Shown here piece after piece: positions 1 through 64,000 of a stretch of DNA of 64,000 bases. The position numbers were made by a program, and so were the translations under genes. Below the pieces are notes generated by a model, which made no database searches, had not been told where the DNA came from, and saw only the letters and a program-made list of their open reading frames with translations. Positions within the stretch are counted from its first letter, which is position 1, and each line of letters opens with the position of its first letter. Origin of the DNA: Flavivirga aquimarina (GTDB lineage Bacteria; Bacteroidota; Bacteroidia; Flavobacteriales; Flavobacteriaceae); the NCBI RefSeq assembly GCF_030540835.1, contig NZ_JAUOEK010000120.1, forward strand, positions 124,001 through 188,000, written 5' to 3'.

Positions 1-102
1 AAAAAACACAAGTGCTATTACAATAAATGCGGTTATTATTGCTTCTATTCTTGGCGTTATAGAATTACCGTTTATATTTAATTTAATTTTTCTCATAAGC
101 AT
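1..102 (-). CDS. N-terminal fragment of an unidentified membrane protein
   Basis: A minus-strand reading frame starts at an ATG at 102 (or a second at 96) and stays open for 34 codons to the window edge. A basic, Asn-rich start (KIKLNING) is followed by a hydrophobic stretch (AIITAFIVIALVFF) that looks like a first membrane helix. It lies 129 bases downstream of the ion-channel gene on the same strand and may belong to that operon. Too little is present to name it, and a chance frame is possible. Confidence 0.4.
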   Translation of the reverse strand, partial: MLMRKIKLNINGNSITPRIEAIITAFIVIALVFF

Positions 103-231
103 ATTTCACATTAATATAGCTTGGGTTATCTGTCCTTGATGCAATAAATAATTCAGTTTAACTTTATACCCTGTCCTGGGTTTATCTGCCTACAAATGGT
201 AATAGTGGTTTCAGGACATTTTTATTATTAT

Positions 232-1302
232 CTATCCAAAAAATATAACCGCCTGAATTATATTGATTAACAGAAAACCGCAAGGAAAGAGGTATTTGCA
301 GTATCCCATTAGCTTCTGGTTACTTATTTTTTTACTTTTAGCTGCTATGGAATGCCCCAGTATTATAATGAGTATACTTATGAAAATACTTAGGTATCCT
401 ATAGTAATCAAGGACTCGATAAAAGTACTGTAGGGAAGATTGGGCAGAATATTGGATGTGTGAAAATTAAATGCCACAACAGTAAGCATAAGGGTAAAAT
501 TAGTTGCTAACTGATCTGATAAATCCGGTATCCAAAAAACGGACCAGGAAATAGAAATAATAAGAAAAAGGGGAAATATGAATTGCCATAAATAATACCT
601 GATTTTTCTTTTAGCATTAATTTCTATATTATATCTGGAAAATTCGACAGGTCTACCATCTGTGCTTAAATGTGAATATTCTTTTTTGCTTACATATTTC
701 CGTTCGTTGTATATTAACCATTCTTCGGGCATCTCTTTATTTATAGAGATTATGGCATCGTTACTTCTCTCAAATACAAGGGATTTATCATCATAAGAAA
801 AAGCCTCTAGCTGAATGGAAAAGCATTGTCTGTCGAATGGAAACTTTTTAAAATCCATAGACGTTGTAAAAACAGCATTAAATCGTTCGTTATAGGTTAC
901 ATTTCCGTCCGGTCTGATAATAAGCTGTTTGTTGACCGTATTTCTTTTTCCAACCACATTAATAAACTCGAAAGCAGGAACCCATATTTCTTTGCCGATT
1001 TTTTCGTCTGCAACCTGGTTTTCGTAAATAATTTTGTTAGAGTTCTTTTTTTTGACAATGTTTCTTTCGTCGAACCAACTCGCAACAAAATAGCCATCAA
1101 TCGTATAGGTTTCATTTAGTGTATTAATACCATATATTTTATTAATTTGAATTTTAGGGGTAATCTTTACAGGTTGTATGCTATCCCCATAATGGGTTTC
1201 TCCATCTTGCTTTTTAGCTGACAAAACCACTCCGTTATAATTCTCATAAAAACAAAAAGAATTACTCAATAATAAGGTTAAATATATGCCTAGGTACATC
1301 AT
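232..1302 (-). CDS. ELIC-like pentameric ligand-gated ion channel
   Basis: A 356-aa member of the Cys-loop receptor superfamily. Residues 1-20 look like a signal peptide. The extracellular ligand-binding domain (about 25-235) carries the family's Trp/Asp/Arg strand (ASWFDER, 74-80) and FPFDRQ (154-159), without the eukaryotic Cys pair, as in bacterial members. Four membrane helices follow: M1 about 236-258, pore-lining M2 about 262-285, M3 292-315 and M4 333-355. The M2-M3 region (LMLTVVAF, then TSNILPNLPYS) resembles from memory the Erwinia/Dickeya channel ELIC, a cation channel opened by primary amines including GABA. The protein should sit in the inner membrane with its binding domain in the periplasm. 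The start lies 2 bases after the stop of the decarboxylase gene, so the two are almost certainly cotranslated. Ligand identity is inference. Confidence 0.93.
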   Translation of the reverse strand: MMYLGIYLTLLLSNSFCFYENYNGVVLSAKKQDGETHYGDSIQPVKITPKIQINKIYGINTLNETYTIDGYFVASWFDERNIVKKKNSNKIIYENQVADEKIGKEIWVPAFEFINVVGKRNTVNKQLIIRPDGNVTYNERFNAVFTTSMDFKKFPFDRQCFSIQLEAFSYDDKSLVFERSNDAIISINKEMPEEWLIYNERKYVSKKEYSHLSTDGRPVEFSRYNIEINAKRKIRYYLWQFIFPLFLIISISWSVFWIPDLSDQLATNFTLMLTVVAFNFHTSNILPNLPYSTFIESLITIGYLSIFISILIIILGHSIAAKSKKISNQKLMGYCKYLFPCGFLLINIIQAVIFFG

Positions 1303-1304
1303 GA

Positions 1305-2594
1305 TTAACTAATTGGTTTACCGTCAATAACAAGGGTTGCATAGCACTCAAAAAGATCATTGACCAATTGAACAAGAAAAAACTCTTTCATATCGTTGCG
1401 TACCACAATTCGCATAACTGTAATATCCATTTTACCTGAAAGCTTGTAATATGGAAGCATCCATTTTTTCTCTCGCAACAATTGTGTAAACTTGTTTATA
1501 TCAACCTGTATCGGTTCTTTAAATTTGAATACAACAACAGGAATTTTACCATCAGAAAGTACTTCGAACACCCCATGCCTTGTTAATAATTGAGTCAAGA
1601 ATTTTGTATTTGCCATGCATTGCTCAATGATTTTCCTATAGCCTCCGAAACCGTAATGAAGAAAATTGAAATATTGTGCAAGGACTAATGAAAATGATCT
1701 TGAAAAGTTTACTGTAAATGAATCTGAAACGCCGCAAAGGTAACTGGACTTAATGTTTAATTCTGAATGGAAATAGCGTTTATCTCTAAACAACAACCAC
1801 CCTAGCCCAGGATAAACCAATCCGAATTTATGCCCGGATAAATTAATGGATCGCACAAGAGAACATTCAAAATCCCACATACCATAATCTGATGCATCCA
1901 AAAAAGGCACAACAAAACCACCTATAGCGGCATCTATGTGTATCCCTACATCCCAGTTATTATCCTTGTTAATTTTTTCCAGCCTTTCATTTAAAATATT
2001 TATGGGGTCGCAGGTGCCTAAAGATGTGCTTCCTAAAATTGCTACAACGCTTATGGTGTTATGGTCAATATTTTTTAGAACATGCTCCAATGGGTATTCG
2101 TTATAAACTTCCAAAGGAACTTCACGGATTTCAACATCTAAATACCTGGAAAACTTATACCAGCACAAATGAGCATTACTACAAAATACGATATTTGGTT
2201 TTCCTTGATTATTCTTTTTTTTCCATTCCCATTTTGCTGCAAGGATTGCCAAAAATATAGACTCTGAAGAGCCTGTAGTAGAGCTGCCAAATACCTGATC
2301 TATATTCGGAGCATGCAAAAAACGGGCTATCGTTTTAACCATATTTTCGTGAATACCTGTCGCTTTGTGGTATTCGTGTTGATTCACCATATTGACTCCC
2401 ATAGATTGATGAATTAGAAAGTCTGCTTCAGGTAACATTTCTATGGTGGTATAGCTTCCTAAATCATGACTTGTTAAACCATCTGCTTCTAATTCCTTAT
2501 AAATTATTTTTAGGGCACCATAGGCCGAAAATCCGTGTTGAAGGAGGTCGTTATCAGGAGTTTTAGAAAATACGTTTTTAAAAATTTCAGACAT
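1305..2594 (-). CDS. Glutamate-decarboxylase-like PLP enzyme
   Basis: 429 aa, group II PLP-dependent decarboxylase fold. Visible motifs are the phosphate-binding GSSTTGSSE (103-111), HIDAA (219-223, Asp221 pairing with the pyridine nitrogen) and SGHKFG (253-258, Lys256 as the Schiff-base lysine). The region after the lysine (YPGLGWLLFRD, later TVNFSR) follows E. coli GadA/GadB closely. The substrate-contact segment is GSYTT where GadB has an ATF-type segment, so glutamate to GABA is plausible but another acidic amino acid is possible. The protein is shorter than GadB (466 aa) and appears cytoplasmic. It is the middle gene of a porin, decarboxylase, channel set: 41 bases after the porin stop and 2 bases before the channel start. 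Confidence 0.88.
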   Translation of the reverse strand: MSEIFKNVFSKTPDNDLLQHGFSAYGALKIIYKELEADGLTSHDLGSYTTIEMLPEADFLIHQSMGVNMVNQHEYHKATGIHENMVKTIARFLHAPNIDQVFGSSTTGSSESIFLAILAAKWEWKKKNNQGKPNIVFCSNAHLCWYKFSRYLDVEIREVPLEVYNEYPLEHVLKNIDHNTISVVAILGSTSLGTCDPINILNERLEKINKDNNWDVGIHIDAAIGGFVVPFLDASDYGMWDFECSLVRSINLSGHKFGLVYPGLGWLLFRDKRYFHSELNIKSSYLCGVSDSFTVNFSRSFSLVLAQYFNFLHYGFGGYRKIIEQCMANTKFLTQLLTRHGVFEVLSDGKIPVVVFKFKEPIQVDINKFTQLLREKKWMLPYYKLSGKMDITVMRIVVRNDMKEFFLVQLVNDLFECYATLVIDGKPIS

Positions 2595-2635
2595 TGCAGG
2601 TTTTTCAATTATGAATTAGATGTGTAGCAGGAGTG

Positions 2636-3439
2636 TTATTTTAATATAAAGTTCATCCCTGCCTGAATATGGTTTGTGTTTTGTTCTATAATTCGTGTTG
2701 TTCTTAAAAAGATGCTTATTGTAAGGGTATTGCGTGTAAATGATGTTGAAACTCCGAGGTTAAAATCACGCCATCCGTTTGTTTCTTTAGTATTATTAAA
2801 CCTATGTGCTAACGACCCTGTTATCGCCATGCTATTTTTTTTCCAGCTATACAATTGTTTTTGTAAAGCAAGGGAGGTATAAAAGCTCCCCGAATCGCTA
2901 ACAAATACAGTAATGTTGGGTTGCAGAAAGGTGGAAGGAAGTGCTATGCCGGTATATACCTCTCCAAAATTTGAATTTCTTAAACCGGCAATAGCAGGTG
3001 CATAATAATAAACCACCCCTAAAGAAGTCGTGACCCGTTTGGAAATAGCATAATTGTAATTAAGGGCAGAAGATATTTCTAAGTCATTTGTATCATAATC
3101 TGCACCAAAACTACTCCAGATATTTATTGAAAAACCACTTTTGCCAAACGCATAATTGGTATTGGACTGGATTGCGGGATAACCAGACACCAAATCCCTC
3201 CAAATATAATTGGTAGTAGCCAATACTTCAAAACCAATATTGTTTTTCGCTACTGTATCGGACAGCTTATCGTTTTTTAGTTTTAATATGATTTTTTCTA
3301 AATCTTCCGTTGTATAAAAAGTATTGAAATACGCTATTAACTGCCGTTTCTTTATTAAATGGTCTATTTTCTGTGCCGTTGCAAGATGACACGACAGATA
3401 AAAAATTACGAAACACATTAAATGAAGTCCTTTTTTCAT
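2636..3439 (-). CDS. Putative outer-membrane porin, TorF/Gcw_chp-like
   Basis: 267 aa. A signal peptide (about 1-22, ending ATAQ) precedes a helical spacer (25-65) and then alternating, aromatic-rich beta strands running to the C-terminus, as in small outer-membrane barrels. The first strand motif TTNYIWRDL resembles the start of the TorF-family putative porins. Barrel closure is suggested by the terminal strand ending in FILK. It is the first gene of the operon with the decarboxylase and the ligand-gated channel, so it could let the decarboxylase substrate or product cross the outer membrane; that role is inference. No clear promoter was found in the 295 bases upstream, which hold nothing else I can identify. 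Confidence 0.7.
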   Translation of the reverse strand: MKKGLHLMCFVIFYLSCHLATAQKIDHLIKKRQLIAYFNTFYTTEDLEKIILKLKNDKLSDTVAKNNIGFEVLATTNYIWRDLVSGYPAIQSNTNYAFGKSGFSINIWSSFGADYDTNDLEISSALNYNYAISKRVTTSLGVVYYYAPAIAGLRNSNFGEVYTGIALPSTFLQPNITVFVSDSGSFYTSLALQKQLYSWKKNSMAITGSLAHRFNNTKETNGWRDFNLGVSTSFTRNTLTISIFLRTTRIIEQNTNHIQAGMNFILK

Positions 3440-3734
3440 GATGGAGGGGTATTAAATGGTTTTTAATAAAAACTCTCTTTAGTATTCTGTTTTTAGGTGT
3501 ATTGGTCTTGTTGATCAATAGCATAAATAACCTAGCCTTTGGAAGACAAAGGTGTGATCGTGTGCTCAAGCAGACCCATAGTAAGGATTGAGACAAGTGT
3601 TGCATCACAGGGGAAAGGTTATATGCAACTAAACAATCAAAACAACCTGGCTTAGTGCCTTGAACTTATCCAAAAGAGCAATTCTAAAGAAAGTTTTATA
3701 TGGTTTACAGACAATTGTGGTGCGTTACCAGAAA

Positions 3735-4277
3735 CTAACGCTTTGTTTGGGTGGCCTTTATTAATTTGTCTGTTTGTGTATTAATTTCTAATCTATTATC
3801 CGTTTCTATAAATAATTCCCCTTTACATCCTTTGGTCATGCCACATACTTTTACTTTGGGGTACTTCGCTTTCCATAAATCGGCAATATGGTCCTTCAAC
3901 GCAGAATAACAAATGGAGAAATGAACCTCTGATAGTTTGGCTGAACCTTTTAACTTTTCTAACAATTCCATACTCTCTTTAACAGGAAGTTTTCCCCGGT
4001 TATCATCCCATAAATTTCCATTTACTTCTCCACCATAAGCATGCATCATTACAATACTATCATCTGCCATAGTTATGGTTTCCATGTTATTGGAGTATAC
4101 CAACGAAGCACTGGTAATAAGCTGTGTACCAAAACGCACTTCCTTTTTATTTGCAAACGATTTTTTAACCATTTCAAATAGTTCCCTGCTATTTGCTACA
4201 CAATCATCTCCTGATCTTCTGGTACTTTTATCGGGATAGGGGATAAATATGACTAATTGTTTTCCTTTATTCTTCAT
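3735..4277 (-). CDS. Small clan CD (caspase/CHAT-like) putative cysteine peptidase
   Basis: 180 aa, no signal peptide. I do not recognise a named family, but the layout is that of clan CD peptidases. A hydrophobic strand ends in His followed by small residues (SIVMMHAYGG, His79), and about 40 residues later another strand ends in Cys (VHFSICYSA, Cys123). An early strand (QLVIFIPY) and a following KVKVCGM strand fit the alternating fold. The spacing and the strand-H and strand-C pattern match CHAT and caspase-like domains, though the domain is compact and the usual AC/SC is IC here. It is the last gene of the DUF2589/hydrolase locus, 121 bases after the patatin gene. Peptidase activity is inference. 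Confidence 0.55.
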   Translation of the reverse strand: MKNKGKQLVIFIPYPDKSTRRSGDDCVANSRELFEMVKKSFANKKEVRFGTQLITSASLVYSNNMETITMADDSIVMMHAYGGEVNGNLWDDNRGKLPVKESMELLEKLKGSAKLSEVHFSICYSALKDHIADLWKAKYPKVKVCGMTKGCKGELFIETDNRLEINTQTDKLIKATQTKR

Positions 4278-4398
4278 TCATTATACTATTTAAATGTTGT
4301 GTGATTTACGTCATTGAAAACTTGCAAACGTGTTGCCTGAAGTTGTTCAAAAGTAGGCTTTACCTTGCTCAAAAAATTTCAAAACCTGACAATTATTT

Positions 4399-5655
4399 TT
4401 AATCCAGATCTTTTAATTTTCCCATCAAATCTCCATATGGTGTACCTGCAAATTCTACGATTATATCACCATTAGAATCAAACCTTCCTAATTCCAAATA
4501 TTTTTCTATAAATTTGTATGCTTCGTTATAAGAATCCCGAAGTTGTTGAGGTGTAGGTTCCCCAAGTAATGTGGTAATTGGATCAATACCTTCAGAGGTA
4601 ACCTTTTCGTTAAGTCCGACCAAGGTCATATTAGGATTAATTTTAAACCCATTTACGCAAGAGGCGTATTCTTCCCCAACGATTAACTCTCTTTTAAATA
4701 GTGATTGAATTGCAAACTTGTTTAGAGTCCCAAAATTGTGAAATACTTCAGAGTCCCACGCATCTTGTACCTTTTTATTACCTAAATGCAGTAGCAAGGT
4801 ATTTTCTTTTCCAAAAATCTCCGGGATATATGGTAAATTCTGAAAGATCCCACCATCAATGCAATTAATTCCCAGTGCTTTTAATCTTACCGGTGGAAGC
4901 GCCCATGGAAACGATGCCGATGCTGCCATGGCTTTAATCATAGGCACTTTTTTATGCGCTTCATAAAAGGTAGACCCTTTCATACTGGTAAAAGTTATGG
5001 GTCTCATTTCTTTTTCGTTAACAACAGTTGCCGTAGTTGTAAAATGCCCTAATCCTAATTTAATCATCTCGCTTTCACCGAGCATGTCCAACAAACCACT
5101 CCATTGCTCCATGGTCATGCTTTCTACTTCTTCTAATTGCTCAAAGAGCTTTTTCGTTTTTGGCTTACCTACTAATTCTTCCGCTTCTTTACGCCTTTTA
5201 AAAACCATTTCTTTATAAGCTGATAAAAGCTCTATTTGTATTTTCACAATGGGGTGATCGTTATCTTGTGCCTCTCCCATATGTAAAGGATCTCCTCCCA
5301 GTAAACGCCCATAAAGAATGGCATTAATTGCCAGATCGATCATATTTGATGGTAAATATTTAGGTTTTTTTGATTGTTTCACAATATTTCTTAAACTAAT
5401 GGGGGTAATCTTTTCTAACTCTTTATCTATTTTTATTGACGACAACCGTACTCCCGAAAAAATTGACAATGTTTCTGTTGGAACTCCAATTGCTTTATTA
5501 TAGGCAAGTATACTTCCGGCACTGGTGCCTCCCCAATGCTTCACATGACTTATTCTTTTTGATTTTTCTAACCTTTGGATCGCTCCTAAATGTGAAACTC
5601 CTTTAGATCCTCCTCCGCTTAATATGACGTTTCTAGTGTTATTTACTAATTGCAT
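4399..5655 (-). CDS. Patatin-like phospholipase
   Basis: 418 aa. Patatin signatures are complete: oxyanion loop GGGSKG (14-19), nucleophile elbow GTSAG (43-47, Ser45) and catalytic DGG (267-269, Asp267), giving a Ser-Asp dyad lipid acyl hydrolase. No signal peptide or membrane segment is seen, so it is probably cytosolic or delivered by an unseen route. A charged helical insert (about 130-200, Glu/Lys-rich) separates the dyad halves. Patatins are common effectors in bacterial conflict and phage-defence systems, as well as housekeeping lipases. Here the gene sits between the caspase-like gene and the DUF2589 group on the same strand, which favours a specialised role (inference). Confidence 0.9.
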   Translation of the reverse strand: MQLVNNTRNVILSGGGSKGVSHLGAIQRLEKSKRISHVKHWGGTSAGSILAYNKAIGVPTETLSIFSGVRLSSIKIDKELEKITPISLRNIVKQSKKPKYLPSNMIDLAINAILYGRLLGGDPLHMGEAQDNDHPIVKIQIELLSAYKEMVFKRRKEAEELVGKPKTKKLFEQLEEVESMTMEQWSGLLDMLGESEMIKLGLGHFTTTATVVNEKEMRPITFTSMKGSTFYEAHKKVPMIKAMAASASFPWALPPVRLKALGINCIDGGIFQNLPYIPEIFGKENTLLLHLGNKKVQDAWDSEVFHNFGTLNKFAIQSLFKRELIVGEEYASCVNGFKINPNMTLVGLNEKVTSEGIDPITTLLGEPTPQQLRDSYNEAYKFIEKYLELGRFDSNGDIIVEFAGTPYGDLMGKLKDLD

Positions 5656-5763
5656 GATAATTATTTTTTAAATTTTAATTTGTATATATTAATTTTATAG
5701 TTTTTACTAACCTTTATTTAGCTGCCTCTTCTTTGTTGACTCGAACTTATTTTAATAAACAAA

Positions 5764-6306
5764 TTAAGGTGTCATTCTGGCAATAATAAGGTCCAGCATT
5801 TTTTGCAGGCCTTCGGGTTTATCCTGCATTTTTGCTTCTACACGAAAGTTATATTTTGCACCCTGGTTCTCTTTTCGTGTGTTTTCTCTCGATTCTGTAA
5901 GTTTACCCAGCATTTCTACTTTTTGAAGCGAAAAAAGTTTTAACCTTTTATTCTTTTCTTCGTCTGTAAAATCGGTTTTATCAAAATTCTCTATAGTGGT
6001 ACTTACCTGTAATTGAAAATCGACAGCAACTTTATCAATCATTAAAGAAGGGATTGGCACCATTGAAAGTATGGGGGCTTTTATTGTTTCGGTTTTATAA
6101 GACATAGCTCCTTCTTCCAGTTTATCTGCAACTGGAACATCAAAATTGATGGTTTTAAGGCTTCCCTCGTCGTTAAAGCCTACAAGTTCAATAAACTCGT
6201 GAGTACTTAAAGCCAGGGCGACCTGCGACTCCATAACGGCTCTAAATGGTGCGCCTATAAGTTCTCTTATGGGCAGTTGATTCATTTGGTTTTCTATATT
6301 CTCCAT
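5764..6306 (-). CDS. DUF2589-type protein (paralog C)
   Basis: 180 aa. It shares three blocks with its neighbours. The first is an N-terminal amphipathic helix LPIRELIGAPFRA with a following SQVALA. The second is a central strand with PIPSLMID-VAVDF. The third is a C-terminal helix after PEGLQKMLD. These match the DUF2589 family as I know it, which has no assigned function. A Lys/Glu-rich insert (about 110-145) replaces the Ser/Thr-rich stretch of paralog D. It has no signal peptide. Only 2 bases separate it from paralog B upstream, and 108 bases from the patatin gene downstream. Several homologs in tandem suggest a hetero-oligomer. It is most like the 8456-9022 paralog. Confidence 0.75.
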   Translation of the reverse strand: MENIENQMNQLPIRELIGAPFRAVMESQVALALSTHEFIELVGFNDEGSLKTINFDVPVADKLEEGAMSYKTETIKAPILSMVPIPSLMIDKVAVDFQLQVSTTIENFDKTDFTDEEKNKRLKLFSLQKVEMLGKLTESRENTRKENQGAKYNFRVEAKMQDKPEGLQKMLDLIIARMTP

Positions 6307-6308
6307 GG

Positions 6309-6779
6309 CTAATTATCTTTAGGGATTACGTTTGTTGTGAAATTTTCTATAATACGCTGTATACCTTCTGGGGCATCTCCTTTTTTAAATTTCATTTTTA
6401 AATCGATCATGTTAGGGTCTTTACCGGGCTTATTGGTTCCGTTAGAGAAGGAAATGTCGAGACTTGCTCGTTTTACCTGGTGGCCGGCTTTGGTTACTTC
6501 CTGCTTTGTTTCTACACCATCTACCCTCAGGCTCATATCTACCTCTAATTCTTCCAACTCTAACCCTGTTGGTGTTACGAGCGTTATTAAAGGCACATCG
6601 ATTGTAACGCCTTCCGATATATTCATGGCCATGGTTATGGGGTTATTATCATCATCAAAATAGCGATCTAACAAACCGATATAGAACTTTTCTACAACAT
6701 CCTGGGCTGCATTTACACTGTATTGAACGCCTTTGGCAATATCTGTTAATGTTTGCCCTGTATTTTTTTTAGTACTCAT
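6309..6779 (-). CDS. DUF2589-related protein (paralog B, divergent)
   Basis: 156 aa, the most divergent and shortest of the four paralogs. The central block reads PLITLVTPTGLELEELEVDM in place of the PIPSLLID-VTVDF pattern, and the C-terminal block is DAPEGIQRIIENF with a terminal VIPKDN. The N-terminal helix (AKGVQYSVNAAQDVVEKF) has lost the PIRELI motif. It is tightly packed, 2 bases before paralog C and 31 bases after paralog A, so transcription with both is nearly certain. There is no membrane segment. I infer homology from the block order and spacing; a profile comparison would settle it. Function unknown. Confidence 0.6.
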   Translation of the reverse strand: MSTKKNTGQTLTDIAKGVQYSVNAAQDVVEKFYIGLLDRYFDDDNNPITMAMNISEGVTIDVPLITLVTPTGLELEELEVDMSLRVDGVETKQEVTKAGHQVKRASLDISFSNGTNKPGKDPNMIDLKMKFKKGDAPEGIQRIIENFTTNVIPKDN

Positions 6780-6810
6780 TTTAATTATAGTTTGTGATTA
6801 TAACTAGTTA

Positions 6811-7380
6811 TTAGGATTGTATTTTTGGTATAATGCTGGATTCTGTAAGGATATCCAATATTCTGTTTAAGGATTCGGGACGCTCTTGTTTCTTTGCCAT
6901 AACCTTAAATTTATATCGGGCACTGGTGTCAGATCTATTCTCATCTGAAGTTCGATTTGCCAAACTGGTTTCTATAGCCACCCGGTCTTTTTCTACTTCT
7001 ATTTTTCTTCCTTGAGCGTCTTTAATGTATTGGGTCTCCGAATAATTACTAGAAGCATGAATTCTTAAATCGAAAGACACTTCTACTGTTTCTATAGCCA
7101 GCGATGGCGGATCCATAAGGGTTAAAAATGGCAGGTTTATCGCCATTTTACTGGTTTTCCCTGTTGGTTTTCCTTCAGCATCTAATTGGTTGGATTCATA
7201 GGAAAATGGTATCATGCGCAACTCGCCTTTTTTATCCAGAGCCACATTATCAAAAAAGTCAACCATTTGATCGTTTAATAATGATTGTGCTTTAACTGTG
7301 GCGATAATAGGTGCTGCTACCATTTTTTCTATAGCCATCGGCTTCATAACGCCTTGCATAGGTTTATCCTGGTTTTTCAT
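6811..7380 (-). CDS. DUF2589-type protein (paralog A)
   Basis: 189 aa. The N-terminal helix MAIEKMVAAPIIATVKAQ aligns with the PIRELI-APF-A--SQ helix of paralogs C and D. The central block is DPPSLAIETVEVSFDLRI, and the C-terminal block RPESLNRILDIL ends in a Pro-containing tail. Between them lies a polar, Asn/Ser/Asp-rich insert (about 130-160, including NRTSDENRSD). No signal peptide. It lies 22 bases after the 172-aa gene and 31 bases before paralog B. The shared architecture across four genes suggests duplication followed by specialisation of subunits in one complex (inference). Function unknown. Confidence 0.7.
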   Translation of the reverse strand: MKNQDKPMQGVMKPMAIEKMVAAPIIATVKAQSLLNDQMVDFFDNVALDKKGELRMIPFSYESNQLDAEGKPTGKTSKMAINLPFLTLMDPPSLAIETVEVSFDLRIHASSNYSETQYIKDAQGRKIEVEKDRVAIETSLANRTSDENRSDTSARYKFKVMAKKQERPESLNRILDILTESSIIPKIQS

Positions 7381-7402
7381 AATATTTTAATTGTTTATAA
7401 GC

Positions 7403-7921
7403 TTAATTTTTAGTGCGACTCTTTTCTAATCGCAGTATCTTTTTTATCCAGTTCCATATTTTTTGCCATGTAGACATTTTTTTTTCCAGGAAACAGCTGG
7501 TGTATGCTTTGGTATAATCCAATACGTCTTCTATAGAGTCTTTTTTATAATGCTCAAAAAAGACGGAAACAGTATGCATGTTTAATTGCTTGCACCGAAT
7601 TGAAAATTCGATGGTTTTATTTAGTGCTAGCTCTTTAAGCGCTTCTTTGGAAACCTGTTTTAGTACATATTTTTTAATAGGGACAGTAAGATAAAGATGC
7701 TCTAATGCATATGTGTTTGATAAAAAATGTGTCATCATTTGTTTTTTTATCTCTTCACTTTTTGCTGCCTGTTTGTTCTTCCCTCTATAGCAACTAATCC
7801 GTTCTTTTTTTAATGTCATGTCTACCGTTTCCAATTGTTTGAAAATGGATTGGTTTTCATAAACTAATCCAAGAAGTTCTTCAATAGTAGTAACATGTTT
7901 CTTGGATGGCCAAAATCGCAT
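7403..7921 (-). CDS. Unknown 172-aa protein with Trp-rich amphipathic tail
   Basis: I do not recognise this family. It is a mostly helical, Lys/Glu-rich protein without a signal peptide. The last 25 residues (starting MSTWQKIWNWIKKIL, then basic) form a striking amphipathic helix with three Trp residues and many Lys/Arg, as in membrane-surface anchors or membrane-active peptides. Three Cys residues are scattered (at about 44, 109 and 143). It is wedged between the GyrI-like gene (2 bases upstream) and DUF2589 paralog A (22 bases downstream), so it probably belongs to the same complex or pathway. A membrane-recruitment role is inference only. Confidence 0.6.
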   Translation of the reverse strand: MRFWPSKKHVTTIEELLGLVYENQSIFKQLETVDMTLKKERISCYRGKNKQAAKSEEIKKQMMTHFLSNTYALEHLYLTVPIKKYVLKQVSKEALKELALNKTIEFSIRCKQLNMHTVSVFFEHYKKDSIEDVLDYTKAYTSCFLEKKMSTWQKIWNWIKKILRLEKSRTKN

Positions 7922-7923
7922 AA

Positions 7924-8394
7924 CTATAAAATTGAAGGATTGATACCTATTAATAAATCTACTTTCAATGTTTCATCTTTTCTGTCCGAATCTTCATTTA
8001 TATTACTATAAAAGTTGTACAAGGGCGTAATAGGCTGAAGTTTATTATCTCTAACATAAGTATATATCATATTATGCGCATCTGTTAAATTGGTAGAACT
8101 TCCTTCATAACTTAGATGGAGTGCATTCATTAAATGAAATATTGGCTTTATGGTATAATCTTTAAGATCGTCTGTGTTATGCTCAATCGGAATCATAATT
8201 TCCATATCCATCAAACCGCTATTCCTATCCATATGATACACTGCGGTAATAACACCTCCTATTTGATTTAATTTTTTTTGGTCAATAAGCTTGGCCATTA
8301 AAGCAAATTCTTCATCGATCTCATTTTCTTGCACTTTTTTTCTACAGGATAACAGATTCTGTAGTTTTATCTCTTTGTTTTTTTCAATTTGCAT
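7924..8394 (-). CDS. GyrI-like small-molecule-binding domain protein
   Basis: 156 aa. The second half follows the SHV/GyrI-like effector-binding pattern: a GGVITAVYH strand, a MDMEIMIPIE strand, a helix-strand repeat around HLSYEGSSTNLTDAHNMIYTYVRDN, then PLYNFYSN and a final VDLLIGIN strand. Such domains bind small hydrophobic or cationic ligands and often accompany AraC/MerR regulators. Here the domain stands alone, with only a short helical lead-in (1-40) and no DNA-binding domain. It is 2 bases ahead of the 172-aa gene and 61 bases after DUF2589 paralog D. A ligand-sensing role for the locus is inference. Confidence 0.55.
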   Translation of the reverse strand: MQIEKNKEIKLQNLLSCRKKVQENEIDEEFALMAKLIDQKKLNQIGGVITAVYHMDRNSGLMDMEIMIPIEHNTDDLKDYTIKPIFHLMNALHLSYEGSSTNLTDAHNMIYTYVRDNKLQPITPLYNFYSNINEDSDRKDETLKVDLLIGINPSIL

Positions 8395-8455
8395 ACTATT
8401 CTATTTTTAAAAACCGAGGAGTATATCTTTATATAACTCCTCAGTTTAGAGTTAA

Positions 8456-9022
8456 TTAGACCGAAGCTGTTTGTGCCCCACCTTCAATTGGGGTAATACA
8501 ACTAGCTATAATATCCATAAGTTTACTCATACCTTCTGCAGGAGGTTGTTGAGTAGCTGTAACATTTATTGTATACGTAGCCGTTTGATCTGTACTACGT
8601 GTACGTTCTTCACTACTTTTTACACTACCTTTAAAAGCCACACTTGCCCCCCACCAAGAACCGGAAACAGCTAAGGAAGCCTCTCTGGAACTTGTATTGG
8701 TTTGCGTATCTGAAGTCGTAACGGACATGGTAAAATCTACCGTTACGTTATCAATTAGCAACGAAGGGATTGGTACCAACCCTAAGATAGGAGCCCTTAC
8801 CGTAATGGGCATTACTGTTACTTCGCCTGTAGTACCGTCTTTAACGGTCTGGTCTAGTTTAAAATCTAATATTCTTGTAGATCCGTCATTCTCAAAGGCC
8901 AACATGTCTACATAGTTTAAAAACTCATCAGCTAATAATACTTGCGACTGGCAGGCAGCCTTAAAAGGATTAGCTATCAATTCCCTAATGGGTAATGATG
9001 AAAAAGAACTTGCTATGCTCAT
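8456..9022 (-). CDS. DUF2589-type protein (paralog D, leading gene)
   Basis: 188 aa and the clearest DUF2589 member of the four. The N-terminal helix is LPIRELIANPFKAACQSQ, the central block VPIPSLLIDNVTVDFTM, then a Ser/Thr-rich region with a WWGASVAFKG turn (about 125-135), and the C-terminal block AEGMSKLMDIIA ending at ITPIEGG. No signal peptide and no transmembrane helix. It is the first gene after a 330-base gap, so it probably heads a transcript covering the remaining DUF2589 genes, the patatin and the caspase-like gene. The family has no known function. Its similarity to paralog C extends over the whole chain apart from the insert. Confidence 0.8.
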   Translation of the reverse strand: MSIASSFSSLPIRELIANPFKAACQSQVLLADEFLNYVDMLAFENDGSTRILDFKLDQTVKDGTTGEVTVMPITVRAPILGLVPIPSLLIDNVTVDFTMSVTTSDTQTNTSSREASLAVSGSWWGASVAFKGSVKSSEERTRSTDQTATYTINVTATQQPPAEGMSKLMDIIASCITPIEGGAQTASV

Positions 9023-9352
9023 AATTTTATTTTTTTATTTAATTATTAAAAAGACACCTCTTACTGTCTTACAGAAGATCAAACAATTAAAATATTTAGT
9101 TTTAAGTATGTTATGTGTCAGGTTTCGATGGTTGTTTAATATTTTTTTTACGGCTTTTCCTCCTTTCTTTTATGTTAAACGAACTCAGTTTTAATCCTAT
9201 TTATACTTGTAGGCTGCTTGTGAAATACTTTTAATTAGAATTAAATTTATAGTTGAAGTACTTTAACCTTATACTAAAATGAAGTCGTGATTATGTTTAC
9301 CAGAAAGAAGTTGGTGTAAAATTGAATCGTATACGCATAAGGTCAGGATGTT
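9023..9352. other. Intergenic region upstream of the DUF2589 gene group
   Basis: 330 bases with no convincing gene. The open frames seen here are short and lack family features. The segment is AT-rich, with long T runs near 9030-9050 and 9135-9150. It must hold the promoter for the minus-strand gene at 8456-9022, but I could not find a clean reverse-complement TANNTTTG box, so none is marked. Confidence 0.5.
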
Positions 9353-11215
9353 TTATTTGTTTATTATAATTTCGTCGTATACTATAATTGAGCCTCCAAT
9401 AGGACCGTCGTTGGTTACTGTTACTGAAGCCCCGCCTTCGTTTGTAACTTCCAGTTGTTCTGAAATACCGTTCCAAAACAGATCTGAAACCTTAATTTTT
9501 TCGGAGTTAACGGTTACATATTGAACGTCTAGTTCTGTAACACTGGAACGCTCTATCTTAGCTTTTTTACCATATGGAATAAGTGTACTTTCAACATCTT
9601 GCTGCATGCTAAGGCTTGTCATTCTCATTAATCCCGTATGTGCATTCCCCAACCCAGTTTTTTCGTTTAAGCATACGTTTCTGTACCCAAGCTTATCTTC
9701 AATAAAATTACGATCGTTGAAGTGTAACTTACCTTCTTCCCAGTGTCTCATGCTTCCTAAGCCATCGCAATTAAATACCCAACCTCCTTTTTTTGCCACA
9801 GCACTTTTATTGTAGATTTCCGAGCCGCAAGATGTAATAACGTGTATATGCACACCTTTTATAATGTCCTTGAATAATTGCTGTTCTTCTTCACTCAATA
9901 TTTTATCGCTTATGCTTTTTATAGTCGAACTTTTCATTGCCAGAATTAACTTTTTCTTAATTTGGTTAATGTTGTCGATTCCGGAATCCAGAGCAAGTGT
10001 GAAGTCTCCTATTTTAAAAATACCATTGGAATTCACGTCGAGGTGTATCGGGTTTGTAGTTTTACCGCTCCAGCCATCCAGTAAGGGCGATCCGTATTTT
10101 TTGTTCTTTTTAATACGTGCTATTTTAGCTTCATTAAGAGCCCCATCCAGACCAATAAGTTGCCATGGATCAATGTACTCATCATCAACCTCATCAGGTG
10201 CTTCCGAAACTAAATCGGACAGGACATATTTCTCGTCTTTTTTCTTATAGCCTTCTACCAATTCTTTGTCAGGTGCTTCGGCAGTATCTTCGGTACTGCT
10301 TGCTATGTTATCATAGTAAGGTTTCATTATTATTTCTGTACCTTCCAGGGCTCCCTCTGGAGTAGCATGTCCGCCCTTAATAACCAGGCTGGTATAAAAA
10401 ATATCCGCTTCACCTCCAGGGTCTAATGCCTTTTCCCATTCGTATGGATACTGTGCTTCCAGTTCTTCTGCCTGTTCTTCTGTTTTTATTTTTTTAAGTA
10501 ATGTATCTACCTCCTTATTGATTTTTTTTGCAATCGTACTAACTACTTTTAATGCCGAGTTGTTTTCATACCCAGTAATTGTAGGGTCTTCAATAAGGTT
10601 ATATGCCACTTCCGAGGCCAGTGCATCAATGTTATCAATCTCTTTTTTTATTTTATCTTCTGCCTCAAAAGCTTCTTTTAGTTTTGTTGTAAGTATTTCC
10701 AAGTTAATGGCATCAACCACAGTAAGGTTTTTAAGGTTAACCGGTTTTTTAAAGGTTGCTTCCTTACTGTTTTTAGGTTTAAAAAAGGGTATTTTAATAC
10801 GGTTAACAGCTATTTCTTTTTTCTTGCATGGCAATGTGTACACTAAATTGGCTCCTATTATTAATATCCAGTTTTTCCATTCGTCACCTTTTACCAGGTC
10901 TTGAAGTTCATGTATTATACCTGTTTTACCTTCGGGACTTCCAAAAAAAGTGTCTTGTAAATATCCTTTTCGTTTCCCTTTAAAATAAAAATCGGGAACC
11001 GTAAATAACTTTAAAGCATCTTTTTCGATATCGCTTCTGTTTTTGGCTTTGTTTAATGCTTCTTTTAACAAAGCAATTCTTGCTTTGTAATCTTTTTCTT
11101 CACCTTGCGACCGAGTTAATATTTCTGTATCAAGGCCCAAAAATGTTTTATTTCCATTTTCTTCTTTAAGACCGGTATGGATACCGTATCCTATAAATTG
11201 TATTTGATTTGACAT
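9353..11215 (-). CDS. Large nitrilase-superfamily-like protein, probably inactive
   Basis: 620 aa, no signal peptide. The N-terminal part (KLFTVPDFYFKG, then WILIIGANLVY) resembles the first strands of carbon-nitrogen hydrolases, where PE carries the catalytic Glu; here it is PD. A long charged middle region (about 180-370, Glu/Lys-rich, probably helical) follows. The part around 400-500 again looks nitrilase-like (FKIGDFTLALDSGID, then HIHVITSCGSEI and GGWVFNCDG), but the position expected for the catalytic Cys appears to be Gly. The C-terminal 90 residues look like a beta domain (TVNSEKI, VTVTNDGP). I read it as a degenerate enzyme fused to extra domains. Homology is a pattern judgement. 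It lies between the lipase-like gene (145 bases upstream) and the DUF2589 group. Confidence 0.45.
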   Translation of the reverse strand: MSNQIQFIGYGIHTGLKEENGNKTFLGLDTEILTRSQGEEKDYKARIALLKEALNKAKNRSDIEKDALKLFTVPDFYFKGKRKGYLQDTFFGSPEGKTGIIHELQDLVKGDEWKNWILIIGANLVYTLPCKKKEIAVNRIKIPFFKPKNSKEATFKKPVNLKNLTVVDAINLEILTTKLKEAFEAEDKIKKEIDNIDALASEVAYNLIEDPTITGYENNSALKVVSTIAKKINKEVDTLLKKIKTEEQAEELEAQYPYEWEKALDPGGEADIFYTSLVIKGGHATPEGALEGTEIIMKPYYDNIASSTEDTAEAPDKELVEGYKKKDEKYVLSDLVSEAPDEVDDEYIDPWQLIGLDGALNEAKIARIKKNKKYGSPLLDGWSGKTTNPIHLDVNSNGIFKIGDFTLALDSGIDNINQIKKKLILAMKSSTIKSISDKILSEEEQQLFKDIIKGVHIHVITSCGSEIYNKSAVAKKGGWVFNCDGLGSMRHWEEGKLHFNDRNFIEDKLGYRNVCLNEKTGLGNAHTGLMRMTSLSMQQDVESTLIPYGKKAKIERSSVTELDVQYVTVNSEKIKVSDLFWNGISEQLEVTNEGGASVTVTNDGPIGGSIIVYDEIIINK

Positions 11216-11360
11216 AATTTAAAATATATAGTAATTTAATTGTGGGGGTTTAGATGTAACCGGCAGTTGGCCTTTTTTAAATTTAATGAGGGAAAATTCT
11301 AAAAACTGCACGAACTGCCAGCAATGATAAGTACTGTCTGTCCTATAACCACCTAAAATT

Positions 11361-12491
11361 TTATTCGCTGATGGACTTGTGATGCCAGTTTATAAATTCG
11401 CCTACTGGGTTTAATCCACTTTCATATTCATATTCTTTCCCTTTGATCTCTGAGAATTTTTTCCATTTACTACCTTTACTAACAGAGCGTTCATCTCCCG
11501 ACTTTTCTATAAGTGTATACACCTCTCTTTGCATAGCTATATACCTGTCATTATCGGTTACTAATTGTTCGTAGCGTGTTAAAAGATCATCTTTAGAGAG
11601 ATTAAGTGTATTTTTTAAAGATGTTCCCCATTCGGTAAGGCATTTTTCTGCGATATCTCTAACAATTTCACCGGAAGCTTTTAAATCATGATCTCCGCTA
11701 ACCCCGTTAGAAGCAGCATTCCCTACTACCGTGGCATGTCTCCCTGGCATTGGAATTATAATAGGCTTATTTGTTTGTTGAAAATCGGGAATAACACAAG
11801 CAAATCCTTTAGACCTTTCATCCCTAGCGTAAATTGCTACATAATTTTCTACATTTTTGGGTATGGTAATTCGATGTTTTTGAAATTGTCCGGTACCGGG
11901 AACAGGGTCTATTGCAACTATATTTACTGGAATATCTTTTAATTTGGAATCCTTCGCCATTGCATTTGCGAGCATATGACAGGTGACACCTCCCCGACTC
12001 CAGCCAATTATATTAACCTTCTCCGGAAGTTCTCCTTTTCGCATAATTCCCACTTTCTTAGCCTGTAATTCTTGCGGGGTTATTTTCCTGTCTGGGTATT
12101 CATATGTTCTCCAAATAAAACCACTCACTGAAGCATCATCAATTGGGACTCCTTCTTTTTTTAATTGGTCGTATTCCTTTTTGGTCAACTTTTTACGTTT
12201 CCATGAGAACTCTCCTTTAATCATGGCCATGGCGTGTGCCACATTTTCTTCCCAACCGCTTCCAAAAGCTTTTCCTTTCCAATCGTAATAGTTACCTGGC
12301 TCTGTCCATTTTTGATCTTCTTGTAGATTCCCGCTTCCTGGTCCGTCGATTACGACCCAATCAACAAATTCACTACCTCCATTATTGGTTGCCAAAGTAG
12401 AAATTAATTCCCCCGAATGATAGTTTTCGTTGTAAGTTGCGTCCCAGCTATTCGATCCGGTACCGCAAAAATAAATTGTAAATACTGACAT
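11361..12491 (-). CDS. DUF2235/Tle1-like alpha/beta-hydrolase (putative lipase)
   Basis: 376 aa. The N-terminal strand FCGTGSN corresponds to the DGTGNN start of DUF2235 hydrolases, followed by a GPGSG loop and an AFGSGWEENV helix start. The nucleophile elbow is IIGWSRGG (Ser in GxSxG), the acid is in VAIDPVPGTG and the base in PGRHATVVG, giving a complete Ser-Asp-His set. DUF2235 includes the Tle1 phospholipases injected by type VI secretion; no secretion gene, PAAR or VgrG is seen nearby, and there is no signal peptide. The C-terminal 100 residues are helical and of unknown role. It is the second lipid-hydrolase candidate in the locus besides the patatin. Confidence 0.65.
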   Translation of the reverse strand: MSVFTIYFCGTGSNSWDATYNENYHSGELISTLATNNGGSEFVDWVVIDGPGSGNLQEDQKWTEPGNYYDWKGKAFGSGWEENVAHAMAMIKGEFSWKRKKLTKKEYDQLKKEGVPIDDASVSGFIWRTYEYPDRKITPQELQAKKVGIMRKGELPEKVNIIGWSRGGVTCHMLANAMAKDSKLKDIPVNIVAIDPVPGTGQFQKHRITIPKNVENYVAIYARDERSKGFACVIPDFQQTNKPIIIPMPGRHATVVGNAASNGVSGDHDLKASGEIVRDIAEKCLTEWGTSLKNTLNLSKDDLLTRYEQLVTDNDRYIAMQREVYTLIEKSGDERSVSKGSKWKKFSEIKGKEYEYESGLNPVGEFINWHHKSISE

Positions 12492-12572
12492 GTTTCTTAT
12501 TGTTTTAATGTTAATGTTATTTCTTTTTTTGTTTTAGTTTATTAACTGATTTATTTAATTTTTTAGTTATTC

Positions 12573-13097
12573 TTATAAATTCACCTCCATTTCTAAAAAT
12601 TGCTCTCCAATAAATTTGGCATGGTACTCTGTTATATTTACCAGGGTGTTTTGCAGGGTAAACCCATTTTTTTCGAGGACTCGTCTGGAAGCTATATTGC
12701 GTTTTAAAACCCCTGTTCTCAAAGATTTTATTTTCAATTCGTTCTTTGCAAAAAGCATAAGCTTTTTTAGCGCTTTAGTGGCTATACCCCTGTTCCAAAA
12801 CTCGACAGCTACCCAGTAATATAATTTGGCCTCACCCAATGATTTATCTATATCGTATAATGCGCATACGCCTGCAAATCGATATTTGAACTGTATGGCA
12901 AACGAAAATCTTGTACCGTACTGCCTACATCTTATTTCATGTTCTACATAGTTTTGTGCATCTCTATGTGTGTAAGGGAGGGAAATCGGATACGTATGTG
13001 AGATTTTTTCATGATTTAAATACTTATAGATCAGATTTGTATGGCACGGTTCTAAAGGAATCAGCAATTGGTCATTTACTTCTTTTATACTGTACAC
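12573..13097 (-). CDS. GNAT N-acetyltransferase (RimJ/RimL type)
   Basis: 174 aa with the layout of ribosomal-protein-type acetyltransferases: an N-terminal LLIPLEPCH strand, a FAIQFKYRFAGVCAL strand pair, the acetyl-CoA motif region YYWVAVEFWNRGIATKALKK (VaxxfWnrGiAteA pattern), and the C-terminal R-NIASRRVLEKNGF motif. The protein is cytosolic and transfers acetyl from acetyl-CoA to an amine; the substrate cannot be read from sequence. It is on the same strand as the lipase-like gene (81 bases before it) and after the L,D-transpeptidase-like gene (85 bases). It may be a passenger or a modifier within the accessory locus. Confidence 0.88.
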   Translation of the reverse strand: MYSIKEVNDQLLIPLEPCHTNLIYKYLNHEKISHTYPISLPYTHRDAQNYVEHEIRCRQYGTRFSFAIQFKYRFAGVCALYDIDKSLGEAKLYYWVAVEFWNRGIATKALKKLMLFAKNELKIKSLRTGVLKRNIASRRVLEKNGFTLQNTLVNITEYHAKFIGEQFLEMEVNL

Positions 13098-13182
13098 TTG
13101 GTCACTTTTTAATCTTGTTTTTTCAGTTTTTGAAAATTATTTTATGCTTTAATTATTGCTATTAAGCTATATCCCCTTGGGC

Positions 13183-13752
13183 TTAAAAATCTGATTCTTC
13201 CAACAGGGTATAAGTAAAACTCTTCTGCTCAGATTTTTTACATACATCCATAAAGAGATTAAAATCTGCTACTTTTTTAAACACCTGACAGCCTGCCGAC
13301 CATTTTTCTACTATTGATGATTCTGTTTTAGGATTACTACTATGGATATTGATCCCATAAATGCCTTCATAAGTTTTTCCATTTGTATCTATAATATTGT
13401 CTTTGTTATTATCTCTCCAGACTTTGAGTGGTTTTTGTTGTACAATGGCCTCATATTTCTTCCGGTGTAGCCCAAGGGTATGTGAGTCTATATATTGTCC
13501 AGGAACCAATATTGCCGTACCATCAACAGAAAGTGGGTTTTCTAGCCAATAAGTTCCCGGGTCTGTAGTGATCTGGAATTCATTAGCTATCATTTTTCCT
13601 GTATTTTCCGGGTAAATAATATATAGCCAATCATCAAATACATTTGCTTTGGTTTGGCTACTCCTTACCCCTATAATGTTTAATCTGGTATCAAAAAATT
13701 GATAGCTCTTCTTGTCCAGAGCTTCTTGTATTTTTGCTATTGTAAATTTCAT
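13183..13752 (-). CDS. L,D-transpeptidase-like protein without signal peptide
   Basis: 189 aa. The C-terminal half has a His followed about 18 residues later by a Ser-x-Gly-Cys: GINIHSS, then WSAGCQVF. This is the arrangement of YkuD-type L,D-transpeptidases (HG then SHGC) and of related wall-lytic proteins. The N-terminal half contains strands and a loop GTYWLENPL. There is no signal peptide or membrane anchor, which is odd for an enzyme that would act on peptidoglycan; phage-type or delivered wall enzymes can look like this. It is the first gene of the minus-strand accessory run. The fold assignment rests on the motif only. Confidence 0.5.
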   Translation of the reverse strand: MKFTIAKIQEALDKKSYQFFDTRLNIIGVRSSQTKANVFDDWLYIIYPENTGKMIANEFQITTDPGTYWLENPLSVDGTAILVPGQYIDSHTLGLHRKKYEAIVQQKPLKVWRDNNKDNIIDTNGKTYEGIYGINIHSSNPKTESSIVEKWSAGCQVFKKVADFNLFMDVCKKSEQKSFTYTLLEESDF

Positions 13753-14269
13753 TTTTTCTATTTATATCTTGTTTTTACTACACTCATTTTTTTCTGATAG
13801 TGTTCATTTTTAATTTCAATAACAAAATTGGGAATAGAATTTCTAATTATTTTTTTATCTTTACTAAGCGGTTAAATTTCGCTCACAAGTGATAGAAAAA
13901 AAACTACAAACGGTAAACTTTATAACATGCCCATATTTCTTACGATAATCCTTAAACCTATATACTATGCCTATAAACCAAAAGTGGATCAAACCTTATC
14001 AAGAAAAGCAATACTCCACATAAGCAATACCTAAACAATTGCTTAGAGACTTTACATTAAAAGAAAGAATTTCTTGAAGCTATTTTTTAAGTTTAAAAAG
14101 GAGCTTGTACCTATTTTACTTATTACAGAAGCTTATAACCTATTTAAAAACCTTTTGGTTATTTCTTTGCCATTGGTATTTTAAAAAATCTCTTTAGATG
14201 CATAGGTTTTTCCTGCTTCTATCTTGACAAATTATTTAATTCAAATCATTAAAAACCTAAATAAAAAAC
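13753..14269. other. Divergent intergenic region
   Basis: 517 bases between the minus-strand accessory locus and the plus-strand gene at 14270. I find no open frame of note, no RNA gene and no strong inverted repeat. Promoters for both directions should lie here. A minus-strand box CAAA-N3-TA occurs near 13917 but has the wrong internal spacing for the Bacteroidota consensus, so I do not mark it. Confidence 0.5.
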
Positions 14270-14692
14270 ATGAAAGAACTAATCCTTAAATCAAAAGAAG
14301 TTAACTTAATAGCCACTAACCTGGATACTTACCCCAAGACGATTCCTTTTGTTACATTTTCATCCGAAGGATCTGATTTTACAATACAAATTATTGCCAT
14401 CGTGCCCTATATAATTACAGATAGCAGTGTGAAAATTGATGGAAATATGCAGGAAACAGATGTAATGGATAGAAATGAGGCCATTGAAGTATATGAAGTC
14501 AGCATAGGACCGGCAGTAGAACCATCCGAACATACTGTAAATGTATATTGGATTGAAATAAAGTATGAAATAGATACTCCACATCTGGATAATGAAAGAA
14601 TATTTGTAAAGTTTGAAGAACTAAATACCAGTACGACAGGTATGCCAGAAACAAACAGGGGGACTGTGATAACCACATCAAAACCGAAATAA
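14270..14692 (+). CDS. Hypothetical 140-aa protein
   Basis: I do not recognise this protein. It is acidic, beta-rich by pattern (alternating hydrophobic strands such as FTIQIIAIVPYII and VNVYWIEIKYEI), and has no signal peptide, Cys or membrane helix. It ends in a Thr/Ser-rich tail (STTGMPETNRGTVITTSKP). The start is the first ATG after a long AT-rich leader. It lies 19 bases ahead of the TPR sensor gene on the same strand, so it could be cotranscribed with the kinase and regulator. It may be a small partner protein, but nothing in the sequence shows what it does. Confidence 0.6.
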   Translation: MKELILKSKEVNLIATNLDTYPKTIPFVTFSSEGSDFTIQIIAIVPYIITDSSVKIDGNMQETDVMDRNEAIEVYEVSIGPAVEPSEHTVNVYWIEIKYEIDTPHLDNERIFVKFEELNTSTTGMPETNRGTVITTSKPK

Positions 14693-14711
14693 CACATAAT
14701 TTCACCTAATT

Positions 14712-15698
14712 ATGTTATTTTATATATACGGTATGCTACAAACGAGTCTTATTTTTTTGATATGCTTTTGTATTAACATTTCTGAGGCACAAAGAGAAAA
14801 TCATCCTAAAACTCTGAAAGAAGAAATTTTAACTACCTGCCCTATTTGCACTCTTAATGAGCATGAATTCAAACAAATAGGTTCTAATGATTTTCATAAT
14901 GCCCATGCATACTTTTATATTAACGATATTGATACATCTTTTGATCTTGTTTCTAAATTAATAGAACGACAGAAATATAAGAAACTACAATTCAATCTTA
15001 TCTTATATGCCCTGAAAGGGAAAATTTTAAGAGAAAAAAAACTATACGGTGCTTCCTTAAAAAACTTAAACCTAGCTATTGCCGCAGGAGAGTTATGCAA
15101 TAGTAGATATGTACCAACTTTACATACCAGCATAGCCGAGATTTATATCATTCAGGAATCTTATCAAAAAGCGGTTAAAATTCTTGAAGATTGGAAGTCT
15201 AATGCCCCTGTTGAAAGTATAAATGCCAGTACCAATTTTCATAACCTAGGTCTTTGTTATATACTTCTAAAAGAATATGATAAGGCTGAAGAAAATTTAT
15301 TAATGGCCTATCAATTAAATAATAAAGCCAAAGATACTTTAGGACTTGCAGAATCCTTTCTCGATATTGCAAATCTCTATTACACCCAATATAAAGATGA
15401 CCTGGCATTCCCCTATTTTGTTAAGGGATTGGCATTTGCAAAACGGGCTAACGATCTTGATGTATTATCGAATGCGCACTTTAATCTTTCTGTAGTGCAT
15501 GAAAATAAAAAAGAATTCGAAAAGGCACTTGAACATCGTAAAGCATACGAAAAAATACAAGATAGTATCTGGAATCGCGATAAAATATTTCAGCTCGCAC
15601 AAAATGATAAAGGAATAGCTATTGCAGTAAAAGAAGAAATACTTAAAGCAGAGATTTTAAAAAAGCAACTGTACAGCATGTTAACTGGTTTTTTTTGA
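14712..15698 (+). CDS. TPR sensor half of a histidine kinase (frameshifted)
   Basis: 328 aa. An N-terminal signal peptide (about 8-27, ending ISEAQ; Met8 is an alternative start) precedes several tetratricopeptide-like helical pairs (about 55-300, for example NLGLCYILLKEYDKAEENL). The frame ends at TGFF followed by TGA at 15696-15698, exactly where the membrane helix should begin. That helix and the kinase domain follow in the -1 frame. The usual Bacteroidota architecture is signal peptide, TPR, membrane helix, HisKA, HATPase in one chain, so this is the periplasmic half of a split gene. Adding one base to the T8 run at 15689-15696 gives a continuous 597-aa kinase. Confidence 0.8.
   Translation: MLFYIYGMLQTSLIFLICFCINISEAQRENHPKTLKEEILTTCPICTLNEHEFKQIGSNDFHNAHAYFYINDIDTSFDLVSKLIERQKYKKLQFNLILYALKGKILREKKLYGASLKNLNLAIAAGELCNSRYVPTLHTSIAEIYIIQESYQKAVKILEDWKSNAPVESINASTNFHNLGLCYILLKEYDKAEENLLMAYQLNNKAKDTLGLAESFLDIANLYYTQYKDDLAFPYFVKGLAFAKRANDLDVLSNAHFNLSVVHENKKEFEKALEHRKAYEKIQDSIWNRDKIFQLAQNDKGIAIAVKEEILKAEILKKQLYSMLTGFF
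15689..15696 (+). other. T8 homopolymer at kinase frameshift
   Basis: Eight consecutive T bases, followed by GATTTTG. The upstream frame reads GGT TTT TTT TGA and stops. A -1 shift, or one extra T, gives GGT TTT TTT TTG ATT and continues into the membrane helix LILIISGGYF. This could be a slippery site, a one-base deletion in a hypermutable tract, or a homopolymer miscall. Confidence 0.75.
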
Positions 15699-16504
15699 TT
15701 TTGATTATTAGTGGCGGATATTTTATACATAAAGTCATTAAACAGAAAAAAGTAATTACACAATTAAACGCTACTAAAGACAAATTGTTCTCTGTACTTA
15801 CCCACGATTTAAAAACCCCCATGCAGTTTATTCAAAACAAGTTATTTACTATTATCAATGAAAGTGACAAGGCCGCATTCGATCAGAAAGTATGTAAGCA
15901 GCTGGTCATGGATAGTTATCAGCTCTCCAAAAAAACAGCATTGCTCATGGATAACACATTGCATTGGGTATTAAAAAGTAAAGACCAACTCCTTTTTAAC
16001 CGACAAAAATTAACATTGATATCTGTAGTTAATCAGGTGGTGCATAATTACACTCCAATGTTAAAAGAAAAAGAAATTCAATTAATTTATAATGTCGATC
16101 CATTGGTAAAAGTGTATGCCGATCTTAATTCCTTAAAAATCATTATCAGAAATATTTTGGATAATGCCATTAAGTTTTCTTTTCAACAAGGAACTATTAT
16201 CCTAAATGGAGTTACAAAGACTAACGAATACCTGCTGTGCATCAAAGATCAAGGTATGGGGTTTAAAAAAAAACAAACTTCTGCTAAAAGTGTTTTTATT
16301 TTAACCTCTACACCAGATACCGACGGTAAAACTGGTACAGGACTAGGATTACAACTGTGTAGAGAATTGACAAAAAAAAACAAAGGGATTCTAACTATTA
16401 AAAGTGATCTAAAAAAAGGCACCGAGGTGGTTCTCACCTTGCCCCTCTATAAAAATCAAGAAACAGATGAAAAAAATACAAATTCTGGTTTTAGAAGACA
16501 ATAA
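15695..16504 (+). CDS. Histidine kinase catalytic half (frameshifted from TPR part)
   Basis: 269 aa as an independent frame beginning at a TTG. It opens with a membrane helix (about 1-16), then a HisKA domain with FSVLTHDLKTP (phosphoacceptor His37), and a HATPase domain with N box NILDNAIKFS (154-163), G1 DQGMGF (186-191) and G2 GTGLGL (215-220). All kinase motifs are intact, so activity is possible if the two halves are joined. The last 38 bases overlap the start of the response-regulator gene in another frame, implying translational coupling and a cognate pair. Free expression from the TTG would give a membrane-tethered kinase lacking the sensor. Confidence 0.82.
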   Translation: MILIISGGYFIHKVIKQKKVITQLNATKDKLFSVLTHDLKTPMQFIQNKLFTIINESDKAAFDQKVCKQLVMDSYQLSKKTALLMDNTLHWVLKSKDQLLFNRQKLTLISVVNQVVHNYTPMLKEKEIQLIYNVDPLVKVYADLNSLKIIIRNILDNAIKFSFQQGTIILNGVTKTNEYLLCIKDQGMGFKKKQTSAKSVFILTSTPDTDGKTGTGLGLQLCRELTKKNKGILTIKSDLKKGTEVVLTLPLYKNQETDEKNTNSGFRRQ

Positions 16505-17207
16505 AGATGATATTGAAGCGCTAATGGTCGCACTTCCGACAAAAACTTTTGAAATTGCCGGAGTAGCTAAAACCCTTAAAGATGCAATAATTCTCTATAA
16601 AACCCTGAACATTGATATTGTTATCATCGATATTTTTTTACAGGGAGAACCGATAGGAATAACATTTGCTAGCCGAATTGGTACATCCTACAGTCCCAAA
16701 CCTTTTATTTTCTTAACCAGCTCGATTGATAAAAGTATTTTTGAAAAAGCAAAACTCACTGCCCCTTATAACTATCTAATTAAACCCTTTAATACACCCG
16801 AGCTATTATTTTCCATAGAATTGGCATTGGAACAATTTGCAAAAAAAGAAGGCGCTTTTGATAACAAAGAGCCTGTTTTTATTACCGATTCTTTCTTCGT
16901 AAAGGATGGGCAATCCCTTGTAAAACTTAGCCCTGATGACATCCAGTACATCCAGGTAGATGGCCCTTATTGCAATATGGTTACAGATAAAGGCAAATAC
17001 ATCCTCCAAATTTCATTGAGTAAGTTCATGAAAGAGTTACCAACTAATCAGTTTTTAAAAACACATCGTAACTATATGGTCAATACAAAAAAAATCAAAG
17101 CCATTTATCCCTATGATAATTTGATTTTATTAACGGGAGAGAAAAAAATAATACTAAGCCGTAGATATAAAGAAGCTTTTTTAAAAAATTATAAAATATT
17201 TAGGTGA
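16467..17207 (+). CDS. LytTR-family response regulator
   Basis: 246 aa. The receiver domain (1-120) has the acidic pocket ED (10-11), phosphoacceptor Asp55 in VIIDIF, Ser/Thr at TSS (84-86) and Lys106 in YLIKPF. A linker leads to a LytTR DNA-binding domain (about 145-245: YIQVDGPYCNMVT, then TNQFLKTHRNYMVN). It would bind a direct-repeat promoter element when phosphorylated by the overlapping kinase gene. Such pairs in Bacteroidota often control adjacent genes. The nearest candidates are the 140-aa gene and the minus-strand accessory locus (inference). Confidence 0.92.
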   Translation: MKKIQILVLEDNKDDIEALMVALPTKTFEIAGVAKTLKDAIILYKTLNIDIVIIDIFLQGEPIGITFASRIGTSYSPKPFIFLTSSIDKSIFEKAKLTAPYNYLIKPFNTPELLFSIELALEQFAKKEGAFDNKEPVFITDSFFVKDGQSLVKLSPDDIQYIQVDGPYCNMVTDKGKYILQISLSKFMKELPTNQFLKTHRNYMVNTKKIKAIYPYDNLILLTGEKKIILSRRYKEAFLKNYKIFR

Positions 17208-17454
17208 ACTACCCTAGAGCTAGTCGCGAATACAAGAATCTTACTAATTTCCCTGTCTATTAATAGTTTTGGCAGATAGAAAATCTATACGTTCTTATGT
17301 CACATATCATACTATAGGTTCTGTCCAAGCTCATTGGTAGTTTCGTTTCAAATAGGTATTCACCTAAGGCTTAGAACACATAGCTTAAAAATGTAGATAC
17401 TCCATGGCCACCGAAAGTTAGGATTACGGGAATGAGAATGACTTTTCTCCAAAC
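17208..17454. other. Intergenic region between convergent genes
   Basis: About 250 bases between the LytTR regulator stop and the yajC terminator. No open frame with coding features, no RNA gene and no repeat was seen. Base composition is slightly less AT-rich than the other gaps. Confidence 0.4.
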
Positions 17455-17487
17455 AAAAAAGAGCTTCCAAAATTAGAAACTCTTTTT
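17455..17487 (-). terminator. Rho-independent terminator of the nusB-DUF1573-yajC transcript
   Basis: On the plus strand the arms are AAAAAAGAG (17455-17463) and CTCTTTTT (17480-17487), with inner TTC/GAA pairing. Read on the minus strand, the hairpin ends in a T run 22 bases after the yajC stop. The A/T flanks on both sides would also let it work for the convergent plus-strand regulator gene. Confidence 0.65.
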
Positions 17488-17508
17488 ACATATAACTTAA
17501 TAACTTTT

Positions 17509-17805
17509 TTATTTCGTTTTTGCCACTGGCTCTTTCAATTTCAAGCTCATTTCCATAGAAATAGCAGAACGCTCGTACTTAACCTTGCCAGACATTGTTT
17601 CTATAACGCAACTTCCATCTTTATCGTTAAGTTCTAAAATTTTACCATGCAATCCACTTTTAGTAATAACCCTATCTCCTTTTTTTAATTCGGCAGCAAA
17701 TTTCTTTTCTTTTTTTGCACGTTTCATTTGCGGTGCAATCATAAAAAAATACACAACTACAAACATTAATATAAATGGCATAAACTGCCCTATTCCTTCT
17801 CCCAT
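17509..17805 (-). CDS. yajC: Preprotein translocase subunit YajC
   Basis: 98 aa, the usual length. A single N-terminal membrane helix (about 8-24: FMPFILMFVVVYFFMIAPQ) is followed by the conserved RAKKEKKFAAELKKGDRVITKSGLHGKI segment in cytoplasmic position. YajC associates with SecDF in the inner membrane and aids protein export. It directly follows the DUF1573 gene (1 base apart) in a nusB-DUF1573-yajC transcript, an order I know from other flavobacteria. There ybbR and coaE usually come next, but here a terminator and an unrelated two-component system follow. Confidence 0.95.
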   Translation of the reverse strand: MGEGIGQFMPFILMFVVVYFFMIAPQMKRAKKEKKFAAELKKGDRVITKSGLHGKILELNDKDGSCVIETMSGKVKYERSAISMEMSLKLKEPVAKTK

Positions 17806-17806
17806 C

Positions 17807-18295
17807 TTATTTAGCTTGAATTGTTGGCGTTACTTGTTTCTTTGCATTAGGATCTGGTTTTACAAAAGCTGTAATTTTTACAGTTTCCGATCCCTTTTCT
17901 GTGTTGGCAGTAACCGTTATTGTTTTAGAAACCTTGTTAGTTCCGCTTCCATTAAATTTAACAGAAAACTGTCCCGATGCTCCCGGTGCTAAAGGTTCTC
18001 TACTCCAGTCTTGAGGAACTGTACATCCACAAGTACTTTTAATATCTGTAATAACTAAAGGAGCATCTCCTGTATTTTTATATTTAAATATTGTTGAAAC
18101 TGGTGTTTTAGCTTCTATTTCTCCAAAATCATGCTCTTTTTTGTCAAACTCGATTTTTGGAAGCTTAGATGCACTTGCATCTCTTACCGCAGCTGCAGCT
18201 ACATTATTCTCATCAATTTTTTTAGCAGCATTTTCTTTACAAGAAGTAAATGCTATTAAGCATAGTGCACTTAATCCTAATATTATTTTTTTCAT
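17807..18295 (-). CDS. DUF1573 lipoprotein
   Basis: 162 aa from the chosen ATG at 18295 (an in-frame ATG at 18313 would add MTKSSK). A lipoprotein signal ends at FTSC (Cys19), followed by a short linker and an Ig-like DUF1573 domain: FDKKEHDFGEI, FKYKNTGDAPLVI, then the conserved STCGCTVP and a PGASGQFSVKF strand. It is probably anchored in a membrane facing the periplasm. The family is widespread in Bacteroidota and its biochemical role is not established. It sits between nusB (82 bases upstream) and yajC in a conserved order. Confidence 0.9.
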   Translation of the reverse strand: MKKIILGLSALCLIAFTSCKENAAKKIDENNVAAAAVRDASASKLPKIEFDKKEHDFGEIEAKTPVSTIFKYKNTGDAPLVITDIKSTCGCTVPQDWSREPLAPGASGQFSVKFNGSGTNKVSKTITVTANTEKGSETVKITAFVKPDPNAKKQVTPTIQAK

Positions 18296-18377
18296 TTTTG
18301 AACTTTTTGTCATTTGTGATGTAAAAATAGTAATTATTTAATCTATTAAAAATTTTTATGTCCTTCTTAACAGAAGA

Positions 18378-19322
18378 TTACAGTAATCCTCTACCTACCT
18401 TATTTAACTTTCCATCTGCATCATATTCTTTAACTAATTTATCTAAGATTCCATTTATAAATATGCTGCTTTTTGGCGTAGAATATTCCTTGGCAATTTC
18501 CAAATACTCATTAATGGTAACTTTTACAGGTATTGATGGAAAGTTTTTTAACTCATTAATAGCCATTTGTAACAATACATAATCTACATTAGCAATACGA
18601 TCTGAATCCCAATTTTTGGTTTTTGCTTCAATCTCTTTGTTTATTAGTGATCTATTTAAAAGTGTTTTCTTAAACAAATCGACAGCAAACTTCTCATCGT
18701 CTATATCTTTATAAAGTTTAGGCGTAAAATGGCTTTCGGCCGAAGTTATTTTAACTTTTCTTAATAGCTTTAAAATGGTAGTATTTACTGTAGAAAGGTC
18801 ATCTAACCAAGTTAAATTTTTATCTTCTAAATACTCATAAAGCTTCTCGTTAGGCGCAATAATATCTTTAAAGACGTCTATAATAAAACCTCTATCTTCT
18901 TTAAAGTCTGATACTCTCGTTTGCATATAATCTTTATACAAATCGCTTTTAACAATAGCTTTAAAAATAACATCTACATATTCACCATCTAATTCCCAGT
19001 TAGTTATTTTATGTGTCTCTAACTGATCTTTTAATTGCAGGTTATCTCTTAAAAGCTTAAGTAATTGATTATTTACAAACTTCTTATTAGGGTCTTTATC
19101 CTCTTTGGTTGCTAAATGTTTTTTTTGCTTTTTTTGTAAATCGTTTTCAGCTCTTTTTTGTACTTCGAGCAATAACGAGATTAATAAAAGGTACAAGTTG
19201 TACATATTATCTATACTAAATAATAAGAATTTCTGATCTTTAGAAAAATCGTCGCTCTCACTACCTTTAAAGGCATATAGGGTTTGCATTACTTTTACAC
19301 GAATATGTCTTCTATTTAGCAT
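18378..19322 (-). CDS. nusB: Transcription antitermination factor NusB, long form
   Basis: 314 aa, about twice the E. coli length, as is typical in Bacteroidota. The N-terminal MLNRRHIRVKVMQTLYAF is the family hallmark (R-R-x-R-x-x-x-x-Q-x-L-Y). A lineage-specific Lys-rich helical insert fills the middle. The C-terminal NusB fold contains DYVLLQMAINEL and VKVTINEYLEIAKEYS, then KSSIFINGILDKL. The factor binds boxA RNA with S10 during rRNA transcription. It is the first gene of the minus-strand nusB-DUF1573-yajC transcript, divergent from the ABC exporter. Confidence 0.95.
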   Translation of the reverse strand: MLNRRHIRVKVMQTLYAFKGSESDDFSKDQKFLLFSIDNMYNLYLLLISLLLEVQKRAENDLQKKQKKHLATKEDKDPNKKFVNNQLLKLLRDNLQLKDQLETHKITNWELDGEYVDVIFKAIVKSDLYKDYMQTRVSDFKEDRGFIIDVFKDIIAPNEKLYEYLEDKNLTWLDDLSTVNTTILKLLRKVKITSAESHFTPKLYKDIDDEKFAVDLFKKTLLNRSLINKEIEAKTKNWDSDRIANVDYVLLQMAINELKNFPSIPVKVTINEYLEIAKEYSTPKSSIFINGILDKLVKEYDADGKLNKVGRGLL

Positions 19323-19523
19323 AATTACAAAGAACTTAAGTTAAAAAATATGAAAGTTTTCATTGTTTTTTCTGCTGCAAAAATAATATTATTTTGAAAA
19401 GTATCTCCATGTTTTCTTTTTATTATTTAGATTAATATTTTAAGCTATATTTAACAACTACCTATTCAATATGCATCCGTTTTATTCTCATTAATACGTT
19501 ATATTTGCTGTCCTGTTATTACC

Positions 19524-21287
19524 ATGAAAGAATTACAACACTTAAATAAATACTTCTTAAAATATAAAACTCACCTTTTTATAGGTATGGTGATTACCGT
19601 TGCAGCTAGAATTTTTTTGCTTTTTACACCACGTTATGTAAAACAGATTTTTGTAATCGTTGAAAAAGCTTTAAAAGGTGATATCGCTCAAGAGGTTTTT
19701 AAAGCTGAGTTATTAGTAGCTATTCTTTATATTATTGGAGCAGCCATAGTAGGTAGTATACTTACCTTTTTTATGCGTCAAACTATTATTAATGTATCGC
19801 GTTATATTGAATTCGATTTAAAAAACGAAATTTATAACCAGTACCAAAAGCTCTCTTTAAATTTTTATAAAAAGAACAGAACGGGAGACTTAATGAACCG
19901 TATTACTGAAGATGTAAGCAGTGTACGTATGTATGCAGGCCCTGCTATTATGTACAGTATAAACACCTTCACACTGTTTGTCATAGTAATTATTTATATG
20001 ATTAATGCCTCTCCAAAATTAACACTGTATACCATTTTGCCATTACCAATTCTTTCTGTAATTATATATAAATTAAGCAAAGAAATACATAAACGCAGCA
20101 CCATAGTTCAAGAATACCTATCTAAGCTCTCCACATTCACTCAAGAATCTTTTAGTGGTATTTCTGTAATTAAAGCATATGGTATAGAGCCACAAACATC
20201 AACAAACTTCAACGCACTTGCGTCTGAAAGTAAAGAAAAACAAATACGTTTAGCACGAGTACAGGCTTGGTTTTTTCCCATGATGATTTTACTTATAGGT
20301 ACAAGTAATTTATTAGTTATTTATATTGGTGGTATGCAATACATTGATGGTGAAATTGAAAGTTTAGGAACCATTGCAGAATTTATTATTTATGTAAATA
20401 TGCTCACTTGGCCAGTAGCAACAGTAGGTTGGGTAACGTCTATTGTACAACAAGCTGAAGCATCACAAAAACGAATCAACGAGTTTTTAAAGATCGAACC
20501 CGAAATTAAAAACACGAAAAACATAAATACAGAAATCACTGGAGATATTATTTTTAAGAATGTGTCTTTTACGTATGATGATACAAATATTCAAGCATTA
20601 AAAGACATCAGTTTTAATGTAAAAGTAGGAGAAACACTAGCTATTATAGGTAAAACTGGGTCTGGTAAATCCACTATTTTAGATTTAATAGGTAGGCTTT
20701 ATGATATCGATAAAGGGGCTATAAGCATTAACAAAACAAATATTGAAAAGCTCAATTTAATTAATTTAAGGGATCATATTGGTTATGTTCCACAAGATGC
20801 TTTTTTATTTTCTGACTCTATAAAGAACAATATAAAGTTTGGAAAAGAGGATGCTACTGATGATGATGTTATTAGTGCAGCAAAACATGCTCAAGTACAT
20901 AAAAACATTATGAAGTTTAATGATGGATATAATACAGTATTAGGGGAACGCGGAATCACACTTTCTGGAGGACAAAAGCAGCGTGTCTCTATTGCTAGAG
21001 CAATTATAAAATCTCCAAAAATATTACTCTTCGACGATTGTTTATCGGCTGTAGATACAGAAACAGAAGAAAAAATATTGAAAAACCTTAATAAAATCTC
21101 AAAAGGAAAAACAACAATCATTGTAAGTCATAGAGTTTCTTCTGCTAAAAACGCTGATAAAATTATTGTTCTGGATAATGGTGAAATCGTTCAGGAAGGT
21201 ACGCATGAAACTCTTATAAACACAGATGGTTACTACAAACATCTGTACTTAAAGCAATTAAGCGAAACAACTTCAAACAAATTTTAA
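19524..21287 (+). CDS. ABC exporter, fused permease and ATPase (MsbA/MdlB type)
   Basis: 587 aa. Six membrane helices in the first about 310 residues form an ABC exporter domain, followed by the ATPase with Walker A GKTGSGKST, signature LSGGQKQR, Walker B ILLFDD and an H-loop SHR. After Walker B the sequence is DD-CLSAVD, so the usual catalytic Glu is Asp, a change typical of the degenerate site in heterodimeric exporters such as MdlA. Whether it works as a homodimer is therefore open. A TATATTTG box at 19500-19507, 17 bases before the ATG, resembles a Bacteroidota -7 element but lacks an obvious -33 partner. Substrate unknown (lipid or drug). Confidence 0.9.
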   Translation: MKELQHLNKYFLKYKTHLFIGMVITVAARIFLLFTPRYVKQIFVIVEKALKGDIAQEVFKAELLVAILYIIGAAIVGSILTFFMRQTIINVSRYIEFDLKNEIYNQYQKLSLNFYKKNRTGDLMNRITEDVSSVRMYAGPAIMYSINTFTLFVIVIIYMINASPKLTLYTILPLPILSVIIYKLSKEIHKRSTIVQEYLSKLSTFTQESFSGISVIKAYGIEPQTSTNFNALASESKEKQIRLARVQAWFFPMMILLIGTSNLLVIYIGGMQYIDGEIESLGTIAEFIIYVNMLTWPVATVGWVTSIVQQAEASQKRINEFLKIEPEIKNTKNINTEITGDIIFKNVSFTYDDTNIQALKDISFNVKVGETLAIIGKTGSGKSTILDLIGRLYDIDKGAISINKTNIEKLNLINLRDHIGYVPQDAFLFSDSIKNNIKFGKEDATDDDVISAAKHAQVHKNIMKFNDGYNTVLGERGITLSGGQKQRVSIARAIIKSPKILLFDDCLSAVDTETEEKILKNLNKISKGKTTIIVSHRVSSAKNADKIIVLDNGEIVQEGTHETLINTDGYYKHLYLKQLSETTSNKF

Positions 21288-21373
21288 AATTACTAAAATC
21301 ACGATTTTAAATAGCTTTCTGTTTTTTTAATTTAATGCAATAAAAAACGGTAATTTAAAAAGAAACTTGATAA

Positions 21374-21406
21374 TTTGTTGGTTAGTAACGGTTTTTTTTA
21401 GATTTT
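21374..21406 (+). promoter_or_regulatory. Candidate Bacteroidota-type promoter of the PUR gene
   Basis: TTTG at 21374-21377 and TAGATTTT at 21399-21406 are separated by 21 bases, close to the TTTG-N19/21-TANNTTTG consensus (last base of the -7 box differs). The gene start is 40 bases downstream. Confidence 0.4.
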
Positions 21407-21445
21407 TGATACACAAAACGATAATTAAATAAACTTCTATACAAT

Positions 21446-21841
21446 ATGAACAATAATGGTATGATGGAGAGAGAAGAGATTTTTTCGAAAGTATTAAGAG
21501 CTGGAAGACGTACTTACTTTTTTGATGTAAGAGCTACTAAGGCTGATGATTATTACTTGACTATTACTGAAAGTAAAAAGTTCACTAACGACGATGGATC
21601 GTTTCATTACAAAAAGCACAAAATATATATTTATAAAGAAGACTTTTCTGAATTCAAAGATATATTAGCTGAAATGACTGACTATATCATAGAAAAAAAG
21701 GGAGATGAAGTTATTAGTGAGCGTCACCAAAAAGATTTTAAAAAGAATTATGAAGTTAAAGATTCTGAAGAATCATCAACTGACGACAACTCACACAAGT
21801 CTGCCGAAAGTTTTACTGATGTGGATTTTGATGATATATAA
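21446..21841 (+). CDS. PUR family DNA/RNA-binding protein (DUF3276)
   Basis: 131 aa. The core (EIFSKVLRAGRRTYFFDVR, then DYYLTITESKKF and HKIYIYKEDFSEFKD) is the PUR-alpha-like repeat, which binds single-stranded nucleic acid, as found throughout Bacteroidota. The C-terminal 45 residues are acidic and probably disordered, ending FTDVDFDDI. An in-frame Met6/Met7 gives an alternative start that would remove MNNNG. It stands alone between the ABC exporter and a strong terminator. Its cellular role in bacteria is not well established; regulation of RNA or DNA metabolism is likely. Confidence 0.92.
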   Translation: MNNNGMMEREEIFSKVLRAGRRTYFFDVRATKADDYYLTITESKKFTNDDGSFHYKKHKIYIYKEDFSEFKDILAEMTDYIIEKKGDEVISERHQKDFKKNYEVKDSEESSTDDNSHKSAESFTDVDFDDI

Positions 21842-21895
21842 TTAAACAAACTGTTTGTTTAATTAAAACCGCTATACAATTGTAGCGGTTTTTTT
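21839..21895 (+). terminator. Two tandem hairpins: AT-rich dyad plus Rho-independent terminator
   Basis: A perfect 12-base inverted repeat (arms 21839-21850 and 21854-21865, spacer CTG) overlaps the PUR stop codon. It is followed at once by a GC-containing hairpin (AAACCGCTA 21866-21874, TAGCGGTTT 21883-21891) running into a T tract. The second is a standard intrinsic terminator; the first may be an accessory stem or protein-binding dyad. Confidence 0.85.
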
Positions 21896-21978
21896 ATGAC
21901 TTTAATGACCTTTCGATTGCAGGTTAGGTCGCTATTTATAAAACAAGTAACTAATAATATGTATAGCTATCAATCTAA

Positions 21979-22314
21979 TTAAGCTACTGGAGTACCATTT
22001 TCTACTTGATTTTCGGGATTTAGAAGTATTACGCCTTTACCATTCACAGCACCCAGTACCAGACATTCACTCATAAACTTAGCAATTTGTTTTTTAGGAA
22101 AATTTATAACCGCGACTATTTGCCTTTGTAATAAATCTTCTTTTTTATAAAGTGTGGTGATTTGTGCAGATGATTTTTTAATGCCTAAATCTCCAAAATC
22201 TATGGTGAGTTGATATGCCGGATTTCTTGCTTCCGGAAAATCGTTAACTTCAATAATAGTTCCTATTCGTAAATCTACTTTAGTAAAATCTTCAAAAGTT
22301 ATTATATCATTCAT
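21979..22314 (-). CDS. csaA: CsaA-like tRNA-binding-domain protein
   Basis: 111 aa, full length for CsaA. The whole protein is one OB-fold tRNA-binding domain: FTKVDLRIGTIIEVNDFPEA, then AYQLTIDFGDLGIKKSSAQIT and the C-terminal LGAVNGKGVILLNPE. The same domain is found in methionyl- and phenylalanyl-tRNA synthetases. CsaA is a cytosolic homodimer with tRNA-binding and export-chaperone activities described in Bacillus. It is divergent from the thioredoxin-fold gene, with 114 bases between them. The tail ENQVENGTPVA is short and unremarkable. Confidence 0.9.
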   Translation of the reverse strand: MNDIITFEDFTKVDLRIGTIIEVNDFPEARNPAYQLTIDFGDLGIKKSSAQITTLYKKEDLLQRQIVAVINFPKKQIAKFMSECLVLGAVNGKGVILLNPENQVENGTPVA

Positions 22315-22428
22315 TTTTTAAAAATACAATTTCCCAAATAAACTTTAAAATGGTCGCAACAAATTTCGGCAATTACTTTAAGGTTTATTTGGTAATTAAT
22401 GACGAACTTTGATAAAATTTAAACTTTT

Positions 22429-22989
22429 ATGGCAAGGACACCTTCTAATATGCTTCCTTTAGGAACCCAAGCACCATTTTTTAATTTATTTGATACTGTA
22501 TCTGGGAAAGATTTATCGCTTGAGCAATTAAAAGGAGATTTGGCTACAGTAATTATGTTTATATGTAATCATTGCCCATTTGTTATTCATGTAAACCCAG
22601 AAATAGTTGCAATTGCAAATTCATATACTAAAAAAGGTATTAGTTTTATTGCTATTTCCAGCAATGATGTTATTAACTATCCACAAGACAGTCCTGAAAA
22701 CATGACCATTCATGCAAAAAACGAAGGGTATACATTTCCATATTTATATGATGAAACACAAGATATAGCAAAGGCTTATGATGCAGCATGTACTCCCGAT
22801 TTTTATGTTTTCGATGCTGGTTTAAAACTAACTTATAGAGGGCAACTAGATGATTCGCGCCCGGGAAATAATATCCCTGTTACAGGTAAAGACCTAAGAC
22901 ATGCCTTGGATTGCTTGATCGAAAACAAGGAGAATACTTCTCCGCAAAAACCTAGTATTGGTTGTAATATTAAGTGGAAAAATAATTAA
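22429..22989 (+). CDS. Thioredoxin-fold (peroxiredoxin-like) protein
   Basis: 186 aa, AhpC/TSA-type thioredoxin fold without signal peptide. The active-site region is MFICNHCPFV (CxxC with N-H between the cysteines). Later features are FIAISSNDVINYPQDSP and the cis-Pro region ACTPDFYVFD. This subfamily of CNHCPF proteins is common in Bacteroidota and proteobacteria and is usually annotated as a thioredoxin family or redoxin-domain protein. Cytosolic; probable role in thiol redox or peroxide handling. It is monocistronic, divergent from csaA. Confidence 0.88.
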   Translation: MARTPSNMLPLGTQAPFFNLFDTVSGKDLSLEQLKGDLATVIMFICNHCPFVIHVNPEIVAIANSYTKKGISFIAISSNDVINYPQDSPENMTIHAKNEGYTFPYLYDETQDIAKAYDAACTPDFYVFDAGLKLTYRGQLDDSRPGNNIPVTGKDLRHALDCLIENKENTSPQKPSIGCNIKWKNN

Positions 22990-23105
22990 CGTGAGTTTGG
23001 TTTGAAATTGACTATTCAAAAGCACTGAAGTCAATGTTTATCACCTCTAGTACTTCGGTTTCGTTCAAGACAACCTTGAGGAAGGCCTCGAAATCTTCTT
23101 TTCGA

Positions 23106-23588
23106 TTAAAAGCGTAGCTGCCAAAAACCAACATCGAGCCACTCACCAAACTTTAGTCCAACTTCTTTAAAATGGGCTACTTTTTCAAATCCAAATTTTT
23201 CATGAAGCTTAACACTCGCATCGTTTGGTAAGGTTAAGCCTCCAAGGACAATATGGTAATTTTGTTGTCTTAATTGCGATAATAATTCGGTATATAGTTT
23301 AGAACCGATTTGTTTTCCTAACACACCATGTTTCACATATACTGTAGATTCTACTGTATGCTTATACGCCGGTTTGGGACGCCATTTACTTCCATATGCA
23401 TATCCTAGAATTTCATTATTCTCCTCGAAAACAATGAATGGATAATCCGCATTTATCTTAGTGATTTTATCTTTAAAGGTATGTAAAGGCAAGGCTTCAT
23501 CATCAAAAGTAACTATAGAATTTAGTACATAGTAATTATAAATTTCTAATAGTTGTTCAGTATCATCTATGTGTACAGATCTAATCAT
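23106..23588 (-). CDS. GNAT N-acetyltransferase, phosphinothricin-acetyltransferase-like
   Basis: 160 aa. The N-terminus IRSVHIDDTEQLLEIYNYYV and the Tyr/Trp-rich middle (GYAYGSKWRPKPAY) are hallmarks of the PAT/YncA subgroup, with the acetyl-CoA motif HGVLGKQIGSKLYTEL (Q/RxxGxG pattern) and C-terminal SVKLHEKFGFEKVAHFKEVG. Enzymes of this group acetylate methionine sulfoximine or phosphinothricin-like amines; the substrate here is unknown. Cytosolic. It lies 61 bases after the DinB/YfiT gene on the same strand. Confidence 0.9.
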   Translation of the reverse strand: MIRSVHIDDTEQLLEIYNYYVLNSIVTFDDEALPLHTFKDKITKINADYPFIVFEENNEILGYAYGSKWRPKPAYKHTVESTVYVKHGVLGKQIGSKLYTELLSQLRQQNYHIVLGGLTLPNDASVKLHEKFGFEKVAHFKEVGLKFGEWLDVGFWQLRF

Positions 23589-23649
23589 TTTACTGTGACT
23601 CCTTCTTTAGAATGTTCAGCCTTTAATGTGCACAAAATATTACCAAACT

Positions 23650-24195
23650 TTAAATCCAATTATTACGTTTCAATAAGTTCTCTATATGAGCATAATGATG
23701 ATTGCTATGCCACGCATAATTTCCAATATTATAACTTAATAATACTTCAGAATTTGTTTCAGGATGTATAAAACTCTTATTCAAATCGTCTTGAGATAAT
23801 GTTTTTAACAAATAAACAAGTTTAAAATGTATGGCTTTTATATGATTCATTGACATTTCTATAGACGCTGTTTTAGAATCTATAAGCTCTGCCCAACGGT
23901 CTTCGAAATAAGCTTTTATAAGAGGTTTATCTTCTGTTAATGCCCATTTAAATCTGGTATAACTATGGTGGTGACTATCTGACACATGATGAATTACCTG
24001 CCTTATTGTCCAACCTCCAGGCCTATACACTGTATCCAGTTGTGTGTCTGTTAGGTTTTTAACAAGATTTTCCAAGCGGTTAGGAAAATGTTCTAATATA
24101 GAAATCCAGCTTTCTATATGTTGTGTAGATATATTATTTGGGCATTCAAATTGTCCAATTGGGTATTTAAGGTTTTGAAGTTCTTGTTCAGTCAT
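23650..24195 (-). CDS. DinB/YfiT-type metal-dependent transferase
   Basis: 181 aa, full length for YfiT. It is a four-helix DinB-like fold with three metal-ligand histidines recognisable at VIHHVSDSHHHSY (helix 2) and NYAWHSNHHYAHI near the C-terminus. The N-terminal LKYPIGQFECP and GWTIRQVIHH are typical of the YfiT group, described as putative metal-dependent hydrolases or bacillithiol/thiol S-transferases. Cytosolic. It is cotranscribed with the downstream GNAT gene. The actual thiol partner in this organism is not evident. Confidence 0.9.
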   Translation of the reverse strand: MTEQELQNLKYPIGQFECPNNISTQHIESWISILEHFPNRLENLVKNLTDTQLDTVYRPGGWTIRQVIHHVSDSHHHSYTRFKWALTEDKPLIKAYFEDRWAELIDSKTASIEMSMNHIKAIHFKLVYLLKTLSQDDLNKSFIHPETNSEVLLSYNIGNYAWHSNHHYAHIENLLKRNNWI

Positions 24196-24215
24196 GTGAA
24201 CAAAAATATGAATTA

Positions 24216-24638
24216 TTATGTAATCTCTATCAAACCATTTTTTACATAGTTAACAGCTGCATACAACGAATTAAATCTTTTAATTTTATTATTAAAAAAT
24301 AAATTTTCAACCATAACTCCCAACTTCGCTGTTTTTTGGCCTAAAACAATAAGATATCCTTTTAAATCATAATTGTTCTCAAAAAATTTCAACCAATCTG
24401 ATGCTATGATTGAATAGGAATTAATTCTATTAGAAATAAGAATAAGATCTTCTCCATTAGTCCCTAAAAAATCTGTTACATCCTTAACAAAAAATTTAGC
24501 ATGATCTTCCCAATTAAGAACAATACCTTCATTAATTTCAGAAATTATGTATCCTTGAAATACAAATATATTACCAAAAGTATAATTAAATTCTTTGATA
24601 ACCTCTGTATATAAATTTGTATCTTTTACACTAACCAT
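24216..24638 (-). CDS. Conserved-looking hypothetical 140-aa protein
   Basis: I do not recognise a named family. The pattern alternates strands and helices (FGNIFVFQGYIISEI, EDLILISNRINSYSI, LKGYLIVLGQKTAKLGVMVENLFF, AAVNYVKN) and recalls the SpoIIAA/STAS-like proteins seen in Bacteroidota, which lack the conserved Ser of anti-sigma antagonists. There is no signal peptide, Cys or membrane segment. It lies 20 bases before the YfiT gene on the same strand and probably shares its transcript. Cytosolic; function unknown. Confidence 0.75.
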   Translation of the reverse strand: MVSVKDTNLYTEVIKEFNYTFGNIFVFQGYIISEINEGIVLNWEDHAKFFVKDVTDFLGTNGEDLILISNRINSYSIIASDWLKFFENNYDLKGYLIVLGQKTAKLGVMVENLFFNNKIKRFNSLYAAVNYVKNGLIEIT

Positions 24639-24752
24639 GGCACAAAAGTATCTTTATAAAAACTTAAAAATGAAAATAATCGATAAACCAAACAAATAAG
24701 CGCTTTGTAAGATGAAATCAATAATTATGGGTATTAAAGACAATTTCTTGTA

Positions 24753-24777
24753 TAAAAAAACACCTACAATTAGGTGC
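24753..24777 (-). terminator. Rho-independent terminator of the immunophilin gene
   Basis: Read on the minus strand: stem CACCTA, loop ATTG, stem TAGGTG (plus-strand 24761-24776) followed by seven T bases (24754-24760). It ends 30 bases beyond the stop codon of the gene at 24807-25739. Confidence 0.9.
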
Positions 24778-24806
24778 CTTTAAAAGTTTATATGTGTATA
24801 TGTAAA

Positions 24807-25739
24807 TTATTTCACATCCATCAACTCAACGTCAAAAATTAAAGTAGCATCTGGTGGAATAACGCCTCCAGCTCCTCTACTTCCATATCCTAAATGACTT
24901 GGTATTACAAAACGTGCTTTGTCTCCTACTTTTAATAAACCAACGCCTTCATCCCAACCAGGTATAACTTGTCCAACACCCAACGGAAAATCGATTGGTT
25001 CGTTACGCTTGTATGACGAATCGAAAACAGTTCCGTCTGCTAATTGTCCTTTGTAGTGAACCGATACTGTTTTACCTACCTCAGCATTTACGCCATTCCC
25101 ATCTTGAATTATTTGGTAACGTAAACCACTTTCTGTTTTACTAAACCCTGCTGCTATTTTTTCTAATTCTGCTTCAGCTGCTTGTTTCGCTTCTGCTAAT
25201 CTTTTTTCTCTGGAACCTTCAAAAGTTCTGAAAGATTCAACAGCATTGTAAGCTAAAGCATCACTCCCTACACGAATAATTTCTAAACTGTCAATAGCGT
25301 CTCCTTGTGCTATAGCATCAACAACATCTTGCCCTTTAGTTACTTTACCAAAAACTGTATGATTGTTATCTAACCAAGGTGTTTCTATATGAGTGATAAA
25401 AAACTGACTTCCGTTGGTTCCCGGCCCGGCATTCGCCATAGATAATATTCCAGGAGCATCATGTTTTAAATCTGGGTGAAATTCATCATCAAATTGGTAT
25501 CCTGGATTACCAGAACCTGAACCTTGTGGACAGCCTCCCTGAATCATAAAATCTGGAATAACTCTATGAAATTTTAAACCATCATAATAAGGTGTCCCTT
25601 GTGGTTTAACTTTGTTTTCAAGATTTCCCTCTGCTAAAGCTACAAAGTTACCTACCGTTCCTGGTGTTTTTTGATATTCTAAAACAACAAGAATCTCCCC
25701 TTTTGTTGTATTAAATTTTGCGTATAAACCGTCTTGCAT
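24807..25739 (-). CDS. Dual peptidyl-prolyl isomerase: cyclophilin-FKBP fusion
   Basis: 310 aa with two different PPIase domains. The cyclophilin domain (about 1-165) shows FHRVIPDFMIQGG, GSQFFITHIETPWLD and HTVFGKV. A charged helical linker (about 175-200, AEAKQAAEAELEKI) leads to an FKBP domain (about 205-310) with VSVHYKGQLADGTVFDSSY, GVGQVIPGWDEGV and GYGSRGAGGVIPP. No signal peptide, so cytosolic. The fusion matches the cyclophilin-first dual immunophilins reported from Flavobacterium. It catalyses cis-trans proline isomerisation during folding. It is monocistronic with its own terminator. Confidence 0.95.
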   Translation of the reverse strand: MQDGLYAKFNTTKGEILVVLEYQKTPGTVGNFVALAEGNLENKVKPQGTPYYDGLKFHRVIPDFMIQGGCPQGSGSGNPGYQFDDEFHPDLKHDAPGILSMANAGPGTNGSQFFITHIETPWLDNNHTVFGKVTKGQDVVDAIAQGDAIDSLEIIRVGSDALAYNAVESFRTFEGSREKRLAEAKQAAEAELEKIAAGFSKTESGLRYQIIQDGNGVNAEVGKTVSVHYKGQLADGTVFDSSYKRNEPIDFPLGVGQVIPGWDEGVGLLKVGDKARFVIPSHLGYGSRGAGGVIPPDATLIFDVELMDVK

Positions 25740-26010
25740 TTTTTTAATTTTTAAGTCCCTATAATTATCGGGAAAGCAAAGATAACTAGGTTTTACGAAT
25801 TAAGAATTAAGAATTTTGATTTTTTGAAGTTTTGTTATACAGAGATTTGCAAAGTTTCAATGAGACTCACAGAGATAGGTTCTATGGATATTAAAACCCA
25901 AACATTTTATTCTTTCTGACACGAATTTCACTAATTCGCACTAATACCTAAAACATTATATGAAGTAAACTGTAACTGAATACTGCTTACTGGACACTGA
26001 ATACTAAAAC
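25740..26010. other. Intergenic region between immunophilin gene and recQ end
   Basis: 270 bases. It holds the promoter side of the minus-strand immunophilin gene and, next to the recQ stop, a degenerate heptamer repeat (listed separately). No gene or RNA was seen. Confidence 0.5.
25975..26009. repeat. Degenerate tandem heptamer repeat (ACTGNNN)
   Basis: Five consecutive 7-base units: ACTGAAT (25975), ACTGCTT (25982), ACTGGAC (25989), ACTGAAT (25996) and ACTAAAA (26003). The array ends 1 base from the recQ stop codon. A similar array is present at 37523-37570, also directly behind a minus-strand stop codon. Confidence 0.7.
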
Positions 26011-28215
26011 CTAATTCGCCACTTCGCTTATAAATTTAATACGGTATAGGCGTAGTTCTTCATCATCGTAATCACCATCAAACTCTTCAATGGCATCATC
26101 AATTTTATCTGACTCTGATTCCATAAAATAATCATGAATCTCCTCTTGCTGATCTTCATCCAGAATATCATCTATCCAATAACTAATATTCAATTTAGTA
26201 CCGGAATAAACAATGACTTCCATTTCTTTAATAAAATCTTGCATAGACATCCCTTTTGATGATGCAATATCATCTAAAGGTAGTTTTCTATCTATATTTT
26301 GAATAATGTACAGTTTATTAGCTGAATTAGTTCCTGTTGACTTTACAACCAAATCGTCTGGACGTACAATATCATTTTCTTCAACATAATTAGAAATTAA
26401 TTCTACAAAATCTTTACCATATTTTTTGGCTTTACCTTCTCCAACACCATGAACATTTGATAATTCTGTTAAATTAATCGGGTATTTTAAAGCCATATCT
26501 TCAAGTGAAGGATCTTGAAAAATAACAAACGGTGGTACGCCTAACTTTTTTGCATTCTTTTTACGCAAGTCTTTAAGCATTCCCATTAACACGTCATCTG
26601 CTACTGCTCCTCCTCCTTTTGCCGCTGTAATGATGGAACCATCTTCTTGCTCTCCTTCATAGATATGGTCTTCGGTCATCATAAACGACACCGGATTTTT
26701 TATAAAAGATTTACCACTCTCGCTTAGCTTAATAACACCATAGGTTTCAATATCTTTTCTAAGGAAACCTGCAACTAATACTTGTCTTAATAACGCCATC
26801 CAGTATTTGTTGTCTTTATCCTTACCTTTTCCAAAAAACGGTTGCTCATTGGTTTTATGAGAATTAATTAAAGCATTCTCTTTTCCAATAATAACATTTA
26901 CCAAATCTTTAGACTTATATTTTTCGTTTGTTTTCTCTATAGTTTCTAATAATACGACAACCTCTTCCTTAGCTTCATGCTTGTTTTTTGGATGTCTAAC
27001 ATTGTCATCCATATCACCACCTTCTCCCGTTTCATTATCAAACTCTTCACCAAAATAATGTAAAATAAATTTTCTTCTGGAAATAGATGTTTCTGCAAAT
27101 GCAATGACTTCTTGTAATAATGCTTGACCTATTTCTTGCTCTGCAACTGGCTTACCAGACATGAATTTTTCTAATTTTTCAATGTCTTTATAAGCATAAT
27201 ATGCCAAACAATGGCCTTCTCCACCATCACGCCCTGCTCTACCGGTTTCCTGATAATAACTTTCTATACTTTTAGGAATATCATGATGTATTACAAAACG
27301 CACATCTGGTTTATCTATTCCCATACCAAAAGCAATAGTAGCTACTACCACATCTACATCTTCCATTAAGAACTTATCTTGATAGCTCGATCTTGATTTT
27401 GCATCTAATCCTGCATGATACGGAACAGCTTTAACACCATTTACCTGTAATACCTGTGCTAGTTCTTCTACCCGCTTTCTACTTAAACAATAAACAATAC
27501 CTGACTTGCCTTCATTTTGTTTTATGAATCGAATAATATCGACATCTACGTTTTTTGTTTTTGGTCTAACCTCATAATATAGATTAGGTCTATTAAAAGA
27601 AGCTTTAAAGGTTTTTGCATTATTAATCCCCAAATTCTTTATAATATCTTCCTGAACTTTTGGAGTGGCTGTGGCTGTTAAACCAATAATAGGAATATTA
27701 TCGCCTATTCTACTAATTATTTGGCGCAAATTTCTGTATTCTGGTCTAAAATCATGGCCCCATTCACTAATACAGTGCGCCTCATCTATGGCCATAAAAG
27801 ATATATTTACAGAACGTAAAAACTCAACATTTTCTTCTTTTGTTAAAGACTCTGGCGCAACATAAAGTAATTTAGTGATACCATTTACAATATCTTCTTT
27901 AACACGCTTTACTTCTGTTTTATTTAATGATGAATTTAATACGTGAGCAATACCTTCTTCATTAGAAATGCCTCGAATGGCATCTACCTGATTTTTCATT
28001 AAAGCTATTAATGGTGATACCACAATAGCGGTTCCTTCTTGCATTAACGCCGGTAATTGATAACAGAGAGATTTACCGCCACCTGTTGGCATAATTACAA
28101 ATGTATGATTTCCTGATAAGATACTTTCTACAACATCTTCTTGCAAGCCCTTGAATTGATTAAACCCAAAATTTTTCTTAAGAGCAGAATGCAAGTCACT
28201 TTTTGCTATTAACAT
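26011..28215 (-). CDS. recQ: ATP-dependent DNA helicase RecQ
   Basis: 734 aa, longer than E. coli RecQ (about 610). The helicase core (1-350) has Walker A MPTGGGKSLCYQLPA, the DEAH box AIDEAHCISEWGHDFRP, TATATP, and motif VI YYQETGRAGRDG. The RQC region follows, then an HRDC-like domain near 570-640 (DMALKYPINLTELSNVHGVG) and an acidic C-terminal extension (about 690-734). The Cys cluster of a zinc-binding RQC is weak or missing here. 3'-to-5' helicase acting in recombination and fork repair. Divergent from kpsF, an order I know from other flavobacteria. Confidence 0.96.
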   Translation of the reverse strand: MLIAKSDLHSALKKNFGFNQFKGLQEDVVESILSGNHTFVIMPTGGGKSLCYQLPALMQEGTAIVVSPLIALMKNQVDAIRGISNEEGIAHVLNSSLNKTEVKRVKEDIVNGITKLLYVAPESLTKEENVEFLRSVNISFMAIDEAHCISEWGHDFRPEYRNLRQIISRIGDNIPIIGLTATATPKVQEDIIKNLGINNAKTFKASFNRPNLYYEVRPKTKNVDVDIIRFIKQNEGKSGIVYCLSRKRVEELAQVLQVNGVKAVPYHAGLDAKSRSSYQDKFLMEDVDVVVATIAFGMGIDKPDVRFVIHHDIPKSIESYYQETGRAGRDGGEGHCLAYYAYKDIEKLEKFMSGKPVAEQEIGQALLQEVIAFAETSISRRKFILHYFGEEFDNETGEGGDMDDNVRHPKNKHEAKEEVVVLLETIEKTNEKYKSKDLVNVIIGKENALINSHKTNEQPFFGKGKDKDNKYWMALLRQVLVAGFLRKDIETYGVIKLSESGKSFIKNPVSFMMTEDHIYEGEQEDGSIITAAKGGGAVADDVLMGMLKDLRKKNAKKLGVPPFVIFQDPSLEDMALKYPINLTELSNVHGVGEGKAKKYGKDFVELISNYVEENDIVRPDDLVVKSTGTNSANKLYIIQNIDRKLPLDDIASSKGMSMQDFIKEMEVIVYSGTKLNISYWIDDILDEDQQEEIHDYFMESESDKIDDAIEEFDGDYDDEELRLYRIKFISEVAN

Positions 28216-28415
28216 GAATTAATAAAAATTTATTTACTTATTATCACACCAAAAATATTAAAACTTTACCGTTTAATTTATTAGTGTATTTAGAGACCCC
28301 CTCATATTTTTTTTCGTTAGTTTTGTAACGAAAATCCAAATTACAACAAAATTTAATTTGACTACCATTAAAGATAATAAAATCTTTAAAATCATCAACT
28401 AAAAAGATATAAATT

Positions 28416-29381
28416 TTGAATAGTAAAAATTCTATTATACAAACTGCAAAATTAACTATTAATACAGAAAGTGAAGCTATTTCTAATCTTTCTAACTTAA
28501 TAACAGACGATTTCGCAGATGCTGTACAACTTATTTACAACTCCAAAGGTCGTGTTATTATTACAGGAATTGGTAAAAGTGCCATTATTGCTAATAAAAT
28601 TGTAGCTACATTAAATTCTACCGGAACACCATCTGTTTTTATGCATGCTGCAGATGCTATTCATGGTGACCTAGGACTTATTTTAAAGGACGATATTGTT
28701 ATTTGTATTTCTAAAAGTGGTAATACACCAGAAATTAAAGTTTTAATACCACTAATAAAAAGTGCCAATAATAAAATGATTGCTATTACTGGAAATAAAG
28801 ATTCTTTTTTAGGACAACAAGTTGATTATGTTTTAAATGCATTTGTTGAAAAAGAAGTTTGCCCAAATAATTTAGCCCCCACTACAAGTACTACAGCCCA
28901 ATTAGTTATTGGTGATGCATTAGCGATTTGCTTATTAGAATTACGTGGCTTTACTAGCAACGATTTTGCTAAATACCATCCTGGAGGCGCCTTAGGGAAA
29001 AAATTGTATTTACGTGTTCAGGATATTTCATCGGTAAACGAAAAACCTAAAGTAACTCCAACGACTAACATAAAAGATATTATAATAGAAATTACTGAAA
29101 AAATGTTAGGTGTAACTGCTGTTGTAGAAAACGATAAAATTATAGGTATTATAACTGATGGTGATCTACGTAGAATGCTAAGTAAAGTAGATGATTTTTC
29201 TTCATTAACTGCTCATGATATTATGAGTGCAAACCCAAAACGTATTAATGCAGAAGCTATGGCAGTTGATGCCTTAGATATTATGGAAACTAATGGTATT
29301 TCTCAATTATTAGTTGAAGAAAACGGAAAATATGCCGGTGTGGTACATTTACATGATTTAATTAAAGAAGGTATAATATAA
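28416..29381 (+). CDS. Arabinose-5-phosphate isomerase KpsF/KdsD
   Basis: 321 aa. The SIS sugar-isomerase domain (about 30-185) has IITGIGKSAIIANKI, HAADAIHGDLGLI, VICISKSGNTPE and NNLAPTTSTT; a pair of CBS domains (about 200-321) follows. It converts ribulose 5-phosphate to arabinose 5-phosphate for Kdo synthesis and hence lipopolysaccharide core. The start is a TTG at 28416, because no in-frame ATG lies upstream and the next conserved residues begin at once. The stop overlaps the tatC ATG by one base, so the two are coupled. Confidence 0.95.
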   Translation: MNSKNSIIQTAKLTINTESEAISNLSNLITDDFADAVQLIYNSKGRVIITGIGKSAIIANKIVATLNSTGTPSVFMHAADAIHGDLGLILKDDIVICISKSGNTPEIKVLIPLIKSANNKMIAITGNKDSFLGQQVDYVLNAFVEKEVCPNNLAPTTSTTAQLVIGDALAICLLELRGFTSNDFAKYHPGGALGKKLYLRVQDISSVNEKPKVTPTTNIKDIIIEITEKMLGVTAVVENDKIIGIITDGDLRRMLSKVDDFSSLTAHDIMSANPKRINAEAMAVDALDIMETNGISQLLVEENGKYAGVVHLHDLIKEGII

Positions 29382-30205
29382 TGGCAAAAAAGGATATAAA
29401 TGAGATGTCTTTTTTAGATCATCTGGAAGACTTACGGTGGCATTTAATTAGAATTTGTTTAGCTGTTATAATCGTAGCAACTTTTGCTTTTATTTTTAGT
29501 AGATTTATTTTTGATGTTATCATTTTTGCGCCTACTAAAATGAATTTCCCAACCTATGATTTTCTTTGCAATGCAGCAAATTTCATAGGTATTAATACCA
29601 CTTTTTGTGCTGAAGAAATGCCTATGATAATACAAAACCGTACTATGGCTGGGCAATTTTCAGCAGATATTTGGACAGCCATTTTAGCAGGGTTTGTCAT
29701 TTCCTTTCCTTATGTTATTTATCAATTATGGAAGTTTATTAGTCCTGGTTTACACAGTAATGAACGTAAGCACTCCCGCGGTTTCATCATCATTTCATCA
29801 CTCCTATTCTTTATTGGTGTATTATTTGGTTATTACATTGTAACGCCATTATCACTTAATTTTTTAGCAAATTATAGTATTTCAGAGATAGTAGACAACC
29901 AAATAGATATTAGTTCTTATATCGCTTTGGTGCGTTCTTCTGCATTAGCTTCCGGACTTATTTTTGAGCTACCTATTATTATCTACTTTTTAACTAAAAT
30001 AGGATTGGTAACTCCCGAAATATTGAAAAAATACAGGAAATATGCCTTAGTAATTGTATTAATTTTATCTGCTATTATTACACCACCAGATATTGCAAGC
30101 CAAGTCATTGTGGCCATTCCGATTATAATTTTATACCAAGTGAGTATTTATATTTCTAAAATTGTTATTAGAAATCAAAAAAGAAAAGAAAAACAACATG
30201 TCTGA
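29381..30205 (+). CDS. tatC: Twin-arginine translocase subunit TatC
   Basis: 274 aa with six membrane helices. The N-terminal motif MSFLDHLEDLRWHLIR is the family signature (S-F-x-x-H-L-x-E-L-R-x-R), and PYVIYQLWKFISPGL marks the first cytoplasmic loop. TatC is the receptor for twin-arginine signal peptides in the inner membrane. A periplasmic loop insert (about 50-85, with Cys residues) is typical of Bacteroidota. The ATG overlaps the kpsF stop and the end overlaps the next gene by 8 bases. No tatA/tatB gene is in view. Confidence 0.96.
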   Translation: MAKKDINEMSFLDHLEDLRWHLIRICLAVIIVATFAFIFSRFIFDVIIFAPTKMNFPTYDFLCNAANFIGINTTFCAEEMPMIIQNRTMAGQFSADIWTAILAGFVISFPYVIYQLWKFISPGLHSNERKHSRGFIIISSLLFFIGVLFGYYIVTPLSLNFLANYSISEIVDNQIDISSYIALVRSSALASGLIFELPIIIYFLTKIGLVTPEILKKYRKYALVIVLILSAIITPPDIASQVIVAIPIIILYQVSIYISKIVIRNQKRKEKQHV

Positions 30206-30545
30206 TATTGTTAACGAGTTTAATGCATATCGTTCTAAAATGAACGATAAAATTTTAGCAGATAATAATAAAGTAATTAAGCGCATCTTTAACTTGGATA
30301 CTAATGCTTATGCAGAAGGCGCTTTAGATATTAAAACTAAAGAACTTTTAGGCTTAGTAGCCTCTACTGTTTTACGTTGCGACGATTGTATAAAATATCA
30401 CATGGAAACCAGTTACAAAATTGGTCTAAAAAAAGAAGAAGTTGTAGAAGCTTTAAGTATTGCAACTTTGGTTGGCGGAACCATTGTTATTCCTCATTTA
30501 CGTCGCGCTTACGAATTTTGGGATGCATTAGAAGCCAATAAATAA
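30198..30545 (+). CDS. Carboxymuconolactone decarboxylase family protein (AhpD-like)
   Basis: 115 aa from the ATG at 30198, inside the end of tatC. A longer frame from 30162 is open, but its extra 12 residues (MLLEIKKEKKNN) are just tatC codons read in another frame. The helical CMD fold carries the redox motif CDDCIKYHM (CxxC followed by His), as in AhpD alkylhydroperoxidases, then [13 protein letters not shown]. Cytosolic, probably a small trimeric thiol peroxidase or a related enzyme. Conserved between tatC and lptB in flavobacteria; the reason for that linkage is unknown. Confidence 0.92.
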
Positions 30546-30568
30546 ATAAAATTTACGTTATTGCAGTT

Positions 30569-31309
30569 ATGATTTTAAAAGCTGAAAATTTAATGAAGTC
30601 CTACAGTGGGCGAAAAGTGGTTAAAGATGTTTCTCTTGAAGTAAATCAAGGAGAAATTGTTGGTCTTTTGGGACCTAATGGTGCTGGAAAAACGACATCT
30701 TTTTACATGATTGTTGGCTTAATAAAACCCAATGGCGGTCATATCTTTTTAGATAATACCGAAATTACTAAATACCCTATGTACAAACGCGCACAAAATG
30801 GTATTGGTTATTTAGCACAAGAAGCTTCTGTTTTTAGAAAATTAAGTATAGAAGATAATATTTTAAGTGTCTTACAACTCACCAAACTTAGCAAGAAGGA
30901 ACAAAACCATAAAATGGAGTCTCTTATTGAGGAATTTGGTTTAGGACATATTCGTAAAAGCCGTGGTGATTTATTATCGGGAGGAGAACGTCGACGTACA
31001 GAAATTGCCCGTGCTCTAGCAACCGATCCTAGTTTTATTTTATTAGATGAACCATTTGCAGGTGTAGACCCTGTAGCTGTTGAAGATATACAACGTATTG
31101 TTGCACAACTTACCAAAAAAAATATTGGTATTTTAATTACCGACCACAACGTACAAGAAACACTTGCTATTACAGATAGAACCTATTTAATGTTTGAAGG
31201 TAGTATTCTTAAAGCAGGAAAACCTGAAGAGTTAGCAAACGATGAAATGGTTCGTAAAGTATATTTAGGTCAAAACTTCGAACTTCGTAAAAAGAAAATT
31301 CGGGATTAG
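30569..31309 (+). CDS. lptB: LPS export ABC transporter ATPase LptB
   Basis: 246 aa, standard length. Walker [10 protein letters not shown] (about 34-42), Q-loop [11 protein letters not shown], signature LSGGERRR, Walker [14 protein letters not shown] and the LptB-specific switch [15 protein letters not shown] are all present. The ATPase drives lipopolysaccharide extraction from the inner membrane with LptFG and LptC. It follows the AhpD-like gene by 23 bases and ends the kpsF-tatC-CMD-lptB transcript, which links Kdo synthesis and LPS export. Confidence 0.97.
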
Positions 31310-31571
31310 ATACTAAGTACCATCTAATTATTTTTCACTTTCTCTATTTGCCATTCCTATCTTTCGTATCCGATCAAGATAAACTTAAGCAGGAATATAC
31401 TTTTTAGTTCTACAGACTTACTTTTTCGTTTTTTTCAATTCATTTATATAATGAACCCTTAAACTAAGTCAACTCCTCTGTTTTTTAATCAGTTTCAAAA
31501 TTTTCTTTCATTCCTCTTCTCTCCCCCCAAGAATGACAAGAACAAACTGCCTATGAATAATTTATTTATGC
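31310..31571. other. Intergenic region downstream of lptB
   Basis: About 260 AT-rich bases between lptB and the promoter of the SPFH gene. No open frame of note. It includes poly-pyrimidine stretches (around 31505-31525 with a C6 run), without a clear terminator hairpin. Confidence 0.4.
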
Positions 31572-31601
31572 TTGGTTATTTCAAAATTTATTATATCTTT
31601 A
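31572..31601 (+). promoter_or_regulatory. Candidate promoter of the SPFH operon
   Basis: TTG (31572-31574), 19 bases, then TATCTTTA (31594-31601). This is close to the Bacteroidota consensus TTTG-N19/21-TANNTTTG with one mismatch at the end. The SPFH start codon is 40 bases downstream. Confidence 0.45.
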
Positions 31602-31621
31602 TGATATCAAAATAATATCAT
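31601..31621. promoter_or_regulatory. Inverted repeat, possible operator for the RHH protein
   Basis: ATGATAT (31601-31607) and ATATCAT (31615-31621) form a perfect 7-base inverted repeat with a 7-base spacer. It abuts the candidate -7 box and lies 20 bases before the SPFH start. The third gene of the operon encodes a ribbon-helix-helix protein, a family that binds such sites, so autoregulation is plausible. Confidence 0.4.
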
Positions 31622-31641
31622 TTTAAATTAAACACAAACTT

Positions 31642-32502
31642 ATGAAATCAGAAAAAATAATCACCCCCACAGATGGCTATTCAATGCTATTTATTTTCTT
31701 TATTACGCTTTTTGTAAGCATTACAATAATAATTTTAACTGGAAGTTTATTCTTTATAATACCTTTTACTATTTCTATTTTCATTTTTAAAGGTTTCATT
31801 ATGGTTCAGCCAAATAACTCTAGAATATTACTGCTATTTGGAAAATACGTAGGGACAATTAACAAGAATGGTTTCTATTGGATAATTCCATTTTATACTA
31901 AAAAGAAGATTTCGCTACGCGCTCGTAATTTTGATAGCGAACGGTTAAAAGTAAATGATAAACTCGGTAATCCAATTATGATTAGTACAATACTCGTTTG
32001 GCGAGTTCTTGACACTTATAAAGCAGCTTTTGATGTTGATAATTATGAAAATTTTGTACGAGTGCAAACAGACGCAGCTGTTAGAAAATTAGCAAGTATA
32101 TATCCTTATGATAATTTTGCAGATGAAGGGCATACAGAAGATATTACTCTACGCTCTAGCGTTAATGAAGTTAGCGAAGCTTTAGAAAAAGAAATTGACG
32201 AGCGCCTATCTATTGCAGGCATTGAAGTACTGGAAGCCAGAATAGGTTATTTAGCTTATGCTCAAGAAATTGCAAATGCGATGTTAAAACGTCAACAAGC
32301 AACAGCCATAGTTGCCGCAAGACATAAAATCGTAGAAGGTGCAGTAAGTATGGTAGAAATGGCTCTTGAAGAATTAGGAAAAAAAGATATCGTTGATTTA
32401 GACGAAGAACGAAAAGCGGCTATGGTCAGTAACTTATTGGTTATCCTTTGTGGTGATAAAGATGCTTCTCCTGTTTTAAATACTGGCACTTTAAATCAAT
32501 AA
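31642..32502 (+). CDS. SPFH/Band 7 domain membrane protein
   Basis: 286 aa. Two N-terminal hydrophobic segments (about 15-55) are followed by an SPFH domain: IMVQPNNSRILLLFGKYVGT, then GFYWIIPFY, LRARNFDSERLKVNDKLGNP, VDNYENFVRVQTDAAVR and EARIGYLAYAQEIANAML. The C-terminal coiled region includes RQQATAIVAARHKIVEGA. SPFH proteins oligomerise on membranes and organise lipid microdomains or proteases. It is the first of three tightly spaced genes, 1 base ahead of the next, preceded by a promoter and an inverted repeat. Confidence 0.93.
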   Translation: MKSEKIITPTDGYSMLFIFFITLFVSITIIILTGSLFFIIPFTISIFIFKGFIMVQPNNSRILLLFGKYVGTINKNGFYWIIPFYTKKKISLRARNFDSERLKVNDKLGNPIMISTILVWRVLDTYKAAFDVDNYENFVRVQTDAAVRKLASIYPYDNFADEGHTEDITLRSSVNEVSEALEKEIDERLSIAGIEVLEARIGYLAYAQEIANAMLKRQQATAIVAARHKIVEGAVSMVEMALEELGKKDIVDLDEERKAAMVSNLLVILCGDKDASPVLNTGTLNQ

Positions 32503-32503
32503 A

Positions 32504-33007
32504 ATGAGGATTTTTAAAGAAGAACAGCGGTTTACACATACGCGGTTAATCATATTACTATGCATCTTTACTATGTTCTCTTTATTATTAATTACCAAGT
32601 TTTTTTTACAAGAGAACAATATGGGTTTACTCGAATTCATTAGTATTATTAGCTTGATTTTAATATCGGTAGGATTGATATTTATTTTTAAATTAAAAAC
32701 TAGAATTGATAAAACAGGTATACATTATCAATTTTTTCCTTTTCATTTTAAAATGAAAACCATACTTTGGAAAAATATAAAACTAGCAGAAACAAAGAAA
32801 TATGATGCTTTATCTGAATATGGTGGTTGGGTTCTAAAAGGCGGACTTCTACTTTGGAAAAAAAAGAATAGAATGGCTATAAATATAAATATGAAAGAGA
32901 ATATGGGTATTCTAGTAACTCTTAACAACCGCAAAAAAATATTAATAGGCACTCAAAAGAGATTTGATGTAGATAACATTATAGCAAAATATTTACGTAA
33001 AAAATAA
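32504..33007 (+). CDS. Small membrane protein of the SPFH operon
   Basis: 167 aa. Two membrane helices (about 14-33 and 42-62) are followed by a basic beta-rich cytoplasmic part (TRIDKTGIHYQFFPFHFKMKTILWKNIKLAE, then GILVTLNNRKKILIGTQK), which looks like a bacterial PH-type domain. No enzyme motif. It starts 1 base after the SPFH stop and ends 1 base before the RHH gene, so it is part of one transcript. A membrane partner of the SPFH protein is the natural guess (inference). Confidence 0.8.
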   Translation: MRIFKEEQRFTHTRLIILLCIFTMFSLLLITKFFLQENNMGLLEFISIISLILISVGLIFIFKLKTRIDKTGIHYQFFPFHFKMKTILWKNIKLAETKKYDALSEYGGWVLKGGLLLWKKKNRMAININMKENMGILVTLNNRKKILIGTQKRFDVDNIIAKYLRKK

Positions 33008-33008
33008 A

Positions 33009-33185
33009 ATGGCAAAAAAGAAAGCTTTCGCGTTGCGAATTAATGAAGACATGCTAAAAGCTATTGAAAAATGGGCTGCGGATGAATTCCGCAGCACTAA
33101 TGGCCAAATTGAATGGATGCTAAATGAAAGCTTAAAAAAAGCTAAACGTAATCCTAAAAATAAAGATTCAGAAGAAAAGAATTAA
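33009..33185 (+). CDS. Arc-type ribbon-helix-helix DNA-binding protein
   Basis: 58 aa. The sequence begins MAKKKAFALRINEDMLKAIE and continues with EKWAADEFRSTNGQIEWML, which fits the ribbon-helix-helix fold: a short basic strand (FALRI), helix 1, and helix 2 beginning near STNGQIEW. Such proteins dimerise and bind inverted repeats. The ATG is 1 base after the stop of the preceding gene. It is the last gene of the SPFH trio and may repress its own promoter at 31601-31621 (inference). The C-terminal tail is Lys-rich. Confidence 0.88.
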   Translation: MAKKKAFALRINEDMLKAIEKWAADEFRSTNGQIEWMLNESLKKAKRNPKNKDSEEKN

Positions 33186-33217
33186 TCACCTCTGCTTTCT
33201 TCGTCTACTTCATGTTT

Positions 33218-34096
33218 CTACGCTTTCAACAATTTCTTTTTAACAGTCTTAAATAGCTTAACTATTAAAAGAGCCGCAAACCCAACTAACAAGCCAACTA
33301 TAAAATCTTTTATAAAAGAAGGCAAGACATCCAAAAAGTGATGAAAAAATTCAATATTATGAACAAATATACCCCCTGCTACCAAAATTAGAGCAATAGT
33401 ACCAATTACAGACAGACTTTTAATAACAACAGGAAGTGCTCTAATTAAAAAGTTTCCAATAAACTTTGAAATACTCTTTTCTTTGCTGCTAAAACTAACA
33501 AGTTTGTATCCTAAATCATCCATTCTAACTATAAGAGCGACTATCCCATAAACACCTATAGTGGCTATTAAAGCTACAATTGTTACAACCAATATCTGAA
33601 ACAAAAGCGGTTTTTCTAAAACAGTTCCTAAAGCAATAATTACTATTTCAACAGATAGAATAAAATCGGTAAAAATAGCTGATTTTATTTTCTTTTTTTC
33701 AAGAGTTAATTGGTCTTCCTTTGAAATGTTTGAATTATCAATAGTTTCTTTAGTGTCTTTATGAGGAACGAAAAATTCATATATTTTTTCTGCTCCTTCA
33801 AAAGCCAAATAAACACCTCCCAATACTAATGATAAAGTAACAGCCCACGGAGCAAAAGCACTTAGTAAAAAAGCTATTGGTAAAATAATTAATTTATTAA
33901 GCGCAGAGCCTTTAGTAATGGCCCACAAAACTGGTAATTCCCTAGAAGAAACAAATCCCGTAGCTTTTTCGGCATTTACCGCTAAATCGTCACCTAAAAT
34001 ACCTGCTGTCTTTTTTGTTGTAATCTTACTCATTGCTACAACGTCGTCCATTAAAACTGCTATATCGTCTAATAGTGCAAAAAAACCTGATGCCAT
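33218..34096 (-). CDS. DUF808 family inner-membrane protein (YedI-like)
   Basis: 292 aa. The start ASGFFALLDDIAVLMDDVVAMSK is the DUF808 hallmark, followed by KKTAGILGDDLAVNA and several membrane helices (about 75-100, 150-190, 230-255, 270-288). E. coli YedI belongs to this family, whose function is unknown. It ends 32 bases from the convergent RHH gene and starts 6 bases after the stop of pssA, so it is probably cotranscribed with phosphatidylserine synthase. A role in the membrane envelope is inference. Confidence 0.93.
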   Translation of the reverse strand: MASGFFALLDDIAVLMDDVVAMSKITTKKTAGILGDDLAVNAEKATGFVSSRELPVLWAITKGSALNKLIILPIAFLLSAFAPWAVTLSLVLGGVYLAFEGAEKIYEFFVPHKDTKETIDNSNISKEDQLTLEKKKIKSAIFTDFILSVEIVIIALGTVLEKPLLFQILVVTIVALIATIGVYGIVALIVRMDDLGYKLVSFSSKEKSISKFIGNFLIRALPVVIKSLSVIGTIALILVAGGIFVHNIEFFHHFLDVLPSFIKDFIVGLLVGFAALLIVKLFKTVKKKLLKA

Positions 34097-34102
34097 TCTT
34101 AA

Positions 34103-34849
34103 TTATTTGGATGTTAAATTGTCTAAAATCGACATGATTATATAAAGCAAAATAATAACAGGTATTGCAGCAAACTGTAATACAATTAATAATACGACAC
34201 AAAGCATTATAAAAATATAGCGTGTAGCATTTGCTTTAAAGCTCCAATTTTCAAACTTTAAAGCAAATAGTTTAATATTGGCATTTAATATATAGCAACT
34301 TAAAAGAGTCAATCCAATTAAAAACCATTTATTTAGAATAATAGCATTAATAAAATCATTATTCTGAAATTCTATTATTAATGGTAATGACATTATTAAC
34401 AAGGTATTTGCTGGAGTTGGCAAGCCTTTAAAATAACTTTGTTGTTCAGTATCTAAATTAAAATTAGCTAAACGATACGCTGAAGCTAATGTTATAAATA
34501 ACCCTAAAAGTGGAAGTATTGGTAAGTTAAAGTCCAACCAATTAGTATTCGAAACCCATTCATTATTTACCTTATCTGAAGTGTGTACTGTTAACGATAA
34601 TAACTTAAACATAATAATCCCTGGTACTAACCCACTGGTTATCATATCTGCAAGTGAGTCTAGCTGTAAACCTAACTCACTTTGAACCTTTAGCTTTCTG
34701 GCTGCAAAACCATCAAAAAAGTCAAAAAATATACCTAAAAAAACAAACAAAGAAGCGGTAATAAAATCATTATCAACCACAAGAATAACAGCAACACTCC
34801 CACATAATAAATTTAAAAGTGTTAGTGCGTTAGGAATATGTTGTTTCAT
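34103..34849 (-). CDS. pssA: CDP-diacylglycerol-serine O-phosphatidyltransferase
   Basis: 248 aa integral membrane enzyme. The CDP-alcohol phosphotransferase motif D-G-x2-A-R-x8-G-x3-D-x3-D is intact (DGFAARK, then GLQLDSLAD, about residues 46-68), with the first helix NALTLLNLLCGSVAVILVV typical of PssA. It joins CDP-diacylglycerol and serine to phosphatidylserine, the precursor of phosphatidylethanolamine. No psd gene is in the window. DUF808 follows after 6 bases. Confidence 0.94.
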   Translation of the reverse strand: MKQHIPNALTLLNLLCGSVAVILVVDNDFITASLFVFLGIFFDFFDGFAARKLKVQSELGLQLDSLADMITSGLVPGIIMFKLLSLTVHTSDKVNNEWVSNTNWLDFNLPILPLLGLFITLASAYRLANFNLDTEQQSYFKGLPTPANTLLIMSLPLIIEFQNNDFINAIILNKWFLIGLTLLSCYILNANIKLFALKFENWSFKANATRYIFIMLCVVLLIVLQFAAIPVIILLYIIMSILDNLTSK

Positions 34850-35178
34850 ATATAGTTTTTGTTGCTATTAATTACCATACTTACCTATAAACAAGCAAGT
34901 GTAATTGTTAAATATTAATTGATATAATTATTATAACAATTAAAGTTGTTTTGGTAAAAATAACAAACAAATATTGTGTAAAGCAAGTATTAAACAATAT
35001 CTGTTATAATTTTAAGTTTATAGGTTATGTATTTTGCTCTATTTTAATCATAAAACGGCATATAAGAAACGCCCTTGTTTTTCACTTTACACACCTATAG
35101 TTAACTCATATCGTATTAGTTAATAGAATCGTGAGGAATAAATAAAATGAAAAACAGGTTAGTTTAATCTTATATTTT
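34850..35178. other. Divergent intergenic region pssA / PorV-like gene
   Basis: 329 AT-rich bases without a convincing frame or RNA gene. It contains promoters for both directions. Runs of AAT/ATT around 34910-34960 give weak inverted repeats but nothing I would call a site. Confidence 0.4.
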
Positions 35179-36294
35179 ATGATTAAATTCGGTATTATGT
35201 GCATCTTTGTAAAAAAATTGCGATTGAAACCATATATCACCGTATTGTTTTGTACAATATCTGTATCAATATTTAGTCAAACTGTTAGGAAATATTCTAA
35301 CGAGTTTATGAATATTGGGGTGGATGCTGCTGCTTTAGGTATGAGTAACGCTGTAACATCTCATACAGCAGACGTTAATTCTGGTTATTGGAACCCTGCC
35401 GGATTACTTAAAATTGAAGATAACCAATTAGCCTTAATGCACTCCAGCTACTTTGCAAATATTGCCAATTACGATTATGTCGCTTTTGCAAAGCCTTTGG
35501 ATCAGCAAAGTGTTATTGGCATATCATTAATTCGTTTTGCTGTTGATGATATTTTAAATACGACTCAGCTTATTGATGAGCAAGGAAATATAAATTATGA
35601 TAGAATTAGTTTATTTTCTACGGCAGATTATGGGTTAACTTTCTCGTATGCAAGACAGCTTCCTGTACAAGGACTAAATTATGGTATAAATGCCAAAGTA
35701 ATACGACGCGTTATCGGAGACTTTGCCTCTTCATGGGGTTTTGGCTTAGATTTAGGTGTACAGTTTGAAAGTAATAACAATTGGAAATTTGGTGTTATGG
35801 CCCGCGATATTACTACAACATTTAATGCATGGGCCATAGATGAAGATGAGTTTGCTAAAATTCAAAATGCAGTAGCTGGTCAAAATCAAGAATTACCAGA
35901 AACTACCGAGATTACCATTCCAAAATTACAAATTGGCATCTCTAAACTAGTAGATTTCAACTATGATTATACATTGCTTACAGCAGTGAATTTAAATGTT
36001 CGTTTTGAAGAAAATAACGATATTATTTCATCGTCGTTTGCTAGTATAAATCCCGCTTTAGGTTTCGAGTTTGGCTACATAGATATGGTATATTTACGTG
36101 CCGGTATGGGGAATTTTCAAAATGAGAAACAATTCGATAATACAGAACAATTAAGCTTTCAGCCTAGCTTTGGTGTTGGTTTTAAATATAACGGTGTTCA
36201 AATAGATTATGCTTTCACCGATATTGGAGACCAAAGTGTTGCTTTATATTCAAATGTATTTTCATTAAAACTGGATTTTAGTATCTTTAGATAA
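35179..36294 (+). CDS. PorV/PorQ-family outer-membrane protein (PorV2-like)
   Basis: 371 aa. A signal peptide (about 18-34, ending IFSQ; Met7 is an alternative start) precedes the family's N-terminal plug FMNIGVDAAALGMSNAVTS and NSGYWNPAGLL, then a FadL-like barrel of aromatic strands ending in SLKLDFSIFR. PorV shuttles type IX secretion substrates to the sortase PorU. This gene is not next to porU, and a second PorV-type paralog (often called PorV2) is common in flavobacteria, so I favour that. Outer membrane. Followed after 11 bases by the DUF4105 gene. Confidence 0.82.
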   Translation: MIKFGIMCIFVKKLRLKPYITVLFCTISVSIFSQTVRKYSNEFMNIGVDAAALGMSNAVTSHTADVNSGYWNPAGLLKIEDNQLALMHSSYFANIANYDYVAFAKPLDQQSVIGISLIRFAVDDILNTTQLIDEQGNINYDRISLFSTADYGLTFSYARQLPVQGLNYGINAKVIRRVIGDFASSWGFGLDLGVQFESNNNWKFGVMARDITTTFNAWAIDEDEFAKIQNAVAGQNQELPETTEITIPKLQIGISKLVDFNYDYTLLTAVNLNVRFEENNDIISSSFASINPALGFEFGYIDMVYLRAGMGNFQNEKQFDNTEQLSFQPSFGVGFKYNGVQIDYAFTDIGDQSVALYSNVFSLKLDFSIFR

Positions 36295-36305
36295 TATTTA
36301 TTTGG

Positions 36306-37478
36306 ATGCAAAAAACACTATTCTTTTTATTTCTTTTTTTATTTATTAAAATTAGTACTGCTCAGAAAAAGATATTATCTGCCGAAGCAGAAATTAGTAC
36401 TTTAACTATTGGCTCCGGAACTTCTTTAAATGACTCTTTTGGCCATAGTGCTTTTAGAGTAAAAGATCCCTCTCAAGGACTTGATGTTGTATTTGGCTAT
36501 GGTGAATACGACTTTGGTGCTTCTTATTTTTACTTAAAATTTGCACAAGGAAAATTAAACTACCTCATAGGGGTTGATCGTTACACAGACTTTTACGGAA
36601 ACTATATAGCTCAAAATAGAACTATTAAAGAACAAGTTTTAAACTTATCTGAAAAAGAAAAACAAATACTGTTCGATTATTTACTAAACAATATTAAACC
36701 AGAAAACAGAAGGTATTTATACGATTTCTTTTTTGACAATTGCGCTACAAAAATTAAAGATGTTGTTAATATTAGTTTAAACAATTCCATTGTTTTCAAT
36801 ACACCAAGCGATTATAAAGAAACTACTTTCAGGACTTTAATTCAAAATAATCTCAATAGAAACTCTTGGGGGAGTTTAGGTATAGATATAGCCCTTGGAT
36901 CAGTTATAGACAAAAAAGCAACTGCAGAAGAACATATGTTTTTACCAGAAAATATATTCAAGTTTTTCGAAAATGCATCAATAAACAACAATGACACGCC
37001 TTTAGTTAAAGAAAGTCGCATTTTATATTCTAAAAGAGAAACCCCAAAACCAAATACCTTTTTTACAAGTCCTCTTTTCATTTTAAGCATTATAGGAAGT
37101 TTAATCCTTTTTATAACCTATCAAGATTTCAAAAAAAAGAAACAGAGTGTCTGGCTAGACACTGCCCTCTTTAGCATCACAGGAATTATTGGAGTCTTGC
37201 TATTACTTCTCTGGTTTGCAACCGATCATAAAGGAACGCATCAAAATTACAACTTGCTATGGGCTTGTGTTCTTAATGTTTTTATTATTCGACAATTATT
37301 TAAGAAAAAAATAAGTACTTGGTTTATTAAATATTTGAAGTTTTTAATAATCCTATTATGCCTATTAACATTACATTGGATTATTGGTATTCAAGTATTT
37401 GCTATTGGATTAATCCCCCTATTATTGGCCTTATTTATTAGATATTTATATTTAATTTCTTACTACAATAGCAACTAA
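36306..37478 (+). CDS. DUF4105 (Lnb-type) membrane protein
   Basis: 390 aa. A signal peptide (about 1-19) is followed by a periplasmic domain with FGHSAFRV (His in an NlpC/P60-like position) and FFDNCATKIKD (catalytic-type Cys), the pattern of DUF4105. At the C-terminus are four to five membrane helices (about 250-385). In Bacteroides a related protein, Lnb, N-acylates lipoproteins with this His/Cys domain. The same role here is plausible and would complete lipoprotein maturation. It is cotranscribed with the PorV-like gene. Confidence 0.85.
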   Translation: MQKTLFFLFLFLFIKISTAQKKILSAEAEISTLTIGSGTSLNDSFGHSAFRVKDPSQGLDVVFGYGEYDFGASYFYLKFAQGKLNYLIGVDRYTDFYGNYIAQNRTIKEQVLNLSEKEKQILFDYLLNNIKPENRRYLYDFFFDNCATKIKDVVNISLNNSIVFNTPSDYKETTFRTLIQNNLNRNSWGSLGIDIALGSVIDKKATAEEHMFLPENIFKFFENASINNNDTPLVKESRILYSKRETPKPNTFFTSPLFILSIIGSLILFITYQDFKKKKQSVWLDTALFSITGIIGVLLLLLWFATDHKGTHQNYNLLWACVLNVFIIRQLFKKKISTWFIKYLKFLIILLCLLTLHWIIGIQVFAIGLIPLLLALFIRYLYLISYYNSN

Positions 37479-37522
37479 TTCTATCTAGAGAAACTAAACT
37501 GCTATCATAAGATAATTTAAAA

Positions 37523-37570
37523 ACTGAATACCATAACAGCAAACTGATTACCGATCACTGAATATTGCAA
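37523..37570. repeat. Degenerate heptamer repeat (ACTGNNN-like)
   Basis: A run of about seven 6- or 7-base units including ACTGAAT (37523), ACTGATT (37543), ACCGATC (37550), ACTGAAT (37557) and ATTGCAA (37564). It lies a few bases behind the stop codon of the minus-strand gene at 37577 and resembles the array at 25975-26009. Confidence 0.6.
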
Positions 37571-37576
37571 ACTAAA

Positions 37577-38968
37577 CTACTGCCCTCTAAAGAAAATCAT
37601 AGTACTTATGGTTTTAACCAAAATATTTATATCTAAAAAGAAACTTTTATGCTTAATATAGTATAAATCGTATTGTAGCTTTAGTAAACTGTCATCAACC
37701 GAAGATCCATATCTGGTTTTAACCTGCGCCCAACCTGTAAGTCCTGGCTTAACAATATGGCGCGTCTCATAAAAAGGTAACATTTGCGATAATTCTTTAA
37801 CAAAATATGGACGCTCTGGTCTAGGACCAATCAAACTCATTTCTCCCTTTAATACATTAATAAACTGAGGCATTTCGTCTAATCTAGAATGTCTTAAAAA
37901 TCTACCAAAAGGAGTAACTCGGGCATCTCCCTTTTTAGCCCAAACGGCTCCTGCATTTTCAGCATTTTTAACCATGGTCCTATACTTCAAAATCTTAAAT
38001 ACTTTTCCGTTTTTTCCTATTCTATCTTGAGAATAAAAAAGAGGTCCTCGATTAGCTACGACATTTCCCAATAAAATAAGTGGAAAAAATAATACCCCTA
38101 TAATAGTACCAGCTAAGGAAATAATAATATCAAAAAACCGATGAAAAAATGAGTATAATTTATTTTGATTACTTCTGCTAAATGGGAAATACTTATAAAA
38201 ATCTTTACCTACAAATTGTACTGGTATACGTTGTGCCATCTCTTCATATACCTGTGTATATTCTTTTATAGAAAAACCTTCCTCTAAAAGAGAAATAAGT
38301 GAATAATAAATTTCTGAAGTAATAGATTCTGAATTATAACTTGCTATAACAATTTCTGATATATTTTTATCTTTAATTACTTGACGTATTTGGTCCGGCT
38401 TATACTCAGTAATAGCATTAAATTTGACAGATTCAAGGCTGTTCAGTTCACAATTAACAAAACCTATTATTTTGTAGTTCGGGTCTGAATTGTTAAAAGC
38501 TTCGATTATAGTTTCAATATTTGAAGTTTCACCAATAATTAATACTTTTTTATAAAATCTAGGTGAAACAATAAAGGCTATATAGGCATACCTCCATAAG
38601 AATAAGGCAATAAATATTGCAAAATAAAAGTATAATATTTGTAAGCGGTTATTTGGTAATATGGGCGTAAAAAACGGTGTTAAAAAGTAAAATAGAACAG
38701 TCATTGAAACCGTAAAAACTATACTTGCAAAAATCTTTTCAATTTTGCTGGACTTTTGCAAATCATAAAGCTCAAAAATGGTTCCAAATACCGAAACATA
38801 TAAAATAAGTATAAAAACCCATGTCCAATTTTCTTTTGTTACGATAAAATAATCAAAATCAAATGTATGACTAACAAAATACAGAACTAGTAATATTGAC
38901 ATAATATCGAAAATACGTAATAGAATTTTACGCTCAGATATATTAAAATGTATGCTATAATTAGCCAT
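37577..38968 (-). CDS. Polyprenyl glycosylphosphotransferase (WcaJ/WbaP type)
   Basis: 463 aa. Four N-terminal membrane helices (about 15-130), a Rossmann-like CoA-binding-type domain (KVLIIGETSN, about 142-240), a fifth helix (IIISLAGTIIGVLFFPLILL), then the catalytic bacterial sugar transferase domain: GPLFYSQDRIGKNGKVFKI, RTMVKNAENAGAVWAKKGDAR, RLDEMPQFINVLKGEMSLIGPRPERP and PGLTGWAQV. It moves a hexose- or HexNAc-1-phosphate onto undecaprenyl phosphate, starting polysaccharide repeat-unit synthesis in the inner membrane. As the last gene in transcription order of a 26-kb minus-strand cluster, it marks that cluster's left end. Confidence 0.95.
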   Translation of the reverse strand: MANYSIHFNISERKILLRIFDIMSILLVLYFVSHTFDFDYFIVTKENWTWVFILILYVSVFGTIFELYDLQKSSKIEKIFASIVFTVSMTVLFYFLTPFFTPILPNNRLQILYFYFAIFIALFLWRYAYIAFIVSPRFYKKVLIIGETSNIETIIEAFNNSDPNYKIIGFVNCELNSLESVKFNAITEYKPDQIRQVIKDKNISEIVIASYNSESITSEIYYSLISLLEEGFSIKEYTQVYEEMAQRIPVQFVGKDFYKYFPFSRSNQNKLYSFFHRFFDIIISLAGTIIGVLFFPLILLGNVVANRGPLFYSQDRIGKNGKVFKILKYRTMVKNAENAGAVWAKKGDARVTPFGRFLRHSRLDEMPQFINVLKGEMSLIGPRPERPYFVKELSQMLPFYETRHIVKPGLTGWAQVKTRYGSSVDDSLLKLQYDLYYIKHKSFFLDINILVKTISTMIFFRGQ

Positions 38969-39028
38969 CTTAGAAACTAAATTGAGGGGGCATAAAGATA
39001 AGTAAGTATTTTAACAATAAAACTAAAA

Positions 39029-40039
39029 TTATTTTAGGACTTCATGCCATTGGTTCTTAACAATACTCCAATCTAATTGCTCTATCTCTTTTCTGGCATT
39101 TAAAGTCATTACTTTTGATTCTTTTGGCAAATTTAACACTCCATTAATCGCTTCAATAAATGCTTTTACTGAATTTGGTTCTACTAAAATACCTGTTTGT
39201 CCATCCTTTATTAAAAAAGGCATACCTCCTACATTAGTAGAGATAACCGGTAATCCCAATGCCATCGCTTCAATAACACTAACCGGCATATTATCAAAAT
39301 TAGTGGTATTAATAAAAATGTTATAATCTTTAGATAGTTCTATCCATTCTTGTTTTGATAATTTCCCTGTAAAAGTTACTTCAACTTTTAATTCTTTTGC
39401 ATATTCTATCGCTTCTTGCATACTTCCATCACTATCGGGACCAATCATACAAAGCTCTGCATCTATATTAATATCTTTTAAGCCTTTTAAAAGCTTGATT
39501 GCTAATAGAGGGTTATATATTTTTGAAAATGAACGCACCCATAGCAACTTTACTTTATCTAAAGACCTTTCTTGATATATATATTTGTTAAGTTCTATTG
39601 AATTTGGAATACAAATAATATTACTATATTCTAAATCCTCAAAATTGGATTGTATATATTTCGATGGTGCTATATTTTTATAGGCATAATTAAATATTGC
39701 TTTCGATAATCTAGGCGAATACTTTAAACGCTCCGGTAAATTCCCTCCACGTAAAATAGGGATGTATTTTAATTTAAAAAATCGACACAATTGACTCACA
39801 ACCAGTGCGTAATAAAAATTAAATGTGCTATAGGTATCAATTAGGACAAAGTCTATCTGATTTCTATATTTAATAACACTATACATCATATCAAACATCC
39901 TAAGTAATTTATTTGTTTTACTTGAAGACGTTTTAACAGAAAATCCTTCAGCCTCTAATAACGCACCTAGAGTTTCAATTGAGGTTTTATTTTTCCCCTT
40001 GTTTGATAATTTGTTTCCTATGTAAAGGAGGTTTGTCAT
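39029..40039 (-). CDS. Glycosyltransferase family 4
   Basis: 336 aa, GT-B fold. The C-terminal nucleotide-binding half shows LLWVRSFSKIYNPLLAIKLL, VTFTGKLSKQEW and the retaining-GT4 signature MPVSVIEAMALGLPVISTNVGG (ExFGxxxxE-type). The N-terminal acceptor half starts LLYIGNKLSNKG. Cytosolic face of the membrane; transfers a sugar from a nucleotide sugar to a growing lipid-linked oligosaccharide, identity unknown. The ATG lies 52 bases inside the end of the ligase gene upstream, so translation is coupled. Confidence 0.92.
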   Translation of the reverse strand: MTNLLYIGNKLSNKGKNKTSIETLGALLEAEGFSVKTSSSKTNKLLRMFDMMYSVIKYRNQIDFVLIDTYSTFNFYYALVVSQLCRFFKLKYIPILRGGNLPERLKYSPRLSKAIFNYAYKNIAPSKYIQSNFEDLEYSNIICIPNSIELNKYIYQERSLDKVKLLWVRSFSKIYNPLLAIKLLKGLKDINIDAELCMIGPDSDGSMQEAIEYAKELKVEVTFTGKLSKQEWIELSKDYNIFINTTNFDNMPVSVIEAMALGLPVISTNVGGMPFLIKDGQTGILVEPNSVKAFIEAINGVLNLPKESKVMTLNARKEIEQLDWSIVKNQWHEVLK

Positions 40040-41363
40040 AATGTATATTTAATAAACATAATCCATAAATAAATGCCGGGGCTGCAATACGCATGGATGA
40101 ATGGTTTATTGTTAAAAACCAAAACAAATAAAATGAATAGAAATAAATATTATTCCGATTCTGGACTCTAAAAAACAATGGACTTAACAATAATATTGAA
40201 AAAGCAATAATACCAAATATACCATGTTCTCCAACAATTCGACTCATTTCATTGTGTGATGCCGCTTTTACCCCTTCTTTTTGAAATCTCAATTCTTTGA
40301 GTTTTCCAACACCCACTCCTAAAAAAGGGTTTTCAAAAAACTCGTTAAGCTCGTTGGCAAAAAGATTTGTTCGCCCTGTTGTAACATCTTGCTTCTCTCT
40401 TCCTAATGCATCTTGATTACTATAACGTTTATCAATTAAACCTTCAGTATTCAAAGAACTAATGGACCAAGTTAACAACATACCTATTCCAAAAATAAAT
40501 AAAGAAAAAAGTACTCTAAATCTAAGTTTATTATTGGCCTTAATATAGAAAGTTAAAACAAACATTAAAATAATAATGATTGCAACAAACACTCCTCCTC
40601 GGCTAAAAGTTATGATAGCCCGATACGCCATTAATGTTAAAATAGAAATGTTTACGACCTTCAAAAACATAGATTTTGATTGAAAAAACAATCTACCGGT
40701 TAAAAGAAAAACACCTAAACCTAAAACTGTAGACACTTGATTTGGGCCAAAACCTCCGGAAGCCTCAAAATTAGATTGAGTTCCAGAAAGAATATCTTTG
40801 ATACTAGGGCTGTAAAAAAATAAGTATACAGTAATAGACATTAAAGGAAGTAACGCACCCAGTAATATATTTTGAAGGTCTTTTATATGTATTCTTCTAT
40901 TATAACAATAAAGTGAAGTTACCCCTAAACATATCGGGCCGCTTAAATTAAATGCTATGGCCGTACGTACATTGGTATCGTAATCTAGTGTAAAAATTCC
41001 AACAATAATTCCCGGAACCAGTATTAATAAGTAAATAATATATTTATAAGATCTTTTTCCTATACCATCTCCCAAAGCCAAGCCTATTACAATAAATAGT
41101 ATAATTAAATACTTTGATGATTCATAAAAAAAGTTGCCGCCTGTCATTCTTAAAAAAACTTCGGACCCCACAACATAAGCACAAGCAATCAATATATATA
41201 TATGCCTTTTAGCATGTGAAGCCTGTGAAATTTTAAATAATGAAATACCAACAACAGCTAGAAAATAGAGGCTAGATAATGGCTTAAAGACAAAAATGCC
41301 AAAGCCAATACCAATATGCAATAAAACAAGATTAATATAATTATTAAAAATATTATTCTTCAT
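39987..41363 (-). CDS. O-antigen ligase/polymerase (Wzy/WaaL-like)
   Basis: 458 aa, about eleven membrane helices from the start to residue 440. The larger periplasmic loop (about 320-375) contains GRTNLFANELNEFFENPFLG and the conserved His segment KAASHNEMSRIVGEHG of the O-antigen ligase/polymerase superfamily (Wzy_C). It either polymerises repeat units or joins polysaccharide to lipid A core; sequence alone does not decide. It overlaps the neighbouring glycosyltransferase genes on both sides (53 and 11 bases), so it lies within one operon. Confidence 0.92.
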   Translation of the reverse strand: MKNNIFNNYINLVLLHIGIGFGIFVFKPLSSLYFLAVVGISLFKISQASHAKRHIYILIACAYVVGSEVFLRMTGGNFFYESSKYLIILFIVIGLALGDGIGKRSYKYIIYLLILVPGIIVGIFTLDYDTNVRTAIAFNLSGPICLGVTSLYCYNRRIHIKDLQNILLGALLPLMSITVYLFFYSPSIKDILSGTQSNFEASGGFGPNQVSTVLGLGVFLLTGRLFFQSKSMFLKVVNISILTLMAYRAIITFSRGGVFVAIIIILMFVLTFYIKANNKLRFRVLFSLFIFGIGMLLTWSISSLNTEGLIDKRYSNQDALGREKQDVTTGRTNLFANELNEFFENPFLGVGVGKLKELRFQKEGVKAASHNEMSRIVGEHGIFGIIAFSILLLSPLFFRVQNRNNIYFYSFYLFWFLTINHSSMRIAAPAFIYGLCLLNIHYDKPPLHRKQIIKQGEK

Positions 41364-42417
41364 AAATTGAAATCAAAGCCTTTATATTCTTTTCTACATT
41401 ATAATTTGTTGCTATATTTCTATACAACATACTCCCATGACTTTTTCTTAAATCGTAATTGTTAATATAATTTAACAAGGCTTTTGAAAATTCCTTAATA
41501 TCAACTTCAACTAAAGTCCCTTCATTTTCATTCCTTATTGCATGATTACAATACCCCACATTTGTCGCTATAACAGGTAATTTCGCCAATCCATACTCCA
41601 ATAGAGTTAAAGGAAAACCTTCTGAGGATGACGTCAACACCCCTATATCACTCTGGTTTAAAACATAATGGATATCTTTAATTTGCCCATAGAAAAAGAT
41701 ATTATTCAAATTGTGTTCCCTAATGTAACCTTTTAATTCATTGGAATAGGCATCATCAAAATCTTTTCCGACCAAATGTAAACTCCATCCATCAATCAAT
41801 TTACTTACCTCTTTAAACACTTGAAACAAAAATATATGATTTTTCGGGTGTCTAAGGTTAGCGACACAAATTAATCGTTTTCCAGCTTCCCCTTTTAAAT
41901 GTGTTACTTGTTTTTCTTCCTTTTTTAAAACCGAAAAGTTAGATAAATAATATACTTTTTTACAATGTGTATTTATTTCAGCCCAATTTTTGAGATCATT
42001 ATTAACTGTTATTATTTTTGAAAAAAAATAAGAACAATATATTAAAACTCGGTTTTTAGATTTACTAACAAGAATTCTATTTCCATTATGATCATGCCAA
42101 ATTATCGATACGTTTCTATTTCTTAATTTTAAAAGAGAAGCAAAAAAATAAGATGTCGAATGAGCATGAACTATATCGATTTGATTCTTTTTTATAAAGC
42201 TATGCAATTTGTTCACAGCTTTAAAGTCCAAAACCTTTTTTCTATTTAAGAATAAATAACCTATGCCAGGCTTTATTTCTTGTTTTAAAGGCCCCTCTTT
42301 TCTTGAAGCACAAATAAACGAAGCTTCAATGTCATTAACTAAGTAGTTGGCATAGTTAACTGCTGTTCTCTCAGCACCACCAATTTGTAAAGAATCTATT
42401 AATTGAAGTACCCGCAT
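41353..42417 (-). CDS. Glycosyltransferase family 4
   Basis: 354 aa from the ATG at 42417, chosen because the conserved start MRVLQLIDSLQIGGAERT (G-G-A-E-R/x of GT4 acceptor domains) begins there; an upstream ATG at 42450 would add 11 residues and overlap the previous gene. The C-terminal half has RLICVANLRHPKNH, IFFYGQIKDI and EGFPLTLLEYGLAKLPVIATNVG. Retaining GT-B enzyme, donor and acceptor unknown. One base separates it from the upstream GT4 stop, and it overlaps the ligase gene by 11 bases downstream. Confidence 0.93.
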   Translation of the reverse strand: MRVLQLIDSLQIGGAERTAVNYANYLVNDIEASFICASRKEGPLKQEIKPGIGYLFLNRKKVLDFKAVNKLHSFIKKNQIDIVHAHSTSYFFASLLKLRNRNVSIIWHDHNGNRILVSKSKNRVLIYCSYFFSKIITVNNDLKNWAEINTHCKKVYYLSNFSVLKKEEKQVTHLKGEAGKRLICVANLRHPKNHIFLFQVFKEVSKLIDGWSLHLVGKDFDDAYSNELKGYIREHNLNNIFFYGQIKDIHYVLNQSDIGVLTSSSEGFPLTLLEYGLAKLPVIATNVGYCNHAIRNENEGTLVEVDIKEFSKALLNYINNYDLRKSHGSMLYRNIATNYNVEKNIKALISIYEE

Positions 42418-42418
42418 A

Positions 42419-43534
42419 CTATTTGAGTAATTTAATAATTTCTGTTTCAAACGCCTCTAACGTATATTTTTGTGACCATTTGCAAGCTGCTAATGACATT
42501 CTTCTTAGTTTATCCCTATCTTGTAAATCCTCTTTAATGGCTTTAGTAGCTGATTTAACTTCAGAACCTATTAACAAACCTCTTTTCCCAAAATCTAACA
42601 TATATGGAATACAAGATATTTTTGTAGCAATAGGAATGACGCCAAAAAACATAGCTTCGGCTATAACCTTAGGCCAGCCTTCAGATTTAGAAGGTAATAT
42701 TAAAAAATGTGCCGTTCTAAGGGTTTCTTGAATTACTTCTAACTTTTGACTACCTTCAATTTGAACAATTGTTTCTAAATTATTTTCCTTAACATAATCA
42801 TTAAGTTTATTCATTAATACACCTCTTCCAAATAATTTTAGTTGTACCTCAAATCCTGAATCTCTTAAAGCTTCAATGATCTCAATTGCTAAAAAAGGAT
42901 TTTTACCTTCTACTAAACTACCAACAAAAAGGAACTGAAGTTTAGTATTATAGTCTCTTTCTTTAGCCTCAAGCTTATCTTTATCCTTAAAAGTGGCGGT
43001 GAAAAATGATTTAATGTTTTTAGACTGTTTTTCCCAGTAACCATATACCAAAACCTTAATATTTCTACTTAATAATGTACTCCTTAAAATGGATTTCTGA
43101 ATACGATAACTAAAAGGCTGCCTACTATTAGGATCCCAATTCCCTGCATATTTGACTGTTTTAGTTTTCCTCGGGAAAAAGATTTGAATTAAACAACCTA
43201 TCAAACCAATACTCCCAGGGCAGCGTAAATGTATATGATCGGCCCTGTTACATGCTTTTAATATTACAATAAAAATTAAAGGGATTTTAATCATTGAATT
43301 CAAACTACTCCTAATTGAAGTAAAAGCTATTGACGGAACTTTATTAAAAATTATATCTTCACGATCATATGGTATTTCTAAATTGATAAATGAATCTTTA
43401 GCCTCTGGAGCTACTACTTCAACCTTGTCTACATGTTTTAACCATAAATTCATCTCACGAACATAAGGTGCATATGCATAAAGCGATTTCCCTAATCTTC
43501 TATGTAATGTATGCGAAATGATCAAAAACCTCAT
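42419..43534 (-). CDS. Glycosyltransferase family 4
   Basis: 371 aa. N-terminal acceptor domain without the GGAE motif (MRFLIISHTLHRRLG), a HLRCPGSIGLIGCLI segment near 98-112 and the typical donor half: LQFLFVGSLVEGKNPFLAI, VQIEGSQKLEVIQETL and SEGWPKVIAEAMFFGVIPIATKI. Resembles the family of GT4 enzymes in flavobacterial exopolysaccharide clusters. It overlaps the upstream GT2 gene by 4 bases. Confidence 0.92.
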   Translation of the reverse strand: MRFLIISHTLHRRLGKSLYAYAPYVREMNLWLKHVDKVEVVAPEAKDSFINLEIPYDREDIIFNKVPSIAFTSIRSSLNSMIKIPLIFIVILKACNRADHIHLRCPGSIGLIGCLIQIFFPRKTKTVKYAGNWDPNSRQPFSYRIQKSILRSTLLSRNIKVLVYGYWEKQSKNIKSFFTATFKDKDKLEAKERDYNTKLQFLFVGSLVEGKNPFLAIEIIEALRDSGFEVQLKLFGRGVLMNKLNDYVKENNLETIVQIEGSQKLEVIQETLRTAHFLILPSKSEGWPKVIAEAMFFGVIPIATKISCIPYMLDFGKRGLLIGSEVKSATKAIKEDLQDRDKLRRMSLAACKWSQKYTLEAFETEIIKLLK

Positions 43535-44532
43535 GATTGAACTTTAGGCCTATTAAAAAACAATGAAAACCAACCTACTACACGACCTAAACCTTCTGTA
43601 AAAGCTTCTCTTTTTTTATTTGTATTTATAATATTGGCAAACCTAATAAGTGTTAACAAAAAGGCTATAGCATTCCACTTTATTCTTGCTTTTAACTTGG
43701 GCTTAGGATATTTTACACGCCAAACATACCATCCATTTCTTATAACCATTTTACCATATTTATATTTATTAGGCCTTCCAGAAGCATCATGGTAATGATT
43801 TATTTTTGCTGATGTATTAATAACATTTTTTCCATAATTTAAAGCTCTCAGGCTAAAATCGGCATCCTCATATAAACCATAGCCTTCAAAATAAGTCGAA
43901 AACTTAATCTTGTTAAATAATGTCTTTCTAAAACTAAAAGACATTCCTATCAATAAATCTACTTTATATATTTTATTATTCAATGGATAACCATTAGTCC
44001 TTCCATTTGAGAATTCCGGCATGACTCCAGGTAATAACCGCGAATTCAACCCTAAATAGTTTCTCACAACATTTCTTAAACCTTCTTTAACTGCAAAACC
44101 GTCGATTATATAGAATTTTTTCTTATTTAACTTGCTAATCTTTTTGGGTTTAAACCATCTATTTTCATTAACAGAAACTCCACCAACACCAATAACTTTA
44201 TCATCTTTAATAAAGGTTTCTATCACTTGTTTGAAATAGTCTACTTCTAATTCCGTATCATCATCTAAAAAACAAACAACTTCAGAATTCTCAGCTACTA
44301 AATTTATCCCAAAATTTCTTTGCTTAGTTAAGCCTCTATCTTTTTCCTCTACCTTAAAGTATTTTAAGTTTTTGAGTAATGTAGCTGCCACTAAGTTTTT
44401 TGTGTTATCATTAGTGGAACCGTCAATAACCAAAATCTCATTAGGATACAAATTTTGTTTGTTTACTGAAAGTAGAAGCTTATGTAAAGACTCTTCCCTC
44501 ATATATGTACATATAATCAATGAAAATTTCAT
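43531..44532 (-). CDS. Glycosyltransferase family 2
   Basis: 333 aa, GT-A fold. Start FSLIICTYMREESLHKLL, metal-binding VVCFLDDDTELEVDY (DDD at about 93-95), acceptor-side motif YEDADFSLRAL with the ED pair. There is a variable stretch with GLNSRLLPGVMPEFSNGR, and the C-terminus has one hydrophobic segment. Transfers a sugar from a nucleotide donor by inversion; substrate unknown. It overlaps the downstream GT4 gene by 4 bases. The region before it (44533-44761) holds no gene apart from the frameshifted end of the SGNH gene, which begins at 44762. Confidence 0.93.
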   Translation of the reverse strand: MKFSLIICTYMREESLHKLLLSVNKQNLYPNEILVIDGSTNDNTKNLVAATLLKNLKYFKVEEKDRGLTKQRNFGINLVAENSEVVCFLDDDTELEVDYFKQVIETFIKDDKVIGVGGVSVNENRWFKPKKISKLNKKKFYIIDGFAVKEGLRNVVRNYLGLNSRLLPGVMPEFSNGRTNGYPLNNKIYKVDLLIGMSFSFRKTLFNKIKFSTYFEGYGLYEDADFSLRALNYGKNVINTSAKINHYHDASGRPNKYKYGKMVIRNGWYVWRVKYPKPKLKARIKWNAIAFLLTLIRFANIINTNKKREAFTEGLGRVVGWFSLFFNRPKVQS

Positions 44533-44761
44533 GAATTATTTTTAAAAAGTATTAATCATCATGTTTTGTGCAATTATAAAAATCTATATTAAAATTCACA
44601 AAACTACATAGTAAAGAAAGTTAATAAATAGTATTAAGCCTGTAACACCAACTACTAGTATTACCTAATAAAATACTAACGAGTACACTTCTCTTTGTTT
44701 TAACCCTTGAATGAATATGTTCTTTCTATCAATTTTGTTTTAAACCTTGCTGTTTATATAA

Positions 44762-45651
44762 TCATTCTCCATTTTTAGCTGGGTATATATCTTCAATTAT
44801 TTTTTTTGTAAATGCTTTTGCTCCATCAATATTTAAATGTCCACAATTAAAAAAAACTCCTCTTGATCATCAAAAATACTAACATAATCTAATATAGAGG
44901 GTATTGATAATTTTAAAGTTTTTAACTTATCTCTGTTTTTGGCATATTTACAAAACGGAGCTGTGAAATATATAAGTTTTGCCCCTGTTCTTTCTGTTAT
45001 ATCATTTATTGCTTCAAGTTCTTGATTTGTGTCATTAAAATGTGTTGGTAAATTTCCTGAAATTTCTAAACCTTTCCCTCTTTTGGGTTTAAACCCTAAG
45101 TCAATTTCTTTTTTAGGTTTTTTGTTAATAAGTGAGGTAAAAAACTGCCTAAACCCAACCACTTTATCATATTTCATATAACGATAAAAAGGCACATAAG
45201 TATAGTAAAAATTATCTCCATCTTTCTTCAATTCGTTTTTAACTAAAGGGTGATCGAGGAAAGGCACCAAATTGGCCTTAAAGTTTTGAGAAAGTCCTTT
45301 TTTATTAAAATTGTAGTCAATTTGTATAACAATAGTATCTATGGAAATCTCTTTAGACTCTGCCAAAGCTAATAGAATTTGCATATCTCCAATAGTACCT
45401 CCAGATATACCTAAGTTAATACATGATTTACCTGTTAATTTTTCCACCAGTTCACAATCAATATGATTTTCTGTTCTGGAAGACCCTAAAAAAGCAATAT
45501 CATAATGCTCCTTTTTTAACTGAAGTATCTTGTGAATTTTATTTTTTGGCACATTGTTTCGAAAAGTATATGAATAAAGGGCATCACATATATACATTAT
45601 CAAGACGGTAATAATTATAATTTTAAGTATGTAAATATAAAATTGCTTCAT
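44762..45651 (-). pseudogene. SGNH/AlgX-like O-acetylation partner, frameshifted near C-terminus
   Basis: The open frame 44833-45651 gives 272 aa: one N-terminal membrane anchor (about 5-28), then DIAFLGSSRTENHID (GSSR, SGNH block I Ser) and INLGISGGTIGDMQ (block II). It breaks off at DDQEEFFLIVDI. In the adjacent frame the sequence continues FNCGHLNIDGAKAFTKKI, carrying the block V His (HLN-GA), and stops at 44762. One extra base in the T8 tract (plus-strand A8 at 44849-44856) restores a 296-aa protein. As read, the enzyme lacks its catalytic His. It starts directly after the MBOAT stop and would transfer acetyl to polysaccharide in the periplasm. Confidence 0.75.
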
Positions 45652-47086
45652 TTAAAATTGAAAATAAATAAACTCTTGATGATCCGAATATACACCTAAA
45701 GTTAAAATCATGAATACAATAAATGAAATTTTATACCATTTAAACCTACCCGAAAAAGGATGCTCAAAACATCTGTTAGACCATTCTAACAAAACAAAAA
45801 CGCTTATGAGTAATAGTATCTCAATACTATAGCCTTCTAAACTTAAATATTGGATTTTGAATTGTAAATTGATAAATAATCTTTTAAGGTAACTTAACGC
45901 CGTATATAAATCATCTGCTCTAAAAAAAACCCATGCCAACGTGACTAAAATAAAAGTAGTTGATATCTGAATCCACTCTTTAAATATAGGAAACATTCTA
46001 CCTTCTGAAGCCTGGTTAATATTATTTCTATGCCTATTCACTAATAGCAATGGTATAAAAAAAAGCGGCATGTAAAGCTCCCCAAACAATAAATGTCCAA
46101 TTCGCGCCATGCCAAAATCCACTTATTAAAAATATGATAAAAACATTCCTAGTTTGCTTTTGTTTATTCACTTGTGACCCACCTATAGGAATGTAAATAT
46201 AATCTCTAAACCATGTCGATAAAGAAACATGCCATCTTCTCCAAAACTCAGCAACATCTCTTGAAAAATAAGGATAATTGAAGTTTTTCATTAATTCAAA
46301 ACCAAAAAGTCTTGCCGTACCAATAGCAATATCGCTATATCCTGAAAAATCACCATAAATTTGAAAAGCAAAATATACAGCTCCCATAATAAGTGTTAAG
46401 GAGTTTAATGTTTCATAATTCTCAAAAATTGCATTCACATAAATGGCACAATTATCTGCTATAACAATCTTTTTAAATAAGCCCCAAATAATTAAATGTA
46501 TTCCCGATTGGGCTCCTTCAAAACTAAAAACTCTTTTTTTAAAAAATTGTGGTAGCAAATTGGTTGCTCTTTCTATTGGCCCAGCAACCAATTGCGGAAA
46601 AAAGGCTACAAACGTCGCAAAATTTATGAAGTTTTTTGTAGGTTTTAATTTGTTTCTATAGATGTCTATTGTATAGCTGAGTGTTTGAAAAGTATAAAAA
46701 GATATTCCTACTGGAAGAATAATCTGAATCGACGAATTCTGCATAGTTACACCTATAAGAGACCATGCTTGAACCCAACTATCAATAAAGAAATTATAAT
46801 ATTTAAAAAAGCCTAATATTCCAATATTAAATACTATGCTTAGTATTAACAACTGCTTTCTTCTACTTTTTATTTCTGTCTTTCTTATAGCTAAACCTAT
46901 AAAGTAATCTAAAATAGTACTTAATGCTATGAGTGCTAAAAAACGATAATCCCACCATCCATAGAAAAAATAACTGGCACATAATAATAGTACATTCTGT
47001 GCTTTTAAGCTTCCTTTAACCAAAAACCAATAAAGCATAAAGGTTGTTGGAAGAAATAACAAAAAAGCAATAGAATTAAAAAGCAT
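45652..47086 (-). pseudogene. MBOAT O-acyltransferase (AlgI-like), frameshifted
   Basis: Two frames, 46034-47086 and the region up to 45652, together form one AlgI/PatA-type MBOAT of about 477 aa. The first has LFNSIAFLLFLPTTF, SFYTFQTLSYTIDIYR, FFPQLVAGPIERA, FWRRWHVSLSTWFRDY and SGFWHGANWTFIVWGALHA (the conserved His). It then runs out of frame at an A8 tract on the plus strand (46057-46064). Removing one base gives AAFFIPLLLVNRHRN and the last three membrane helices. MBOAT proteins pass acetyl groups across the inner membrane to an SGNH partner, here the next gene. As read, the protein is truncated. Confidence 0.82.
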
Positions 47087-47160
47087 ACTTAAACTTTTTT
47101 AACAACCCATACTTTATCTAAAAAATGAGTTCTCTTTTTAATAGAATTAAATTTCATGAT

Positions 47161-48699
47161 TTATTCAGTTCTCACACCCAGCTTCATTAAATTTTTAGCA
47201 TAAAAAACAGATTTTTTATATTGTAAAATGCGATAAGGTAACTTTATTAACCTTAAAGGGAAATACATCTTTGGTCCTTTAAACAAATACCGAATAAAAT
47301 ATTTATACCTATATTCCTTCCGTTGTGCTTCCGAAAACTGCTTATACAATTGATACATAATAGTTGGACTGGGTCTTGGTGTTATGGTTTTGACAGGAAC
47401 ATCTAATTCCCAGGGTTGTACCTTTCGTTTCTTCCCAATAATTTTGGCTTGAGTTCCCCAAAATCGGTACCCTCCTTGTGGTGGCTTTAAATGTAAATTT
47501 GCTGAAAACGGATTATGTAATACTACCACCCCAATCTTTGAGAGTGATATACCAAAGTCACTGTCTTCCCCATAACCTCCATCATAATTTACATCGTTCC
47601 CTTTTAGTACCTCAATGTACTCCCTTTTTACACAGGAATTGGCATTTGAAAAAGATTGACTCACACCTACCTTCCACCGGACGGCATCCATCGTCTTCAA
47701 TTTAACACTTAAATCTTCTAAAGTTTGGTTTTCATGATCGGCTTCAATATCAAGCCCATTACAAGCACCTGCACCATATGTTTGAAGTAGTCTAATATGG
47801 TTTTCAATAAAATTAGATGGAATTCTAATATCATCATCTCCAAAAACAATATAATCGCCGTTACATAGATTAATGGCTTCATTTCGAGCTCTACAACTTC
47901 CTTTTGTGGTTTGCCACTTAAAAATAACTTCAAACGGGTATTCCCCACCCTTATATAAAGATTCATCTCGCTTGTCTACAGGTGTTGCATCAACTACAAT
48001 TACCTGACTCACAGGATACGATTGTTTCCTGAGATCTTCAAGTAACCTCAATGTATAATCTTGACGCAACATTGTAGGTATTATATAACTAACCGTGGGA
48101 TTACCTTCAATAGCATTTAAATCTCTTGGAGGAATCAAACGCTTATTTTCTCTTTTTTTATAATGCTTAAAGACAGAATTAAAGGTCTTTAGTTCTTTAT
48201 ATTTCCAAAAACCTTTACGCCACAACATGTATTTGGCTTGATTTTTTTTGAAATTCTTTCGGTAAAACAGATATCTATCAATAGCAGTGATAACTATGGG
48301 TTCTTTATTATCATTCAAGAACAACCCATTCACATAAAGTGGTATCGCTCCGTTATTTCGCAAAGCATTGTATGCAAAATCCAGTGCAGCCATATATGTA
48401 TTATCATAATCATTATCAAAGCCATCTAAAGACTCCCAAACAGATTTTCTAATAACAAAACTATTCGGGTTTAATCGCCAGCTTACACAACTACCTAAAT
48501 TGTTGAAATCATGACCATACCAAAAAAAAACAGCTGTTTGATACAAAATATCAGGAAAAGCATTTTTAAATCCTTGCTCAAAAGAACTATGCCACATATC
48601 TCCCATACCATTGGCTAAATCATTTAATATATTGAAATTAGGTTCTCCTTTATAGAGAAGCTCAATTCCATCTGGAGTTGTATATGGTTTTAATATCAT
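47161..48699 (-). CDS. Glycosyltransferase family 2 with N-terminal GT2-like remnant
   Basis: 512 aa. The C-terminal half (about 200-440) is a complete GT2 domain: PTVSYIIPTMLRQDYTLRLL, GSCRARNEAINLCNGDYIVFGDDDIRIP (DDD) and YGEDSDFGISL. The N-terminal 195 residues contain SFVIRKSVWESLDGFDNDYDN and ALDFAYNALRNNGA, which look like the acceptor half of another GT2 whose nucleotide-binding half is missing. So it appears to be a fused or degenerate double glycosyltransferase. The stop of the upstream GT4 overlaps its start by 4 bases. Confidence 0.88.
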   Translation of the reverse strand: MILKPYTTPDGIELLYKGEPNFNILNDLANGMGDMWHSSFEQGFKNAFPDILYQTAVFFWYGHDFNNLGSCVSWRLNPNSFVIRKSVWESLDGFDNDYDNTYMAALDFAYNALRNNGAIPLYVNGLFLNDNKEPIVITAIDRYLFYRKNFKKNQAKYMLWRKGFWKYKELKTFNSVFKHYKKRENKRLIPPRDLNAIEGNPTVSYIIPTMLRQDYTLRLLEDLRKQSYPVSQVIVVDATPVDKRDESLYKGGEYPFEVIFKWQTTKGSCRARNEAINLCNGDYIVFGDDDIRIPSNFIENHIRLLQTYGAGACNGLDIEADHENQTLEDLSVKLKTMDAVRWKVGVSQSFSNANSCVKREYIEVLKGNDVNYDGGYGEDSDFGISLSKIGVVVLHNPFSANLHLKPPQGGYRFWGTQAKIIGKKRKVQPWELDVPVKTITPRPSPTIMYQLYKQFSEAQRKEYRYKYFIRYLFKGPKMYFPLRLIKLPYRILQYKKSVFYAKNLMKLGVRTE

Positions 48700-49841
48700 T
48701 TGTGGAAATTGGTAAGTTTTATATATAATTCAATATTATTTTTTGCTAAAATACCAGATTCAAACTTTTCTTTAACTAATGTTCTTGCATTTCTTCCATA
48801 AGTGTTTGCCTGCACATTATCCTCTAACAATTGCTTCATCTTTTCAGCGTATAATAAATGATTTTTAGGGTTTACTGTAAAGCCGGTCTTCCCATCTATC
48901 ATGATTTCGTTCGACCAACCAATGTTCGATGTAATCATGGCTTTTTCCATAGCCATAGCTTCCAGCCAACTCATAGGAAGTGCTTCGGCAAAACTAGGAA
49001 GTGTTACCAAGTTGGCTCTGTTAATTATTTGAACCACTTCAGCGTAAGGAACTTCCTTTAAATACTTGACTTTCGTTTTAGCATTCTCGGAAAGAATATC
49101 AAAAAACATATCCAGTGTCGACCTTTTTTCAAAAACATCTGTGGTATCTCTTCCCAAAAGCGTCAAAGTTACATCCTCTTTCATCTCAACCAATATATTA
49201 AAAGCCATGGCAAGCTCCAAAACACCCTTCTTCCTAATTATGGATCCAAAATACAATATTTCATTTTTGACAATTTTACCATCTTGGGGCTTAAATGCAG
49301 AAACGTCGATACCGTTATGAATAACCTGAATGTTTGTTTTTAAACTAAAAATCTCCTTGGTTTTATCTGCAGTAAAAGCACTAACAGAAACAATTTTCGT
49401 AGCTTTTTCTAAGGCCTTTTTTTCAAAGAAATAATTTTTCCATTTCTGCTTTCTCCTTCCCAAATGACAAAAATATCCATCGGAACCATGAAGTCTGATT
49501 ACTAATGGGCGGTTTAAATTCATAAATGCTGTTACCCCCGTCCAATCAGGAGCTTCGAGTACATCAATATCCTTTTCAAGCACCATTAAGTTAATATATT
49601 TCTCCAAATATTTCCTGTACAAAAACCATCCTAAAATTATATATTTCCTATGTCTAATAGCATAAATAGTAATCCCTTCATCCAATAGTGTTTTGTCTTG
49701 GATCTGCCCATAAACGAAAACCGTTACTTTATGATTATTTCGTATGAGTTCTAAAGCCAGATTCTTAATGCTGGTTCCTAAACCTGCTGCTTTATTCAAA
49801 CTAGCATGTGGATATTCCGGACTTATAAAGGCTATGTGCAT
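48696..49841 (-). CDS. Glycosyltransferase family 4
   Basis: 381 aa, GT-B fold. The acceptor half opens MHIAFISPEYPHASLNKAAGLGTSIKNLA, a glycogen-synthase-like start; the donor half shows EILYFGSIIRKKGVLELAMAF, VTLTLLGRDTTD and EALPMSWLEAMAMEKAMITSNIGW (EX7E). Cytosolic. Overlaps its neighbours by 4 and 10 bases, marking it as part of the operon. Sugar specificity cannot be read. Confidence 0.93.
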   Translation of the reverse strand: MHIAFISPEYPHASLNKAAGLGTSIKNLALELIRNNHKVTVFVYGQIQDKTLLDEGITIYAIRHRKYIILGWFLYRKYLEKYINLMVLEKDIDVLEAPDWTGVTAFMNLNRPLVIRLHGSDGYFCHLGRRKQKWKNYFFEKKALEKATKIVSVSAFTADKTKEIFSLKTNIQVIHNGIDVSAFKPQDGKIVKNEILYFGSIIRKKGVLELAMAFNILVEMKEDVTLTLLGRDTTDVFEKRSTLDMFFDILSENAKTKVKYLKEVPYAEVVQIINRANLVTLPSFAEALPMSWLEAMAMEKAMITSNIGWSNEIMIDGKTGFTVNPKNHLLYAEKMKQLLEDNVQANTYGRNARTLVKEKFESGILAKNNIELYIKLTNFHK

Positions 49842-50914
49842 GGTAGTAAATTTATATGGTCTTTTACCATTTTGTCCAAATAGTACTGTTCTTCTACTAA
49901 CTTACTCACATCTTGCTTAATAACATATTTTTTCAACACAATGTTATTAATTATTTCTGCCAGATCTTCAATATTTCCAGCTGGATATATATATCCGTTT
50001 TCAGAATGCGTAATAACCTCAAGATTCCCCCCTACCTGGGTGGTTACTACAGGCACATTAGCTGATAGGCTCTCTAAAATTGATAAACTAAAGCACTCCA
50101 TATAGGTAGGCTGTAGCATAAAATTATAGTTACAAAAAAGCTCTGAAAGTAACGGAGAACTTCCTTTAAAGTGAATACAATCGTCTAAATTTAAAGACAT
50201 GCTCAATTCCTTCAACTCATCTTCGTATGATCCTTCACCATAAATATCGATATGTATTTCTTTTTTTACTTCCTCACTTAGCATCGATACTGCTTTTATT
50301 AAATCCTGTATGCCTTTCGAAGGTCTTAAATGTGAAGCTACGATAAACTTATTTGACTGGTCGGTTGTCCTTTTTTTAAACACATGGCATGCTATACCAT
50401 TGCGCACAACAGGAACTCTAGATGCCAGAAAATGTCCATAATCATTAAGAATATGCTTTTTTGTATATTCTGAAACAGCAATAAATTGATCTATATACTT
50501 CGAGTAAAAAAGGCCTTTAATCCAGTTTTTCATCCTTTTTTTAATTGGAAACCCATTTAGAGGCCTTGGGTTATGATCAACAGCCACTATATATCCTTTG
50601 TGTTTTTGTTTTACCCATTTATAAAAGGGTGTACAAAGTTCTGTAAAATGAGTAATAACGATATCATACCTTATATCATTTTGCTCACAATGCTTCATAA
50701 AAAAACGCTCTACCGAACTTTTATTATCCGTATGAATATTTAACTCCTTGTAAAACTCGAACGCCTCATACTTTGAAAAAAACCAATTGGTATGATACCC
50801 CTTTTCCTTGACTTCTTTATCGAAGGCTATATAAAAGCGATCCATACCGCCTATTCTATCTGGCTGCAATGTATAATTGCAAACTATTGCTATATTTTTT
50901 GTCTTAGGTGTCAC
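49832..50914 (-). CDS. Glycosyltransferase family 4
   Basis: 360 aa. The acceptor half contains RIGGMDRFYIAFDKEVKEKG and the donor half KFIVASHLRPSKGIQDLIKA, DCIHFKGSSPLLSELF and MECFSLSILESLSANVPVVTTQVGG. It is retaining, GT-B. It overlaps the GT4 gene after it by 10 bases and the GT-B-like gene before it by 4 bases. Confidence 0.92.
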   Translation of the reverse strand: MTPKTKNIAIVCNYTLQPDRIGGMDRFYIAFDKEVKEKGYHTNWFFSKYEAFEFYKELNIHTDNKSSVERFFMKHCEQNDIRYDIVITHFTELCTPFYKWVKQKHKGYIVAVDHNPRPLNGFPIKKRMKNWIKGLFYSKYIDQFIAVSEYTKKHILNDYGHFLASRVPVVRNGIACHVFKKRTTDQSNKFIVASHLRPSKGIQDLIKAVSMLSEEVKKEIHIDIYGEGSYEDELKELSMSLNLDDCIHFKGSSPLLSELFCNYNFMLQPTYMECFSLSILESLSANVPVVTTQVGGNLEVITHSENGYIYPAGNIEDLAEIINNIVLKKYVIKQDVSKLVEEQYYLDKMVKDHINLLPCT

Positions 50915-52293
50915 TTTTTTAAAGCTTCTATTATGCGCTTACTTGTTCCTAAAATTGGTTTTCCTATCTCAAAATCAAGTATTTTTTGTCTATTCTCTTT
51001 TCTTTTCTCAGGATGCTCCAGAGCTTCCTTTAAATATTTGTGCAATTCTAATTCATTTTTGGCAATTGCAACAGCACTACTATCAATGACATACTTATAG
51101 TGCCTATATTTCAAAAATTTCTGGTCATTATACAGGCCGTTTTCAAGATTGCCAAATGCAACATTGATCACTGGCTTTCCAAATATCATAAAGTCTAAAC
51201 TCATAGTGGAGAGCATATTTATATTGACATCGGAAAAGGACAGCACCGATTTTAGATCTATTACATCCTCTTCTGTTGGTAACCGTTGTGACCACATTTC
51301 TGAGTGTGCTTTTCTAGTTTGAATCCATTTTGGCATATTCCATCTAACATCAGGAAATTCACTCATTAAATTCTTAAAACGTTTACCATCTTCAGCTGGA
51401 GACGTTCTCACCAAAAGTTGCAATTCTTTTTGCGAATTTATGTAACTTAAAACTGCCCTTACATGAACTTCATCATTCTTTCCTATGGAACTATCGGCGC
51501 AACTATAGCATATAATACGCTTACTTTTATCTAAATTAAATTTATCGTAAAAAGCATCTTTATTTACTTCATACTTTTCTAATACATAAGATTCAAACTG
51601 AGGTGTTCCTACGACTTGTATTTGAGATTCTTTCACTCTTGAATAAAACTCCAAAAGTTCTTTCTTCATCAAGTCACTCCACACAAAATAATTATCGAAG
51701 TCTCCACTCATTCTCCCTTTAGATGCTAAATTATCCCAACTAAAAATAAACGTTATGGTCTTTATTTTTAAAACATTTGCTGCTAGTATTAAAGGAGCAA
51801 TATACGGTGGACGTTGGTGCGTAAAAAACAATGCATCTGGTTTATGAATTTCCAACAGGTCTATGTATGAGTGTGTTGTTTTATTCTTTTTAAAACTTTG
51901 TCGCTGTAGCTTATAATATAAGGATATCCATGTTTCTGAATGAAAAAAATAAGTCCAAAGAAAAATTAATCTTGTAAAAATAGCCCGTTTGCTAAAAGTT
52001 CTGGGATAATGTATTTTCAGATTGCTTTGAATTCCAAAATTATTCTTCTTATGGTTTTGCAAGTGAGCAACCTCCTTAAGCTTTCTAAAAAACCAAACTG
52101 TAGGTTTCTCTCTAAAATCCTCTAATTCTTCAATATAAGAATTGGGTGTTTGAAAACCATCAAAACTGGATTTTGGCAGCCCCGAAAAAATCACGATTTT
52201 ATCAAAGTGGCTTTGTGCTTCACTTAAAAAATCACTTAAAATGTAATTCCTAAAGCCTACACCATCTGTTATAACCAAACCTAATGTCTTCAT
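50911..52293 (-). CDS. GT-B-like putative glycosyl/glycerophosphotransferase
   Basis: 460 aa. I do not see a standard family signature. The order of elements is that of a GT-B protein: an N-terminal Rossmann-like half (MKTLGLVITDGVGFRNYILS), then KTITFIFSWDNLASKGR and YFVWSDLMKKELLEFY, the linker KSRIICYSCADSS, and a donor half with LVRTSPAEDGKRFKNL and the late SFSDVNINMLSTMSLDFMIFGKP. The latter recalls CDP-glycerol glycerophosphotransferase and capsule-type GTs. Soluble, probably peripheral. It is in the operon, overlapping both neighbours by 4 bases. Confidence 0.65.
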   Translation of the reverse strand: MKTLGLVITDGVGFRNYILSDFLSEAQSHFDKIVIFSGLPKSSFDGFQTPNSYIEELEDFREKPTVWFFRKLKEVAHLQNHKKNNFGIQSNLKIHYPRTFSKRAIFTRLIFLWTYFFHSETWISLYYKLQRQSFKKNKTTHSYIDLLEIHKPDALFFTHQRPPYIAPLILAANVLKIKTITFIFSWDNLASKGRMSGDFDNYFVWSDLMKKELLEFYSRVKESQIQVVGTPQFESYVLEKYEVNKDAFYDKFNLDKSKRIICYSCADSSIGKNDEVHVRAVLSYINSQKELQLLVRTSPAEDGKRFKNLMSEFPDVRWNMPKWIQTRKAHSEMWSQRLPTEEDVIDLKSVLSFSDVNINMLSTMSLDFMIFGKPVINVAFGNLENGLYNDQKFLKYRHYKYVIDSSAVAIAKNELELHKYLKEALEHPEKRKENRQKILDFEIGKPILGTSKRIIEALKK

Positions 52294-53096
52294 TTTCTCA
52301 ACTTCATTATTAAATATTTATAATATTTCCTTATTAGTTTTTGCATGTAAAACCATCGCTTTTTATAGATAATAACATCCATAAAATCTGTCTCAATATT
52401 ATTTTCTACACCATTGGCATTTAGAATAACATTAATACGATCAGTATGCTTTTTATTTTCACCATAACTTCTTGCATACCAAGTATGGCATAGTAATTTC
52501 TTATTCTCATAATATACGTCATTTGCAATCATATCGCTACACATCTTAGATTCCAGGAAAAGAAACCTTTTCTCCTGTCGTCTTAACCAAAAATAAAAAC
52601 AATAATAGGGTTCGTATAAACTTTTGCGATCAAAATCTCCTTTTAACCCAGAAAGGTCATCCTGAAATTCTCCTTCTTCAATGTACTGATTCTTTAGCAT
52701 TTCTTTTTTATTCCAGATATTGAATACTTCTTTCAAGTTAATGACGGAAAAAAAGGTATTTATCACAAAGGGATTCTTTTTTCTATGTAAGACTACACCA
52801 CCATCTCTTACACCACAAACTGTAATGCCTTCTATATTCATTTTATCAATAAGGGAAAAAACAAGTTTATTATCTGTAAATACAACATCTTCATCAGCCA
52901 TAATAAGCCAATGAATACCTTTGTTTTTTAGTTTATGCATCATATAGACAAGACTGTGAATACCATGCATACCGTCTCTACCGTCAATAATATATTTTTG
53001 AACACCTTCTGGAAATAGTATTGATGTCTTTCTGTACAATTCGAAATTGGCAACGGTAGTAAGAATAGCTGTCTTAGAAACCTGCATACTTAACAT
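52290..53096 (-). CDS. GT-A-like glycosyltransferase
   Basis: 268 aa. The N-terminal strand AILTTVANFELYRKTSILFP and the metal-binding motif WLIMADEDVVFTDN (D-E-D) fit a GT-A enzyme. Later come GVRDGGVVLHRKKNPFVINTFFS and LLCHTWYARSYGENKKH (His/Trp region). The exact family is not recognised. The start could be Met4 (53087), which would not overlap the FkbM gene; the first ATG at 53096 overlaps it by 7 bases. The C-terminus is basic and helical, perhaps membrane-associated. Confidence 0.65.
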   Translation of the reverse strand: MLSMQVSKTAILTTVANFELYRKTSILFPEGVQKYIIDGRDGMHGIHSLVYMMHKLKNKGIHWLIMADEDVVFTDNKLVFSLIDKMNIEGITVCGVRDGGVVLHRKKNPFVINTFFSVINLKEVFNIWNKKEMLKNQYIEEGEFQDDLSGLKGDFDRKSLYEPYYCFYFWLRRQEKRFLFLESKMCSDMIANDVYYENKKLLCHTWYARSYGENKKHTDRINVILNANGVENNIETDFMDVIIYKKRWFYMQKLIRKYYKYLIMKLRK

Positions 53097-54016
53097 GTTT
53101 TTTGTGCTCTTATAAGCCCTCGTCGCAAATAAGGTACGTCGAGATTTTTATCGTACATATAAATCATATAACCTCTGGAAGTTTGTGCAGTGAAGCCGTA
53201 AGATTTTAATTGCGTCATAAAAGCTTTTTCGTCATCTTGTTTATGATACGTGCATATAGCTATTTTTAAATTGATATGCTTCTTTAAAATACTTTCGCAT
53301 GAATTCAAAAAATTTTGCTCTTCTCCTTCTATATCTACTTTAAAGAAGGTAATATCAGGATTTTTTTTGTAAAAGCTATTCATGGAAATTGTAGATTCAC
53401 TCTCAAAGTTAGTCACAAACTTATTTATGATTACCACTTTATCTTTCCAAGGTTCAAACGTTGCTTTTAATGGCTCAATCCATTCCTCATCAGGCTCAAA
53501 TAAATAAATCTTTCTCACACTTTCTATAATCGATAAGGAAAAATTTCCTTCAGCTGCTCCTACATCCGCAACAACATCATGTCTATCCAAGTTGAAATTA
53601 TCAGTTATATATAAATGAGGAGAGTTTTTATCCTGATCGAGTAATAGCCCATAATATAGGCTCTTTATTGCTTTATCAGTCATGTTTTTTTTAAAATAAA
53701 GCCTTTTATTTTGATGCATAACATATCTTAATCCATTTGATTGATCAAAGTAAACTTCAATCACTTCTTTTTTGTATTTCTTAGCAAAATTATAGGGAAA
53801 AACAGATACAGGGTTTTTCTGTAAATATGTTACAACCTCTTTAATTTCTTCATCATTATTGGCTTCATGATAGGTCAATATATTATTTCGTAAAGACGCT
53901 TTGAATTGGGCTAATTTATTTCTCTGACGCTTCCTTTTTATTTTATTTATAAAATGGTTTGGAACAACCACTTTGATTATATAAATCAACCAATTTTTAG
54001 CTTTCTTTTTTAACAT
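53090..54016 (-). CDS. FkbM family methyltransferase
   Basis: 308 aa. A basic N-terminal segment is followed by a class I methyltransferase domain: DVVADVGAAEGNFSLSII (SAM-binding GxxxG-type loop), KIYLFEPDEEWIEPLK (acidic residue for the ribose) and ITFFKVDIEGEEQNFLNS, which is the FkbM hallmark (D-I-E-G-x-E). FkbM-type enzymes O-methylate sugars in many polysaccharide clusters. It sits between the GT-A-like gene and neuA (11 bases). Substrate probably a hydroxyl of a cell-surface sugar. Confidence 0.9.
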   Translation of the reverse strand: MLKKKAKNWLIYIIKVVVPNHFINKIKRKRQRNKLAQFKASLRNNILTYHEANNDEEIKEVVTYLQKNPVSVFPYNFAKKYKKEVIEVYFDQSNGLRYVMHQNKRLYFKKNMTDKAIKSLYYGLLLDQDKNSPHLYITDNFNLDRHDVVADVGAAEGNFSLSIIESVRKIYLFEPDEEWIEPLKATFEPWKDKVVIINKFVTNFESESTISMNSFYKKNPDITFFKVDIEGEEQNFLNSCESILKKHINLKIAICTYHKQDDEKAFMTQLKSYGFTAQTSRGYMIYMYDKNLDVPYLRRGLIRAQKTC

Positions 54017-54027
54017 ATGTTTAAAAA

Positions 54028-54729
54028 TTAGTTTTTCATGGATTTAAGATAGTCTTCTGCCATTCTCCAATCAGATAATGTATCAATATTAATTGCTGCT
54101 GCTTCAGGAGACTCTATATAACTTATTTTGGAACCGTATAAAGAATTCTGCTCTAACAAGACCTCCGTTTTAGTAATATAAATACATCCGTCTCTAAAAT
54201 AATAGTCTGAGGGTAAATCCTGTCGGCGTGTTACAATCTCTTTTTCACTAGTAAACAGTTCCAAATTCCCTTCATTATTCTCTTTAAAAATCCAGTGTGG
54301 GTTGAACTTATGTGGTACTTTCTGAACCGATATTAAAGCATCTGTTCCGGTATTTACAAATTTATTTATCGCTTTATCAATAAACTCAGACGTCTTAAAT
54401 GGTGTTGTTACCTGAAGTAAACAAACTGCGTCATAATAAACACCCTGATCTATAAAATATTTAAGAGTATGCTGAATAACAGGTAATGTAGGTGTACTAT
54501 CTAAAGCCAAATCGGCGGGTCGTTTAAAAGGAGCTTTCAGCCCTATTTGTTTTGCTACTTTCATAATGGCTTCATCATCTGTACTTAACACCACATCGCT
54601 AAGACCATTGGCTTTATTTGCAGCATCAAAAGTATATTGAAGCAATGGTTTGTTGTCAAGCTTCTTTATATTCTTTCCCGGAACAGATTTAGAACCTCCA
54701 CGAGCTGGTATAATCCCTAAAATTTTCAT
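54028..54729 (-). CDS. CMP-nonulosonate cytidylyltransferase (NeuA-like)
   Basis: 233 aa, near the usual 225-230 for the catalytic domain. MKILGIIPARGGSKSVPGKN is the nucleotide-binding signature, followed by PLLQYTFDAA, VVLSTDDEAIMKVAK, RPADLALDSTPTLPVI and DAVCLLQVTTPFKTSEF. It activates a nine-carbon keto sugar with CTP. Its stop and start abut the FkbM and neuC genes (1-base overlap with neuC), giving the order neuB-neuC-neuA in transcription. Whether the sugar is N-acetylneuraminic, legionaminic or another nonulosonic acid is not decided by this protein. Confidence 0.9.
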   Translation of the reverse strand: MKILGIIPARGGSKSVPGKNIKKLDNKPLLQYTFDAANKANGLSDVVLSTDDEAIMKVAKQIGLKAPFKRPADLALDSTPTLPVIQHTLKYFIDQGVYYDAVCLLQVTTPFKTSEFIDKAINKFVNTGTDALISVQKVPHKFNPHWIFKENNEGNLELFTSEKEIVTRRQDLPSDYYFRDGCIYITKTEVLLEQNSLYGSKISYIESPEAAAINIDTLSDWRMAEDYLKSMKN

Positions 54730-55889
54730 TAATACATAATTGTTTTGTGGAATCTTAGATCTGTATTTGCTATAATACTCGCTATTTTTTCACCTGAATT
54801 GCCAACACCATAAATACCATCACTTGTGGCCAATCTATTTTGTTTAATTCTATCTAAAACACCTTTCATAATACTGTCTTGTTCATAGGAAACATCAATA
54901 ACATTAAGCCCTCTCGCTCTTCCGTTTTGCCGGGTTCCTATGTTTACTACTGGAACTCCTAAATAGGCACATTCTCTAATTCCAACACTTGAATTTCCAA
55001 TAAGGCATTTGGAATTAATCAATAAACGCAAAAAATCTTCGGGCTCCATATTCTTAAAAAAATGAATGTTTTCTGGTTTGTAGATCTCTCTATAAGAACG
55101 TATTCCGTTTGATGTACCATCTGCACCAGCATCTACATTAGGCCAAAACCAGAATGTTGGTATATCTAGTTCATGAACCACCTTGAGTGTGTTCAACACA
55201 TTTTCCTTTGCCTGATTGTATTCGGTTGTCACCGGATGTTGTAAAACCACTAAATAGCCTCTTTTCCAATCAATATTATTCCCAACACCTCCATATTTCT
55301 CTATAGGATTAAAATTTAATTCTGGTGCTTTATTAACGTTTCGAGCTATATCTATTGAAGGACAACCTGTATTAAAAACGTAACGCTCATCTTCACCCAT
55401 TTTTATAACTCTTTCTCTTGCTTCTTCTGAGGCTACTAAATGAAGATCGGCTAATTTAGTGTTAGCATGCCTAACCTTTTCATCAATGTTTCCCGTAACT
55501 TCGCCTCCTTGTATGTGTATTAAAGGAATATTCTGGTAAGAGGCCGCAATGGATGTTGCTAAAGTCTCGAAACGGTCTGCTATAGTTACTACGGCATCAG
55601 GCTTTAGGTTATAAAATGTATTTGCTAATTCCATCACCCCTAACCCTGTAGTCTTAGCCATTGAGGTTTTATTTTCTCCTTCTAATACCATAAAAACTTT
55701 GGCGTCAATCTTAAATCCGTCATTTTCTATATAGTCTACAGCATTTCCATAACGGTCTAACAACGCAGACCCCGCAACAACAAGTTGTAATTGAAGATTT
55801 GGATGCTTATTTATTGCCGACAATGCTGTTTTGATTCTGCTATACGATGGTCTGGCAGTTATAACGACACATATTTTCCTTTTACTCAT
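54729..55889 (-). CDS. UDP-N-acetylglucosamine 2-epimerase, hydrolysing (NeuC-like)
   Basis: 386 aa, GT-B-like fold. Signatures: VVITARPSYSRIKTAL, PDAVVTIADRFETLATSIAA, IHIQGGEVTGNIDEKVRHA, LHLVASEEARERVIKMGE, VLQHPVTTE and IGNSSVGIRECAYLGVPVVNIGTRQNGR. The hydrolysing type converts UDP-GlcNAc (or its diacetamido analog) to ManNAc and UDP. LegG of the legionaminic acid path is similar in sequence, so assignment as NeuC or LegG is uncertain. It overlaps neuB by 8 bases and neuA by 1. Confidence 0.92.
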   Translation of the reverse strand: MSKRKICVVITARPSYSRIKTALSAINKHPNLQLQLVVAGSALLDRYGNAVDYIENDGFKIDAKVFMVLEGENKTSMAKTTGLGVMELANTFYNLKPDAVVTIADRFETLATSIAASYQNIPLIHIQGGEVTGNIDEKVRHANTKLADLHLVASEEARERVIKMGEDERYVFNTGCPSIDIARNVNKAPELNFNPIEKYGGVGNNIDWKRGYLVVLQHPVTTEYNQAKENVLNTLKVVHELDIPTFWFWPNVDAGADGTSNGIRSYREIYKPENIHFFKNMEPEDFLRLLINSKCLIGNSSVGIRECAYLGVPVVNIGTRQNGRARGLNVIDVSYEQDSIMKGVLDRIKQNRLATSDGIYGVGNSGEKIASIIANTDLRFHKTIMY

Positions 55890-56886
55890 TTAAATCTTGT
55901 TTGGTTAGGAATTCCCATTGCTTCATACCTCTGGTAATTGTTTTACCTATCACATCTTTAAAATTAGTTGCTGATATTCCTTTATTAGCTGGTTTTTTGG
56001 CTTCTAAATCTGAAAACGTTAAAACATGCCCGGTACTCAAATCTTTATTGACGGCCAGAGACTTTTCAAAAATGGCCTTAAGTTCTTTAAATGATGTATT
56101 ATCATTTTTATTTACAGGGTTAGCAGTCGCTATTTCAATGTTTCGTATAGCATTAGTTAAGGTTCTTATCTCTTCGATAGTTAAAGATGAGCTTACATCG
56201 GGGCCGAACATCTCTTTATTAAAAACAGCATGAAACTCGATTATTTCGGCTCCAAGCGTCACTGCTGCAATACTTGTTTCAAGCTTTGATGAATGATCGG
56301 AAAACCCAATAGGAACATCATATCTGCCCTTTAGCTCAGCAATCATATTTAAACCGTATTGTTCTGGTTTTGTTGGGTAAGAGGTTGTACACTGTAATAT
56401 GGAAAATTCAACCTGTCTGGATTTTAAAAAGTCAACTGTTTTATCTAATTCTTCCAAAGAACTCATCCCCGATGATATAATGAGTGGTTTCGATGTCTGT
56501 GCCAAGCGTTCTAATAATAAGAAATTAGTGACCTCGCCTGAGCCTACCTTAAAACATTTTACGTCGAGCTTCTCCAATAAATCCACAGCAGCATTACTAA
56601 AAGGAGAACTTATAAATTCTACCCCTTTTTCATCGCAATGTTCTTTTAGTCCTTTCCATTGTTCGTTGGTGAATTCCATACGTTTCCAATACTCATACCT
56701 AGTGGTATCTTGCTTTGAAAACTGAACTCTAAAAGGTTCATAAATACTGCTTTCGGCTTCTGCTATATGGGTTTGAAATTTTACAGCATTGACACCTGTT
56801 TTCGATAAAGCATCAATGTATGCATGAGCCATTCCTAAACTACCGTTATGCGCCTGTCCAATTTCTGCAATTATTTTAACACTCAT
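55882..56886 (-). CDS. N-acetylneuraminate (nonulosonate) synthase NeuB-like
   Basis: 334 aa. TIM barrel with KIIAEIGQAHNGSLGMAHAYIDA, GVNAVKFQTH, EFISSPFSNAAVDLLEKLDV, FKVGSGEVTN and GFSDHSS; then a C-terminal SAF (antifreeze-like) domain at about 270-334 (KSLAVNKDLSTGHVLTFSDLEAKKP, then GKTITRGMKQWEFL). It condenses phosphoenolpyruvate with ManNAc or a related aldose to a nonulosonic acid. First of the neuB-neuC-neuA triplet in transcription, overlapping the methyltransferase gene ahead by 4 bases. Confidence 0.93.
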   Translation of the reverse strand: MSVKIIAEIGQAHNGSLGMAHAYIDALSKTGVNAVKFQTHIAEAESSIYEPFRVQFSKQDTTRYEYWKRMEFTNEQWKGLKEHCDEKGVEFISSPFSNAAVDLLEKLDVKCFKVGSGEVTNFLLLERLAQTSKPLIISSGMSSLEELDKTVDFLKSRQVEFSILQCTTSYPTKPEQYGLNMIAELKGRYDVPIGFSDHSSKLETSIAAVTLGAEIIEFHAVFNKEMFGPDVSSSLTIEEIRTLTNAIRNIEIATANPVNKNDNTSFKELKAIFEKSLAVNKDLSTGHVLTFSDLEAKKPANKGISATNFKDVIGKTITRGMKQWEFLTKQDLNE

Positions 56887-57536
56887 TCCTTAATTTTTTT
56901 GGCAACAATACCGTAACTCATGCCTTGAGTCATTGGGTTTCGAGATTCAATAAAGGCCTCTACTCTATATTTTATCCAGTCCTTAAACGAAGAAATTTTC
57001 CTCTTTTTATATTCAATATCAACTATGGCATATTCTAAAACTTCCAAACCACATCTTTTTAAAAAAGCAATCACGATATGCTTCCAGGGCGTAAAAACAT
57101 GATTCTCTTCAATATGCTTTTCCTGGAAAGCAAACAAAGCACCTCGTAAAAATAAACTCAATGTATTTTTACTTGATTGTGGATTAGGGGTGGTAAGTAC
57201 CAGTACGCCATCTTTCTCCATGTGATTTGCTATATTCTGCAGTCCTAAAAGCGGATTGTCCAAATGTTCTAAAACTTCCAGAAATATGACTAGATTCGCT
57301 TTCTCAGTACCTTCAGGAACACGATCGTTTAAATCCCAAATAATAGATTTGTCTATTTTTTTTATGATATCAAAAGGTTGCCATTGTGCTCCAAGTTCGA
57401 GTACTGTTTCTTCCATGTGACCGAATCCAGCACCTATGTCACTAACAACAATCTTTGATTCTTTTGGCTTATACTTTTGCAGCATTTCTTTTGCAAAAGC
57501 ACCTCTGTTACTATATATTTTGGGCTCTGTACTCAA
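56883..57536 (-). CDS. Class I SAM-dependent methyltransferase
   Basis: 217 aa. SAM-binding loop VVSDIGAGFGHMEETV (about 25-40), acidic strand end, and motif KANLVIFLEVLEHLDNPL typical of the Methyltransf_11/23 groups (LEHL). C-terminal VLTTPNPQSSKN and a helical tail. It could O-methylate a sugar or a lipid-linked intermediate. It ends 4 bases inside the neuB start, so it may act on the nonulosonic acid branch. Confidence 0.88.
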   Translation of the reverse strand: MSTEPKIYSNRGAFAKEMLQKYKPKESKIVVSDIGAGFGHMEETVLELGAQWQPFDIIKKIDKSIIWDLNDRVPEGTEKANLVIFLEVLEHLDNPLLGLQNIANHMEKDGVLVLTTPNPQSSKNTLSLFLRGALFAFQEKHIEENHVFTPWKHIVIAFLKRCGLEVLEYAIVDIEYKKRKISSFKDWIKYRVEAFIESRNPMTQGMSYGIVAKKIKE

Positions 57537-57568
57537 TTATAAAAAGTTTTTAGTCAGTAAAAATAAAA

Positions 57569-58474
57569 TTACAAATCTTTTGGTTTCCAATACAATTTTG
57601 TAGCAGGAAGTTTTGAATACTTCAAAAACTGCTCTTTTGATAAACGATCAGACTCTTTTATTAAACGAGGTACGTTTAAAATGAGATCGCCTAAGGCCTG
57701 TAATATAGCAATAAATGCTTTAAAATCACCTTTAAAAACCTTTGTTTTAAATTGCATCCACAAAGAATACAAAATCTTTTTGGGCACAAGCCCTAATGGA
57801 TAAAACAACAAATACAGAAACCATCCGGACCGCAATGCCCGCCTTGTTCTTAATCTGTAATCTTTTTTATATTTTCTTGCTTTTAAATCAACTCTATGAT
57901 GCACTAACACTTTGGGCAAATAGTGTATTTCCCAATCTTTCTTAAACAGGTGGTACGACGCATAATCCTCTTCTCCATAAAATATAAACCAATCGGGATA
58001 CCCCGGAATAGACTTCCAAGCACTCATTCTAAATGCATGGGCACCTCCTGCATAACTTTTTGTTCTAAATGCTGTTTCGTCACTGTGAGTCGAAGCGGGT
58101 GCTTCTTTACTCCAAAATATTCTAAAACTAACAATGGCACAATTACTATGCGCCTCAAAGTAAGCCTTAATATTGTGAATTGGGTTATTGGTTATGAAAT
58201 GCAGATCGTCATCAATAGATATGGCATACTCCGTTTTAACCAGATTCATCATTCGATTACGACAATAAATTAAACCCCGAGAGGTTTCATTCCTTAGTAA
58301 TTTGATTTTGGAATAATTAGAAGCTATAAATTCATAGGTGCCATCATTAGAACCGTCATCATAAATGATATATTTTACATCTGAACCATTTAATGCCGCT
58401 TCATTCAATTGAAGTGTATATTTTAAATCTTCAAGTCGATTCCTTGTTGTAATAAGAATAGTAAACCCTTTCAT
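57569..58474 (-). CDS. Glycosyltransferase family 2
   Basis: 301 aa. FTILITTRNRLEDLKYTLQL, KYIIYDDGSNDGTYEF, RGLIYCRNRMMNLVKTEYAISIDDDLHF (DDD) and FYGEEDYASYHLFKKD give a complete GT-A domain, with a C-terminal membrane-associated helix pair (about 220-245). Inverting transfer from a nucleotide sugar. 32 bases before the methyltransferase gene; its start overlaps the stop of the next gene upstream by 1 base. Confidence 0.93.
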   Translation of the reverse strand: MKGFTILITTRNRLEDLKYTLQLNEAALNGSDVKYIIYDDGSNDGTYEFIASNYSKIKLLRNETSRGLIYCRNRMMNLVKTEYAISIDDDLHFITNNPIHNIKAYFEAHSNCAIVSFRIFWSKEAPASTHSDETAFRTKSYAGGAHAFRMSAWKSIPGYPDWFIFYGEEDYASYHLFKKDWEIHYLPKVLVHHRVDLKARKYKKDYRLRTRRALRSGWFLYLLFYPLGLVPKKILYSLWMQFKTKVFKGDFKAFIAILQALGDLILNVPRLIKESDRLSKEQFLKYSKLPATKLYWKPKDL

Positions 58475-59736
58475 TAGCTTTTTGTGATTTTAGAAAAGGT
58501 CTGTTCTAAGTTGGAAACTGAAATATAAGCTTCCAAATCCTGCCTATCTAGTTGCAACGTCTTGTTATTTTTTAACCATATTTGATATAAAGATTCAATC
58601 ATAACTGTAATTTTCTTTATATCATCAATATGCGCATGATATTGATAATCGTTTCCTAATAAACGATACGTTTCACTCTTTTCCGGCCCTAAATGAATTA
58701 TAGGTTTATTTGCCATAACACAATGAGGAAACTTGCCTGGCAAGAAAGGACTAATATCAGCTTTAGCTTCAAGTATCACATTTACCGAAACACTATTTTG
58801 TAATGCTAATACGGTATTAAAATCTATATAACCTCCACTTAAGTAAAGGGAGCTTATTTCTTCATTTTTTTCATCAAGATACGCTTTAAAATAACTTTTT
58901 TGTCCCAGTAATAGTAATTGTGAATGATCTCGGGCTTCAGGGTTCTTGCTTAAAAATAATTGATATCCTTCAACAAGCCCTTTGGGGTTTCGGGGTTTCA
59001 TTAAACTACCGGCATGCAGAATAGTGAAACTGTCACCTTGAAACCAATCAGGATGTAATACTTCTTTACTAACCATTTTGGAAGAAGCTTGATGTGGTAT
59101 AACAATACTTTTATCTAAAAATCCAGAAAAATACTGCTCCATCCATTCGTTAAGTAATTGACTGGGGAAAATAGCATATGAAGCCTTTTTTGAAACTTCT
59201 CTAAAAAAAGCCTCTTTTTGTTTATGCCCCGGTTGAAACCAATTAAAGGGCTCTGGGTAGCAATGCATCGGGTATGGATCGTGTACATAGGCCAGCCATT
59301 TTTCATGCAAATTTGGTAATTTTAAAACTGCCATATGCGACCTAAAACTAGCTGCTTTACTCAAGGTTAATACCCAATCGGGAGCAAATCTATTTTCTTT
59401 GCTTAAACAATCTTTTATACTCTTAACGTCATTAAAAAAAGCAAAAGAAAACCCTAATTTATCTTCAAAGAAAGTATTCAAATTAATCTTAAACCATCGC
59501 TTAATAACCAGTTGCACTTTACTAAGCCAGTACCAGGCTGTCCATTTTTTTTCGAGAATAGCAACACATTCTATTCCCGGAAGTATTATGTGTTTTCGAG
59601 TGTAGTGAAAAACTTTTAACTCGTATCCACATTGTTTTAAATTCTTGATAAGTGCCACACGCCCTTTGGTTGCACTGCTATCATTTACATCTAAAGACTC
59701 AGCAACGATTAATATCTTTATTGATGTTTTACTCAT
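58474..59736 (-). CDS. GT-B glycosyltransferase, GT4-like
   Basis: 420 aa. The acceptor half contains TLSKAASFRSHMAVL and YVHDPYPMHCYPEPFNWFQP, and the donor half FTILHAGSLMKPRNPKGLVEG, YLSGGYIDFNTVL and FPHCVMANKPIIHLGPEKS. The usual EX7E motif of GT4 is not clear, so the assignment is by fold pattern. Cytosolic. The product is probably one of several retaining transferases in the cluster; the sugar is unknown. It overlaps the GT2 gene upstream by 4 bases and the one downstream by 1 base. Confidence 0.75.
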   Translation of the reverse strand: MSKTSIKILIVAESLDVNDSSATKGRVALIKNLKQCGYELKVFHYTRKHIILPGIECVAILEKKWTAWYWLSKVQLVIKRWFKINLNTFFEDKLGFSFAFFNDVKSIKDCLSKENRFAPDWVLTLSKAASFRSHMAVLKLPNLHEKWLAYVHDPYPMHCYPEPFNWFQPGHKQKEAFFREVSKKASYAIFPSQLLNEWMEQYFSGFLDKSIVIPHQASSKMVSKEVLHPDWFQGDSFTILHAGSLMKPRNPKGLVEGYQLFLSKNPEARDHSQLLLLGQKSYFKAYLDEKNEEISSLYLSGGYIDFNTVLALQNSVSVNVILEAKADISPFLPGKFPHCVMANKPIIHLGPEKSETYRLLGNDYQYHAHIDDIKKITVMIESLYQIWLKNNKTLQLDRQDLEAYISVSNLEQTFSKITKS

Positions 59737-60677
59737 AGTTTAAATAGTGTTTCGCCGCGTCTTAAAATTCTATAAGCCGGAATATAAATAAACAAAACTT
59801 TTAACAGTCCCTTCTTATACTTTACTAAATGAATTATAGAACATAATTTAATCATTTGTCCCAAAAGCACACGATCATACTTGTAATATATCGCTTTTTT
59901 CACTGCTTGTAGCATTTTGTTTATCAAGGCTTTTTGATATGATTTTTTTAACTGTTGCTTTTTATAAAGTGTTTTTAGAATGATATAGCGAGAATGAAAA
60001 GTGGCTCTATATTTTTTTTCTGAAGTATCCTTTCCAATACGATCTTCATGCCTCCTTACATAAACTGTTATAGTATCAAACTTTGAATACTTTACCCCAT
60101 TAATAACTCGTAATAAATGAAACGTCCATTCTTGAGAACTGGATAAATCTTCTCTAAAGGGTTTCATTGGAAGCCCACTTCTTTTCCACAATACTGAAGC
60201 TGTTTGCCAACTTGCTCTTAAAGTTAACATATCCTCAATTAAATCTCCGGTAGAATGAGTCTCTAACCATAATTCATCATGATCGCCAATGTTATTAAAA
60301 AACGTTCCAACTTCAGAAACAGAAGCTTCTATGTCTTGATTTATTTCGTGAGTTTTTGCATGTTTTTCTAAATGGTCTTCTGTAATCAAATCATCACTAT
60401 CTAACCAGTTTATATATGCCCCTTTACTGTTTTCGAATCCGAAATTTCGGCAAGCATTGGCTCCTTTTAAGTAACCAGTTGGCCTTTTCAAAAAGTAAAA
60501 CCTATCATCAGTCTCACAAAATGCTTTAACTATTTGTTCTGTATCATCCTCTGAATGATCATCTACGACAATACATTCAAAATTTTCACATGTTTGTTTT
60601 TGAACACTCTTTAGAGTCTCCAGAATAAGGTGTGCCCTGTTATAGGTTGGGATAATTATTGAAAATAAAAAACTCAT
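59733..60677 (-). CDS. Glycosyltransferase family 2
   Basis: 314 aa. FSIIIPTYNRAHLILETLKSV, FECIVVDDHSEDDTEQIV, GANACRNFGFENSKGAYINW and LDSDDLITEDH form a canonical GT2 domain (DSDD metal site). In the acceptor half WQTASVLWKRSGLP and SSQEWTFHLLRV are present, and the C-terminus is basic, possibly membrane-peripheral. It overlaps the GT2 gene upstream by 4 bases. Confidence 0.94.
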   Translation of the reverse strand: MSFLFSIIIPTYNRAHLILETLKSVQKQTCENFECIVVDDHSEDDTEQIVKAFCETDDRFYFLKRPTGYLKGANACRNFGFENSKGAYINWLDSDDLITEDHLEKHAKTHEINQDIEASVSEVGTFFNNIGDHDELWLETHSTGDLIEDMLTLRASWQTASVLWKRSGLPMKPFREDLSSSQEWTFHLLRVINGVKYSKFDTITVYVRRHEDRIGKDTSEKKYRATFHSRYIILKTLYKKQQLKKSYQKALINKMLQAVKKAIYYKYDRVLLGQMIKLCSIIHLVKYKKGLLKVLFIYIPAYRILRRGETLFKL

Positions 60678-61594
60678 AAAATATAGTGTGCTCCTTTAGT
60701 ACTATTTAAAGCCCTGCTTTTAAGTATTTTATTTTCTGTTTTTTTCACCAACCTCAGCTGTTTACCAAATCCTCTTACTCCTGCTAAATTAAACCTTATT
60801 AAAGATTTAATGATATCTCTTATTGTTTTTTTATACTCCTTTTTGTATGCTTTACGAGAAAACTCTGAATTGATATCGGCATATTTAACACTTAAAACTT
60901 TTTTGAAAGCGGTATAATATTTTTGAGTAAAAAGATCTTTTTTTATTTCTGGTCTGTCTTCTCTATCATGTCTAATAAATGCTGTATTTAATACCCCTAT
61001 TTTAAACGAATGAAATAATACTCTTTGGCAATAGTTTTCATCCTCTCCATAATGAAAAAACAACGGATCGAAGCCACCAACATCAACAATACAAGCTTTG
61101 GTAATTAACCAGGCAGCAGCATTAACAAAGGGAACATCCTGAACACTTTCCTCCGTTTCTTCTTCTAAAAAATGTTTCAAGTTAACATTGGTTCTCGTTA
61201 AATACTTGGCAAATTGAGTATCTAATGCGGTTCCTTTTCCATTGTAATGTATAGGGCTTATGATACCGTACTGAGGGTTTCCTTTACTAAAAGAGACTAG
61301 TTTGTAAATCGTATTGTCATCTAAGTATACATCCTGATTAACAAGAAAAACATGAGTTGCTCCTAGCTTTAAAGCTTCTGTAATACCTATATTATTTGCT
61401 TTCCCAAACCCTAAGTTCTTTTTTTGGGGATATAAATTAATGTTAGGAAAGTTTGTGTTAACAAAATTCACGGTATCGTCGGTAGAATTATTGTCTATTA
61501 AAATAACGTTGCTTTGCTTACCAATAGAGTTAAGACAACGCTCTATCCAAGGCATCGCATTATAAGTCACAATTATGGAGTAAACATTTTCCAA
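60674..61594 (-). CDS. Glycosyltransferase family 2 (rhamnosyltransferase-like)
   Basis: 306 aa. YSIIVTYNAMPWIERCLNSI, VILIDNNSTDDTVNFV, NLGFGKANNIGITEAL and THVFLVNQDVYLDDN (N-Q-D metal site, as in WbbL/RfbF-like enzymes), then NAAAWLITKACIVDVGGFDPLFFHYGED. This subgroup often transfers rhamnose or another deoxyhexose. Overlaps the next gene by 4 bases; 21 bases after the stop of the GT-A gene upstream. Confidence 0.93.
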   Translation of the reverse strand: MENVYSIIVTYNAMPWIERCLNSIGKQSNVILIDNNSTDDTVNFVNTNFPNINLYPQKKNLGFGKANNIGITEALKLGATHVFLVNQDVYLDDNTIYKLVSFSKGNPQYGIISPIHYNGKGTALDTQFAKYLTRTNVNLKHFLEEETEESVQDVPFVNAAAWLITKACIVDVGGFDPLFFHYGEDENYCQRVLFHSFKIGVLNTAFIRHDREDRPEIKKDLFTQKYYTAFKKVLSVKYADINSEFSRKAYKKEYKKTIRDIIKSLIRFNLAGVRGFGKQLRLVKKTENKILKSRALNSTKGAHYIL

Positions 61595-61615
61595 CTATAT
61601 CAATTAAAAGTATTA

Positions 61616-62425
61616 TTAAGACAATTTCATTTTTATTTTTTTGAATAAACTCCGATATGTCTTCTTATGAAACAAATAAATATTCCAAAACGCCCAATGA
61701 TATTTTGGAATTAATGACCAAATGTATGTTTTTTTGAATAGGTAAGGTAATTTAGGCTTAGTAGAAATATCGTTTTTTCTCCCAAAATCTCCATGGTTAT
61801 TAATTTGTATATACACCTCTTTTATCCATACTTTTTTAGCTAATTTATTAAATAATTTATTTATAAATCTGAAATCAGATCTTTTCCAAGAGTCCCATCT
61901 TACAGAGTCTTTATATTTAGAATGAAATGCTATACATGGGCTCCCAATATGGTTTATTTCTATTTCTTCATTTTTAAAATGTTTACTTAATGGCAAAACC
62001 TTACCACTCGGATACCTCATTTGCCAAATAAAAAGTGTGTCTTCGTCTGCTTTTACAATCTTTATGGCCAATTCTTCTAGTACTTTATTGTGAAAAAAGT
62101 TATCATCATCATCTAAAAACAAGATCCAACCATTTTCAACCTCATCTAATAAATCATTACAAAACAAATTATATGGAGCAAAGGGTTCGTTATTTGCATT
62201 TACCAAGACTTCTGAACTGGTTTTACTAACTTTTACCTTAACTAGGTCATAGCTATTAATATAATCTAAATCCTTTTCATTTTCATAAGAAACAAAGTGC
62301 TTGACATTCTTGTAAGTTTGATTAACAATTGATTGATGACAATTATGAAACCCTCTTGGGCGGTTAGAGGTTCGGGTTAATACATTAAAAAAAATCTCTT
62401 TATGTTCTCTTTTATTCTTGTTCAT
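61616..62425 (-). CDS. Glycosyltransferase family A (GT2-like)
   Basis: 269 aa. EIFFNVLTRTSNRPRGFHNC is followed by a donor-binding strand, GWILFLDDDDNFFHNKVLEE (DDDD), MRYPSGKVLPLS and SPCIAFHSKY. The acceptor half and C-terminus (KYHWAFWNIYLFHKKTYRSLF) are short and basic, suggesting membrane association. The usual GT2 start is slightly diverged (TRTSNRP in place of TYNR). Confidence 0.85.
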   Translation of the reverse strand: MNKNKREHKEIFFNVLTRTSNRPRGFHNCHQSIVNQTYKNVKHFVSYENEKDLDYINSYDLVKVKVSKTSSEVLVNANNEPFAPYNLFCNDLLDEVENGWILFLDDDDNFFHNKVLEELAIKIVKADEDTLFIWQMRYPSGKVLPLSKHFKNEEIEINHIGSPCIAFHSKYKDSVRWDSWKRSDFRFINKLFNKLAKKVWIKEVYIQINNHGDFGRKNDISTKPKLPYLFKKTYIWSLIPKYHWAFWNIYLFHKKTYRSLFKKIKMKLS

Positions 62426-62490
62426 AATATAAATTACAGCATGTAAAAATCAACTGTAGTCAAACATGATTTTTTTTGAGGGTTACTATA

Positions 62491-63186
62491 TTATGCTTTC
62501 TTCTCATAAATGTAAAAATCGGACATTGATGTGTCTTTAGGTTCTTCTGGATTAAAACTATAGTCGTTCTCTATTTTATCTATCAAAACCCAATCATGTT
62601 TAAGATTTTCATCAATCCAGTCTGAAAACTTTCTGCATCTAACATGCGAAGACATAGTATTATCATTATAATTACTAGAATATATAATGACATATTTTGA
62701 AGAAGCTCTGAACAAGTTCTCCATATGATCAAAAAAGATATCGTCTTCAACCAGATGATATATTACGTCTAGAGACATGGCTAGTTCTCCCTTAATAGTT
62801 TCTTGTTCCTTTATATAATTCTTACTATATAGTTTAAAGGATTTTGAATCATCCTCTTTAAATTTACTCTTACAGATACTTATGGCTTTTTCTGAAACAT
62901 CAAATCCGATATAACTAGGATACGTTGCTAATTCTAATTGATTACCATCCCCACACCCAAATTCGATTACCGTATTTATTTTATTTTCCTGTACAAAAGC
63001 GTTCAATATTTTAGCTTTAAAAATGGCTAATCTACCATAACTTCCAGGTCCTGAATTACCATTTAAGGTATATCGATTTTCCCAATATAATTTACTTCCT
63101 TTAAAAGGCGTTTTAGCATTCTTCTTGCGATCTGAAAACAACATTTTTTTCACTCGTTTTTTTATATTAGATAACATCGATTTCAT
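62491..63186 (-). CDS. Class I SAM-dependent methyltransferase
   Basis: 231 aa. A basic N-terminus, the motif YWENRYTLNGNSGPGSYGRLA, the SAM loop TVIEFGCGDGNQLEL (about 71-85), IGFDVSEKAISIC and ELAMSLDVIYHLVEDD. The YWE-RY-GGNSG-GS start is shared by a group of methyltransferases in polysaccharide clusters. Substrate unknown. 65 bases separate it from the GT gene downstream and 43 from the partial GT4 gene upstream. Confidence 0.88.
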   Translation of the reverse strand: MKSMLSNIKKRVKKMLFSDRKKNAKTPFKGSKLYWENRYTLNGNSGPGSYGRLAIFKAKILNAFVQENKINTVIEFGCGDGNQLELATYPSYIGFDVSEKAISICKSKFKEDDSKSFKLYSKNYIKEQETIKGELAMSLDVIYHLVEDDIFFDHMENLFRASSKYVIIYSSNYNDNTMSSHVRCRKFSDWIDENLKHDWVLIDKIENDYSFNPEEPKDTSMSDFYIYEKKA

Positions 63187-63229
63187 TAAATTAAATTTTT
63201 ATGGATACCTTTAATAATTGAAAAGCAAA

Positions 63230-64000
63230 TTACACATACCCCATATTGTAAAGTGCTTCATGTTTTTCGAAGATTAAATCCTTATTAAAGTTTTCTTCTA
63301 CAAAAGTTCTTGCATTTTTACTTAGTTCATTAAAAAGAGTGGTGTTATTAACCAATAAAAGAATTTTTTCAGCCATAGTTTCTACATCTTTCTCTTTCAC
63401 CAGATATCCTGAAAATCCTTCTTTAACAGTTTCTTTAACTCCTCCTGTATCAAAAGCGATAACCGGTGTACCTGTTGACTGCGCTTCGATTGTAACCAGT
63501 CCAAAAGCTTCAGACCTCCCATCCTCATCTCGAACCGAAGTCATTAAAAACAAATCACTTCTATGTAAATAATCAATAATCTCGGTCTGCGTTTTAGTAC
63601 CCACCAAGTTAATATTTTCTTTAACTAAAGTCGTATCTATATACCTCTTAAGTTCTTTCTTAAAATCACCATCACCAATAATAGTATAATTTACGTTTAG
63701 CCCCTTCGACACTAACTTCTCAACAACCTTTACTCCAAAAATATGTCCTTTAAGTGGTACTATACGTCCAACCGACAGTAACGAAACTGGAGTTTTAATT
63801 TGTTTTTCTTTATAAGGGAAAGCGCTATAAGCATCTACTCCATTAGGTATGATTTTAATTTTGTTATTATCACATCCCAGAGCTATTAATTTTTCCTTTA
63901 AATAATTTGAACTTAAAATAACAGCATTAACATTTTCAAACAACTCTTTATATTTTGCTTTTAAGAACCCTAAATTACCGGAATTAAAGTGAGCATCCCA
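63230..64000 (-). CDS. Glycosyltransferase family 4 (N-terminus beyond window)
   Basis: 257 codons are open up to the window edge, reading WDAHFNSGNLGFLKAKYKEL before the Leu (TTG, 63943) that could be mistaken for a start. The missing part is the acceptor domain start. The donor half shows VSLLSVGRIVPLKGHIFGVKV, VNYTIIGDGDFKKEL, NLVGTKTQTEI and DGRSEAFGLVTIEAQSTGTPVIAFDTGG. It is the rightmost gene in view, so the polysaccharide cluster extends further upstream. Confidence 0.92.
   Translation of the reverse strand, partial: WDAHFNSGNLGFLKAKYKELFENVNAVILSSNYLKEKLIALGCDNNKIKIIPNGVDAYSAFPYKEKQIKTPVSLLSVGRIVPLKGHIFGVKVVEKLVSKGLNVNYTIIGDGDFKKELKRYIDTTLVKENINLVGTKTQTEIIDYLHRSDLFLMTSVRDEDGRSEAFGLVTIEAQSTGTPVIAFDTGGVKETVKEGFSGYLVKEKDVETMAEKILLLVNNTTLFNELSKNARTFVEENFNKDLIFEKHEALYNMGYV

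Follow-up and report, generated by a model that had tools for sequence, protein, structure and literature searches.

Results

The window, that is, the whole stretch of 64,000 nucleotides that we analyzed (G000:C83:124001-188000), carries near its start three unbroken open reading frames, each running from ATG to stop on the minus strand. They encode a TorF-like outer-membrane porin (267 aa, positions 2636-3439), a group II PLP decarboxylase that matches the glutamate decarboxylase (GAD) model TIGR01788 (429 aa, 1305-2594), and a pentameric ligand-gated channel (pLGIC) of the ELIC type (356 aa, 232-1302). The porin and decarboxylase genes are separated by 41 bases and the decarboxylase and channel genes by 2 bases, which bears out the arrangement described in the initial annotation of this DNA. 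The channel gene is followed after 129 bases by the 5' end (1-102, minus strand) of a gene for a PDC/Cache-like membrane protein of 464 aa, which ends outside the window at G000:C83:122708 (L002:8708-10102). An MFS gene, the second gene after the channel, follows the PDC-like gene, also outside the window. The initial annotation did not include the PDC-like gene because that gene begins at window position 102 and runs off the window. Scans for promoters and terminators yielded numbers close to those expected by chance (23 versus a mean of 29.7 and 6 versus 4.2, respectively).

The channel matched the Pfam family Neur_chan_LBD (PF02931) with 70.1 bits (cut-off, 26). Its closest solved structure was an ELIC chain (E = 2.7e-85, residues 42-355), whereas GLIC chains matched only from about 1e-31, in line with the resemblance to ELIC noted initially. 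The protein is 42-44% identical to six gammaproteobacterial ELIC-type channels (alignment A2). The six agonist residues on the principal face of ELIC (E77, I79, E131, F133, Y175, and F188) are all identical in the window channel, and alanine mutants at these positions abolished the response of ELIC to cysteamine (PMC3119659). On the complementary face, three of the five residues are kept (Y38, V40, and N103), and F19 and R91 are both replaced by Gln (positions 52 and 126 of the window channel). Since the F19A mutation pushed the cysteamine EC50 of ELIC, 0.365 mM, above 10 mM (PMC3119659), these replacements suggest that the agonist of the window channel is probably not cysteamine. GABA acts on ELIC with low potency, according to the same paper, which also names Glu229 of ELIC. 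The window channel has an Asp at that place, and a cation flux is therefore expected.

The decarboxylase scored 395.1 bits with TIGR01788, over the curated equivalog cut-off of 380.4, and its aligned PLP lysine is K256, so that both the GAD character and the lysine assigned earlier hold. Like E. coli GadB, to which it is 35% identical over 402 residues, it is a TIGR01788-type enzyme, and it keeps the GadB positions H275, K276, D243, T212, and R422; we take H275, D243, T212, and R422 to be catalytic. Compared with GadB, it has Asn at D86, His at Q163, and Ile at S246, and the protein ends before position 465 and thus has no H465 tail. Because it differs from three solved GADs at F63, D86, Q163, and S246, its specificity for glutamate is uncertain; judged by its sequence, the enzyme likely makes GABA from glutamate.

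In E. coli GadB, Asp86 and the His465 tail are tied to activity at acid pH only (PMC12961736). The window GAD has neither, so acid-gated activity is not expected. A general profile scan of the neighboring proteins, not specific to GadC, recognized no GadC. The acid response that had been proposed for this locus is thus unlikely, and a reading as an acid-resistance system is weakened by the same Asn and the same missing tail. Known decarboxylation systems pair a decarboxylase with a transporter, and in E. coli gadC lies beside gadB; at the window, the channel gene takes this place instead, with the MFS gene two genes on. This layout and the cation flux expected from the Asp at the Glu229 place would both suit a broader role in ion or pH homeostasis, in which decarboxylation would use up a proton, the MFS protein would swap amino acid for amine, and the amine-gated channel would return cations as feedback. 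We consider such a role unlikely, as acid-gated activity is not expected, no GadC was recognized among the neighboring proteins scanned, and the PDC-like protein has no part in it.

The porin gene is present as initially annotated, but its family is only probable, since it scored 41.6 bits with the TorF model TIGR02001, under the cut-off of 47.15; it had no Pfam match. A homologue with 58.8% identity adjoins the GAD in the flavobacterial genome G010, and no relative was found at E = 1e-5 in the examined stretches of six gammaproteobacterial loci. The porin had been counted as part of the coupled unit; its distribution shows that it is not core, and we regard it as a lineage-specific companion of the two flavobacterial loci.

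To these observations we added a comparison of eight ELIC-type loci, two from flavobacteria, one from Pseudomonadales, and five of Enterobacteriaceae-like origin, which represent only three lineages in two phyla; a match in G100 at coordinates identical to those in G010 was counted once. The decarboxylase lies upstream of the channel, and the PDC/Cache-like gene and then the MFS gene lie downstream, in 8/8 loci. The PDC-like homologue directly follows the channel in every case, and the decarboxylase is directly adjacent in 7/8, with three genes (two of the type IX secretion type and one OmpA-like) between GAD and channel in G010. In the five Enterobacteriaceae-like loci, with ATG starts chosen, the decarboxylase stop and the channel start are 1 base apart, and the channel/PDC and PDC/MFS pairs each overlap by 4 bases. 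The coupling of decarboxylase and channel is therefore real and not confined to the window genome. The PDC-like and MFS proteins, absent from the initial annotation, are the two most constant downstream partners, and their presence downstream, together with a decarboxylase upstream, in all eight collected loci is what is new here.

As a control, we analyzed six non-ELIC pLGIC matches (E = 4e-31 to 6e-37), classed as non-ELIC because they are 22-28% identical to the three ELIC-type queries. Cassette partners were found at none of these loci (0/6), with the upstream place of the decarboxylase visible in 6/6 and the downstream places of PDC and MFS in 4/6; in the L077 and L078 controls, the channel lies less than 0.5 kb from the contig end on the downstream side. 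With so few loci and lineages, a little room is left for neighbors brought together by chance, but the same gene order in two phyla, the control loci, and the frames that touch or overlap in five loci argue against chance adjacency, to which we assign a negligible probability.

Within the genus, 2/12 genomes have the channel, the PDC-like protein, an above-cut-off GAD, and DUF2589 together, and searches of the other 10 recovered none of these four. A tblastn search of plasmids with the channel at E = 1e-20 gave no match, the 221 stretches of viral contigs that fitted a pattern included no relative, and the order of G239 yielded 0/394 genomes in a search that contained no genome known to match.

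Members of the PDC-like family gave weak matches to MCP-like_PDC_1 and dCache_1 (each in 6/8), and the window protein scored 22.4 bits (cut-off, 27) and 18.2 bits (cut-off, 45) with the Pfam PDC/Cache models, both under the cut-off. It has transmembrane peaks at residues 21-39 and 213-231 and a third, at 346-364, that is seen in this member only. A profile search of the PDB with the family returned nothing at E = 0.1. The structure model of the L005 homologue had a mean pLDDT of 52, with values mostly of 60-78 and dips to 46 between the helices. In a fold search with this model, ranks 1-9 were the sensory domain of the chemoreceptor Tlp3, with low query TM-scores of 0.22-0.24, and the structural matches were chemoreceptor ligand domains, including PctC with GABA and CqsR with ethanolamine. 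The MFS protein scored far under the cut-off of its nearest NCBIfam model.

The enzyme in the decarboxylase slot is a true GAD in the flavobacteria (395 and 404 bits with the GAD model) and a histidine decarboxylase (HisDC)-like enzyme in the gammaproteobacteria. Of the six gammaproteobacterial decarboxylases, the three that were scanned scored 196-245 bits with the HisDC model (cut-off, 305) and at most 37 bits with the GAD model. The remaining three share about 40% identity with the enzyme of the ocean Pseudomonadales locus L006, and the GAD model reaches 21-27 bits in their genomes. As different subfamilies occupy the same place, it is the slot that is conserved and not the ancestry of the enzyme. 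Of 322 residues of the L033 channel aligned with a crystallized ELIC chain, 5 differ, so the L033 cassette very probably represents the ELIC operon itself or that of a very close relative. This channel is 47% identical to that of the window over 307 residues and is likewise followed by a PDC-like protein and an MFS protein. In contrast to the window, the L033 decarboxylase is HisDC-like (25.8 bits with the GAD model, against a cut-off of 380.4), and no porin was found in the examined stretch. In the flavobacteria, a true GAD is paired with a channel of the Gln19/Gln91 type, and in ELIC-bearing genomes the channel beside the HisDC-like enzyme is of the Phe19/Arg91 type. Neither set accommodates the Pseudomonadales locus, which combines a HisDC-like enzyme with a channel that has His at both 19 and 91.

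All four DUF2589 (PF11655) matches of the window genome fall in this stretch, on the minus strand at 5764-6306 (105.7 bits), 6309-6779 (62.1 bits), 6811-7380 (87.5 bits), and 8456-9022 (107.2 bits at G000:C83:132504-132992). A structure model of DUF2589 had a mean pLDDT of 53.2 and a best fold match at E = 1.2. DUF2589 genes accompany the cassette in 4/8 cassette genomes, against 1/72 other genomes, and a patatin-like protein encoded at 4399-5655 weakly matches phospholipase effectors of PADLOC (best, 41.4 bits). Both observations would agree with an island for defense or attack, made up of DUF2589, patatin-like, and other effector-like genes, in which the channel would be an ion-leak effector triggered by an amine. 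We find this very unlikely, since DUF2589 was not found in 4/5 Enterobacteriaceae-like cassette genomes, no patatin-like gene turned up at the other loci, and a PADLOC scan of 10 island proteins gave more than one marginal match for the patatin-like protein only.

Discussion

ELIC and GLIC serve as standard models of human neurotransmitter receptors. In 2016, no unicellular pLGIC yet had a known biological role (PMC4795631). The initial annotation knew of no described bacterial example of a channel coupled to a decarboxylase, but one exists: in 2011, the ELIC gene of Erwinia chrysanthemi (Dickeya) was reported in an operon beside a decarboxylase annotated as GAD, directly upstream of the channel as at the window, and GABA was suggested as the ligand (PMC3119659). 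For the set of decarboxylase, channel, PDC-like, and MFS genes, no description was found among the matches listed from open-licence PMC papers; Fig. 6A of PMC3119659 may draw further genes, and a prior description of the four-gene set may exist. Prokaryotic pLGICs have been described that are linked to Cache and other sensor domains, either by fusion or through predicted operons, and one such operon, in Rhodopseudomonas, has a stand-alone Cache gene (PMC549065). The covered parts of that paper attribute no Cache operon to Erwinia, and its text does not contain the word "decarboxylase."

Chemoreceptor roles have been proposed for prokaryotic pLGICs (PMC549065), and plant-associated putrescine and GABA have been named in connection with ELIC (PMC3119659). 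Along these lines, the channel and the PDC-like protein could detect amines from plants, algae, or neighboring cells, and the decarboxylase would serve amine turnover or have an unrelated substrate. That the slot keeps a decarboxylase even though the subfamily changes argues against such purely environmental sensing, which we judge quite improbable.

We favor, with a probability of roughly 0.55, a laterally acquired signaling cassette of ELIC's kind that both makes and senses an amine. In this cassette, the cytoplasmic PLP decarboxylase would convert an amino acid to a small primary amine, at the window most likely glutamate to GABA at near-neutral pH, and the MFS protein would transport this amine, or else the precursor, through the inner membrane. 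The porin could provide the path through the outer membrane in flavobacteria. The ELIC-type channel would read the amine in the periplasm, with the decarboxylase product as its putative agonist, and open a cation conductance, and the PDC-like membrane protein may read the same amine and pass a signal inside. Points that tell against this reading are the low potency of GABA on ELIC, the Gln replacements at F19 and R91, the three intervening genes in G010, the GAD positions that differ from the solved enzymes, the low scores of the PDC-like and MFS proteins, and the few lineages and partly visible controls.

A bolder version of this amine-signaling cassette, which we advance tentatively and consider doubtful, is a phylum-crossing "chemical synapse," in which the cell makes and releases its own amine and senses it through a PDC-type receptor and a matched ligand-gated cation channel, and in which a swap of the decarboxylase re-tunes the signal. 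The re-tuning is suggested by the pairing of Gln19/Gln91 with GAD and of Phe19/Arg91 with the HisDC-like enzyme. If this version is true, the natural ligand of ELIC would be the product of its HisDC-like neighbor and not GABA. With regard to the GABA proposal of 2011, the decarboxylase beside the near-identical channel of L033 is no GAD by the curated model, whereas that of the window is. A conserved four-gene cassette with natural enzyme swaps would offer matched enzyme-channel pairs, with which the question of the native ligand becomes a simple test.

Results

The porin (2636-3439), decarboxylase (1305-2594) and channel (232-1302) genes lie on the minus strand at the coordinates claimed in the initial annotation, with intergenic gaps of 41 and 2 bases. 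Ahead of this trio on the same strand come, in transcription order, DUF2589 genes, a patatin-like gene and one for a 180-aa protein of no assigned family. The solved structures nearest to the channel are ELIC chains, the decarboxylase scores above the cut-off of the curated glutamate decarboxylase (GAD) model TIGR01788 (395.1 versus 380.4 bits), and the porin resembles the TorF family (TIGR02001), scoring under the cut-off of that model. Past the window edge, L002, a stretch of the same genome, carries two further genes on the same strand. The first, 129 bases from the channel, encodes a 464-aa PDC-like membrane protein (L002:8708-10102) and lies mostly outside the window, its first 102 bases being window 1-102; the second, 15 bases further and outside the window, encodes an MFS protein (L002:7562-8692).

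We searched for channel relatives in named genome contigs, which yielded 2 loci, and in overlapping genome samples, whose hit counts are not additive. ELIC-type channels occurred in 2 of 99 relative genomes, in 5 of 392 genomes of a family taken as Enterobacteriaceae-like from rpoB, once among 369 genomes from the class of the Pseudomonadales locus (beside 6 other pLGICs), once among 395 genomes from the window's phylum (the window's own channel) and in none of 394 genomes sampled from one order. The resulting set comprised eight loci: the window, L005 from a second flavobacterium of the genus (G010), the Pseudomonadales locus L006 and five Enterobacteriaceae-like loci (L032-L036). The pairing of decarboxylase and channel recurs beyond the window genome, as the synteny check proposed in the initial annotation had sought: a PLP decarboxylase lies upstream of the channel at all eight loci and immediately adjoins it at seven. 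At L005, three genes absent from that place in the window (a lectin with a type IX signal, PorP/SprF and OmpA; L005:1708-7955) separate the two. The PDC-like and then the MFS protein follow 3' of the channel in constant order at 8/8 loci, the MFS reading frame of L006 being short (183 aa) at a contig end. Between the window and L033, the PDC-like proteins are 51% identical over 230 residues and the MFS proteins 42% over 370. At L032-L036, neighbouring cassette reading frames, with starts chosen by us, either leave 1 base between them or share 4. Six control loci of distant pLGICs (22-28% identity) had no relative of the decarboxylases, PDC-like protein, MFS protein or DUF2589 at E 1e-3 within stretches of 5.3-15.5 kb, the downstream side ending at a contig end in two.

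The L033 channel differs from a crystallised ELIC chain at 5 positions over the whole 322 residues, so the cassette is very probably the operon type of ELIC. Downstream of this operon, L033 carries a PatA/PatG-type subtilase gene (L033:3539-5503; 466.3 bits, cut-off 421.05), close to genes for a GH19 chitinase-like protein and for a regulator that combines AraC-type and sigma-54-activator domains. Beside the Pseudomonadales cassette, divergently oriented genes on stretch L026 encode an IS110-family transposase (L026:920-1903) and, further on, a TPR-containing Ser/Thr kinase plus an FHA protein (L026:2994-6817).

The window channel retains ELIC E77, I79, E131, F133, Y175 and F188 (the last two being 174 and 187 in the numbering of PMC3119659), as well as Y38, V40 and N103, while F19 and R91 are replaced by Gln. 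According to PMC3119659, F19A raises the cysteamine EC50 to >10 mM and R91A lowers it about fourfold. The putative amine pocket is retained and its complementary side altered, a change which argues that the agonist probably differs from the best known ELIC agonist.

From one lineage to another, the PDC-like protein shows poor conservation in its C-terminal half. Two Pfam families, MCP-like_PDC_1 and dCache_1, gave weak matches to 6 of the 8 members each, both below cut-off for the window's protein, and a sequence profile search of the PDB with the family gave no match. The L005 homologue was modelled with AlphaFold from two input sequences, giving a mean pLDDT of 52; between its two membrane helices, values were mostly 60-78, with dips to 46. 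Foldseek with this model placed the sensory domain of chemoreceptor Tlp3 at ranks 1-9 (E from 4.2e-6, query TM-scores 0.22-0.24), with PctC with GABA (1.3e-3) and CqsR with ethanolamine (2.5e-3) lower down. We regard the PDC-like protein as a probable periplasmic small-molecule sensor.

DUF2589 was found in 4 of the 8 cassette genomes versus 1 of 72 other scanned genomes, the latter with one 41-residue match (Fisher p 2e-4, kinship among genomes ignored). All matches in the four positive genomes lie at the cassette or within ~6 kb; none was found in the other four, which are Enterobacteriaceae-like. Among 12 genomes of the genus, the channel, PDC-like protein, above-cut-off GAD and DUF2589 occur together in two and none was found in the remaining 10, which suggests that these features were gained or lost as a block. 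The GC content is 0.34-0.36 across the window's initial 12 kb and 0.295-0.342 beyond, which is a weak sign.

The island beside the cassette (window 3735-13752) holds four DUF2589 genes and the patatin-like gene; its proteins without a Pfam family include ones of 180, 172, 620, 376 and 189 aa. G010 has relatives of most island proteins, the patatin-like one excepted, at the same place (L024). In the window genome, the gene for a 588-aa protein related to the 620-aa one lies downstream of the MFS gene (L002:2665-4431). Pointing away from the island, window 14712-17207 (plus strand) encodes a TPR protein, a histidine-kinase-type ATPase domain and a LytTR response regulator; by eye, the same trio stands at the matching place in G010 (L024:13494-15995).

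The catalytic positions of E. coli GadB are conserved in the window decarboxylase. The window enzyme differs by Asp86→Asn, Gln163→His, Ser246→Ile and Phe63→Tyr and lacks the His465 tail, whereas the solved GADs 3hbx, 5gp4 and 2dgk retain Asp, Gln and Ser at positions 86, 163 and 246. PMC12961736 describes a GadB D86N-H465A double variant that remains active at pH 7-8 and takes neither aspartate nor glutamine as substrate, as well as a D104N variant from Bacteroides that accepts other substrates better. The window enzyme resembles the double variant, a likeness that would make neutral-pH GABA synthesis plausible; with Asn for Asp86 and no His465 tail, the acid response initially proposed for the operon appears unlikely. 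Each of the eight cassette decarboxylases, whichever its subfamily, aligns Asn with Asp86 and His with Gln163; for the histidine-decarboxylase-like (HisDC-like) members, this alignment to GadB is uncertain.

Discussion

The gene unit is real and conserved, and has been partly known for ELIC since 2011. The initial annotation knew of no described example, a statement that does not hold, since Zimmermann and Dutzler (PMC3119659) had reported that ELIC lies next to a decarboxylase with a glutamate decarboxylase annotation, and had put forward GABA as a candidate ligand. In the literature searched, we did not see the occurrence of the cassette in different phyla together with the PDC-like and MFS proteins as its two more constant partners, the replacement of one decarboxylase subfamily by another, or a true GAD in the flavobacterial branch.

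An above-cut-off GAD was present in 2 of 80 scanned genomes, those of the two cassette-bearing flavobacteria (395.1 bits in the window, 404.0 in G010). Among the gammaproteobacterial decarboxylases, the NCBIfam scan covered L006, L033 and L036, which scored 245.4, 196.5 and 201.8 bits with the histidine decarboxylase model (cut-off 305), scores that have no power to tell the substrate; the GAD model gave 36.5 bits for L006, 25.8 for L033 and was absent among the matches listed for L036. The enzymes of L032, L034 and L035 are ~40% identical to that of L006, and those of the window and L033 share 22% identity over 204 residues. By these comparisons, one slot is occupied by two distinct decarboxylase subfamilies, which argues that an amine-making step is what the cassette keeps.
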